Positions 1 to 64,000 of a DNA stretch of 64,000 nt are shown one piece after another; positions within the stretch are counted from its first letter, which is position 1, and each line of letters starts with the position of its first letter. The position numbers and the translations under genes were made by a program. The DNA lies in contig NC_069123.1 in assembly GCF_026914265.1 (NCBI RefSeq), forward strand, positions 48,244,949 to 48,308,948, in the 5' to 3' direction. Under the pieces are notes generated by a model. The model made no database searches. It saw nothing but the letters and a program-made list of their open reading frames with translations, and was not told where the DNA came from. The stretch comes from Mya arenaria. Taxonomy: Eukaryota > Mollusca > Bivalvia > Myida > Myidae.

Positions 1-1138
1 TAAAGGTTGACAAACCATACATCAAACTAGACATATATAAATGATTTTTATATATGGTACTATGCATGATCGCTTAATTTCTATTGTTTCCATCTGTGAG
101 TTGGAACCTAGACAAAATGAAGCAGGCTTATTTGAGCTGCCAACATACGAACACTTTTATTGATATTCATGTTCGTGTCCAACGAGATCAATCAATTGTT
201 CTATACCCAGCCAAGTGACAGTGATTGAAATGTTCAAGACTTTCTGTCGAAGTTTACTTTTCGAATGGAATTAATTAGAGCGAACGAGTTAAGTTTCGAA
301 TCTTAAAACAGCTAAATTTAATGCAGTGATAGTCCATTCAATAGTTAACAAAAGACTGACAGACAAATTGAACATCGCGAAAGCTTGATATGTGTTTTCA
401 TTGTTTTGAGATTTATTAAAAAGGCGACAGTGTATTTTGTCTAAATAATCTCCGTCAAATAAAATTGAAACACCATCAAAATCTCTATACGCTGACCATA
501 GGCGGCAATATTAGGATAAGGGCAGAGAATTTCCAGTGTTATACAATTATGCAAGGTAAGAAGGCCTCCGAGACTTCTTGAAGTATATCTGACGTCTACT
601 AGCATTCTTTCAAATATCAAATGCCAATGCAGGTATGAGCCCATTCAGTCAAGTTGTCCTACCACTTGATCATTTCAAGGATATCGGGTATAGGGTGCCA
701 ATATTCTTTGGGACCTTCCTATGATGTATAAAATTATCAAAAAGAAATTCCGTTTCACATACTCTAACTTATACTATTACCTATGGCTGCGACGGTATTC
801 GCTTAAAGGTTTGAAATCGACCAAAACAATTAAATAAGCATGGTTAGAAAGCGCCAGCACTCCGTGATACATGTATTATTTTAACATTATTTCTATGGAA
901 AATATCCTGTTTTTCCAAACCTTTGCCGTTCTGTAAAGTTTCTTGATACAAATTCATTGCGGATCTACAAACGAGTTTAAGAGTATTCAAATAAAACAAG
1001 CAAATGGAGCCTTCGGAAACAAAAAACGGTTTAGAGGTACAATGTGCATGAATACGGTTAACAAAGACATACCTGAAAACAATCCCAGACTAGCTCCGAT
1101 GTTATTTATTAAAAATGAAAGAGTAACTTTGTACTTAC
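1..1138 (-). other. probable intron 1 of an upstream alpha-tubulin paralog
   Basis: This stretch lies immediately 3' (minus strand) of a tubulin-type first exon whose donor GTAAGT begins at 1138. The complete tubulin gene further right has a first intron of 1.7 kb, so the coding exons of this copy would be expected beyond the left edge. No coding exon or other feature is visible here. The assignment is inference from gene structure. Confidence 0.5.
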
Positions 1139-1230
1139 CATGGTTGTAGAAAGTGGACGGAATTCACTGAGATCTCACGAAGACGTTAAGTGTCGGATGA
1201 GACGCTCGAATGTGGCCCGACAGCGACAAT
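1139..1230 (-). CDS. TUBA: alpha-tubulin paralog, first exon (5'UTR plus ATG), partial gene
   Basis: The minus strand carries a 5'UTR ending in an ATG at 1141-1139, followed directly by GTAAGT. This matches the first exon of the complete alpha-tubulin gene at 13606-13700 almost base for base over about 85 bp. The shared part includes the block around 'CTCATCCGACACTTAACG'. Splitting the gene right after the initiator ATG is typical of animal alpha-tubulin genes. Only the start codon of the protein is in the window; the rest should lie to the left. It is either a tandem paralog in the same orientation as the second gene or a duplicated first-exon fragment. The near-identical UTR suggests recent duplication or gene conversion. 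Confidence 0.7.
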
Positions 1231-1239
1231 ACGGTAAGC

Positions 1240-1275
1240 TTTATACCGCACCCTACCATGTCTAAATCCCATTGG
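1240..1275 (-). promoter_or_regulatory. core promoter of the upstream tubulin copy (TATA and CCAAT boxes)
   Basis: On the minus strand TATAAA lies at 1245-1240 and CCAAT at 1275-1271, about 100 and 130 bases upstream of the ATG. Both boxes occur at matching places in the promoter of the complete tubulin gene (13706-13744). Confidence 0.65.
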
Positions 1276-1952
1276 TTGATTTTCCTGGTCGTTCACTGCC
1301 ACTATTTGTATCTCCTTTCAATTTAGGTCGCATGACAGAGTATTAAGTAAAATATTTGGAAGTTATGGTTGTATAATATCTTAATTTTGTAAATATTGAT
1401 AAGAAGAGTTAAGGCGATAGACCAATTGAGTGACAATCAATGAGATATTAAATGTCGAATGTTAGCATGTGCCAGCACGCACTCTTCATAGTTTGCGTGC
1501 ACAGGTGTCTTATTAAGGCGCTAGTTCAAGAACTTCAACTCTTATCATCATAGTATGACAAATTATCTTGATTCGGATTTTCGGGCATTTTACCTTATGC
1601 CACTTATGGCATATAAATACACATTAAGTCTCCTGATGGTTTTACGGCGGGGTCAATAATGCAGCCATTAAACGCTGGCAGACATTTCATTACTCTAAGA
1701 AACGAATAGATGCGTAAAATTTGCCATAGCTATTTATTTTTCAAGGATGGCAGACAGTAAGAAACGTTCTAATAACAAACAGCAAGACATACATAGGCAG
1801 TATATTTATTTCATTTAAACACATTATTTCATAGGTTTCATGATTAACAAAAAATGCAATTTATATGATGGCTGGTGTGTCTATGCACTAATACACTCGA
1901 GATCAAAAATCCGTTTTAGGCAGAAAATTGTCCATGAAGCCGCCACTCTCTC

Positions 1953-2014
1953 TTAACATGGGTTGGGAGATTCAGCATCCTTTAGTGCACAGGGACGAGA
2001 GGCAACATCTTTGT
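1953..2014 (-). other. possible small terminal exon, unknown gene
   Basis: The minus strand shows a good acceptor (pyrimidine-rich tract ending TTTTCAG) followed by an open frame of 19 codons and a TAA stop at 1953. The encoded tail contains DVASRPCALKDAESPNPC. No partner exon is proven; the GC-rich stretch at 2865-3019 on the same strand is the only candidate. It may be chance. Confidence 0.2.
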
Positions 2015-2864
2015 CTGAAAATACAAACACATTTAATACCAATTTCGAAAAAAATCCTTAAAACACTTTAATTTTACGTAGCTAGGTAACAGTAAAAGCA
2101 CCAAAATTTTTATTAAGCATTAACCTTTATATAACGCGAGCTTTGCCTTAATTTAAATCTGCACTCTCACAGATTGACCGTTAGGACAACTTTCTAGTCG
2201 TTTGTTTTCGAATGAGCCAATTGTTGCGTAAATGTCTGAAAACTAGTGGTACAAGACTGATGACCAAGGAGCAGATCACAGATTTTCATATTTATGTACG
2301 AAAAAATGATGTAGTATGACTAAAAGCGTTACTAACGCTTAAAGAAAAATGAAATGATCGGCAGTTTTCCAAACAATTGCGATTTGTTCTGTTATGAGTT
2401 ATCTTATCGGACAAAAGGCATTGATACAAAAATAAGCTGATTATGAGAATAAAACTAAAAAAAAATATCAATACTATCAATCTGTAAGAGTTCAGCTTGA
2501 AACATAACCGTGATATGCTAAAACGTAAGCACTAAACTTGCGGCATAGGCCCATTTATGTATTAAGTATATATTATTAAGAGGAAATCCAATCAAAATAT
2601 GTATCATTTTTCTTGTCATCTATAATTATGTGGCTGGGAGTGTGGGGCTGTAAAACTCCTCTGTATTTATCTTAGTATTTACATTTATGGCTGCACATAG
2701 TATTGAGAATGAACGTTGCATTTGCCAATTATTCAAAGTCCCGTTAATGGTAGATAGTCATTCTAAAGATAGGTACGAAAACTATTTAAAGGATAGCTTC
2801 ATTGATATTGAATGAAATGAAACAAAAAAATCTTAACAATTTCCTAAATATGAGACCGGTGGAT

Positions 2865-3019
2865 TTCCCTGCAGAGAAATCATCGCACCGGAAGCCGCCA
2901 CGGTCCCGCACGATGGGCAGGCAGGGATCGATATCTGATTCAGCTTCCTCCACCATACACTGCGCCGAGTATTGATCCCGGACATATTGCGTGAGGCGAC
3001 ATACAGATAGTGCTATCAT
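2865..3019 (-). other. GC-rich coding-like island, unknown
   Basis: A stretch of about 150 bp stands out from its AT-rich surroundings by GC content. On the minus strand it is open and encodes a four-cysteine segment including SAQCMVEEAESDIDPCLP and GGFRCDDFSAGKS. The plus strand is also partly open. I do not recognise a family. It could be an exon of an undetected gene or a transposon remnant. The remaining sequence between 1280 and 3920 shows nothing else apart from a T-run/G-run junction near 3590-3630. Confidence 0.25.
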
Positions 3020-3921
3020 TATATATAGATTATCGCCTGAACATGTTTACATATTTTATTAGATACAGCACGACATACTGTTTGATTGGAATGTGTAAAA
3101 AGGTGGTATAGATGTCCTTCGTAACGTCTTTTAGCTGGTAAGTGCAATATTTATTACCGTGATTGACGTGATTTTACATTGGCTGAGGCTTGTGACATGT
3201 ATGACTAAACAATATCTGATTCAGAGAATCCATGTTCGTTGAATAGTAAAATCAAATACATTATCTAGAACCCATTGTTTACTGTATCATGGAGTGTAAG
3301 GATTTCAAGAGTTCAGATGTGTAAGGGACTTGATACTTTAAGTGTATTAAAACAACTTGATCTCACATATGTAGTCCGTACTATACATGTTGTACAGCTG
3401 TGATATAAGTTTAGTAACTGATCTTTAAAAGGACATTATATATGTTGATGTGGATACAAACAAATATTTGTTTTATCATTTTAATGCATTATCATGTTTT
3501 ACTCACTTCTCATTCGATATTTATGATAACACAAATCAGATATGTGTACAGATAAAACAAGATAAGTCACCTTTTTAATTATTATTATTATTATTATTTA
3601 TTTTTTTTTATTTTTTTTTTTGGGGGGGGGTAAATTAATAGCCACGTGTCCACAAATGAACAAGTTAAAAAGGCGCTAATGGATCGCTTTTATTTTTTAT
3701 ATGTACACAATGTATCATTTTTGTGAGTTAAAAATAATTATGCGTTAACATTAAAATGTTTTTTTGCATCAAATTATATCGTGTTCGTTTTTTGATTACA
3801 ATGTACAATAAAGAAAGAATATACTAATGGGTAGTGTAATACTGATCAAGAATTCCTTTGGCGAAGATCCGAAACTCGTGTTCATGATTTTAGACATATC
3901 AGTATTTTGGCCAGTTTTCAG

Positions 3922-6900
3922 ATATACTACAAGCGAAAACTGCTGATCAAGGGAGGCGAACAATGGAGAACCTCCAAGAAAGATTACTGGAGCACGTGGT
4001 GCCCGACCAGGTTGGACAGATTGGCAAAGTACACTACAGCTTCACAGAGTGAGTACCCACTACCTTTACATAACCACATGTCAGTTTACATGTAGGGTCA
4101 TCTGAAATGAATGCACTTTTGCTGATGTTGCCAGTGGACGGTGAACAGTTTTGCTAATGTTGCCAGTGGTACGGTGAACAGTTTTGCTAATGTTGCCAGT
4201 GGTACGGTGAACAGTTTTGCTAATGTTGCCAGTGGTACGGTGAACAGTTTTGCTAATGTTGCCAGTGTGAACAGTTTTGCTAATGTTGCCAGTAGTACGG
4301 TGAACAGTTTTGCTAATGTTGCCAGTAGTACGGTGAACAGTTTTGCTAATGTTGCCAGTAGTACGGTGAACAGTTTTGCTAATGTTGCCAGTGGTACGGT
4401 GAACAGTTTTGCTAATGTTGGCAGTGGTATGGTAAAGATATTTGCCAATGTTGGCAATAAAACTCTGAAAAAAATTGCTTATGTTTCCAATAGTACGGTA
4501 AACAGTTTCGCTGATGTTGCCATTAGTTCGGTGAAGATATTTGCTGATGTTGCCAGTAATACTGTGAAGGGGTTTGCTGATGATAAGAAGCTGCATGCTG
4601 CCACATGCGATTCCGTTGTCCTTCAGTAGGACCTACATAGTTACCCAAGTGGGCTGACACACACTCCTGAAGAATCATACTCCTTTCAAGGGAGAGAACT
4701 TTTAACTGTTAAAGAAAATATGATTTAGGGGTTGTATTTCAGAAAGACATGAAATTCAAACATTTATCGACACAAAATTACAAAGCAAACAGTATTCTGT
4801 CATTAATCAGGATGCCTTCAGTTCTGTATCATGTTGATCAAATGGAACCCAGCCGATACGAACACCAGTCATACTGTGTGCACGTGTGTTTCAGGATGCG
4901 GATCGTCCACGTGCACTGGCCGAAGGTGAACACGGTAGACGGTCTGTTTACGGCCACCAACGGCGCGCTCCGTCTCCAGGGGAAGTACGAGATACACAGA
5001 CAAGGCGTGTAAGTGTTTTAAAAGAATAACTGATGTCACTTCCCCCACATCATGTCCATTTTGGGCGGTATTCCGTATGACGAAGTTAGATACGTCGGAT
5101 TACACTTTAAGATCAATGTGGATTTTGATTCCAAACGAAACATTCAAACAACGAAACACCCGTACCATATGTTTTTACATTGTTTTAATCGCTTGAAGAG
5201 CATGTTCCAAAATCCCCTACCCTTCGACATTTTTTATATGTGACACCCGTAATATATATATTCACATTTAACTTTTAACATAACCATGTATCGTACAGTG
5301 CAAATCAAAAGAAACTATTTTAACAATTAACTGTTTCAGGCTCGGATATCATAAGGTTGGAGAGTTTGTGTTCGACCTCAGTGCCATAGCACTCACCATT
5401 AAGGAAAATACTGTTTCAGGTAACTATGGTGTTTACAATATGCATAATTGTCATGCATAGTCACTCTTATGCACAGGGTACAGCAGGTAGAAAATTCAGC
5501 TCTCTATATGCTTATCAAATAATGCTCAAAATGAGCCAATTTCTGACAACTGTGCGCAAGACTGAGTTGCATTGACTTGTAAAAATATGGATATTACAAT
5601 TTGAATACAATATACACTTGATAAATTACAGTTACCCTTTATACATGACTTTTTAAAATCGTAGAAAGTATATTTTATAATTTATACTAATTATGCTTCC
5701 CCCCTCTCATCTAGAAGCCACTGCGGCCGCCCTAACTGAGCGACACCGCCATCGCCAGCACCACCACCGGCCGCGGGCGATGCCACACAGTGTTACATGC
5801 GCTGTGGGTCACATCAAGGTGCGGTTCCACGGCGGGGCGGCCCGCCTCTGCCAGTTCCTCACCGCCATGTACATCAAGGTCTATAGACGTCACTTAGAGG
5901 CGCAGGTACACGTGCACGCAACACCTTATTTACGAATAATAATATTTAGTGTATATGGTAATGTTGTTTTGGAGTACTGATGATGCAAAAATAAATGCTC
6001 CTAGCCCAGGGCAAATCGATGATGAAAAGAATCAAAAGAAAAGGATGAATGTGTTTCAGATCACAAAGGTGATTCAGGAAGCAGTTCAGGACGATGGCCA
6101 AATTCTCATGTCAGCCTTGTCGGGTAACTATTTATGATTAATCTATACTCTGCTTTTTCAAATCGTCTTTTGCATTGTCCCCTTCCACACGACCTCCAGA
6201 ATAGAGCATATATGTAAAACAATGGACAGCTGTCTTATTTATTATATGATAGTTCCCTTGATTTGCATTCTTTGAATATTGTGAATAGGTTGCCTAGAAT
6301 ACGATTTCTCCCACCCCAGATATCCAAATAATTGCCCATGCTGAAAACCCTTACCTTACACTCTCAGCTATGGAATATACTTATAACACGTATAAGTCGC
6401 CATCAATATGCGGAAGACAACAGCACATTCGCTATGGTCATTTTTGCATCATGGTTGACTGAACGTTCTGGTATCAGGGGCAAGTCCAAGATTCGACGTT
6501 AGAGGGGGTATAACTTAGGGGGCGTAACCTTTTGAATTGCGCCACTCCCTCAGAACCGAAATTTATTTGGTTTAGAGTGTTGGTATGGGGGGTTGGGGGT
6601 ACTCCCAAGAAAATGTTTACAATTTCTAGTCCGAAATAGTGCTTTTTGTAACTTTTTTTATCTTTTATTGAAAAGAAAAGTAAACTTGGACGATTTTAGG
6701 TGCACCATGTGCCCCCCCCCCCCTTCTTCTGGACCCTCAAGTGGGTATTATATTTACCTAGTCCTGCTTATCAGATATCTTTCCTCCAACAGTGATGGCC
6801 TCAATGCACGGGGCGGCGGGAGATAGAGCAACAGAAACAATTACCGTGCAAACCACGTGTAATACTCGAGGTAAGGATGACATCCGTGCATTTAAGTATA

Positions 6901-8794
6901 TTCAGTGAAATAATGTTCACTTTCTATTTATTTAAATGTATGCGTAAAATGCAAGAGCACCCGCTATTGGAGTAGTTTAATGTCATAAACCAAAACAACA
7001 ATAAAGTGACCACATGCATGGTTGTGCCACGTTTTGTTTCGATTTGTATTTAATACACAATATACATAGTTGCTTGCATACACTGTATAGTGACTCACCA
7101 CTAGTATACTCTGTATGGTTACCTATCACTAACAAACTCTGTATGGTTACCCACCACTGACATACTCTGTATGGTTACCCACCACTAACATACTTTGTAT
7201 GGTTACCCACCACTAACATACTCTGTGTGGTTACCCACCACTAACATACTCTGTATGGTTACCCACCACTAACATACACTGTATGGTTACCCACCACTAG
7301 CATACTCTGTATGGTTACCCACCACTAGCATACTCTGAATGGTTACCCACCACTAACATACACTGTATGGTTACCCACCACTAGCATACTCTATATGGTT
7401 AACCACCACTAACATACTCTGTATGGTTACCCACCACTTACATACACTGTATGGCTACTCTCCCGACTAACATACACTGTATGGCTACTCACCCGACTAA
7501 CATACACTGTATGGCTACCCACCACTCACATACTCTGAATGGTTACCCACCACTAACATACACTGTATGGTTACCCACCACTAACATACACTGTATGGTT
7601 ACCCACCACTAGCATACTCTGTATGGCTACCCACCACTAACATACACTGTATAGCTACTTACCACTAACATACTCTGTATGGCTACACACCACTAGCATA
7701 CTCTGTATGGTTACCTGTATGGTTACCCACCACTAACATACACTGTATGGTTACCCACCACTAGCATACTCTGTATGGTTACCCACCACTAGCATACTCT
7801 GAATGGTTACCCACCACTAACATACACTGTATGGTTACCCACCACTAGCATACTCTGTATGGTTAACCACCACTAACATACCCTGCATGGTTACCCCACA
7901 CTTACATACACTGTATGGCTACTCACCCGACTAACATACACTGTATGGCAACTCATCCGACTAACATACACTGTATGGCTACCTACCACTCACATACTCT
8001 GAATGGTTACCCACCACTAACATACACTGTATGGTTACCCACCACTAACATACACTGTATTGTTACCCACCACTAACATACACTGTAGAGCTACTTACCA
8101 CTAACATACTCTGTATGGCTACACACCACTAGCTAGCATACTCTGTATGGTTACCTGTATGGTTACCCATCACTAACATACACTGTATGGCCACTCACCA
8201 CTAACATACACTGTATAGCTACTTACTACTAACATACTATGTATGGCTACACACCACTAACATACACTGTATAGCCACTTACCACTAACATACTATTTAT
8301 GACTACACACCACTAACATACACTGTATGGCTTCTCAACACTATCCTACTCTGTACGGTTACCCATCACTAACATACTCTGTATGGTTACTCACCACTAG
8401 GATACACTGTATGGTTACCCATCACTAACATACTCTGTATGGGTACTCACCACTAGGATACACTGTATGGTTACCCATCACTGACATACTCTGTATGGGT
8501 ACTCACCACTAGGATACACTGTATGGTTACCCATCACTAACATACTATGTATGGGTACTCACCACTAGAATACACTATATGGCTACTCACCACTCACATA
8601 CACTGTATGGCTACTCAACACTATCATACTCTGTATGGTTACCAACCACTTGCATGTTCGGTATGTTTACCCAATCATATCATAGACTTTATAGTATAGC
8701 CAATACTTTCATTCATTGTATGGTTGCAGTACGCGAGACGGGGACGATACAGCGGTTTCTGGACAGTTTCGGCGGGCAGACGCCACCCACCTGA
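3922..8794 (+). CDS. divergent gene, 3' part, seven exons; integrin alpha stalk-like (tentative)
   Basis: Seven exons join in phase without a stop: 3922-4048, 4895-5008, 5340-5419, 5715-5905, 6060-6123, 6793-6870 and 8730-8794 (TGA at 8792-8794). All have AG acceptors and GT donors (GTGAGT, GTAAGT, GTAACT, GTACAC, GTAACT, GTAAGG). They encode about 218 residues; the first exon starts with an acceptor, so the 5' part is missing or not recognised. Segments such as DQVGQIGKVHYSFTE, then MRIVHVHWPKVNTVDG, and later VTCAVGHIKV followed by CQFLTAMYIKVY, recall the beta-sandwich stalk of integrin alpha chains ('DVG..v.H.Y', 'l.WP', 'C.vG.l..G.a'). There is no transmembrane helix or GFFKR motif before the stop at QTPPT. 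It could therefore be a secreted or truncated relative, a fragment, or another family. The exon structure is seen directly; the family is a guess. Confidence 0.5.
4130..4590 (+). repeat. 33-bp minisatellite in intron of the integrin-like gene
   Basis: About 8-9 near-perfect copies of a 33-bp unit (core 'gaacagttttgctaatgttg') followed by several degenerate copies to about 4590. One unit is shortened to 24 bp near 4267. Because 33 and 24 are multiples of three, long frames stay open on both strands. These look like a by-product of the period rather than genes. The array starts about 80 bases after the exon donor at 4049. Confidence 0.9.
5035..5245 (+). repeat. dispersed repeat, copy 1 (pair with 16065-16270)
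   Basis: This intronic stretch, containing 'cggtattccgtatgacgaag' and ending near 'tttgattcca', has a diverged copy in the same orientation at 16065-16270 ('cagtattccggatgccgaga'). I estimate about 70% identity over some 90 bases by eye. The family is unknown. Confidence 0.5.
6285..6420 (+). repeat. fragment of the 'ctcccaccccagat' MITE
   Basis: It begins with 'tttctcccaccccagatat' and continues into 'cttacactctcagctatgg' and 'atacttataa'. These are the terminal and hairpin sequences of the larger element at 19741-20345, with the interior missing. Confidence 0.6.
7080..8700 (+). repeat. 28-bp minisatellite in the last intron of the integrin-like gene
   Basis: More than 50 copies of a 28-bp unit of the form 'actaacatacactgtatggt' plus 'tacccacc', with point variation and some shortened units. 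The array runs up to within about 40 bases of the acceptor of exon 7 (8730). The sequence just before that acceptor (cattcattgtatggttgcag) resembles a degenerate unit. Confidence 0.9.
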
Positions 8795-9059
8795 CGTAGA
8801 CGAAATTACCTTGGTTACAAGTTTGGCGCCCCATTCGCTTATCGAAGGCCCGACGAGACTGTGAAAATGGTGCTGCTTCAACGGGATTTGAACAATCGTT
8901 TTGTAGAGCTGTATTTTAAGACATGAATTATCAATTACTTAAATTGTGGTCATTTTGAGGTATAATTTGATGAACGTATCTGTCTGAAGTTCCTAGAGCG
9001 AGCGATGTCTATAGTGTATCACTGTAGGAGGCCTTCTAGATATGTTTTGCTTTATTTAT

Positions 9060-9520
9060 AGAAAACAAAGATAATAAATGAACTATTGTCATTATTCATC
9101 GAGATATTCGAAGGCGTAAACGATCGTTTGGATTGCCATAAATTCATTAGCTAGCCTTTCCGCCAGATAACCGGAATATTCCATTCACAAATTCCGCCTC
9201 ACGGTTAACGCGTTATTCATGAAATCAAATTACAAAATCATATTTCAGTTGGGTGGGGTAGAAAAACTTGATAAAAATTATATCGAAAATGTGCCATATC
9301 AAAATATCGGGGATCTTCAAGGCGATAGAATTTCCAGATATGCAAGCTTTATACACCAAAATCAAATAAATTCACGCACAATCATCGACATGGCCCATCC
9401 ACTATCTTGTGTTCTGGATTCCAAGACCAGATGGTTATACATGGTAAACAGGTGTCACTCTGGGTGCACAGCCTTTCTTGTACTTGCTCTTCCTGACATG
9501 AAATAAGAAGTTATAAACAA
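9060..9520 (+). repeat. dispersed repeat, inverted partner of 21185-21660
   Basis: About 420 bases (for example 'gcaagctttatacaccaaaa', 'cgcacaatcatcgacatggc', 'aacaggtgtcactc') reappear reverse-complemented 12 kb away at 21185-21660. The two copies flank the alpha-tubulin gene in opposite orientation. No transposase-like protein is evident. Family unknown. Confidence 0.75.
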
Positions 9521-9959
9521 AATTTCTAATAATCGTTTTATAATAAATTTATACACCCGGTACTTGAGTTCTTGTTTTAAGCATTGTTTTCATATTCTCG
9601 ATAAGTAAACAGATTTCCCTTCTAAATTGTATTTTATAGTATGTTTTTGATATACGTGAGTTCCTAGATGTTACCTAAATGTAATAATGAGTCATAGGGA
9701 CCATCCGTACAGTCGTTTTGTTAAAATATTACACATTGTGAATGTATGATAATTTTAGCCCGCCAGTCTTACTTGACGTGCGAATGATCGCCGAGTTTTG
9801 ACAATTATAGTTGCCGCGTGTTGTTTTGCAGGGGACTTTAAGAGTTATGAAAAAAGACCAAGCCAACTATTCACCGAATAATGGCAAGGAAAATATTCAC
9901 GTGACCAGTTTAGAGCTCAGGTAAACTACTGATACGACTGTTTGACAACAGCCGACAAA

Positions 9960-10245
9960 CTGGGCAACCAACGACAATCACTGCCATGTTACAATAAATG
10001 TCGTTGGACGATTAAATAAGCATTGTAGTTGTACAACCGATTGCCGTGGACGGATACAAAGCATATCAGTTGTGCTGCCGGTTACGATTGCCAATTATAT
10101 AAGAATATTTCAGTTGTACTTCTGCATATCATTTGTACTTCCGGTTACTGTAGACGATTACAGAAGCACATCAAATGCGCTACCAGTTGTCATGGACGAT
10201 GGCATTTAAATATATCAGATGTACTGTGCACGCCGATTGCCAATA
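9960..10245 (+). repeat. degenerate tandem repeat, about 50-60 bp period
   Basis: Four or five imperfect copies of a phrase such as 'catatcagttgtgctgccgg' followed by 'ttacgattgcc' occur just downstream (in tubulin orientation) of the tubulin polyadenylation region. Nothing else is seen between 9520 and 10280. Confidence 0.45.
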
Positions 10246-10284
10246 TTGAGATAGAAGAAAAAAAGCGTTTATAACATAATAATC

Positions 10285-10290
10285 TTTAAT
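10285..10290 (-). terminator. candidate polyadenylation signal of alpha-tubulin (ATTAAA)
   Basis: ATTAAA on the minus strand, about 145 bases past the stop codon. It is the first plausible hexamer downstream; no cDNA supports it. Confidence 0.4.
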
Positions 10291-10434
10291 AATATAACAT
10301 AGTCGCTTTTATAACATTATTCCAAAATAGATAACAATAACATATAACTTTCTTTACTATTGCGTATCTTGGTAGCTACGGACATAATATGACGCGTGCG
10401 TGGTTACACTATGAAAGTCTTTTTTGACGTGAGT

Positions 10435-13608
<3,174 letters not shown>

Positions 13609-13700
13609 GATTGTAGATTGTGGACGGAATTCAACGGAGATCTCACGAAGACGTTAAGTGTCGGATGAGACGCTCGAATATGGCCTGACAGCGATTAAAC
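13609..13700 (-). promoter_or_regulatory. alpha-tubulin 5'UTR (exon 1)
   Basis: Sequence just upstream of the ATG on the minus strand. It is nearly identical to 1142-1230, the first exon of the upstream tubulin copy, while the flanking introns have diverged. The exact transcription start is not visible; it should lie 25-30 bases below the TATA box at 13713-13706. Confidence 0.65.
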
Positions 13701-13705
13701 TTATT

Positions 13706-13744
13706 TTTATATACTGCACCCACAATATGCTTCAATTTCATTGG
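13706..13744 (-). promoter_or_regulatory. alpha-tubulin core promoter (TATA and CCAAT boxes)
   Basis: On the minus strand TATATAAA lies at 13713-13706 and CCAAT at 13744-13740. The same pair is conserved upstream of the first tubulin copy (1240-1275), which supports function. Confidence 0.7.
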
Positions 13745-13749
13745 TTGAA

Positions 13750-16064
13750 TTTCCTTGACGATGACCGTCAGTGGCCAATAATCCTTTCACTCAAGTCACA
13801 TGACATCATTATTGAAATAATTTTAATGCGTATTTGTTTTGGTAAATATTGATTAGTTTACTATGGTTGTATTCTATGTTTATATGACGAAAATTACCAC
13901 CGGTGCATAATTTATATAATTTGCATTCATACCAATACCGGATGTCATGCATGGGCAAATTTGTCCCCTGTATAGAGTAAACTACAAGCAACAACTGATG
14001 TGTCCCCAGGAGAAAGTAATAATAATTATGCGGAGGTCGGTAACAATGTCTCGATCCGAACCGCATACATAAAGCTACATATAGACCTTGTAGGTCTGGG
14101 CATACAACTTTTTTGAGAAATGACACAATTTAAATAACCCAAAAATGCAATGAAAACTAATAGCTTCCCAAATAACTCAAAAGTTGTATATAACGTTATT
14201 ATAGCCAAAGCAAGTCTGTTGTTCATATTAACTACGTCCAGGGTGTTTTGCATAATTTTATTGTAATCATTTATCCATGTAATTAAGTTTGTGAAATGTG
14301 CATATAAAATAGATGTAATTGGCCTTTTGTTTTTCTCCTGGAATGCTCCCGAATTGCACTAATTTGCTTCTTATTTAGGAGAAATCTAATTCTTGTTTTC
14401 TTTTTTTCTGTTTTCTTTTTTTTCTGTTTTTTTTTTTTTGGGGGGGGGGGGTCCCAAATTCACCTAGAACCATCGGAACTCCAAGTTTTTTAGGCCTAGC
14501 TACGCCCCTGACATACACATACATGTATATAGTTATTTAGTCGACATCGCTTATGTCAGTATATATGGACGACCCCTGAAATGTAGCCCCAATAGCCACA
14601 TGCAGGGTTATTATTACCATGTGGTACCGGGTTCAGTCCATTAACATTGTTTTGGACTGCGGGTAACACGTATGAAATGTATGCCACTCGCTGAACCTGT
14701 TTAAATAGACTTTCAAACATAGTATAAGCGTTGAATGTTGTGTTCTTTTAGCCGAACAGAAAAAAAATACACACTAATAAACTTAATCAGTATATAGTAC
14801 CATGACCTGATCACTTGTTGGTGTATATTATTAAATCGTTATTTCAAGTTTTAATAAGTGTTAATAGATAAACTGTAAAAAGGGATTTAACTCGTACAAA
14901 CATGAATAAGTCTTACAAAAGATAATTTAAGACCTGATATTGATTTGTCACCTTTGTCGGAAAGTTTAACTTCTCGCAGTTCTTTCAGAAGATAGATCCC
15001 TGTCATAAATTATGTTTTTCCAATTTTATTTTTACAGTATCCTGTGGCATTTAAAGAATCTTCTTTTCTAATGTTCCACTTCTACAGCATGCTCACCTCC
15101 ACCACCAAACATTAGTGGGTAGCTGGACCTAAAAGAATTAGTACCAGGAATAGGCACACGCGGTTCCGTGGGGGGGGGGGGGGGGCACCCGGTATACCCC
15201 CTTTAACTCGTTTCAATATAGGCGAAAAAGTAATGTCTTACGCCCGAAATGCACCATTTCGGGCTAGCAATAATAAAAATAATCTTTAGGGAATTCCCGC
15301 AAACCCAACTGCCAACTTATGCCCACTGCAGTCCATCATATACGTCGTTCATCTTAAGCCGGGACATTTTGACATTGATAATGCGACTTCAGATTCAGCA
15401 GTTAAACGTTGACGGGCCTAAATTGACGCTTCTTTGTCTAACAGAATCTCCTCGATCGCAAATAGCATGGCCAAATACTGTTTAAATAATAAATACTGAC
15501 CAAATTAAAAGGCCGACACCATTAAGAGACCTATACGATCATACATTTGGCGTCCTCATCGTATTTTTGCTCAGTGTAAAGTTTTCACATTCATGGTGAA
15601 ACATTTCTAAGGCAGCGGTTCAGTGTGATTTATTGATGACAAATTTGGTCATATTGAGGTTAATCATTGGTTCATTATTACTTATGCTAGAAAGAACAGA
15701 CATAAAGCTTGAGCCTTGATCCGATTAGATTGGCTTTTGGATACCAACAAATGTGAACAAAAGTTCACACGATCTTGATGTTATATCCCTCAGAGGTACG
15801 CGTGTTAGCATTTTGAACCATGCTTAGATTGAGGTATGTGAAATACACGCATTAGTTGCACATGATACTTGTCTTGAATATGGTTGGGTAAGCTTTAGCA
15901 ACTATGTTGTAAGTGTGACTGCAAGAGTGCCAGCACCATGATTAGGCCAGACTAGACATTATCAGATATATTGTGTTATATCTTGTTCTCACCTGTACCT
16001 CAGATCGGTGTTCCATGAGCTTAACTATTTCCTGGCGAAGTGACATTCTTACTACAACTCGGTC
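13750..16064. other. gene-free stretch with homopolymer junctions
   Basis: No exon is supported here. Two long G runs occur, about 14440-14451 after a T run and about 15171-15185. The words after the first ('ctagctacgcccctgac') look like a worn dispersed repeat. Confidence 0.5.
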
Positions 16065-16270
16065 ATCGAAAATAATCCGAAATCATTATGCCCCCGGAGC
16101 GTGTCACCCAGCCCCCTTTTAGTACACCGGATTCCCGTCTTCGTTTGGCAGTATTCCGGATGCCGAGATAAGGTACGCTGGATTCAACTTGTATGTCAAG
16201 CTGGAATTTGATTCCATGTAAAAAAAAGCTTACATAATAAACAAAATAACGGTCAGTATGGTATCATTTT
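16065..16270 (+). repeat. dispersed repeat, copy 2 (pair with 5035-5245)
   Basis: Same orientation as the copy at 5035-5245. The conserved part runs from 'cagtattccggatgccgaga' to 'tttgattccatg'. Confidence 0.5.
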
Positions 16271-16732
16271 CAATAATCCATTTATACTTTTATCTTTCAA
16301 ATATTACGTGTTTTTTTACCTTAAAACAAAATGTGTATATGTTTCGCCAAAATGCGCTTGCTTGCTATTTACTGGCGTCCAGGCGCGCAGTAATTTGAAA
16401 TTATATAGGACATCAAGTAGTTCGGAAGAACATCGCAAATCATAATATGAATTGCTTGAAGTTTTTTCTATACATTTGTCACGTTGTTTGCGCGTGACTA
16501 ATCGTCCATAGAGGTAAATAAAAGAACGATTTTGCCAGCACTGATTACATGGCCGGAAACTCTTGTCCGATATGCAAGAACGCAACATCTGACAAGGGTG
16601 CTAATTTACGGAATCATACTAGTATAAAAGCGAGTGGTCTTAACCGGAATGTAATTGCTTTGGGCATAAATTTGTTAAAATGTATCTGATGAAAAAGTAA
16701 AGTTCCGTCACGTTATTTCGTACTTTATTGTT

Positions 16733-16756
16733 GACGTCGTGTGAAAACACGACGTC
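16733..16756. repeat. perfect short palindrome containing GACGTC
   Basis: The 10-base arm 'gacgtcgtgt' is followed by a 4-base loop 'gaaa' and the exact reverse complement. It could form a hairpin or be a paired TGACGTC-like site. There is no gene nearby. Confidence 0.6.
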
Positions 16757-17574
16757 GGTTTTGAATAGGTTTCAATGTTGCAACATGGAGGATCACGTGA
16801 TCAGAATGCATCAGCCAACATTATTTTTGCAAAAAAAACATTAAAATATTTTTGATAAAACCCCCCAGTATATTCACTGATTAAAGAAAGAAAGAAACAT
16901 CAAGATACAAAAAAAAAACGTTATTACAAACCTTTGGACAAATTTAATGGGTATTTGATAACTTGTCCCCAACCTCGTAATACTGCGGGGGTTTTATAGC
17001 TTGGTTTACAAACATACGGACTCGATGTATCATAAAAAAAAAATCAGGAAAAAAGATTCAGGTGGTGTTTTGCTTATTTTAAATAATCTAACATCTAATA
17101 AATGGGTAACCTTCATGGGTAATTTCAATGACAATCCATTACATATAACAGTAGGAATGATGTAGTGTAGGAACCGAATATAACCCAACCATTCAATAAG
17201 CATGGCCGATTCATTTTCTAATTACCTCGCTTTTTTAAATTAATATATTCAAAAATGTCAAAAAGGATACGAGAAGACATTTGGATAGACATGCGTTTCG
17301 ATACTCTTACATAACTTAAAATACTAAGACATGGACTGGGACTTTAAACATATACTAGTTATATAATATGTAATAGTCAGATGACATGGAGCAAATATCT
17401 TGGTTGATAGACGTACTTTTACATACCTATTTTCGCTTTGCGAACCCGTGTCAGGATAGCGCAAACCTTGTTATAACCCTAGTTAATAGATTATACATAG
17501 GATAAAAAAATCGAGAGAAGCCCCTGTGAGCGTAGCGAACGAGTCCTTCTTATCTGTTAAGAAATTACATCAGG

Positions 17575-17695
17575 TCATCTAACTGACTTGGAATACAACC
17601 GCATTGGCTGATACATTGACAACGCAAAATCTGACGCAGGGAGTGGGTGTCGGATGAGTAACAGAAGCCGGACCTTTAAACACCCGCGAAAGGTG
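17575..17695. repeat. promoter-like repeat module, copy 1 (pair with 19090-19190)
   Basis: Two similar ~100-bp stretches 1.5 kb apart share 'tctgacgcagggagtg', 'tcggatgag' and 'cggacctttaaac'. On the minus strand each reads TTTAAAGGTCCG, then 'CATCCGA', then a short conserved ATG-led frame M(Y/F)QPMR(L/W)YSK. The 'CATCCGACAC' word also occurs in both tubulin 5'UTRs. It may be a duplicated promoter plus first exon or a small repeat family. Confidence 0.45.
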
Positions 17696-18039
17696 AAATT
17701 ATTAATGATTACGTCTAGTTTTTCATGTTTGCCTATCTGCTATTTCGTTGGCTTAATATGTAGCTTGTATTCTTATTGTGGTTAAATTCAGATAAACAAA
17801 TTAATATTGCTATTATTTCTATGCGTAAGCAGTGAAAACATCTTGGAAATATATCATTTTGCTTTAATAATTCAATGAAACTATTTAAAATTTACTGAAG
17901 GTATTACGGGCCCTGTTGTACTTCTAACATTCATCTGAATACAGTTCAGTTTGTGTACTCAGACCATTGTATTCTTGCCAATTGTTTTGTGTTCAATCAT
18001 GAATTTCATTTAAAATAACTTGGATGCTCATTTTTTAGC

Positions 18040-18800
18040 TCACCAAAGCCGTAGGCTAGGGTGGTGTGTGTGTGGGGGGGGGGGGGGGGCTATTAGGATC
18101 GATGAATGTCCGTCGTCTGTCGTCCGTAGTCCGTCCACACTTAGTTTGTTAACACACTAGTGGTCACATTTTTGCCTCAATTTTCAAGAAACTTGGTCAG
18201 GATGTTTGCCCCAGTAATTACTCGAACGAGTTCGAATATGGGTCATATGGGATGAAAAACTAGGTCACATGACCCCAAAAAATCTCGTAAACACTCTAGA
18301 GGCTACTTTTCAGTCCAAATATTCTGGAAAATTGTCAGAAAGTGTGTTTCGTTGATTTCTAGCTCAAGTTCGAATATGGGTCATCTGGGGTCAAAGACTA
18401 GATAGCAGAGCCCAAATACAGAAAAACCTTGTTAACACTCTAGAAGTAACATTTTCAGCCCAAATATCCTGGAAATTTGTCAGAAAGATTGTTCGATAAT
18501 TTCTAGCTCAAGTTCGCATATGGGTCATCTAGAGTCAAAAACTAGGTCACAGAGCCCAAATATGGAAAAACCTTGTTAAGACTCTAGAGGTAACATTTTC
18601 AGCCCAAATATCCTGGAAATTTGTCAGAAAGGTTTTTTCGTTGATTTCTAGCTCAAGTTTGAATATGGGGCATCTGGGGTCAAATACTAGGTAAAATATG
18701 GAGGAACCTTGTTATCACTCTAGAGGTAATTTTTTCAGACCAAATATCCTGGAAATATGTCAGAAAGATCTTTCAATGATTTCTAGCTCAAGTTCGAAAG
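18040..18800 (+). repeat. bivalve-type dispersed repeat with ~120-bp internal tandem units
   Basis: It begins with 'agctcaccaaagccgtaggc' and a G run. It then has four or five diverged units containing 'cctggaaatttgtcagaaag', 'ttcgaatatgggtcat' and 'aaactaggtca'. This block is typical of abundant repeats in bivalve genomes (from general knowledge). It has no coding capacity. Confidence 0.75.
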
Positions 18801-19089
18801 TCCGTGACAGTGCAATGCACTGGTGCACGTTAATGGACCAGGGTAGCTTTGACCCGGGTTACATTAAGTCTCTGCACTTTACTCCACTAAATAACATAAT
18901 AAGATTCGTCTTACAAGATACACATATTTACAGTAAGAGCTCGTTTTGGCGTTCTACAGAAAATGGTGCAACACGGATCTTATCTGGTTAACCAGTTATT
19001 TTGTTACTTACAAATTGGAATTCGCAAATTGTGTTATAGTTAGAGGACATCAAGTAGCATTTTAATGATTAAGAAAGGGCGGAGTATTC

Positions 19090-19190
19090 TTAGAATACCA
19101 TCTCATCGGCTGAAACATTGTCAACGCAAACTCTGACGCAGGGAGTGTGTATCGGATGAGTGGCAGTAGGCGGACCTTTAAACCCTACGA
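19090..19190. repeat. promoter-like repeat module, copy 2 (pair with 17575-17695)
   Basis: See the first copy. Conserved words are 'aactctgacgcagggagtg', 'atcggatgagtgg' and 'cggacctttaaac'. The stretch 19190-19740 shows nothing further. Confidence 0.45.
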
Positions 19191-19740
19191 AGTAAAAAAA
19201 TAAATATGATTAAGCATAGTGCTTAATGATTATTATGATGATTACTTTATAATATATATATGGGTTGCATTCTTAAACTAGATAACCCGATACTGATAGA
19301 TTCTAGAATTGCATTTATAGATAGCTGGTAACATCTTATCTACTTAATCATTCATTATGTTACTTATTAAGTTGAATTCCCAAATCATAACCAAATAATC
19401 TGATAGTGTTAATCATCATGAAAAGTGACAGTTGGCAGGTCTGGGCCCGTATTCAAAAAGCGTATTAGTGAAAGTTTTAACTTTGTGAAATCTTTCGAAA
19501 TTTTAGCAACAAGTATTTCAAATACTCTCTTTTTATCAAATGTATTCATATGCCTTTATTATTTGGATCTTTTTCTTGCTTCGTATCATATCTTTGATGT
19601 AAGAAAAATTGTCACTTTTTTTCTAAATTCAACTTTCGAAAAAGGCATTTCTTATTAAGTTGAAAAGTTTCACTTATATGAATGTTTAATTAATACGGCT
19701 CCTTAATTGGCACTTTCAAACTGTTTTAAGTTTTATTATA

Positions 19741-20186
19741 TTTTTCTCCCACCCCAGATAAGTAGATCCAATAATTTAACCATGCTAGAAGTTCTTATCT
19801 TGCCCACGGGCGAAGATAAAATGCCCGTATGGAACGCCTTTTTAATGGTCACAACATTGTAATTACCTCCCTTGTTGAAGACTGTCGTCAGTAGCATCAT
19901 TGAAACCTTGTCTTGTGGCTATATTTAGAACGCTTATTTATTATTTCTCGCTTCAAATGTCACCAGAATACAGTTTTCACGCACCTTTCAAGAAATAATG
20001 CTTCACTCTCCTTTGAACTATATAAAGAGCGATTTGACTGTTAACATAACATGAATCAATGCGGGCATATCCATGACAACCACGAATTAACACATATAAA
20101 TACGCAATTATTTTCACTACGCACAAAAGAGTTCCATCAAAAAATACATTTTTACTTAATTTTGTTTAACTGGGGTGGGAGAAAAA
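19741..20186. mobile_element. MITE with perfect 17-bp terminal inverted repeats
   Basis: The left end 'tttttctcccaccccag' (19741-19757) and right end 'ctggggtgggagaaaaa' (20170-20186) are exact inverted repeats enclosing about 410 bp without coding capacity. Related copies lie at 41322-41752 (reverse orientation) and 6285-6420 (fragment). This structure marks a non-autonomous DNA transposon; the superfamily is unclear. Confidence 0.7.
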
Positions 20187-20198
20187 GCATAGGTCTAC

Positions 20199-20330
20199 CA
20201 TAGCCGCTCGTGTAAGATAAGGTTCATCCCGACCCTCGCGTAGGGTATTTTGCGGAACTCGGTAAACCTCGTTTCTGCAAAACACCCTACGCTCGGTCGG
20301 AATGAACATATCTTACACTCTCGGCTATGG
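20199..20330. repeat. long hairpin attached to the MITE
   Basis: Arms reading 'ccatagccgctcgtgtaag' and, inverted, 'cttacactctcggctatgg' enclose further complementary stretches around 'ggttcatcccgacc'. The same hairpin sits beside the related element at 41186-41312, so it is a fixed part of the composite. Confidence 0.7.
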
Positions 20331-20813
20331 AAGATACTTATAATCTTACCTCAAATGTTTCGCGAATATTTACTTTATAGCTAAATGATTATAGCGAAAA
20401 TTAAGTGGTGAACACGAAACAATTCGCGAACGTTATCAAGTAATCTTACAGCAGTACTACTTAATATACCACCATAACATGCGACACACGACTGTTCAGA
20501 CCATATTTTACTTAGACAGTGGTCATAACTATTATAAGACGGAGTGGAATGTCATATTAATCACAGGTGTACAACTGCTGACCAACATTCCTATGAGGTT
20601 TCATGGGTGTAGGTACAATCATGTAGAGCTGGGAGGCGTGACGTGGTGTCAAGTGACGTGGGAGGGTGTGTAAGCTAATTCATACTCGCATTCGGGCAAG
20701 CCCATTCGGCAAGTGCCCGAATAAGATTGTTAGTCATTTAAGGCTTTTGGAGCATAGTGAACAGACAGAATGTATCCCTGGTTAGCGCTAACTTGCACCA
20801 GTGTATAGCACTG

Positions 20814-21002
20814 TCACACGGGACCCCCATTTAACGTCCCTCCCGGAAGACGATTATTTGTTTTAGTGGCGTGGCGTTGAATCGAACATTCTACCCCTAG
20901 ATTTACAGTCAAATGTGTCACTATTGACCACGGATTCTTGACAACTACAACACCTATACATACCCCTGCAGCCAATCGTATAAAAGGTGTGCAGTTATCC
21001 AT
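20814..21002. other. unexplained segment with a tRNA-promoter-like box
   Basis: The minus strand contains TGTTCGATTC, close to a B box of RNA polymerase III promoters, within a stretch slightly richer in GC. No tRNA cloverleaf can be drawn. A worn SINE head is possible, but support is weak. Confidence 0.15.
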
Positions 21003-21184
21003 AGGTTACCAATTTACCAGTTTGTACATTAAAATGAATTATTGGTGAATGGTAATACATGTTTGTAATTGGATAAAAATGACCAATCAATTAACATTTC
21101 GTGGGCTTATTAAAGAAAAGAATACCCATGTGATGTTAATTTTTTATTTGATTATATATTTATAACATAAACACTTGTATTTTG

Positions 21185-21660
21185 TAAGTTATTCTGTTCT
21201 TCTTACGGTCTTTCATGTCAGACAACAATTACGAGGAAGGCTGTTATAGACGGAGTGACACCTGTTTGCTTCTGATGCAACCGCCTAAAACCATGTGCTC
21301 CTGGAATCCAGAACACAAGATAGTAGACAGGCCATGTCGATGATTGTGCGTGAATTTATTTGATTTTGGTGTATAAAGCTTGCATATCTGGAAATTCTAT
21401 CGCTTTGAAAATCCCCGATATTTTGATATGGCACAATTCGGATATCAATTTTATCAAAAAAATTACCCTACCTAACTGAATTATGATTTTGTAATTTGAT
21501 TTAACGAATAACTTGTACAGGGTTAGATGGTATTTTTGAGTGGGAAATTCCAGTTATCTGGCGGAAAGACATTCACTATTAATTAAAGAATTTATGGCAA
21601 AGCAGTAAGTTTACAAAATCATAACGCTCGTCTATTACTCGATGATACATTTTCGTATAC
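21185..21660 (-). repeat. dispersed repeat, inverted partner of 9060-9520
   Basis: Reverse-complement copy of the segment at 9060-9520, including the words around 'catgtcgatgattgtgcgtg'. The copies have diverged by substitutions and small indels, so insertion is not very recent. Confidence 0.75.
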
Positions 21661-21919
21661 AAGAAGTTATATATATATATATAATATATTCATTGACAAA
21701 CATATCCGAAGACAGACACACAAACATTGTGTCACATTCAAAAGTATTACCCTTATGAAACTTCAATGAGTTGTTTGAAATGTCACTCAAGCTTTTCCTT
21801 GACTTGTCGCATGCAACTCTAAATTTTTTGCACTTACACACATGAAACTTCACAGCAATGTACGTTAGCAACCCTATTTTTCCATCATAAAACACCATTA
21901 TTTACCGTTTATCTCGCTT

Positions 21920-22515
21920 TACCTTTAATCATCCTACTCATAGTCACCCTACTCTACCATAAGCCACCTCATTCATAAACCACCCTACTTTACCATTAAC
22001 CACCCTACTCTACCATTACTCTATATACTGTACCATAAACCACCCTACTTTACCATAAATCACACTATTGTACCGTTAATCATCTTTCTTTTCCATAAAC
22101 CTCCAACCATTGGCGTAACATCTGAACTTTACCATAAACCACCCTACTTTACCTTTAACCACACTACTTTACCGTAAACGACTCAACTTTATCGTAAACC
22201 ACCCTACTTTACCGTAAACATTCCTACTTTACCGTAAACCACCCTACATGACCGTAAACGACTCTACCTTACCGTAAACCATCATACTTTACCGTAAACG
22301 ACTCTACTTTTCCGTAAACCACCCTACTTTACCGTAAACGACTCTACTTTACCGTAAACCACCCTACTTTACTTTGAACGACTCTACTTTACCGTAAACC
22401 TACCAACTTTACCATATACCACCCTACTTTACCATTAACCACCGTGCTTTACCATATCCCCGCCCCCCCCCACACACTTTACCGTAAACCACCCTACTTT
22501 ACCATTCACGAATAC
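21920..22515 (+). repeat. 20-bp minisatellite
   Basis: About 28 copies of a 20-bp unit, 'tttaccgtaaaccaccctac', alternating in the middle with the variant 'tttaccgtaaacgactctac'. The left part uses 'accataaacc' variants. Confidence 0.9.
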
Positions 22516-23830
22516 CTAATGATACGGGTGGGCAATCTTCGGCCATCGTGAACCTCTTATCCTGGGATGTATATTTTTTTTATATTGACACCTTTTCTTA
22601 TCTGAATAAACATCCTGTTGGATATTTTTTTTCGTTTAAAAATACTTTCATATCCTGGTTAGGTTCGATTTTTATATGGCCTTAAAAAGTGTAGGGCGGA
22701 GTTTTTAACAGGATGTATATTGATAGCTGTAATTTACAGAAAATACATTAATGCAACGCTACCATGAAAATATTAGCAAGTAATGATACTGCGAAACTAT
22801 AAGCAAAAATAACCCCTTTTTAATAGTAAAACCGCGACCCCATATAAAGTGTCGCCTCTGTTGTTGCTGTTGTTGTTGATGCTGCTAAAATAATAACGTT
22901 GTTCTCAAGTTAATTTATGTTAAGTTTCAAAGCGCTTCGATCAACTGATCAAATTAAATGTTAATTTTATCTTCGATTTTCGATTGGGAGGTATATTAAC
23001 AATAAAGTAATTTATGGACTTTGGCGCTGCGTTTGCTTGAACGACTCTGAAGTTTTGTTAAGACGAAATGAGTTTCAGATGGAGTGATATTTCGACACGA
23101 AGGTAGAAAAAAAATACTTTCAGAGCAAATATTGTATAGAATGTACAAAACAGTTTTTTTTATTAATTAATTAATACATACAGACTGATAACTCGGTTTG
23201 TTTAATAAAGGTATGCCAAAACATCAATAAGTTTGCTACAGGAAACGGCACACCTTACAATTACCTTTTTAGAAATAGAAAATTTTGAAAACTGACTAAT
23301 TAGAAAAAAATGTTAAGTGTATACATGCATAAAATTATGCATGGACATTTATCTGTAATTGTGAACTTGTGCCCACATAAACTATACTGAATTTGCTTAA
23401 TGCATTGCATATCAAATACATTTCGCAATAAGCAATAATCATGAATGATATATCTCCCAAATTCCACACAAGTGTATTGTAAATCAACAATATTCTTGAT
23501 AAAATCTTACAAACATTACAGATTTATCACATATCAAAGAAACATGCGTTTTATGTCAAATTAAAGCTGAGTAAGTATCATGATCTCATTTGTCAAATTA
23601 TTTTTGTCAGGAATGTATGAAAATGATGTTATAATTCCATATGTACAACAAGTAGAATAGAAAGTTATATAGTATGAAAAGCATTTGAAATTTAATGAAT
23701 CCCTAACTCCTCCCAACGCCTATGGATGGTATAGCCGATTACTTTCCATATCTCTGGTATAACAGGGTTCAACAAGGACATGTGCACAGAGTCATGACGA
23801 AAACCCTTTAGAAAAAAAAGAGGACAGCAG
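22516..23830. other. AT-rich stretch, nothing recognised
   Basis: No exon, repeat array or transposon is supported. Short T runs and ATTAATTAATT motifs only. Confidence 0.5.
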
Positions 23831-24784
23831 ATGCAAACAATTAAAGTTGTGAAAATTCTAGCAGGACAACATGTGCAAGCAATATAAGTGGTGATAGTTC
23901 AAGCAGGACAACATATGCAAGCAATTAAAGTGGTGACAGCACTAGCAGGACAACATATGCAAGCAATATAAGTGGTGACAATTCTAGCAGGACAACATAT
24001 GAAAGCAATTTAAGTGGTGACAGTTCTAGCAGGACAACATATGCAACCAATTTAAGTGGTGACAGTTCAAGCAGGACAACATATGCAAGCAATTTCAGTG
24101 GTGACAGTTCAAGCAGGACAACATATGCAAGCAATTTCAGTGGTGACAGTTTTTGCAGGACAACATATGCAAGCAGTTTAAGTGTCGACAGCGTTCTAGC
24201 AAGACAACAAATGCAAGTTTAAGTGGATATAGTTCAAGCAGGACAACATATGCAAGCAATTTAAGTGGTGACAGTTCATGCAGGACAACATATGCAAGCA
24301 ATTTAAGTGGTGACAGTTCAAGCAGGACAACATATGCAAGCAATTTAAGTGGTGACAGCACTAGCAGGACAACATATGAAAGCAATCAATTTAAGTGGTG
24401 ACAGTTCTAGCAGGACAACATATGAGAGCAATTTAAGTGGTGACAGCACTAGCAGGACAACATATGCAAGCAATTTAAGTGGTGACAGCACTAGCAGGAC
24501 AACAGATACAAGCAATTAAGTGGTGACATTTTAAGGAGGACAACAGGTGCAAGCAATTAAAGTGGTGACAGTTCTAGCAGCACTAGCAGGACAACATATG
24601 CAAGCAATTTAAGTGGTGACAGCACAAGCAGGACAACATATGCAAGCAATTTAAGTGGTGACATTTCAAGGAGGACAACAGATGCAAGCAATTAAAGTGG
24701 TGACAGTTCTAGCAGCACTAGAAGGACAACGTATGTAGGTAATTAAAGTGGTGACAGTTCTTACAGGACAACATATGCAAGCAA

Positions 24785-27016
24785 TTAAAGCAATGACAGT
24801 TCTAGCAGGACAACATATGCAAGCAATTTAAGTGGTGGCAGTTCTAGCAGGACAACAGATGCAAGCAATTTAAGTGGTGGCAGCACTAGCAGGACAACAG
24901 ATGCAAGCAATTTAAGTGGTGACAGTTCAAGCAGGACAACAGATGCAAGCAATTGAAGTGGTGACAGCACTAGCAGGACAACAGATGAAAGCAATTTAGG
25001 TGGTGACAATTCTAGCAGAACAACATATGAAAGCAATTTAAGTGGTGACAGTTCAAACAGGACAACAGATGAAAGCAATTTAAGTGGTGACAGTTCAAGC
25101 AGGACAACATATACAAGCAATTTAAGTGGTGACATTTCTAGCAGGACAACATATGCAAGCAATTAAAGTGGTGACAGCACTAGCAGGACAACAGATGCAA
25201 GCAATTTTGGTGGTGACAATTCTAGCAAGACAACATATGAAAGCAATTTAAGTGGTGACAGTTCAAGCAGGACAACATATGGAAGCAATTTACATGGTGA
25301 CAGTTCTAGCAGGACAACATATGCAAGCAATTTAGGTGATAACAATTCTAGCAGGACAACATATGCAAGCAATTTAAGTGGTGACAGTTCAAGCAGGACA
25401 ACATATGCAAGCAATATAAGTGGTGACAGTTCAAGCAGGACAACATATGCAAGCAATTTAAGTGGTGACATCACTTGAAGGTCAACATATGCAAGCAATT
25501 TAAGTGTCGACAGCGTTCTAGCAAGACAAGAGATGAAAGCGATTTAAGTGGTGATAGTTCAAGCAGGACAACATATGCAAGCAATTTAAGTGGCGACATC
25601 ACTTGCAGGACAACAGATGCAAGCAATTTAGGTGGTGACAGTTCAATCAGAACTACATATGCAAGCAATTTAAGTGGTGACAGCACTAGCAGGACAACAT
25701 ATGCAAGCAATTAATTAAAGTGGTGACAGTTCAAGCAGGACAACATATGAGAGCAATTTAAGTGGTGACAGCACTAGCAGGACAACATATGCAATCAATT
25801 TAAGTGGTGACATTTCAAGGAGGACAACAGATGCAAGCAATTAAAGTGGTGACAGTTCTAGCAGCACTAGCAGGACAACATATGCAAGCAATTTAAGTGG
25901 TGACAGTTCTAGCAGCACTAGCAGGACAACATATGCAAGCAATTTAAGTGGTGCCAGTTCTAGCAGCACTAGCAGGACAACATATGCAAGCAATTTAAGT
26001 GGTGACAGTTCTAGCAGCACTAGCAGGACAACATATGCAAGCAATTTAAGAGTTGACAGCACTAGCAGGACAACATATGCAAGCAATTTAAGTGGTGACA
26101 GCACTAACAGGACAACATATGCAAGCAATTTAAGTGGTGGCAGTTCTAGCAGGACAACAGATGCAAGCAATTTAAGTGGTGACAGCACTAGCAGGACAAC
26201 AGATGCAAGCAATTTAAGTGGTGACAGTTCAAGCAGGACAACAGATGCAAGCAATTGAAGTGGTGACAGCACTAGCAGGACAACAGATGCAAGCAATTTA
26301 GGTGGTGACAATTCTAGCAGAACAACATATGAAAGCAATTTAAGTGGTGACAGTTCAAACAGGACAACAGATGAAAGCAATTTAAGTGGTGACAGTTCAA
26401 GCAGGACAACATATACAAGCAATTTAAGTGGTGACATTTCTAGCAGGACAACATATGCAAGCAATTAAAGTGGTGACAGCACTAGCAGGACAACAGATGC
26501 AAGCAATTTTGGTGGTGACAATTCTAGCAAGACAACATATGAAAGCAATTTAAGTGGTGACAGTTCAAGCAGGACAACATATGGAAGCAATTTACATGGT
26601 GACAGTTCTAGCAGGACAACATATGCAAGCAATTTAGGTGATAACAATTCTAGCAGGACAACATATGCAAGCAATTTAAGTGGTGACAGTTCAAGCAGGA
26701 CAACATATGCAAGCAATATAAGTGGTGACAGTTCAAGCAGGACAACATATGCAAGCAATTTAAGTGGTGACATCACTTGCAGGTCAACATATGCAAGCAA
26801 TTTAAGTGTCGACAGCGTTCTAGCAAGACAAGAGATGAAAGCGATTTAAGTGGTGATAGTTCAAGCAGGACAACATATGCAAGCATTTTAAGTGGCGACA
26901 TCACTTGCAGGACAACAGATGCAAGCAATTTAGGTGGTGACAGTTCAATCAGAACTACATATGCAAGCAATTTAAGTGGTGACAGCACTAGCAGGACAAC
27001 ATATGCAAGCAATTAA
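24785..27016 (+). repeat. ~1.3-kb direct duplication inside the 42-bp satellite
   Basis: The order of variant units at about 25111-25714 recurs at about 26413-27016 with an offset of 1302 bases and only a few substitutions. The left part (from 24785) recurs from about 26130 with extra units inserted before it. The offset equals 31 units of 42 bp, consistent with unequal exchange. Confidence 0.75.
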
Positions 27017-28750
27017 TTTAAGTGGTGACAGTTCAAGCAGGACAACATATGAGAGCAATTTAAGTGGTGACAGCACTAGCAGGACAACATATGCAATCAA
27101 TTAAAGTGGTGACATTTCAAGGAGGACAACAGATGCAAGCAATTAAAGTGGTGACAGTTCTAGCAGCACTAGCAGGACAACATATGCAAGCAATTTAAGT
27201 GGTGACAGTTCTAGCAGCACTAGCAGGACAACATATGCAAGCAATTTAAGTGGTGACAGCACTAGCAGTACAACATATGCAAGCAATTAATTTAAGTGGT
27301 GACAATTCTAGCAGGACAACATATGAGAGCAATTTAAGTGGTGACAGCACTAGCAGGACAACATATGCAAGCAATTTAAGTGGTGACAGTTCTAGCAGCA
27401 CTAGCAGGACAACATGTGCAAGCAATTTAAGTGGTGCCAGTTCTAGCAGCACTAGCAGGACAACATATGCAAGCAATTTAAGTGGTGACAGTTCTAGCAG
27501 CACTAGCAGGACAACATATGCAAGCAATTTAAGTGGTGCCAGTTCTAGCAGCACTAGCAGGACAACATATGCAAGCAATTTAAGTGGTGACAGTTCTAGC
27601 AGCACTAGCAGGACAACATATGCAAGCAATTTAAGTGGTGACAGCACTAGCAGGACAACATATGCAAGCAATTTAAGTGGTGACAGCACTAGCAGGACAA
27701 CATATGAAAGCAATTTAAGTGGCGACAGTTCTAGCAGCACAACAGATGCAAGCAATTTAAGTGGTGACAGCACTAGCAGGACAACAGATGCAAGCAATTT
27801 AAGTGGTGACAGCACTAGCAGGAAAACATATGCAAGCAATTCAAGTGGTGACAGTTCTAGCAGCACTAGCAAGACAACATATGCAAGCAATTTAAGTGGT
27901 GACAATTCTAGCAGGACAACATATGCAAGCAATTTAAGTGGTGATAGTTCAAGCAGGACAACATATGCAAGCAATTTCAGTGGTGACAGTTCTAGCAGGA
28001 CAACATATGAAAGCAATTTAAGTGGTGACAGCACTAGCAGGACAACAGATGGAAGCAATGTAAGTGCTGACAGTTCTAGCAGCACTAGCAGGACAACAGA
28101 TCAAAGCAATTTAAGTGGTGACAGTTCAACCTGGACAACAGATGCAAACAATTTAAGATGTGACAGCTCAAGCAGGGCAACATATGAAAGCAATTTAAGT
28201 GGTGACAGTTCTAGCAGGACAACATATGCAAGCAATTTAAGTGGTGACAGCACTAGCAGGACAACAGATGGAAGCAATGTAAGTGCTGACAGTTCTAGCA
28301 GCACTAGCAGGACAACAGATCAAAGCAATTTAAGTGGTGACAGTTCAACCTGGACAACAGATGCAAGCAATTTAAGATGTGACAGCTTAAGCAGGACAAC
28401 ATATGAAAGCAATTTTAGTGGTGACAGTTCTAGCAGTACAACATATGCAAGCAATTTAAGATGTGACAGTTCAAGCAGGACAACATATGCAAGCAAGTTA
28501 AGTGGTGACAGTTCAAGCAGGACAACAGATGCAAGCAATTTAAGTGGTGACAGTTCAAGCAGGACAACATATGCAAGCAATTTAAGTGGTGACAGCACTA
28601 GCAGGACAACAGATCAAAGCAATTTAAGTGGTGACAGTTCAAGCAGGACAACATATGAAAGCAATTTAAGTGGTTACATCACTAGCAGGACAACATATGC
28701 AAGCAATTTAAGTGGTGACATTTCAAGGAGGACAACAGATGCAAGCAATT

Positions 28751-29190
28751 AAAGCGGTGACAGTTGTAGCAGGACAACATAGCATGCGCGGCAAGCAATT
28801 TAAGTGGTGACAGCACTAGCAGGACAAAAGATGCAAGCAATTTAAGTGGTGACAGCACTAGCAGGACAACATATGCAAGCAATTAAAGCGGTGACAGTTG
28901 TAGCAGGACAACATAGCATGCGCGGCAAGCAATTTAAGTGGTGACAGCACTAGCAGGACAACAGATGCAAGCAATTTAAGTGGTGACAGCACTAGCAGGA
29001 CAACATATGCAAGCAATTAAAGCGGTGACAGTTGTAGCAGGACAACATAGCATGCGCGGCAAGCAATTTAAGTGGTGACAGCACTAGCAGGACAACAGAT
29101 GCAAGCAATTTAAGTGGTGACAGCACTAGCAGGACAACAGATGCAAGCAATTAAAGCGGTGACAGTTGTAGCAGGACAACATAGCATGCG
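28751..29190 (+). repeat. 134-bp higher-order repeat, four copies
   Basis: A compound unit carrying 'aaagcggtgacagttgtagc' and the unique word 'catagcatgcgcggcaagc' starts at about 28751, 28885, 29019 and 29153, exactly 134 bases apart. It is the youngest-looking expansion in the satellite. Confidence 0.85.
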
Positions 29191-29339
29191 CGGCAAGCAA
29201 TTTAAGTGGTGACAGTTCTAGCAGGACAGCATTTGCAAGCAATTTAGGTGGTGACAGTTCTAGCAGGATAATGGATGCAAGCAATTTAAGTGGTGACCAT
29301 TCTATTGGTTACAGTTCTTGCAGGACAACCAACGTATAG

Positions 29340-29950
29340 TTTTGGTAGCACGAAAAACGATTGCATCACCTGTTAAATCAGGTGGCTGCTATATGTGTTG
29401 CCTTTATTGTAAATACTCGTTTAGAAGTGTAACCGTTGTAATGGTCATGTAAGAGCTGTTTGTCTATTGTCATGTTACATTTGCACACTCAAGAAACCAC
29501 GATTCCCCATTCTAGCGTGAACAACAACAGAAAAGTGTAGACATGATGTATACTAACAAGAGAGTGAAAGCATGTAGCGGCAATTGGCAGCCCGGTAGCC
29601 TGGCGCTCATTCGGGCACGATTACCTCGGGCGGTATCAGCCGCTTTATCTAATGGACACATCTGTTGTTTAACGCTTCAAACGCCTCAGACATACGCTGT
29701 ACGCAATCCATTCAATAAAACAACTGGTTGTGCTCATCTTGATAAACTGTTAAATTAATAGTTAGGATTTGATGCACAATTGCTTCTGAATAGCTTCAAC
29801 ATACATTTAAGATCTGGACTTCGAATATTGAGATGTACTCGTAAAATTAAGTAATAGTTCTGACAAGTAATATTTGTGCAGTCATTAACCACAGTCTTTA
29901 CTTAGAAATGGTGTACATTTTGTTTGTCACGTAACAATTAGGTAGAGGAA
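29340..29950. other. upstream flank of the TGF-beta ligand gene
   Basis: No exon or repeat is recognised between the satellite and the ligand promoter. The stretch 29570-29700 is somewhat GC-richer without a convincing frame. Confidence 0.4.
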
Positions 29951-29957
29951 ATATAAA
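29951..29957 (+). promoter_or_regulatory. TATA box of the BMP-like gene
   Basis: ATATAAA lies 99 bases upstream of the start codon at 30056, which would place transcription start near 29980-29987. Position and sequence are plausible; there is no independent proof. Confidence 0.45.
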
Positions 29958-29998
29958 TTCAGCGACAGCCAAATGTGGATCTCAGAGTTTCTCCTACA

Positions 29999-30049
29999 AT
30001 GGTACTGTGCAAACGGTTGGGATGCTCACTACTACGACGTCTGCTATAG
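29999..30049 (+). promoter_or_regulatory. short upstream open reading frame in the BMP-like leader
   Basis: An ATG at 29999 opens a 16-codon frame closed by TAG at 30047-30049, six bases before the main ATG at 30056. If transcription starts near 29985 this frame is the first one met and could dampen translation of the ligand. A further ATG at 29973 would open a frame overlapping the main start, but it probably lies upstream of the transcript. Confidence 0.35.
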
Positions 30050-30055
30050 TTGGCT

Positions 30056-33000
30056 ATGCAGCAACTTTTTGTAATATTTGTGATAAGTTCGATTGTGTTT
30101 GTTTCAGTTATCATTGCGCGCCCAATAATGTTAAATATTGAATCCGCTCACAATACAATTTTGTCGTCTGCTTTGAAAAAAGCGGAGGACAAGGATGTTA
30201 AATTATCAGACAATAATGGCAATTTTCATCGTGGCGGGCACAGTAACGCTTATGGGAATTTATCCGTGACTCCGGAGTTTATGATGGAATTATATGAAAA
30301 AATGTCAAAATCTAATTTCCTCTCAAGAGAGGCGGATACCATACGGAGCTTCAAAAATATTCCAATTACAGGTATGTATATTGTAATTTCTTTTCTGATG
30401 ATTTAAACATTTTCATTCATTTTCATCCTTGTTACAGTAATAGTAAAGTTTTATTTCTGGTAAACGCTCATATGTAAAATGGCATTTTTCGAACTGTTTG
30501 GGTGCTGATTATCAATATATAAACCAAGGGATAAAATATAGAATTACGTGTAGTTTTGAAGTGTTTAGTTTTGCTCTTAAAAAAAACAAGAAATACATGT
30601 ATATATGGTTAATTTAACACAAAATAATCATTGGGTGCGGGTCGTAGCACCATTTAGAATTCCGCTAAGAAATTTAATGTTTGAAATGATACTAGTTTTA
30701 TATATGGGGTAACCAGGCTGTTTGATAATGAAATTCCAAATAAAAAATTGCTGTAGAATAGTTATAAAACGTTACAATCATTTCAATATCAAAATGTGAA
30801 GCATTATGTGTGCGCATTCAGGACGGGATATCAATAGTAATTCTATCTTGTAAAACATTACCTTTCATTATCTTAGATTTTATTTGATTGAAACATTTTT
30901 ATACAAGAAGGAAGTTCAGCTGATTAAGACGACAATCATAATTCAAAGACGTAAAGAAACAAACAAAAAACTATGATATTTAAGTACATTAGATATGCTT
31001 AAACTCTTCGCAAACGATACTGAAAAAGTCGGTCTTAATAAAATCAAAGCGCTTAAAGCGTTGAAGGGCTTTCGATCTGATACGTTTTGTGCGTATAGTC
31101 TTGTTATTGTAAAACAAATTAACATAAACATCTAAAGATGTATAAAAATGCTCATGAATTATCTTCGCAAATACATAGACTTGTATGCTGAAACTCAATT
31201 AAATCAAATACCCATTTAAAAAGTATGGAATATTACGCAATTGCAGTTGCATATGACACCTTACCTGGAACTTTGGTTTCACAAACAATGCACTGAGACG
31301 GATAAAGCATTTATGCATTTTTAAGTAAAATCTGCTCTACACAAGATGACGGAGTCGTATTTGATTTACTCAAAAAATGCATTGTACATGTTAATAAAGT
31401 TAATGTTTAAGGTATCTTTCTACAATGACAGGACCCTCGTGCAATATCCCTCTGGATCGAAACACCCACATACTGGCCTGCATGTATGTATTGATGTATC
31501 TAAATAATGCCCTCAACCAGTCACTGGTGGACAAAATGAACAGACTTATAAATATGAAACATGCTCAAGACTCTGTGCTAAAAATACTGAGAACTTCATA
31601 CACTTTTCATTCAACGGTATTACATGACTATCTCACAAATCGCAGAAGACCGAAAGCCTGTCAGCGCTTTAAGCTCTTTGATTTTAACTGTGTATAAGTG
31701 TATACATGTAATATGCATTTAGTAATGGTTAAAGGTTGTAAGTATGTATTTATACAACTACATGCTTTGATGCGACATGTTCGCATAACCATTTATTTTG
31801 TGTAAATACAAACTTACATACATACTAACAATAGTAATCAAATTTGTCAAGTAAGAGTTGATTTAAGACTATTTTTAACATAGAAACTATATTGTTATAT
31901 GAATTATAAACAAAAAAGCTGATTATCGGATAAAATGAAATATTTTGATATCTTACGCCAAATAAGCATTTAATTGCATCTTCAATCCGGTTCATGTTTT
32001 TATCGGGTTTTACCGAGTATTCTGCTTTTTAGAGTGCATTTTCTAAATTGTCGATATAAAAAATAGCGTTTTTTACGTAGATAAGGCTTTTAAATTAAGG
32101 AAAAGTTTACAAAGATATACCACCTTTATTTGTCAGTTTTTTTGTTATTAATGTTGCGTTACATTGTCATTTTATGAATTGGTAAATTTATTCTTTGGGT
32201 TGCATGTATTGAAGATTGATATTTTTGTCTTTGAAATATGTTATGTATAATGTGTAAAAAGTACTTTACTCAGATTTCTATGTTGCACTATGTTGGCACT
32301 GTATGTAATAATATAGGTATATGAACACCTTCTCCGTATATGATGTCGACTTGCACCTTTAAGTATTACGTTGTCTCTAATTATGTCCTTCGTTACCTGT
32401 AAAAACTTCCGTAAAATTTAAATAATCCATATCCTATGTCATTTGTAAATGTTTATTCGTGTATTTTGTTTCCTCACGGGCCGTGTGGCTTACTAAACAA
32501 AATATATTCTTCTAATATTGTAATTGCGTAATTATGCAAAAAAAGCTGCTTACTCAAAAGATATTAACCGCACAACATAATTATAATGAATACTCGTGAC
32601 ATGGCTACTTTTAGCAAGCTACTCATGCAGAACGCAGCTCTCCGTAGCTGTTACAGCAGACTGGTAATGTAAATTAGGATGCTTGACCACCGCATTTCTA
32701 ACAGCGCTATGGTTGATATGCCCGTGCAGGCATTAATTTGTCAAATGTTAAAAATGTTATGACGATCTGCCGATGGTATATTCCGATTTACAGTTATAAC
32801 AGTATGCAGGCCTAGCGGCCTACGACCTAAAATGATGGAATCGTTCTTGCATTATGTATTTTTATGATTAATTTTGTAATCCAATTTTAGCTCGAGAGGG
32901 TCCCAGTCAAACACCCGTGCAGCGCCATGTGAACAGCCACGTACATTCCCTCGTGTTTGACATTTCCGCCCTAGACCGGAAGGAGCGCGTGAACAGGGCG

Positions 33001-36000
33001 GAACTGCGCCTCTTCACGCTCATTCGGCCCGATCGCCGCTCATATATCGGCGTTAGTCGAGAGGTCGCCATTTACGAACTTATGGACTTTGGTGCAAGCA
33101 CCAACAGTGGTAGAGAGCTGAAATATATCAAATTGACTTCAAGGTACATATACAACTCAGTTGACAACGCGTGGGAAAGTTTTGACGTGACTGACTCTGT
33201 GAAGAGATCGGTCCAAATGGGATCAACTTTAGAACGATTGGAAGTGCGAATACAAAGTGTTTTCTATGATTTATTCAATGACAACATGGATATTAATTCA
33301 GATCCAAACGACACGAGACAGCCAGTGCTTATTGTTTACTCGACTGATCCATCCAAATCTCACAAACATAGGAATAATCGCCATGACTTTCTTGTTCACG
33401 AAATTGCGTCAAATGGTGGTGACACTGCGTCAACGCATTTGGAAGACGAGTATGATGAAGACATATACGACGATGACGACGACAACTCTCGAAATAAACG
33501 CAGTAGGCGGCGGGACTGCGCAAGATGGCCGATGTACGTGAACTTCGAGGATCTCAGGATGCACGATATGGTTATCGCACCCCGAGGATACAAGGTCCGA
33601 ACCGGAATTTCTCTTTTTCTTGAACTAACAAGTTATATTTCTACTTATATTTGTTGCATACAAACCACCATACAGTAGACCACAAAGCTTGTGTCAAGCA
33701 TTGATCTGATAAATTACGAGGATCGTTTTATAAGTATTGGTAGCAGTGGGCGTGACCGTTACAGGTTGTTGCATTGGCAGAAATGTTAACTTTAGTCCCT
33801 CCAAGTATTTCATTTTCGTATACACAAACTTTTTAAGCCATGAAATTCGGTCCGGAAATTTCTTTGCAAACTCTTCCTTTAGTATACTTTATATACACTA
33901 GTATAAGGCATTTCCAAATATCACAGCGTGTCTCAAAACGATATCCGAGTTGACACGACTTGATGTGGGGATCCAACCAGAAGTCACAACGCGAGAAGGC
34001 TGTGTTGTATGTATGGCGAAGGTTGCAAAATTTGGAGACTGCTGTTGGAAATATTCGAGTACACAGCGATGCGCAGGCCCCTCATCGTGCAACAAATTGT
34101 GTGCTACAATCCAGTCACCGTAATAAAATAGAGCGTACATGACCCGCATGTTACGCCTGCTGCGCTAAGCTATCACATGTAGCTCACTTCATTTTGTTAT
34201 TTTTCTTTGCTGGCAGCCTTAAAAACAGAGCCATGTTTCGTCACTCGTGACAATTTCTCTAAACTGACGAAGGTGCTTTGTTTGAATTCAGAGATTAATG
34301 CCGTCGTCATTTCCACACGTGCCCGCTGGTTTGTGGTCAACAAATAAAATGCGGTTTTCAACACGCGCAGACCTTTAGTAGTTTTCCTTTAAAATAATAT
34401 ACAACTTTAACCGTTGAGGAATTCATCTCTGGCATGCCCCTTATCTCATTCACTGTAATACGGGCATCTTGCTCTTCAATGGATTTGACAGTATAAGAAC
34501 CTTTGTCCGAGTCAGCCCAAATTGGCCAGTCGGGCCGCAGCTTATCTTTAACGCTCTTTCTTCTTTCCCCATCTTGCAACAGTAAGGTGCGGAAGAAATT
34601 TACCCCATACTCATTTTTGAACTTTGTTTTAATTTCGTATGCGCTGTTTCGCTCTTGCTCTTTCCACATTCAGTCAGTACATAATCAAAGCGCTTAAAGC
34701 GTTGAAAGGCTGACGTCCGGCTTCGTTTTGAGAGAGTGTAGTCATGTAATGACGAATGAAACGAAAAGTGTGTGAAGATTTCGCAGTTTGTCGGAGTAAA
34801 TTCAGCACCGAGATTTGAGCCAGATGCACATGCATATTTATAAACCACTGATATAAATATGTTCATTTTAACCACAAGTGACATATGTTGAAGGAATATT
34901 AAGATATACCACTACAATGTCATTGAAGGATCCCTTAAAAATAAACTTCATTAACATGTCCTATGTATTTCGTTTGATGTATTTGGTGATTTATACAGTC
35001 TGTATTGAAAATACTAAACAAACATATTTTTATGAAACCAAAGTTTAAGATAAGGTTTCATGTGCAATTGAGTGTTATTCCATACTTTGGTAATTAAGTG
35101 TGTATTCCACATATTTAATGAGTATTTTAAGTGAATATTACTTTATTATTATTATCTTTAATGATTAACTTGTTTTCACATGTATGGTGTTTTGTTTTCG
35201 TTTTTGACTTGCGTCAATGTTTTAAATGACTTGATCAATTATTGACCCTGAAGTGATATTTGGATCGAATGACTGTAATTATCTTGATTTAGATGTCATC
35301 AAAATTGTTCTATCGTATCGCCGGTTTTAAATAATGTTAATCTGGTTATGATAGTATTAACTCGGCCATCAACAGTTGATTGCTTGAATCATACGCCGAG
35401 GTCTCCGTTTGGTTCCGAAAAAAAAAACGATCGGCCAATCACGGAATCATTTAAAATATCATAATAAACGTAATATTTAACAATATTTAAAAACACACAC
35501 ACACAACAACACACCGTTCTCATCAAATGAGTACATATCAAAACATGACACTTAAAATAACTCTTCAAAATCTTTTCATTTGACTTTTTTTATTTATTTG
35601 GTCAGCCTTTTTTAACTTGGTCAGCAGATTCCCTCTTTTTCTAAATTGTCAGCTATGTGGTCAACCTTTAAGTAAGTGTGCCACAATCGATGGCCAAGAT
35701 TCTATTTTAAACCGATCGAAAAAAAATCTAGGTCTCCGCGAGTATTCCAAAATTCATGTATGCGGAATTGAGTATCCAATATTTATTTTGATACATTACG
35801 CGTTAATTTTTAAACTACTTGCGTACTCTGCTTTCATAATGCGTTTCGTTATTTGTTGATTTAATAAAAAAAAAATGCGATTTCTATAATTTTAATAGAT
35901 AATAGTGGCAAACATGCAGTTTATTCGCACTTTTTTACCGCACATTTTAGAACAACCATTGCGGCACTATTTTAAAAGCTTTGCATTCAATTTGCAGCTC

Positions 36001-36587
36001 CCTAGCTTTTAGAGCAGATTGGTAAATTAGGTTTTTAACCACCGCAGTTCTAAACAGCGCTGGGGTCGATACACCCGTGCGCGCATTAATTTGTCAATTG
36101 TTTAAAGTGTTATAACGATCTGCCGATGGTAGAATTCGATTTACGGTTATAAAAATCTGCAGGCCTAGAAGAATACAGCCTAAAAATCAATACCCATTCC
36201 AGTGCTATGTTAAATATGAATATGCACGAGGAAACTGTGATTTTAAAGCTATGTTGCCACTACTTATTAAACGTTCCTCGAATAATTTGTATCTAAAATT
36301 GTTGTGTAGAATTTCTTTCCCTATAAATATATTTCTAAGCTGTTCTATTTTTTCTGCAGGCGTATCAGTGCGCGGGTAGGTGTTATGTGCCCCTGAACAA
36401 TGACGCCACGATGCACGCGATCATACAGACCATGATGCACGAGGAGCACCCGCGAGAGTGGACATCCGCCTGCTGCGTTCCCATCAAGCTCGCGCCCATG
36501 TCGCTCCTCTACTACGACAAACGGGGCGTGGTCACATTTAAGCCTTCCTTTGACGATATGGTAGTTGAGAAATGCGCCTGTCGCTGA
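30056..36587 (+). CDS. TGF-beta superfamily ligand, BMP9/BMP10-like, complete, 415 residues
   Basis: A secreted dimeric growth factor precursor. Exons 30056-30371, 32891-33594 and 36360-36587 join in phase. A hydrophobic signal peptide occupies about residues 1-21. The propeptide follows with PEFMMELYEKMS near 77-89 and the propeptide domain in exon 2. An acidic run (EDEYDEDIYDDDDD) precedes the furin site RNKRSRRR at 306-313. The mature part of about 102 residues has the seven cysteines of the knot: DCARW, AYQCAGRC, SACCVP and a terminal CACR. HAIIQTMMH and ACCVPIKLAPMSLLYYD resemble BMP9/10 more than BMP2/4. The usual tryptophans of the GWxxWIIAP segment are replaced (LRMHDMVIAP). The start is the first ATG with a signal peptide. 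The donor of exon 2 (AAG/GTCCGA) is weak. Family placement is firm; the subgroup is inferred. Confidence 0.92.
31010..31140 (-). repeat. repeat arm with 'caacgctttaagcgctttga', left copy
   Basis: On the minus strand the stretch ends in the words AAAGCC and CAACGCTTTAAGCGCTTTGA. An inverted copy lies at 31570-31700, and a third in intron 2 at 34680-34790. In all three a frame encodes (K/R)-rich residues followed by QRFKRFD or a close variant. The two copies in intron 1 point outward from a 430-bp centre, like the ends of a foldback element. Confidence 0.55.
31570..31700 (+). repeat. repeat arm with 'cagcgctttaagctctttga', right copy
   Basis: Inverted relative to 31010-31140. It shares 'cttttcattcaacggtatta' and 'catgactatctcacaa' with the copy at 34680-34790, whose minus strand has related words. 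The encoded motif is CQRFKLFDF. Confidence 0.55.
32600..32860 (+). repeat. duplicated module upstream of BMP-like exon 2
   Basis: About 230 bases ending some 40 bases before exon 2. They match 35985-36190, which ends about 170 bases before exon 3. Shared words include 'gcattaatttgtcaa', 'acgatctgccgatggta' and 'gcaggcctag'. Both copies are in the same orientation. It is either a dispersed repeat inserted twice or a duplicated intron end. Confidence 0.7.
33898..34670 (-). mobile_element. decayed mariner transposon (DD34D-type transposase remnant)
   Basis: Inserted in intron 2 of the ligand gene on the opposite strand. Conceptual fragments match the mariner transposase in order. First come the helix-turn-helix/linker words RKSVKDKLRP and QDARITVNEIRGM, then KLLKVCA. 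Next are EIVTSDETW with the first catalytic aspartate (near 34250-34230), LLHDEGPAHRC with the second-aspartate region, and CDFWLDPHIK near the third. At least three frame changes and an in-frame stop after KVCAC separate the pieces, so it is dead. No clean terminal repeats were identified. The repeat at 34680-34790 borders its 5' side. Confidence 0.85.
34680..34790 (-). repeat. third copy of the 'caacgctttaagcgctttga' repeat
   Basis: Minus-strand copy next to the 5' end of the mariner remnant, encoding SAFQRFKRFDY. It is shared with the two arms in intron 1. It may belong to the terminal region of the mariner family or be an older repeat into which the transposon inserted. Confidence 0.5.
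35985..36190 (+). repeat. duplicated module upstream of BMP-like exon 3
   Basis: Partner of 32600-32860, in the same orientation. The conserved stretch includes 'taaccaccgcagttctaaac' and 'acgatctgccgatggta'. It lies in intron 2 before exon 3. Confidence 0.7.
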
Positions 36588-39294
36588 TAGCAAGGCGCAC
36601 CTGTTGGGTGTGTTGCTAGGAATCGCACGTTCCAAGTGACCTTAACGGAAATGACTAACCTGGAGATCAAATATGCCTGGCAGAACAAAAACAACATTAT
36701 GTGATATCGTTTGTGATGTATACGTAAGCAGTAGTGACAAAGTGCTACGTGATACATTTCCCATCAAGACACGTGACAGTATTAGTGTTGTTATTGTTTG
36801 ACCTCTGACTATTTTATTCAAAATGTAAGAAACATATTTGATCTATGCTATAAAGACTTAATCACAGTTTTGTTCTTTCTTTTGATACAACTTAGTGTTA
36901 TGATGGATGTTTTCAATCTTAAAGTAATTCCAAAACGTCATGGGTGAAAGAAAAGAAGGCTCCTTATCAACTTAACTGATATTGTCAATGAATACAATCT
37001 TCAGGTAATTGGTTTATCTCTCGTTCACACGTCATGTAGTTTCACTAAAACGTTTAGACATAATTGAATTAAAATTACGGTAAAATCTAGAGAAAAATAT
37101 GATGAATACATCGAAAAATGCTTGACTTTTATCAGAATCATTAGACAACGTAATTTTATGGTTATTTCAACATTAATATTAAAAATTAACATGAATGTAC
37201 AGACTTCATATGAAGCTGATCGTGGCGCTGTTTACATGCAATTATCCGCTCACGTAATGTGCTTCTTAACGAAGGCTACACAACTATGTTTAATTGTAAC
37301 GAGTATAATTTTTAACTATTAAACACCATTTTTTTTCACCTTTTTTATTTGTTCGTTTTTGTTAGAGCCATATTGTACATTACATTTAAAAATAAATAAT
37401 ATTGTTCCACAATAGTTACTGCATACAATGATACATATGTAGTACAATGATTTCATCTTTCTTTAACATACAACATGTAGACATATGTACAAAACATGAA
37501 ATACATGCACTCATGAAATAAAGCATGAACAGAAATTTGGAAGTTGTCTCCATCAAAAACAAATATTATACAGTGCATTATTACATGTATTGTGTTCACC
37601 AATTATTGAATAGACACATGTTTACGTAGAGGCGTGGAACTCGGGAACGTTTTGGTTTTTATTAGGATGCCTTCCGGATCGTTTGAGATATGCGATACTT
37701 GTTTCGAAACAGTGAAACATACACAATAAGTGAAATTACATAACACATCTAAACGCTTTATATGTGCAGAAATACATGTTCAAATAGGTCAAATTCTAGT
37801 TTCATAGAAGCAGTTCTTGGAAGATTTCAGAAAATGACGTCATAAAAATTGTTTTATTTCAATTTTTCTGTTTAATATTTACATATTTCAAACAATTAAT
37901 TTTGAATTAGAAGCGATCCATTGCCATTTGGATAATATTGTTCAGCAGAATATATGGCTCCATCTCAACTGGGACCAAATAACAAATTAATCCTACTCCC
38001 AGATTACAACCATGTCGTAACTTGACGTTCCATGGCGTCTGACGTACCTTGATATAGGCATAGAAAATAAGACGAAAGAGTTACTTTTCAGATCAAATGA
38101 TACATCACAAATCACATTGATTGATTTTAACAGGCACTTATATTTCTTTTAATCGAAAGGAAATATCCATAACTGGCCAAGATCTACATGAACTCATGTC
38201 GGTGATATAAATCCCTACTGGTAAACAGTAGATCGTTCTATGCAATTATTTTTATCACCACGCTGTTGACACAATGGCAGTCCAAAAAGGAACCTTTATA
38301 CACATTTGTATTAAATCAATATATAAAACTAATATGGATAAAAATAGTATCCGTCTTGAAGACAGAAAACAATATATTATATAAAAATAAAACAACAACA
38401 AAACAGAGATAAATCTTTGGCATTGCAATGCAACTGGCGCAACATTCCACATTCTGTAACAATATCATGAACTACCTGATAACAAACAGGCAATAAAGCG
38501 AACCGTTCCAACATTTTGTCTTTTTACATAAACTGCCATTCTGCTGCTAAATAGGTAAGAAAAACTTAAAATGTTGAAAAAAGATCCTAAAAGTGAACAA
38601 AATTGTTAACAGCTCCGTTGTTAACTTGCAAAGATGAAATATGTCTCAGACCTTGTCAGAAATACTGCAGATCGCAAGTGAAAGTTCTAGAGCAAAACAT
38701 ACTTCAAAGTGAACAACACTGATGTTAACAAAGATGACATTAACAACTCATAAAACTTGAACAAAGTTCTGGCCCCATGTTTCTAATTTGGAAACCAATG
38801 GATTAGTAGTTATAATTTTACTAATTCCATGCTTAGAGATATCCATATTGTTTAATTATTTAAACATGTTTAAGTTAAGTACTGTTCAGTGTTAGAAAGC
38901 ATGAATAAGATACAGTGCATGTACATCCTGAAATATATTTGAGGCACAACCGGCAATTTAAGGTCTTGTTGACAAAATTTGACTTTTTGACATTTTTGTA
39001 TTAAATGATAGACAAGTATTTCACCACCCATGCTATATGTAAATACATGTTATCTTTCTTTTTCATTTTCACCACCCTATGGCCATGTGTCCATAAAATA
39101 TTTGAAATCAGGGTGTTGCTTATGCAATTAAACATTGATTCCACACAATTTTCAAATTATTTACGTATTTTTATGCCAACAATACCTACATTGTATGACT
39201 GCAGGATGTGGATCTTTCACATTGATTTATAAAAAAGATTGCAGCCATGTTACGAGATTATTTACATGAAACTTGTGTTGTTCACATTGTCTAG
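36588..39294. other. intergenic region between convergent BMP-like and SLC26A11 genes
   Basis: No exon is supported. Candidate AATAAA signals for the plus-strand ligand gene lie at 37391-37396 and 37517-37522, about 0.8-0.9 kb past its stop; the 3'UTR end is undefined. The rest is AT-rich without recognised repeats. Confidence 0.45.
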
Positions 39295-39300
39295 TTTATT
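39295..39300 (-). terminator. candidate polyadenylation signal of SLC26A11 (AATAAA)
   Basis: A canonical AATAAA on the minus strand, about 72 bases beyond the stop codon at 39374-39372. Confidence 0.6.
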
Positions 39301-39371
39301 CACGAGATATATTATTAAAACACAACAATAAGTTATCTATCACATAACAACCCAATGTTCCCATGCCATAT

Positions 39372-42300
39372 CTACATCCGGAAACCACCATTTTTACTAC
39401 TGGGACTTCCTGGTTTGTCTTCCTCCTCCGAATCGGAAGACTCGAATGCCAAGTTAGATTGCGGTTTTTGAGCAAGTCTCCTGTCAGGCTCTTGTGCAAG
39501 TTTTGATACTGGTCGTGGTTCGACACCCCCCGCAAGCCTTGGTAGACGTCGTCCGGGGACAGGAGAGGCGTTGACAGCTGTGGCCCCCGCAAGTTTGCCA
39601 TTGATGATGGTGATACTCTCCAGTTGGTCCTCGAACGAGCCATGCTTCTCAGCCTCTGTTGTGGGTACATAACAAGTGTAAGTGAAACACATCCTGTTAC
39701 TATGAAATTATGAACCTTTGAAGAAATGTTTTAAGTTGTCTACTAACACACGAACATAAAGATATGCTTAAGATCTGAAGGTTCTAAAGACTGTGTTTTA
39801 ACTCGACAACTCATCATAATACTTAACTGCTGTACTTAACGTATCAAAGTTATTTATATTTCATGAATGGAATGTACTGTTCAGTTCAGGCTTTCCGTTA
39901 TTTATTTAAAATTAACATAATTATTTCTTCATAACTTGTTACTCAATGAATTTTCAAATGTTTTCTGTTCCTCTAATTTTAGATATCATTTCCAGAATGA
40001 TGTCATTTAGATAAATCTGATACGATTTTCCAATTAATTATCAATTAATACTATTTTTACATTAATGATAAGCATGAAAGCAAGCGAAAAAAAATTGTTG
40101 TAAGTTTGCGATATAGCTCATCTCATGAACACCAAAAATAAATATTTCATTTGTGGCAGAGCCTATCATGAAATATAGATTTTGGTGATCATTCGGTGAA
40201 ATGTATTGCTATCTTACACTGAAACAAACAATGCTTCTCTATAAAATCTACTTAAGAAATATTACACACCACTGAGTGCCATATGACATTATAAGGACCA
40301 GTCAGTCAGCAACCGAAAGTGTATATGGAGGACCGAGTTGTTAGCCGATGTCTATTCACCTTTCTGGGCTGACTGGCCAATCCTTATTATGTCATATGAC
40401 CCAAAGTGGTGTGTTATGATCCTTATATTATACCAAATATTTTATATAACCAATATCATTTGTTATATTCTAAAGCGTGTTGATGTGTTTCATTCAACAA
40501 AGCAAATACTGTTCACTTTAGACAATTTTTGGCCGGTGTAAAAATGGCAAAGCATACTCAACAGCTTTATAATGTCAGCAGTACATGCAAGTAATTACTA
40601 GTTCTGCGCGCTACGTAGTATAGTGCAGAACTTTTGTCTTAACATTTTGGCGCGCAAATATTAGTGGTTAAATCGGGCGTAAAAGTCAGGTGACCAATCA
40701 CTATTGGTTGGCGGTTTAGGCGGGATAATGTTCGTGACGATTAGTGCTACGATCGACAGCGGTCAACTTTTCAGGCCCAAGTATTGTTGTTTTACAACTA
40801 GATATGATTTTGTAAGAGAAATGTACAGATGTAATGTTGTCATAAAGCATGACATAATTATATTCGCATATTGTATGTGGTATGTTAAGTATATTATGCA
40901 CGCAGTGATTCAGATTATGTTAATAGTCAAATCGTTCTTGAAATAGTTCTGAGTAGAATGTAGCATAATTTCTTGAATGGAGCGTGAAAACTTCTTTATG
41001 GTGTCATTTGAAGCAAGAAATAATTGATAAGGATTCTAAATGTTGCCACAAGACAAGGTTTCCATGATGCTGACAGACGACGGTCTTCAACAAAGGAGGT
41101 AATTGTGTGATGACAATAAAAAGGAGTTCCATATGGGTACTTGTTTTATTTTTGCCCGTGGGCAAGATTATAAGTATCTTCCATGACCGAGAGTGTTAGA
41201 TAGGTTCATCCCGACCCGAGCTTAAGCTGTTTTGCACAAACGAGGTTTACCGAGATTCCGCAAAACACCCTGCGCAAGGGTTGGGATGAACCTATCTTAC
41301 ACGAGCGGCTATGGTAGATGCTTTTTCTCCCAATCAGTTAAACAAAATTCAGTAAAAACATATTTTTTGCTGGAACTCTTTCTGCGTAGTGAAATAAATG
41401 CATATGGATATGTGATCATTCGTGGTTGTCATGGATATACTAGCAGTGATTAAGATTATGTTAATGGGCAAATCGGTCTTTAAATAGTTCTGAGAAGAGA
41501 GAAGCATTATTTATGGAAAGGTGTGTGCAAACTTTTTTATGGTGACATTAGAAGCCAGAAATAATTAATAAGCATTCTAAATATTGTCACAAGACAAGGC
41601 TTCTATGATGCTTCAGACGACAGTCTTCAACAAGGGAGGTAATTACAATGTGACGGTTAAATGTTTGGATTTACTTACTAGTATCTGAAGTGAGAGAAAA
41701 GAATTTCTAGCATGGTCAAATTTTTGGATCTACTTATCTGAGGTGGGAGAAATAATGGGAACAGTATTTTACACTCTATTGTTGGGGCGAAGTTTATCTC
41801 TGGTTTTTAATCTGACCCATGATATCTTGCACATAGTTTTAGTTTAACAGAATGCTACATATGAAAGCAAATATTTCGTAAAAAACGATTTGACTTGATC
41901 TTGTGTATTGCTGTAACGATGTTGTATTTGCTATACCAGTGAACTGCTCACGCTGTATCAAGCAATAAATCGCATGCCCTGACCCGGCAAAGGTATTTGT
42001 TATTGTAATAGAAGTGTTCAAACTTATGTTTTTGGCGAGGTCCAGCCTGGCCACAAATATATGATATGGGCTGCTGACTCATATAACTGGATTAAAAAAA
42101 ATATATATACAGTGATATACGAACTGATATACTTTATATACAAGAAACGCCGCAATGAAACGAAACCAGGTTTTTAATGATTGACAGAAGAACTTCAGCC
42201 TGTGTCTGTTTTTCTATTTTTAGTAACCGTGACCTTGACCCTAGGGACCCCAAATGCAATCCATTGAAAGGTATCCATAAACTCTTCCTTTATACCAAGT

Positions 42301-45300
42301 TGGGTCAGGATATGTCAACCCTAACTTAAGTTATTCAGTTTCAACCATATTTCTATTTTTAGTAACAGTGACCTTGACCTTGAACCTAGGGACCCCAAAC
42401 GCAATCCCATGAAAGGTATCCATAAACGCTTCCTTTATATCTGGTTTAGTCAAGATATGTAGACCCTGTCTAAAATTATTCAGTTTCGACTGTTTTTCTA
42501 TTTTTAGTAACAGTGACCTTGACCTTGAATCTAGCGACCCCAAAACGCAATCCCATGAAAGTATCCATAAACTCATACTATAGACCAAGTTTGGTGAAGA
42601 TATGTCAACCCTAACTAAAGATATTCAGTTTGAACCATTTTTCTATTTTTAGTAATAATGACCTTGACCCTAGGGACCCCAAATGCATTCCCATGAAAGG
42701 TATCCATAAACTCTTCCTACAGACCAAGTTTGGTCAAGATATGTCAAAACTAACTAAAATTATTCAGTTTCAACTGTTTTTCAATTTTTAGTAACAGTGA
42801 CCTTGACCTTGACCCTAGGGACCCCAAACCCAATCCCATGAAATGTTTCTATAAACTCTTCTTGTACACCAGGTTTAGTCAAGATATGTCAAAATAAATA
42901 AAGTTATTTAGTTTCAACCATTTTTCTATTTTAAGTAACAGTGACCTTGACCTTGAACCTAGGGACCCCCATCGCAATCCCATGAAAGGTATCCATAAAC
43001 TCTTTCTATAGACCAAGTTTGGTGAAGATATGTCAACCCTTACTAAAGTTATTCAGTTTCAACTGTTTTTCTATTTTTAGTAACAGTCACCATGACCTTG
43101 AACCTAGGGACCCCAAACAAAATCCCATGAAAGGTCTCCATAAACTCTTCCTATAGACCAAGTTTAGTCAAGATCTGTCATTCCTAACTGAAGTTATTCA
43201 GTTTCAACCGTTTTTCCATTTTTAGTAACAGTAACCTTGACCTTGACCCTAGGGACCTCAAACACAATCCCATGAAAGGTATCTATAAACTCTTCCTGTT
43301 GACTAAGTTTGGTCAAGATATGTCAACCCTTACTAAAGTTATTCAGTTTCAACTGTTTTTCTATTTTAAGTAACAGTGACCTTGACCTTGACCCTAGGGA
43401 CCCCAAACGCAATCCCATGAAAGGTCTCTATACACTCTGCTTATAGACCAAATTTAGTCAAGATATGTCATCCCTAACTAAAGTTATTCAGTTTCAACCA
43501 TTTTCTATTTTTAGTTACAGTGACCTTGACCTTGACTCAAGGGACCCCAAACGCAATCCCATGAAAGGTCTCCATAAACTCTTTCTATAGACCAAGTTTA
43601 GTCAAGGTATGTCATCCCTAACTAAAGTAATTCAGTTTCAACCGTTTTTCTATTTTTAGTAACAGTGACCTTGACCTTGACCCTAGGGACCCCAAATGCA
43701 ATCCCATGAAAGGTACCAATAAACTCTTTCTATAGACCAAGTTTGGTCAAGATATGTCACCCCTTACTAAAGTTATTCAGTTTCATAGGTGAGTTTGACG
43801 CCGCCCGGCTGCCCGACTATGTGAAAACCTGGTTAATAAACAAAGGAGAGACACTTTTATGCAAGGTAAAACATTTCTGTATAAAGCCTACCCTTGATTT
43901 TCCTGATGGAGTCCTCTATGGAGTCGCCATATATGATGTCCTTCACATCAGCATTGTTAAGCTCTTTGATGATGGATTTCTGAGGAAGAAAGTGATTCAA
44001 AAAATTGCATTTTCATTCAAACACAAAAGTTTTACAGTTATCATATGAAATATGATATTTTCATATTCTTGACACTAATTTAAAAACATTCTATATAGTA
44101 CCTTCACTCCTGCCATTGAAAAGTGGACATCTTTTCTCTTGAAGTCTGCTATTATTTCTATAAGGCCCTGAAACATTAAAAAAGTATTTATATGTTATTT
44201 TAAGTAGTTTTTCCCTTAAATGTCTTCAAAGAACCAATAGAGCTGGAATACAGGAATTTGTCCAAGTATCCAAATAGCATCTATGAGTGATCCACACTAG
44301 GAGTATAAGGTAAATGGAACCATACTGAAAATCTATCCAGAAATAGAAACTTTCAGAGATGATTTAATTATGAAAATTGTCACATGATGTACTGATAGGT
44401 ATAAGCGCATGAAATAAGAGAATAACCGACCTGAGAATGTTCTGCAGCAAGTATAAGAAACAAAGCATAAATCACTGCTTCAACAATATTCTGACTTGAC
44501 CCGCAATGCTGTCATGGAAATATCATTTAAATGAATTTATAAAGCCCTTTTGACTGGTACAATAATTTAAACCAGAAGCTCAATATGACTTTTGTTAGCT
44601 GTACCATGATGGTTGTGTAGTCCAGACCGGACGTGAGATGTTGACAGTCAAGGATCACAGACAGTGGAACTCCCTCATCCTCATCTATAACAACAACAGA
44701 AATTCAACTCAACTAAAATATTCAAGTCAAAATCAGAATTTGTTACAGTTTATTTCGCACCTTATTTCTCATAGATATATGACAAACAAGAACCACAAGA
44801 AAGTACAACTTTTTACTCTTTTTTTTTCGTTATAAGATTAAACATAATTGGACCTACTTTTGTACATGTACTGTGTGACCTTGTTCTGTAGGTACTCAAC
44901 AGAAGGATAACGTATAGACTGGTTGAACGTGATTACCACATAGTCCAGGTACTGCACCTAAAACGAGAAACCATTCTGCATAAAAAATTATCCTGCAATT
45001 TAAATTCTAAATCATTAAATCAAATGATATCATACATGTTACTGTGTGCCTTCTAGATAAATTAAGTTTGAATCTTATCTTTTACATGGTTACAGATTAT
45101 TAATGTCAGACTGGATCTGGAGGATTCGTACCATAACATTGTATATAATGAATTACTTCACAAATATTTACACCTCAACTTCCATTCCTTAAATGAACGT
45201 CATTTCGGCAATTGCGTTCATCAATCGATGAACGCAACATCTTCGGATATGTTCGGATTGCAATTCATTGCATAACAATATACATGAAAAATATTTATCT

Positions 45301-48300
45301 TGTTATTGTTTGTATTGTGTCAGAAGGTCCCGTAAAATATAAATCAACATTTTAGAAAGTGTTAGTTTTTTTAAATTTTAAATGTGTAGTTGCCATAACT
45401 GTTTGAATTTTATGTTTAAAAGTGATTTCAAGTGGTTGATCTTTTCCCGCGATATTGTGACGTCATTTGAAAAAAATGCTTCCGGTTAGAGTCGGGTCGT
45501 TCTATTTACAGAATGGGTAGGAATGGGTTTACTGAAAAGTTTTTTTTAAATGAAATTAAGTTTTTTTAACAATTCTTGAATGAAATAATTAACTATTGGT
45601 GTAAATATAAGTAATGAATTGCGGGCTTGATGTCATTATCAGGGATATGAACGCAATTGGGCTGGTCAAAGTACTCGTGGAGTCCTTCAGACTCCACACA
45701 CTTAGACCAGCCCAATTGCGTTCATACCCCGACAATGACATCAAGCCCGCAATTCATTCCTTAAATAAGATAAACACATAAATTGAGCATCCTCATTCAA
45801 AATTTCATGGTAAGTGATTTAGTCATTAGGCCATGCATAACCTACAAAGAACCAACTTTGAAAGTGTTTGTTAGTGCCGAATCATACAATATACCTACCT
45901 AGAACACAAGGTACCACATGTATAAAATTAACACAGAGAACCACATGTATTAATTAAACACATAGAACCACACATGTATAAAATTAACACAGTATAGAAC
46001 TACATGTATAAAGTTAACACATTGTACTACATGTATAAAGAAAATCTCAATATAGTACCACATGTATAAAGCTATCAAATGTAATCATATTTAAAGCAAA
46101 CACAGGCTTTTAAGAAAAACGACCTTAACTTTTTTATTTCAACAGTACATTCATAGTTAGTCCTCTCAATAAAATCAGACATATTCACAGGCAGAAGTAA
46201 TTTTTAAGATTTATTATAATATGAAGCACCAGAACATGTTGACATTGTTATTGGAACATCCGTTGACACTTGAGTTTACAATCAGCATCAAATAGACCAA
46301 CATTCCAGGTTAGTAACAACAAGGCTGCAAGCACACTATACCACAATAAATGTGATATATTGGAAGGAAACATTAACAGAACAAAATAATGATAACAGCA
46401 GTGTTGTTAGTCAAATCAGACAAGAAAATGAATTCCAAAGCATTGACGTTAAGCCGCACCAGTATGTCACTTCTGGTTCATGTACATATGGGTTCTAATA
46501 GGTGATTATTGTCAATCCTGAAAATTAGCTAGGGGTCTTTTTTATGCCCAAAGTCTTGTTAGAGGACTAAGACCCCTTTTCAAGTTGTTTCCAAATTCAC
46601 TTATATTCATTTTTAAAAAAACTTCCTAATGTTTTTGGTACAAATGTCAGAGCAAAAAAACAAAAGCACAAATGTTTTAAGTTAAAGTCTTCAATGCTGA
46701 TTTCAGGATTAATGGTGAACCCCTATATACAACAGTACAATACCCGGTCAAAGCCTTGCACACGTCTTGCAAGTGCCGAAGAATTTACAGACACCATACT
46801 CAGTGGAAAACTTCTGTATGCTTTTGTAAACTGGATTTATAAACAACAGCATGTTACTTCAGTTCAGAGTGGCCGCAGTCAACAAATCAATCAAAACATC
46901 AATCATTTTCACTGCTGTTGATTCAACATCATCTCCATAAAACAATCAGGAAGTGCTAGTACAGGGAAATATCCTAGATGTATATTCAAGTCAACTTATG
47001 AACAAATATATAGATTAAATGTTCTTCTAATGAATAGTGAGAGCTCAAATATATTGACACATTGCAAAACCCCAACACTTACTTAGCCAGGAGGCCATTT
47101 TATCAAGAAACATGTTTCTTTCCCCAGAAAAATGCAGAAAATACATCATAGGAATGAAACCAATCCTAGGAATCTTGATTCTGGGATGATTGCTAACAAG
47201 ATATGTAACACATAGTATCACATGTATAAAGTGAACACATAGCACCACATGTATAAAGTTATCATAATAGTTACTCAGTGACTTAAGGTGATTCTGGGAT
47301 GATTGCTGACATTAAATGTAAGAAGTGCCTTACGATGATTCTGGAAAGGTTGCTGACATTTAATTTAAGGGCCTTACTGTATTCTGGGATTGCTGACATT
47401 AAATGTAAGCGCCTTACGGTGGTTCTGGAATGATTGCTAGCATGATATGTTACATTTAAATGACTTACGGTGATCCTTGGTCTAGCGACAGGGTACAGCA
47501 GAATAAGCAGATGGACTCCAATACCAATCAGAATTCCATACTGAAATAACACATCATCGCATATTCAAAACATATTCAATCATATAGACATTGTTGGTTA
47601 CAGTGCATTTTAAAAATATATAAAAGAATTTAAATACAATGAACAGAAACTCAAAATAAACTAATAGCTATATATTATAATACAATGCTTTATTCACTAC
47701 TACTAGCTGCCATGCTGATGATTGGTACATGATTACATTACCTCAATACCGAGGCCAAAGGAGGTCAGAAATGTCACTGCCCAGGGAATGAGAGCCAGTT
47801 CTAAAAAGATCAATGGATTATTATGGTCAGGTTTTGCAATTACTACGGTACATGTACTTTGTCATTACTTAAATTATAAAATATATCATTTTCATGTGTG
47901 TTATTTTGATATATTTACATTCCCCTAATCTTTTGTGTAGAAAACCTTGACCTTCATTTCTAAAGCCCATTAGGTTTGTGACCTTGTTTATTTCAATTTT
48001 GTGCTCGGACTGGATTAGTGTGATGTCATTTCGCCCAAACTGATAATCAATTCTTTTTTTAAAACGGCAATTGTTGATAACGTCACTTCAACAATAAATA
48101 CTCAGCCACAAAGATTTTATTGATTTTTAATGGTAATTAACAAATTGGAAAAGTAAGGACTGATCACATTTTTGCGCATAGTTGTAACTAGAAATGTGTC
48201 CATAGGACACGGATGCCCCCACTTCGGTTTTTTGTCACAGAAAATAAGCCATAATGATTTTTGAAGTATTTTTGGCAAAAAAGGGCCGTAACTCCTAAAT

Positions 48301-51300
48301 GACTAAAGCGATTTCCATGACTATCAAACTTGATCAAGATATTATGGTCACAAACATGTGTTTAAAGTTTGGTGAGGATTGGACAAACAGTTTTCAAGAA
48401 TTAGATCGGAAACAATCTTCGGGACGTATTTTTCAAGTCTTTTTTTGCAAATAAAGGGCCGTAACTCCTAAATGACAAAAGCGATTTCCATGGCTATCGA
48501 ACTTGATCAAGATATTATGGTCACAATCATGTATGTAAAGTTTGGTGAGGATTGGACACATACTTTTCAAGAATTAGATTGGAAACATATATTTTTGAAG
48601 TATTTTTGGCAAAAAAGGGCCGTAACTCCTAAATGACTTAAGCGATTTCCATGACTATCGAACTTGATCAAGATATTATGGTCACAAACATGTGTTTAAA
48701 GTTTGGTGAGGATTGGACAAACGGTTTTCAAGAATTAGATCGGAAACAATCTTCGGGACGTACGTACGTACGTACGTACGGACAAGGGCAACCCTATATG
48801 CCGCCACTTTGTGGGGGCATAAAAACGCAGGAGGGCACATTTTCCAAGAAGTGCTAGCATGCTTCATGCAATGTCCTTGAGTGCCCTTCAGCCATCATAC
48901 AGCATGAACGCATGAAAAAATGGCATCAATCTTTGAAGCTCATTTTTAACCAAAAGAAAATGATTGAAAATAAAAACTTATTTATCACTTATGTAAGTCA
49001 CATATAATTACAACTTTTGAACTTTGGAAGGGAAGCTTACTTTCTATTTTCCAGAATTTCATGACAATCTCATAATCGACCATCTGTATGACTGCAGAAA
49101 TGATAACAGCTGAGAGGGCGGACTTTGGGACATATTCAAACAGGGGAGTTAAAAAGGCCAGTGCCAGGATAATTATGCCCCCTGTCCACACTCCTGCCAT
49201 TGGTGTTCGCACTCCGCTCTGGGAATTAACTGCAGTCCTGTAAAATATCCAGTATGATTTTAGCAAACTAAAATTAACACTAAATTGTTGGAATGACTGG
49301 TTCTAAACTCGCACAATGGACCGAATGAAAATAGTAAGACTGTTCGTCCGAGATAAAAACCCATGTGGCATAATATTTCAAAGAAATGCACCAAATATTG
49401 TATGTAATTGTAAACGGTTGTATGGTTAGTGATTCTTAAGTGAATATCCTAACAAAAAACACACACATTTTTTTATATTCAAAAGAAGTGAGCATTAAAT
49501 ATATATACAAAAGAAGTTATCGTTATATGTTATTTCCCGCAAGCTGACCTGGAGAAGCTGCCGGTGACAGGATATGCAGACACAAATGAGCTCATGATGT
49601 TGGCAGCACCTGGATAGAGACAATATATATATATATTTACTGATTGTTTCTTTATACGTCATTTTTATCTTACCGAAGCCAACTTCTTTAATCAATTTCA
49701 CTTTGAACTATACTTGAATAGGAGTTCATGGCTGAATATACAAATAATCAGAGAACAAAATGTACACTGTGTTTCCTAATCCACTGGACCCAATTATTGT
49801 ACAATGTTGTAAGTCCCTAACAACATGATAGAGCAAGACCACTTTTTTGTTTTGATTTAAATCCTGAAAAGAGTTTTGAGATGTTTAAAGAATATTATTT
49901 TATATATAATCAAGATAATCGATGTCTTGCTTAAAAAAATCTAATTTAAGCAAGTCATATCGCTAAATAAATATCGTACAGTAACAACACCTGTAGTGCT
50001 ATTTCGAGAAAGTAGGACCATGCAATTTAAAATTTGTTAAAATTTGTACATGTGATTTTATTGTTAACATATCTGCCCTGTACAATTATATTTACCAACA
50101 GCAAGGAGTCCCTGTACTGTAGTATTATTTGACAATAACAAGGAGTGCCTGTACTGTAGTTATATTAACCAATAGCAAGAAGTCCCTGTACTGTAGTTAT
50201 ATTTACCAATAGCAAGGAGTTCCTGTACAGAAATTAAACTAACCAATAGCAAGAAGTCCCTGTACTGTAGTTATATTAACCAATAGCAAGAAGTCCTTGT
50301 ACTGTAGTTATATTAACCAATAGCAAGAAGTCCTTGTACTGTAGTTATATTTACCAATAGCAAGAAGTCCCTGTACTGTAGTTATATTTACCAATAGCAA
50401 GGAGTCCCTGTACTGTAGTTACATTAACCAATAGCAAGGTGTCCCTGTACTGTAGTTATATTTACCAATAGCAAGGAGTGCCTGTACTGTAGTTACATTT
50501 ACCAATAGCAAGGTGTCCCTGTACTGTAGTTATATTAACCAATAGCAAGAAGTCCCTGTACTGTAGTTATATTAACCAATAGCAAGAAGTCCCTGTACTG
50601 TAGTTATATTTACCAATAGCAAGAAGTCCCTGTACTGTAGTTATATTACCCAATAGCAAGGTGTCCCTGTACTGTAGTTATATTAACCAATAGCAAGAAG
50701 TCCCTGTACTGTAGTTATATTAACCAATAGCAAGAAGTCCCTGTACTGTAGTTATATTTACCAATAGCAAGAAGTCCCTGTACTGTAGTTATATTAACCA
50801 ATAGCAAGGTGTCCCTGTACTGTAGTTATATTAACCAATAGCAAGGTGTCCCTGTACTGTAGTTATATTAACCAATAGCAAGAAGTCCCTGTACTGTAGT
50901 TATATTAACCAATAGCAAGAAGTCCTTGTACTGTAGTTATATTAACCAATAGCAAGGTGTCCCTGTACTGTAGTTATATTAACCAATAGCAAGAAGTCCT
51001 TGTACTGTAGTTATATTTACCAATAGCAAGGAGTCCCTGTACTGTAGTTATATTTACCAATAGCAAGGAGTCCCTGTACTGTAGTTACATTAACCAATAG
51101 CAAGGAGTGCCTGTACTGTAGTTATATTAACCAATAGCAAGAAGTCCCTGTACTGTAGTTACATTTACCAATAGCAAGGAGTTCCTGTACAGAAATTAAA
51201 CTAACCAATAGCAAGGAGTCCTTGTACTGTAGTTATATTACCCAATAGCAAGGAGTTCCTGTACTGTAGTTATATTTACCAATAGCAAGGAGTTCCTGTA

Positions 51301-54300
51301 CAGAAATTAAACTAACCAATAGCAAGAAGTCCCTGTACTGTAGTTATATTTACCAATAGCAAGAAGTCCCTGTACTGTAGTTATATTTACCAATAGCAAG
51401 GAGTTCCTGTACAGAAATTAAACTAACCAATAGCAAGAAGTCCCTGTACTGTAGTTATATTTACCAATAGCAAGGAGTTCCTGTACAGAAATTAAACTAA
51501 CCAATAGCAAGGAGTCCCTGTACTGTAGTTACATTAACCAATAGCAAGAAGTCCTTGTACTGTAGTTATATTTACCAATAGCAAGAAGTCCCTGTACTGT
51601 AGTTATATTTACCAATAGCAAGGAGTTCCTGTACAGAAATTAAACTAACCAATAGCAAGGAGTCCCTGTACTGTAGTTATATTAACCAATAGCAAGAAGT
51701 CCCTGTACTGTAGTTATATTTACCAATAGCAAGGAGTTCCTGTACAGAAATTAAACTAACCAATAGCAAGAAGTCCTTGTACTGTAGTTATATTTACCAA
51801 TAGCAAGAAGTCCCTGTACTGTAGTTATATTAACCAATAGCAAGAAATCCCTGTACTGTAGTTATATTAACCAATAGCAAGAAGTCCCTGTACTGTAGTT
51901 ATATTAACCAATAGCAAGGAGTGCCTGTACTGTAGTTATATTACCCAATAGCAAGGAGTGCCTGTACTGTAGTTATATTAACCAATAGCAAGGAGTGCCT
52001 GTACTGTAGTTATATTTACCAATAGCAAGAAGTCCCTGTACTGTAGTTATATTACCCAATAGCAAGGAGTGCCTGTACTGTAGTTATATTACCCAATAGC
52101 AAGGAGTGCCTGTACTGTAGTTATATTAACCAATAGCAAGAAGTCCCTGTACTGTAGTTATATTACCCAATAGCAAGGAGTGCCTGTACTGTAGTTATAT
52201 TACCCAATAGCAAGGAGTGCCTGTACTGTAGTTATATTAACCAATAGCAAGGAGTGCCTGTACTGTAGATATATTTACCAATAGCAAGGAGTTCCTGTAC
52301 TGTAGTTACATTTACCAATAGCAAGGAGTGCCTGTACTGTAGTTATATTACCCAATAGCAAGAAGTCCCTGTACTGTAGTTATATTACCCAATAGCAAGG
52401 AGTGCCTGTACTGTAGTTATATTAACCAATAGCAAGGAGTGCCTGTACTGTAGATATATTTACCAATAGCAAGAAGTCCTTGTACTGTAGTTATATTAAC
52501 CAATAGCAAGGAGTGCCTGTACTGTAGATATATTTACCAATAGCAAGGAGTGCCTGTACTGTAGTTACATTTACCAATAGCAAGGAGTGCCTGTACTGTA
52601 GTTATATTACCCAATAGCAAGAAGTCCCTGTACTGTAGTTATATTTACCAATAGCAAGGAGTGCCTGTACTGTAGTTATATTTACCAATAGCAAGGAGTG
52701 CCTGTACTGTAGTTATATTTACCAATAGCAAGGAGTGCCTGTACTGTAGTTATATTAACCAATAGCAAGAAGTCCCTGTACTGTAGTTATATTTACCAAT
52801 AGCAAGGAGTGCCTGTACTGTAGTTACATTTACCAATAGCAAGGTGTCCCTGTACTGTAGTTACATTTACCAATAGCAAGGAATTTCTGTACAGAAATTG
52901 AACTAACCAATAGCAAGAAGTCCATGTACTGTAGTTATATTTACCAATAGCAGGAAGTCCCTGTACTGTAGTTATATTTACCAATAGCAAGGAGTGCCTG
53001 TACTGTAGTTACATTTACCAATAGCAAGGAATTTCTGTACAGAAATTGAACTAACCAATAGCAAGAAGTCCAGGTACTGTAGTTATTTCTACCAATAGCT
53101 AGGAGTTCCTGTACAGAAGTTTAATTAACCAATAGCAAGAAGTCCCAGTATTGTAGTTATATTAACCAATAGCAAGAAGTCCCTGTACTGTAGTTATATT
53201 TACCAATAGCAAGGAGTGCCTGTACTGTAGTTATATTAACCAATAGCAAGAAGTCCCTGTACTGTAGTTACATTTACCAATAGCAAGGAGTGCCTGTACT
53301 GTAGTTATATTAACCAATAGCAAGAAGTCCCTGTACTGTAGTTATATTAACCAATAGCAAGAAGTCCCTGTACTGTAGTTATATTAACCAATAGCAAGAA
53401 GTCCCTGTACTGTAGTTATATTAACCAATAGCAAGGAGTCCCTGTACTGTAGTTACATTTACCAATAGCAAGGAGTGCCTGTACTGTAGTTATATTAACC
53501 AATAGCAAGGTGTCCCTGTACTGTAGTTATATTAACCAATAGCAAGAAGTCCCTGTACTGTAGTTACATTTACCAATAGCAAGAAGTCCCTGTACTGTAG
53601 TTATATTAACCAATAGCAAGAAGTCCCTGTACTGTAGTTATATTAACCAATAGCAAGAAGTCCTTGTACTGTAGTTATATTAACCAATAGCAAGGAGTCC
53701 CTGTACTGTAGTTACATTTACCAATAGCAAGAAGTCCCTGTACTGTAGTTATATTAACCAATAGCAAGGTGTCCCTGTACTGTAGTTATATTAACCAATA
53801 GCAAGAAGTCCCTGTACTGTAGTTATATTACCCAATAGCAAGAAGTCCCTGTACTGTAGTTACATTAACCAATAGCAAGGAGTGCCTGTACTGTAGTTAT
53901 ATTAACCAATAGCAAGAAGTCCCTGTACTGTAGTTACATTTACCAATAACAAGGAGTGCCTGTACTGTAGTTATATTAACCAATAGCAAGAAGTCCCTGT
54001 ACTGTAGTTATATTTACCAATAGCAAGGAGTGCCTGTACTGTAGTTATATTTACCAATAGCAAGGAGTGCCTGTACTGTAGTTATATTAACCAATAGCAA
54101 GGTGTCCCTGTACTGTAGTTATATTAACCAATAGCAAGAAGTCCCTGTACTGTAGTTATATTAACCAATAGCAAGAAGTGCCTGTACTGTAGTTATATTA
54201 ACCAATAGCAAGAAGTCCCTGTACTGTAGTTATATTAACCAATAGCAAGGTGTCCCTGTACTGTAGTTATATTAACCAATAGCAAGAAGTCCCTGTACTG

Positions 54301-57300
54301 TAGTTATATTAACCAATAGCAAGAAGTCCCTGTACTGTAGTTATATTAACCAATAGCAGGAAGTCCCTGTACTGTAGTTATATTTACCAATAGCAAGGAG
54401 TTCCTGTACTGTAGTTACATTTACCAATAGCAAGAAGTCCCTGTACTGTAGTTATATTTACCAATAGCAAGAAGTGCCTGTACTGTAGTTATATTAACCA
54501 ATAGCAAGGTGTCCCTGTACTGTAGTTATATTACCCAATAGCAAGAAGTCCCTGTACTGTAGTTATATTAACCAATAGCAAGAAGTCCCAGTACTGTAGT
54601 TATATTTACCAATAGCAAGAAGTCCCTGTACTGTAGTTATATTTACCAATAGCAAGGAGTGCCTGTACTGTAGTTATATTACCCAATAGCAAGAAGTCCC
54701 TGTACTGTAGTTATATTTACCAATAGCAAGAAATCCCTGTACTGTAGTTATATTACCCAATAGCAAGAAGTCCCTGTACTGTAGTTATATTAACCAATAG
54801 CAAGGAGTCCCTGTACTGTAGTTATATTTACCAATAGCAAGAAGTCCCTGTACTGTAGTTATATTTACCAATAGCAAGGTGTCCCTGTACTGTAGTTATA
54901 TTAACCAATAGCAAGAAGTGCCTGTACTGTAGTTATATTAACCAATAGCAAGAAGTCCCTGTACTGTAGTTATATTAACCAATAGCAAGGTGTCCCTGTA
55001 CTGTAGTTATATTAACCAATAGCAAGAAGTCCCTGTACTGTAGTTATATTAACCAATAGCAAGAAGTCCCTGTACTGTAGTTATATTAACCAATAGCAAG
55101 AAGTCCCTGTACTGTAGTTATATTAACCAATAGCAAGAAGTCCCAGTACTGTAGTTATATTAACCAATAGCAAGGTGTCCCTGTACTGTAGTTATATTAA
55201 CCAATAGCAAGAAGTCCCAGTACTGTAGTTATATTACCCAATAGCAGGAAGTCCCTGTACTGTAGTTATATTAACCAATAGCAGGAAGTCCCTGTACTGT
55301 AGTTATATTTACCAATAGCAAGAAGTCCCTGTACTGTAGTTATATTACCCAATAGCAAGAAGTCCCTGTACTGTAGTTATATTTACCAATAGCAAGAAGT
55401 GCCTGTACTGTAGTTATATTAACCAATAGCAAGGTGTCCCTGTACTGTAGTTATATTACCCAATAGCAAGGTGTCCCTGTACTGTAGTTATATTAACCAA
55501 TAGCAAGAAGTCCCTGTACTGTAGTTATATTTACCAATAGCAAGGAGTGCCTGTACTGTAGTTACATTTACCAATAGCAAGGAGTGCCTGTACTGTAGTT
55601 ACATTTACCAATAGCAAGGAGTGCCTGTACTGTAGTTACATTTACCAATAGCAAGGAGTGCCTGTACTGTAGTTACATTTACCAATAGCAAGGAGTGCCT
55701 GTACTGTAGTTATATTAACCAATAGCAAGAAGTCCCTGTACTGTAGTTATATTTACCAATAGCAAGGAGTGCCTGTACTGTAGTTATATTTACCAATAGC
55801 AAGGAGTTCCTGTACTGTAGTTACATTTACCAATAGCAAGGAGTGCCTGTACTGTAGTTATATTAACCAATAGCAAGAAGTCCCTGTACTGTAGTTATAT
55901 TTACCCAATAGCAAGAAGTCCCTGTACTGTAGTTATATTAACCAATAGCAAGAAGTCCCTGTACTGTAGTTATATTTACCCAATAGCAAGAAGTGCCTGT
56001 ACTGTAGTTATATCAACCAATAGCAAGAAGTCCCTGTACTGTAGTTACATTTACCAATAGCAAGAAGTCCCTGTACTGTAGTTACATTTACCAATAGCAA
56101 GAAGTCCCTGTACTGTAGTTATATTTACCAATAGCAAGAAGTCCCTGTACTGTAGTTATATCAACCAATAGCAAGGAGTGCCTGTACTGTAGTTATATTA
56201 CCCAATAGCAAGGAGTGCCTGTACTGTAGTTATATTAACCAATAGCAAGAAGTCCCTGTACTGTAGTTACATTTACCAATAGCAAGGAATTTCTGTACAG
56301 AAATTGAACTAACCAATAGCAAGAAGTCCAGGTACTGTAGTTATTTCTACCAATAGCTAGGAGTTCCTGTACAGAAGTTTAATTAACCAATAGCAAGAAG
56401 TCCCAGTATTGTAGTTATATTAACCAATAGCAAGAAGTCCCTGTACTGTAGTTATATTTACCAATAGCAAGAAGTCCCTGTACTGTAGTTATATTACCCA
56501 ATAGCAAGGAGTGCCTGTACTGTAGTTATATTACCCAATAGCAAGGAGTGCCTGTACTGTAGTTATATTACCCAATAGCAAGGAGTCCCTGTACTGTAGT
56601 TATATTAACCAATAGCAAGAAGTCCCTGTACTGTAGTTATATTAACCAATAGCAAGAAGTCCCTGTACTGTAGTTATATTACCCAATAGCAAGAAGTCCC
56701 TGTACTGTAGTTACATTTACCAATAGCAAGGAGTGCCTGTACTGTAGTTACATTTACCAATAGCAAGAAGTCCCTGTACTGTAGTTACATTTACCAATAG
56801 CAAGAAGTCCCTGTACTGTAGTTACATTTACCAATAGCAAGAAGTCCCTGTACTGTAGTTATATTACCCAATAGCAAGAAGTCCCTGTACTGTAGTTACA
56901 TTTACCAATAGCAAGGAGTGCCTGTACTGTAGTTACATTTACCAATAGCAAGAAGTCCCTGTACTGTAGTTACATTTACCAATAGCAAGAAGTCCCTGTA
57001 CTGTAGTTATATTTACCCAATAGCAAGGAGTGCCTGTACTGTAGTTATATTTACCCAATAGCAAGAAGTCCCTGTACTGTAGTTACATTTACCCAATAGC
57101 AAGAAGTCCCTGTACTGTAGTTATATTTACCCAATAGCAAGGAGTGCCTGTACTGTAGTTACATTTACCAATAGCAAGAAGTCCCTGTACTGTAGTTACA
57201 TTTACCAATAGCAAGAAGTCCCTGTACTGTAGTTATATTACCCAATAGCAAGGAGTGCCTGTACTGTAGTTATATTTACCCAATAGCAAGAAGTGCCTGT

Positions 57301-60300
57301 ACTGTAGTTATATTTACCCAATAGCAAGAAGTCCTTGTACTGTAGTTATATTTACCCAATAGCAAGGAGTGCCTGTACTGTAGTTATATTTACCCAATAG
57401 CAAGAAGTCCCTGTACTGTAGTTATATTTACCCAATAGCAAGAAGTCCCTGTACTGTAGTTACATTTACCAATAGCAAGGAGTGCCTGTACTGTAGTTAC
57501 ATTTACCAATAGCAAGAAGTCCCTGTACTGTAGTTACATTTACCAATAGCAAGAAGTCCCTGTACTGTAGTTATATTTACCCAATAGCAAGAAGTCCCTG
57601 TACTGTAGTTATATTTACCAATAGCAAGAAGTCCCTGTACTGTAGTTACATTTACCAATAGCAAGAAGTCCCTGTACTGTAGTTACATTTACCAATAGCA
57701 AGAAGTCCCTGTACTGTAGTTATATTACCCAATAGCAAGGAGTCCCTGTACTGTAGTTATATTTACCAATAGCAAGGAGTTCCTGGTTTGGCAGAATTTT
57801 GTAGTTATTCTGACGGGCTGAAAAACACATGCATATTTAACATGTTTATACTGGATATTGCAGTATATATATATATGCATTTGTATCCTTTATTGATATA
57901 GCTTTAATTTTCAATTTAAAACTACAAAAATTGCATTTTAGAACACTGTCTTTGGATGCTTGATTGATTTTGAAAATCAACAACATACATGAAGGTCAGC
58001 GATAAAGAATGAAATAAGGTAAATTTATTAAATTTGAATTAAAACTTCTGAGATTAAACAAGTTTGCTTGCATGATTGTGTGAAAATTTGATCCCATACC
58101 AAAAGCCTTGCCGATAGCGATGGATTCCACTAGTCCAAGAATAGGCACCACAATGAGGCCAGCTCCGATGTCCTGAAAGCATTTACAGATATAGGATTTG
58201 GTCATTTCGATTAATGTAGTAGTGATATAGTAGTGGATGATTAATTATAACCTAGTGATAAGTCAGGGGATGATTTCCTCAACAATCCTGAAAATGGTTC
58301 AATACCTAGAAGAGATTTTTAGCAATAATGTACCTTTGTTAAAATCTACAAAACCACTTCTGGGATGTTTATTCTCTGGATCGCAAAAGAAGCGGGACCA
58401 CCAAAGCAATGAAAATATTAATGATGTATTTAGTTTTTAACTTTTTACCTTTATGCCTAAAGAAAATTATTAGGGTCAGCAAGGAAAAAATAGGGTTGGT
58501 CGGGTTACTGGAAACCAGTTGGGTTTTTTTTGGGGGGGAGGGGGGGACCTTAATTTTGGAGGTTGGATAGTTGGGAGCACATGCCTAAAGTTTCAATGCA
58601 ATACATGATGTATCTGCTTTGAAATTAAATGTGGTAAAATTAAAATCCTTACCCAGAATATCTAAGTTGAATAATAAAGGCCCATAATTTGCATTTTAAG
58701 CAAAGGAAAGTTATCTTACTTGGTTATTTAAGACGGTTGGATGGTTGAGTACCGTTGTTTCAAGCCTCAATGTAATACATCAAGTAGTTGCTGAGATATA
58801 TACCTATGTGTGCTTACATGCAAAAGCTTAACCAAATTTCTAAATTGAATAATAAAGGTCCATACTTTGCATTATATTCAAAATGGTGTTATCTATAATC
58901 ATAAATTAAGTCGGTTGGATCGTTGGGAACAAATATCTTAAGTTTCAATGCAATAAGTAATGTTTTTGCTGAGATAATGACTTAAAGGTGCTTACATTAA
59001 AAACCTTAACCAAGGTATGATGCTGTCGCCGACGCTAGGGTGAATAGTATAGCTCTCCTTATTCTTTGAATAGTTGAGCTAAAAATGAAGAAAGGTTATT
59101 TAGAAACTATAACAAAACTTGAAGAGGCTTAATGCTGTCTGCTTACACCAAAGATTTGTCCAGTTGTGATGGTTGTGTTGCCATTTTGGAGACTAAAATT
59201 TGGAGGCTTAAAGGGAGGTAATCCAGCCTTCACATGGCCGGTGACGGACAGGGCGTCTCCATGACCATATTTCTCCAATATTGCAGCAATACCACTGCAC
59301 GTTATCACAATTATTGCATTGGCGGCTGAAAAACATAATAATATTATAAATATTATCACTAAACTTATATTTTATATCTATTTACAGCTTATTTTCTAAC
59401 ATAACAATGAGTTAAGTGCATAGTTAAAGATACAACTTTTACTTTAAAAATTAAAATTTGTACTAATAAATAACTCACCTATACTAGAAAGCCAAATGAA
59501 CTTGCGGAAGACTAAAACAATCATTGGAATTCGTTCATTTGGTCCTGGCTGGCGCCATTTTATCTTACGGAGTTGCTGTAATCATAAAGAATCTAATCTT
59601 TCATTTAATATAATTATTTTGCTTTGAAGAATATGCTTCAATAAATTTATGATATCATGGAAGTATAAAATGTTATATTATGCGACAGTGTATTAAAATG
59701 TTATAATATGCTACAAAAATTAAATCTGTTATAACTTCTTTAAATACAGCTTAGCAATTAAATTTTAACATTTAAGAATAGCATGCATTTATAAGAAATC
59801 AATGATTGTTTGTTGTAATATGTAATACAAGGCGAATGTTGTAATGTGACACTGATGGTTGCCATGTCAACCCACCTTCATAAGCAGCAGTACAACAATG
59901 GCAGACAATCCCATCGTCAGGTCCCAGACCCTGGTAATAGAACAGTCAATATAAATCCCATCAACACATGCCTTTCAACATGATCAGCAACAACACTTTA
60001 CAGATCTATTATGGATACCACTGTTACACATTTTTTACACATTTTTTGCAACCCATTATTCAATGGTGATGTCATTTAATTCTAGGAAAGCTTATTGAAA
60101 TTTTCAAATGATTCAGTGTCATACATATTCAGCTCAAGAAACTTTGGTGACATTTGATCTCACCTGGTTTCGGGAATTTTCTTGCAGGTCTCATATACCA
60201 TGTGAAGGAACTCGCGCGGAATGTCATGGAGACCCAGAATGCCTTTTACCTGACCAAAGGCAATTGTGATGGCTGCCGCTGAGGTAAAGGCGTTGATAAC

Positions 60301-61642
60301 CGGATACGATATGAAGTTCACCATAATTCCTGTGAAAAATACTCATCTTTATTGATAATCTAATTTCATTTTTTGTACTAAAAGCTTCCTACTAATAAAA
60401 CTACTACGCTGTATAGATTTGCCCACTACAAAACATACTCCGTTAAAGCACATTACATGACATCATACAACAAATAAGACCATCTCCATTCTTCAACTAG
60501 ACAATGTGGCATTAATTTGACTAATCTTTTTCAAGATATTGAAGCACATTTACCTAAATGTAGTACACCCATTAAAAATTGCACGACCCCACAAACAAGT
60601 GTGAGTATGAGAGCGTATGTTGGGTCGTTAGGTATCGGGGAGGAGGCAAAGGCAGCAGTCATTAGGGACATGATCGCCGTAGGACCCAGCGTGATGTCCT
60701 TCGATGTACCCAGGAGTGTGTACACAAAACATCCCATGAATGCCGAGTACAGACCATACTGAAATATATAATTGTTAATATAACATAACATAACATAACA
60801 TTCATTTATTCAGCATTCAACGTTTACATCATTCATAGCCAACATAAATTTTATACAACATTGTTGCATAAAAGCAAAGACATGGTCAATAAAGATATTT
60901 TGCATAATTACATTCACATAAGTTATATGTAATAATGACATGAAGTTATCACTATCTTGTTAGGTTAGTGATTGAAATTTAGATGCATAGTATAAAAATT
61001 TACTAAAATTACTTTCCTTAATTTTTACTAGAATCTGATGACATCATAGTTATAAACAGCAAAAATTAGGTTTAAGGTATTCCTCCTTAAATTATTATAA
61101 TTGGGACAAGCTAGAAGGAAATGATGTTCATACTGCAATAAGGACAAATTATATCTGTTCTGGGTATATTATGATGTCTTTCCGATTGAATCATTAAATC
61201 ATGATAGGATATAATTTTATGTATGCAGTGATTTTTTTTATAATGGCAATTTTAGGACTCATTTAACTGTGGTTTTAACTAAACTCTGTTATTAGTTTAA
61301 TATCAATTAACAAAATTCTGACTAAATCCTGTAAACTTTTACGACTAATCTATAAATAAGGATACCTCTGTCGACAATCATTGCAGGACTCAGACATTGT
61401 TTAAAGGCATTAGTGTATTGCACATCTATAATAGAAAACACAAGTGGATGTCCTCACTTGTGTTTCCATAGCAATTATGTATTGAGCACTAATACTGAAT
61501 TCTATTGTATTTGTGAGTCAATGTTTTTGTGTTACTGACTTGAGGAGGTAGGTTGGCAATGACAGCGTATGCAAGGCCCTGAGGTAACACGGTAAGCGCT
61601 ACGGTCAGTCCACTGATCAGGTCACACTGGAAATCCTGCAGG
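39372..61642 (-). CDS. SLC26A11: SLC26A11-type sodium-independent sulfate/anion transporter, 17 exons, N-terminus missing
   Basis: A multi-pass membrane anion transporter. Coding exons (minus, 5' to 3'): 61642-61540, 60758-60554, 60329-60165, 59930-59876, 59575-59479, 59325-59147, 58172-58100, 57817-57767, 49609-49549, 49237-49041, 47800-47742, 47540-47469, 44957-44858, 44684-44605, 44167-44102, 43979-43892, 39655-39372. They encode about 644 residues. Hallmarks in order: ISGLTVALTVLPQGLAYA, YGLYSAFMGCFVY with LGPTAIMSL (sulfate transporter signature region), FISYPVINAFTSAAA, GLVESIAIGKAF, QNNYKILPNQELLAIG, YPVTGSFSRTAVN, VPKSALSAVIISAV, then a STAS domain over exons 13-16 with VILDCQHLTSGLDYTT. 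The match is closest to human SLC26A11 as I recall it. The last exon is a Ser/Glu-rich tail. Exon 3 ends one base out of frame with exon 4. The extreme N-terminal exon is not recognised. Confidence 0.93.
40940..41760 (-). mobile_element. second MITE composite (hairpin plus TIR element) in the last SLC26A11 intron
   Basis: A reverse-orientation relative of 19741-20345. The inverted termini are around 41322 ('tttttctcccaatcag') and 41738-41752 ('ctgaggtgggagaaa'). The hairpin lies at 41186-41312 and there is another partial internal copy at about 40940-41160. Internal words such as 'cacaagacaaggctt' and 'ggaggtaattac' are shared. It has no coding capacity. Confidence 0.65.
42180..43785 (+). repeat. 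~145-bp tandem repeat, about 11 copies, bivalve-type
   Basis: The unit contains 'gtaacagtgaccttgacc', 'agggaccccaaa', 'cccatgaaaggtatccata' and 'agttattcagtttcaa'. Units start near 42227, 42371, 42517 and so on, with 80-90% mutual similarity by eye. It lies in the last intron of SLC26A11 and stops about 100 bases from exon 16. The word 'accttgacctt' is common in bivalve repeats (general knowledge). Confidence 0.9.
43789..43865 (+). other. exon-like, coding-looking segment on the plus strand, unknown origin
   Basis: A GC-rich 77-base stretch sits between an AG acceptor (TTTCATAG) and a GTAAAA donor. It is open on the plus strand and encodes EFDAARLPDYVKTWLI followed by NKGETLLCK. It lies within an intron of the minus-strand transporter, at the edge of the 145-bp array. 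Its composition and frame look like a real exon, but no partner exon was found and I do not recognise the family. It may be a captured exon or processed fragment. Confidence 0.3.
45190..45765. mobile_element. foldback element with ~55-bp near-perfect arms
   Basis: Left arm 45613-45667 ('aatgaattgcgggcttgatg' onward) and right arm 45705-45758 are inverted repeats with only about three mismatches. An inner 8-bp stem ('gtggagtc'/'gactccac') lies between them. The sequence near 45190 ('cattccttaaatgaacgtca') resembles the right flank, suggesting the element begins there. It is a non-autonomous foldback/MITE-like insertion in intron 12 of SLC26A11. Confidence 0.6.
45880..46080 (+). repeat. degenerate ~38-bp tandem repeat ('ccacatgtataaa')
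   Basis: Five or six copies of a phrase like 'tagaaccacatgtataaaat' plus 'taacaca'. A further two copies occur at 47205-47260 in the same intron, so the block has been duplicated or split. The stretch 46080-47200 shows no other feature. Confidence 0.6.
47283..47476 (-). repeat. tandem repeat derived from the exon 12-intron junction of SLC26A11
   Basis: On the minus strand exon 12 ends GGATCACC/GTAAGTCATT. The next 190 bases repeat this junction with a period of about 46 bases: AGAACCACC/GTAAGGCGCTT, AGAATACAGTAAGGCCCTT, AGAATCATC/GTAAGGCACTT and AGAATCACCTTAAGTCACT. The repeats are separated by a shared 'ATTTAATGTCAGCAATC' spacer. At least two downstream copies keep a good GTAAG donor. Confidence 0.8.
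48180..48830 (+). repeat. bivalve-type dispersed repeat with internal tandem units and an ACGT run
   Basis: It starts 'actagaaatgtgtccatag' and ends 'tttgtgggggcataaaa'. Inside are about three ~190-bp units with 'aaagggccgtaactcctaaa' and 'aacttgatcaagatattatg', then (ACGT)n at 48757-48779. It lies in an SLC26A11 intron. This element type is abundant in bivalves (general knowledge). Confidence 0.75.
50075..57787 (-). repeat. 7.7-kb tandem array of a 37-bp unit derived from SLC26A11 exon 8 and its donor
   Basis: About 208 copies of a 37-bp unit fill most of intron 8. Read in gene sense, a unit is CAGGGACTCCTTGCTATTG then GTTAATATAACTACAGTA. Exon 8 itself ends CAGGAACTCCTTGCTATTG/GTAAATATAACTACAG, so the unit is the exon's last 16 bases plus the start of the intron. 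The array abuts the exon directly. A variant unit carries TTTCTGTACAG/GAACTCCTTGCTATTG/GTTAGT, with credible acceptor and donor. A block at 53033-53165 recurs at 56291-56423, about 88 units away. The units are 36-38 bp and highly similar, suggesting ongoing homogenisation. Confidence 0.95.
57767..57817 (-). CDS. SLC26A11: SLC26A11 exon 8, source of the 37-bp array
   Basis: This 51-base exon encodes A-RQNNYKILPNQELLAI-G, matching the ASQNNYRIDANQELLAIG segment of the human protein as recalled. The acceptor is GTTTTTCAG and the donor GTAAAT. Phases fit exon 7 (58172-58100) and exon 9 (49609-49549). The word AATAACTACA inside the exon recurs in the intron as ATATAACTACAG. This microhomology could have seeded the first slippage duplication. 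Confidence 0.9.
58585..59050 (+). repeat. bivalve-type dispersed repeat
   Basis: Tandemly related phrases 'ttgaataataaaggcccata' and 'gtttcaatgcaata' end in 'gatgctgtcgccgacgctag' and 'atagctctccttatt'. This is the arrangement of a common bivalve repeat (general knowledge). It lies between exons 6 and 7 of SLC26A11. A G-rich run occurs just before it at about 58530-58548. Confidence 0.65.
60780..61160 (-). repeat. possible 3' end of a LINE or SINE with (TTATG)n tail
   Basis: On the minus strand the segment ends in 'TGAATAAATGAATG' followed by four TTATG units, like the simple-repeat tail of some non-LTR retrotransposons. No reverse-transcriptase words are recognised upstream, so the copy is short. 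It sits between exons 1 and 2 of the listed SLC26A11 exons. Confidence 0.3.
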
Positions 61643-64000
61643 CTGCAACAGATAATACATATATATAGATTTTACAGGTAGAACATCTATATCTTACATC
61701 TAATATCTAACCAAACCTTAGAAATATTCCCCGAGTCATTGATTTATTAAGGTAAAGCAAATCTATTCTCCTTAACATTAACTTGTTTATGTGAATATCA
61801 CAGTATATATATAAGTATATACAACAAAGTGCACCATTTCAGACTCAAAACAGGGGGGGGGGGGGCTCTTAATGTTTCCTAAACCTTCCCAAGATTTCGC
61901 CCACTCTGATACCAAATTCTGGATCTCTCCACGATACACCAATTTCATAGCAGTTATTTTATTTTATTGAAAGACTGGGAATTCATCTATAAATCAGTAC
62001 TTTTTTACAAATAATTGTATTTTGGCTCTAGAGTGTACAATTTCTTTGTTAAGTTTTCCACAATAATTTATTTTTATTTCAATATAATAAATGACTGAGT
62101 TCACCTCATCTGATACACTTCAAGCACTACATCAGTCTAATCTATTATGTTTGTGTTAATATCAATTAGCTTATAATATTTATTGATGGTGTAAAATAGA
62201 GCTTAAACATGCAAAAATGACATCAAACAAACCGCTTATAATTTAAAATCAATGATGCCTGTGTCAAGATGCCATTTACTAAAAGGTTTGAGTTACATTT
62301 ATGCTAAATAGATGTAAAACATTGTCAACAGCATAAAAAGATTCAAAAGTATTACATTATATCAGCATGTATTTTTTTCAGAACACTTATTTGCATTAAC
62401 TAGATTTTAGCAGAATGAATGTGTTTATACACATTATGCAGATCATTTTTCATCAAAAATATGAAGCATTTATTGTAAATGAATAGAAAGTAGATCAATT
62501 TCATCTACAAAAAATTGGAACGGAAGAGGACTTAAGCTGAACCAGTGTTTGCTAAACTCGTTGGAAAGCAGTTTTGGCTGGTTTTGGAAGATGTTTTCAA
62601 TAGGTATTGACCGAAATAATTAGTACATGAACTGAAAATATGGTCATGATCGTATTACTGTCTGTTATATCGGACAGTTTAGACACTACCCGTTTTGCTA
62701 GGAGCATGATCACCCTTAACAACTAAAACTAGAGCTATCACTGGATGTTATTAATACCCCCACCACACCACCTTCTTATAATAAGAAGAATCATAAGGAG
62801 TGATGTATGCAACTTAAATGCCCTATATTGGTTAGAAGTCATCACTTAAGTTAATGGTATTTAGAAATAATGACTCTAACATATGTGAAATAAGGCATGA
62901 AATTTTACTTTTAGTTCTTAAAAGAATAGCAAAGTTTTGATACCAAATCATTATACTAATTAAAATACCAAACACAAAATATTGTTTGTTTTGTCCAGTT
63001 GAAGTCAATACCTCAAAAACATATAACGTTATGGAGAGATGGAAACAAAAAAGTATAAAAATAATTTGACTATTGCAGCATCTCTTCCTTAAGTGTGAAC
63101 TTAAGAGACAATCTATTGGTGAATAACTGACAACAGACTACAGTGTAAAGCAAATTCCTGAAAATCTATTTGACTTTGACAAATGACTGGTGTATACTTC
63201 AGAGATAATCATCAAACAATGGCCAATTCTATGGGATAGTCACATATATGATTACCTCTTCATACTAAATGTTTGTTAATTCAATGTAAACAAATGTAAT
63301 GCTAAATAAACATTTAACAAGAAAACTAAATAATTCTATCACTTGGTGAATGAAAATATTCATAACACAATCACTTATGAAGATAAAAATAAGACGCAGA
63401 AACACAGACATGCAATTAAATAGAAAAAAGCTTGAGCAAAATAAAATCTCTTTTCGATAATTTACAGCACTAAACATATTTTTTTCCAAGCAAATTCAAT
63501 TTTTTTTTTATATATATGAAAAAAAACAATCATTTATATGTGATAGTTGTTTGCCAGTTGCGTTTTGAACTATTTTACAAACCTGACACTTAGTAACATA
63601 GACTTCTAATCTAGGCGATTATGTTGAACCAACAGTTGTCTGCCTTTACCAGGTCAGGAAGCAATGACAGAGAGTTGATGACCGATTCAAATAATAATAA
63701 GAAAGAAAAACAATATTTATTTCATATTCAAACTCCAAAACATGTATAATATATGTTAGATTGTTCTCTACCTGGTGCTTAGGAAATGTTCCATTTTGAG
63801 CATGGTTTTACTAACAAGGCTTGTGATGGAGGCTTGTTGACACTGTGGCCCACCATTCCACAGATGGTGGACATTCCTCAATGTTCCTACCACCATGGGC
63901 AGCCGGCCTTGTAGGACATAACTGTATCATTGGGCATGCCAGCAATGCCCAGTCCTAGCCAGAGGGAAGGTCTAACTATGCATACGACCTGTGATGCATG
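61643..64000. other. right-hand flank, no exon recognised
   Basis: The N-terminal exon of SLC26A11 should lie 5' of 61642 on the minus strand, but no segment resembling the expected 'LP...WLP.Y' motif was found to the window edge. The last 230 bases (63770-64000) are GC-richer and contain a minus-strand CACCAG/GTAGAG donor-like site. This might be an upstream exon of the gene, but it is unproven. A G run lies at about 61854-61864. Confidence 0.4.

Follow-up and report, generated by a model that had tools for sequence, protein, structure and literature searches.

A very large 37-bp tandem array carrying an exon end and its splice donor within an intron of an SLC26A11-like gene of Mya arenaria

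Introduction

Tandem repeats extending across exon–intron borders have been described in amphioxus as "mirage" minisatellites (PMC3087553), with examples in Adh3, the globin genes BflGb6 and BflGb9, troponin C, and PGBD5 (PMC3087553; PMC3902484; the 2002 Adh paper, PMC117041, is cited through PMC3087553). As described in these reports, the real boundary is retained, splice signals are kept in many of the copies, the repeats may arise at the start or at the end of an exon, and splicing is left undisturbed (PMC3087553; PMC3902484). The units reported are 10–72, 60, 108, and 150–160 bp long, with BflGb6 haplotypes carrying 3 and 6 units. Further marks of the class are instability of length, from one haplotype or cell to another, and concerted evolution from which the edges of a cluster are exempt. 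In humans, a polymorphic 31-bp VNTR of CBS (c.1444_1467+7) is reported in 16–21 copies (PMC2630376; PMC1395315), and the tandem repeats of about 30 bp described in segmental duplications are located in some cases at exon–intron boundaries and can yield new introns (PMC2812944). Furthermore, decoy exons in human genes, e.g., OGT, are described as helping long introns to be retained (PMC12017769). No mollusc mirage was found among the open-licence papers listed, which is weak evidence of absence.

The array considered here lies in an SLC26A11-like gene within a 64-kb stretch of Mya arenaria DNA, referred to as the window. The array is real, and is striking yet classifiable; it is most likely neutral.

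Host Gene and Source Exon

The coordinates of the gene, the array, and related features are collected in Table 1. The 13 candidate exons of the gene were placed by their AG and GT borders, with exons L and M placed by eye. Eight of them, from D2 to J, share one open frame, and exon C joins D2 out of frame; the broken frame is probably explained by an exon missing between C and D2, which was left unplaced. The stretch from exon E to exon H matches Pfam PF00916 with an E value of 6.3e-42, and the best solved relative is 9iar, named "Sodium-independent sulfate anion transporter" (E 7.9e-44), the protein of which we take to be SLC26A11. The assignment of the host gene to SLC26A11 in a first-pass annotation of the window is thus supported.

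The array adjoins exon F, the borders of which read TTTTTCAG/CCCGTCAG...CAGGAACTCCTTGCTATTG/GTAAATATAACTACAG on the minus strand (slashes marking splice borders)—that is, TTTTTCAG/CCCGTC...GCTATTG/GTAAAT, with standard splice sites. Its translation is ARQNNYKILPNQELLAIG, in a phase agreeing with the neighboring exons, and it is a phase 1/phase 1 exon coding (A)RQNNYKILPNQELLAI(G), with TTG/GTAAAT as the donor. The last part of exon F, shared with the array unit, codes NQELLAIG, the corresponding stretch being NQELLAIG in 9iar, NQELIAIG in 9nf7, and NSELFGLG in 7lhv. This conservation in solved relatives indicates that exon F is old coding sequence and that the array is derived from the exon.

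Table 1. Features of the SLC26A11-like gene and its tandem arrays (positions in the window).
Feature	Position	Strand	Basis
SLC26A11-like gene, modelled part, 13 candidate exons	43892..61642	minus	gene model; Pfam PF00916
Exon E, upstream (DIGAGLIVVPILGLVESIAIGKAF)	58100..58172	minus	gene model
Exon F (source), 51 nt	57767..57817	minus	splice-consistent, in frame with neighbors, SulP/SLC26 homology
37-bp tandem array, 208 units	50086..57785	minus	TRF; segmentation; genome-wide pattern count
Host intron, ~8.15 kb, array except ~0.5 kb	49610..57766	minus	exon coordinates and array extent
Exon G, downstream (GAANIMSSFVSAYPVTGSFS)	49549..49609	minus	gene model
Exon J, 72 nt, coding ...LLYPVARPRIT, donor ACC/GTAAGT	47469..47540	minus	sequence and splice model
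Probable smaller mirage, 47-bp unit x3.7	47277..47438	minus	TRF; boundary alignment

Structure and Confinement of the Array

The array was detected by TRF with a period of 37 bp, 207.8 copies, and 91% matches, and segmentation from exon F outwards gave 208 units (exon F's own counted), of which 195 are 37 bp, 12 are 38 bp, and one is 35 bp long; 53 distinct unit sequences occur among them. On the minus strand, the array starts 19 nt inside exon F, at CAGGAACTCCTTGCTATTG, and the unit is made up of these 19 nt of exon end followed by 18 nt of intron including the donor. Unit and exon end have the same sequence in the same phase, with eight array units (nine with the exon itself) identical over 37/37 nt to the copy at the exon. 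The boundary of exon F is intact, the array lying downstream of its donor. Thus, the first-pass proposal of a 37-bp unit combining exon end, donor, and intron, in an array starting within the exon and amplified about 200-fold, holds, except that its division into 16 exon and about 20 intron bases, although close, is replaced by 19 and 18.

Two doubts attached to that proposal—that the exon match might be a matter of chance, and that the same satellite might occur at many unrelated loci—were also settled in its favor. The end of exon F matches the host intron at 32/32 positions, compared with a maximum of 23 in 30 resampled introns, and a chance likeness between exon end and array is excluded. 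Allowing at most 3 mismatches, a pattern of 32 bases taken from the unit was matched 179 times in the window and 0 times in 100 shuffles, and a complete count over the 1.216-Gb genome also gave 179. Since the two counts are equal, every match of the pattern is within the window, and no copy at this tolerance is present at other loci of the genome; the array does not have the scattered copies of a dispersed or transposon-borne satellite. Spread of the satellite from elsewhere was considered and rejected, the pattern matches being confined to the window (179/179).

A DNA similarity search returned 32 places, all inside the array; this search skips common words and is not relied on. TRF arrays with a period of at least 10 occupy 29% of the window versus 2.5% of the first 58 loci of the survey described below, and the window is therefore repeat-rich.

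Origin and Expansion

An origin of the array by duplication between short repeated words is likely. The array would have started as a short tandem duplication, the probable endpoints being CAGG words with a spacing of 37 bp, which placed a copy of the coding exon end and its 5′ splice site in the neighboring intron, and the diversity of the units suggests that slippage and unequal exchange then expanded this copy to about 208 units. CAGG words are present at exon position −19 and intron position +18, at this distance from each other, and TACAGGGCAG is likewise met where the array ends distally; this junction is partly circular, the +18 word being the first repeat itself, so that the independent part is the distal end only (...TACAGGGCAG). 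Slippage between AATAACTACA and ATATAACTACAG, the origin suggested in the first-pass annotation, was rejected: these words align 48 bp apart and therefore yield no 37-bp unit.

Once started, the array expanded locally: its 37-bp units differ from one another by 8.8% on average. Unit identity is 0.19 at a lag of 88 units versus 0.07 at a lag of 89, which suggests an old internal duplication of 3.26 kb. No runs of at least 6 identical units common to two places were present among the 208 units, and the putative duplication would therefore be an unclean one, either later reshuffled or only partial. With regard to exempt cluster edges, the two most distal units are degenerate, but the difference to the exon copy follows no trend along the array.

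A Second Candidate in the Same Gene

Among the 26 boundaries of the gene, each compared with 300 resampled sequences, two stood out, namely the donor of exon F with a score of 80 and that of exon J with a score of 25. The 47-bp unit beside exon J contains AGAATCACCGTAAGGCACTT, resembling the exon J end and donor, AGGATCACC/GTAAGTCATTT. This match was equalled or beaten by 0/2000 shuffled units and by 1/708 other window segments. With gaps allowed, the score of 25 was reached by 4/1000 resampled sequences, 26 boundaries having been tested, and the ungapped test of the same boundary gave 21/32, inside the resampled maximum of 22. The exon J array is therefore a probable rather than a certain second mirage. 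Near this array, GCTAG words occur at a spacing of 45 bp.

Survey of Other Exon Boundaries

Boundaries were surveyed at 98 loci with Pfam matches, comprising 58 for sulfate transporter and myosin and 40 for kinesin and ABC, the latter hand-picked among 217 listed matches. The loci (L009–L106) include four of the window gene (L019, L020, L033, and L035) and ten full-domain matches in one open frame (L009–L018), the ends of which are probably not exon boundaries; they are also partly dependent on one another, with paralogous pairs and overlapping stretches (e.g., L096/L098). A window was flagged when its score was over 4 points higher than the top score among 40 resampled sequences. By this measure, 11/196 boundary windows were flagged (5/116 for sulfate transporter and myosin, 6/80 for kinesin and ABC), as were 14/196 intron control windows (4/116 and 10/80, respectively), a comparison that is rough because the controls were drawn from the same loci and may fall in the same arrays. 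Boundaries being flagged no more often than introns, capture of a boundary looks like ordinary local duplication, from which exon edges are not spared. A special targeting of exon boundaries, also considered, is unsupported by these counts.

An exon-boundary copy in the adjacent intron was found at 6/98 loci, each scoring above 1000/1000 resampled sequences. Donor copies occur at L079 (kinesin) and L104 (ABC), and acceptor copies at L025, L094, L095, and L099, with the paralogs L094 and L095 counted as one event. The kinesin array at L079 has a 59-bp unit in 13.5 copies, read as the last 57 exon nt and GT, and CAG/GTAAGA is kept at 11/13 of its donor sites. These six loci account for six of the 11 flagged boundary windows; in the other five (L041, L042, L061, L062, and L097), the repeats lie beside an acceptor and are without exon sequence.

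Donor Copies, Splicing, and Alternative Explanations

The copied donor reads TTGGT or TTGGGT in 207/208 units of the exon F array. This near-invariant core could reflect constraint or, equally well, amplification from few founders. The exact 9-mer of the real donor, TTGGTAAAT, is present in 81/208 units, exon F's own counted (80 without it). Scored with a crude matrix built from the gene's other 12 donors, the real donor (TTG/GTAAAT) reaches 5.4, a value equalled or exceeded in 93/208 units, and in 72/208 units the best donor-like site is only ACAGTACAG, with a score of 2.1. Reading on from exon F, the first in-frame stop begins 44 nt past the exon, and any one of the first eight decoy donors leads to a premature stop; keeping the conserved frame therefore needs the exon-proximal donor. 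Production of the protein would thus require the use of that donor, which would be joined to the next exon, the array being removed with the intron. Because the boundary is intact and the array is confined to its intron side, correct splicing would still be possible. With 80 exact donor copies and a GT in 207/208 units, donor choice would therefore depend on more than local sequence alone. RNA folding of exon F with the first units gave a z of −2.47, a value left uninterpreted because the repeats pair with one another.

We regard it as highly probable that the array is a very large mirage minisatellite that is neutral, most likely functionless, and tolerated for its silence, splicing presumably using the exon-proximal donor. 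The abundance of exact and high-scoring donors would also suit a functional decoy array, in which U1 snRNP would be bound at about 200 donor-like sites so that excision of the intron is slowed or regulated and transporter dosage is tuned, and such a role has a parallel in human decoy exons, described as aiding long-intron retention (PMC12017769). However, the 72 units offering only the weak site argue against this role, as do the acceptor-like sites: among the 189 of 208 units with listed scores, 184 fall between −2.3 and −0.7 and the remaining five at 3.4, on a crude 13-site matrix. Real acceptors score 1.2 to 12.5 in 12/13 cases and −1.5 in one, overlapping slightly with the range of the array. 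In addition, copies of boundaries at other loci do not outnumber duplications within introns, and no selection is therefore visible. A decoy function is thus rated as very unlikely.

An assembly artefact, by which a real array would have an inflated copy number or mis-assembled units, is considered very unlikely: long arrays are difficult to assemble and the locus is represented by a single sequence, but the 53 distinct units, without a shared run of six or more, speak against a copied block, and the array is on a chromosome-sized contig of 71.6 Mb. Highly improbable, in our judgment, is a reservoir of micro-exons, with some units spliced in as optional 21-nt exons. The typical unit does offer an AG, a 21-nt in-frame segment free of stops, and a donor, and the segment TACAGGGACTTCTTGCTATTG reads VQGLLAI after exon F; against this, a pyrimidine tract is nearly absent from the acceptor, the score of which is low in most units, and an insertion into the conserved transporter core would probably be disruptive. 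Next to no credence is given to the reverse order, with a pre-existing satellite supplying the exon end and donor, as nothing was found in its favor, the peptide coded by the exon end is conserved, and no match of the satellite pattern was counted at any other locus of the genome.

Implications

Beyond the neutral reading of this one array, exon boundaries may be routinely copied into introns in this genome, with mirages as a general mode of intron growth that continually supplies near-perfect cryptic splice sites, which the spliceosome would have to ignore by position alone; we hold this wider proposal tentatively, at a little less than even confidence. If it is true, mirages are not merely a cephalochordate oddity, and the SLC26A11 array offers an extreme case that can be used as a test. 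Boundary duplication would be common here, provided that the small survey holds, which would extend mirages beyond amphioxus and bear on models of how introns grow and are gained. To our knowledge, studies of donor choice usually rely on one engineered duplicate or a few. Since a single intron contains 80 exact copies of the real donor and about 200 near ones, the array constitutes a natural experiment in donor choice among near-identical sites.

Comparison With Known Systems

The SLC26A11 array resembles the amphioxus mirages in having a unit that spans the exon–intron boundary, in retaining the authentic boundary at the edge of the array, and in keeping splice dinucleotides in many of the repeats. 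It differs in its 37-bp unit, its 208 units, and its genome, and in being known from sequence alone; splicing and length variation are described as having been examined in amphioxus, whereas a single sequence represents the locus here. The human CBS VNTR likewise combines an exon end with a donor (24 exon and 7 intron nt, by its name), but has 16–21 copies rather than 208, and its coding sequence and unit are unrelated. The repeats of human segmental duplications differ in averaging about 4 copies and, in some cases as reported, in altering the transcript (PMC2812944). The decoy exons of OGT share with the array the presence of rarely used splice-site-like sequences within a long intron, but as described need a recognized acceptor as well as a donor (PMC12017769), and the acceptors of the SLC26A11 array are mostly weak.

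The array therefore belongs to an already known kind, represented by the mirages of amphioxus and by the 31-bp VNTR of human CBS, and its description in the first-pass annotation as unusual does not apply to the kind, boundary copies having been found at further exons here as well. Its novelty lies in the copy number, the genome, the hint of generality, and the probable second mirage in the same gene.

Tandem arrays in the window and at other exon ends

Within the main array, the 37-bp units copied from the end of exon F and its donor in the SLC26A11-like gene, variant units near 52885, 53030, and 56290 carry an 18-base palindrome, AATTTCTGTACAGAAATT, and the block at 53030–53160 is found again near 56290–56420. 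Three further arrays lie in the window (see table). The open frames of the 42-bp array extend up to 500 aa and would encode Ser/Thr-rich repeats; because 42 is divisible by 3, both coding and chance are possible.

Elsewhere in the genome, an ABC-transporter exon end on contig C15, FDTTPVGRIINRFSSDLDE/GTAAGT (slash, exon boundary), recurs downstream as a degenerate array (67% match). On C9, a kinesin exon end, GKSYTMMGRSDEAQQGIIPQ/GTAAGAG, has given rise to an array whose unit was interpreted as 57 exon nt followed by GT; the repeat junction itself may create the donor GTAAGAG. The kinesin region also contains another array of 37-bp units besides the one in the window, unrelated to it in sequence as judged by eye.

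Tandem arrays by location, unit length, and copy number
Array	Location	Unit (bp)	Copies	Frames
42-bp	window 23821–29304	42	126	open on both strands
33-bp	window 4117–4582	33	14	open in several frames
28-bp	window 7077–8673	28	about 55	
ABC transporter (L104)	C15:34726449–34727998	87	3.1	
Kinesin (L079/L107/L108)	C9:23517453–23518223	59	13.5	
Kinesin region (L108)	C9:23509316–23511182	37	48.9	

Acceptor-side copies and duplicated genes

In the ABC paralogs L094 (C4:26.13 Mb) and L095 (C4:0.197 Mb), the acceptor and exon start are copied into the upstream intron; since this copy is common to both, the duplication is older than the divergence of the two genes, unless gene conversion carried it from one to the other. 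Single extra acceptor copies, with 14–18 nt of exon, were observed 108 nt (L025, C14:51.32 Mb) and 72 nt (L099, C9:15.07 Mb) upstream of the real site.

Near-identical pairs are frequent among the gene matches on C1, C3, C4, C7, and C11, with some mirrored (C1:35.1/45.0 Mb and C7:46.7/60.8 Mb), and a kinesin fragment is present in about ten copies on C11. These pairs and kinesin copies are either recent segmental duplications or retained haplotypes.
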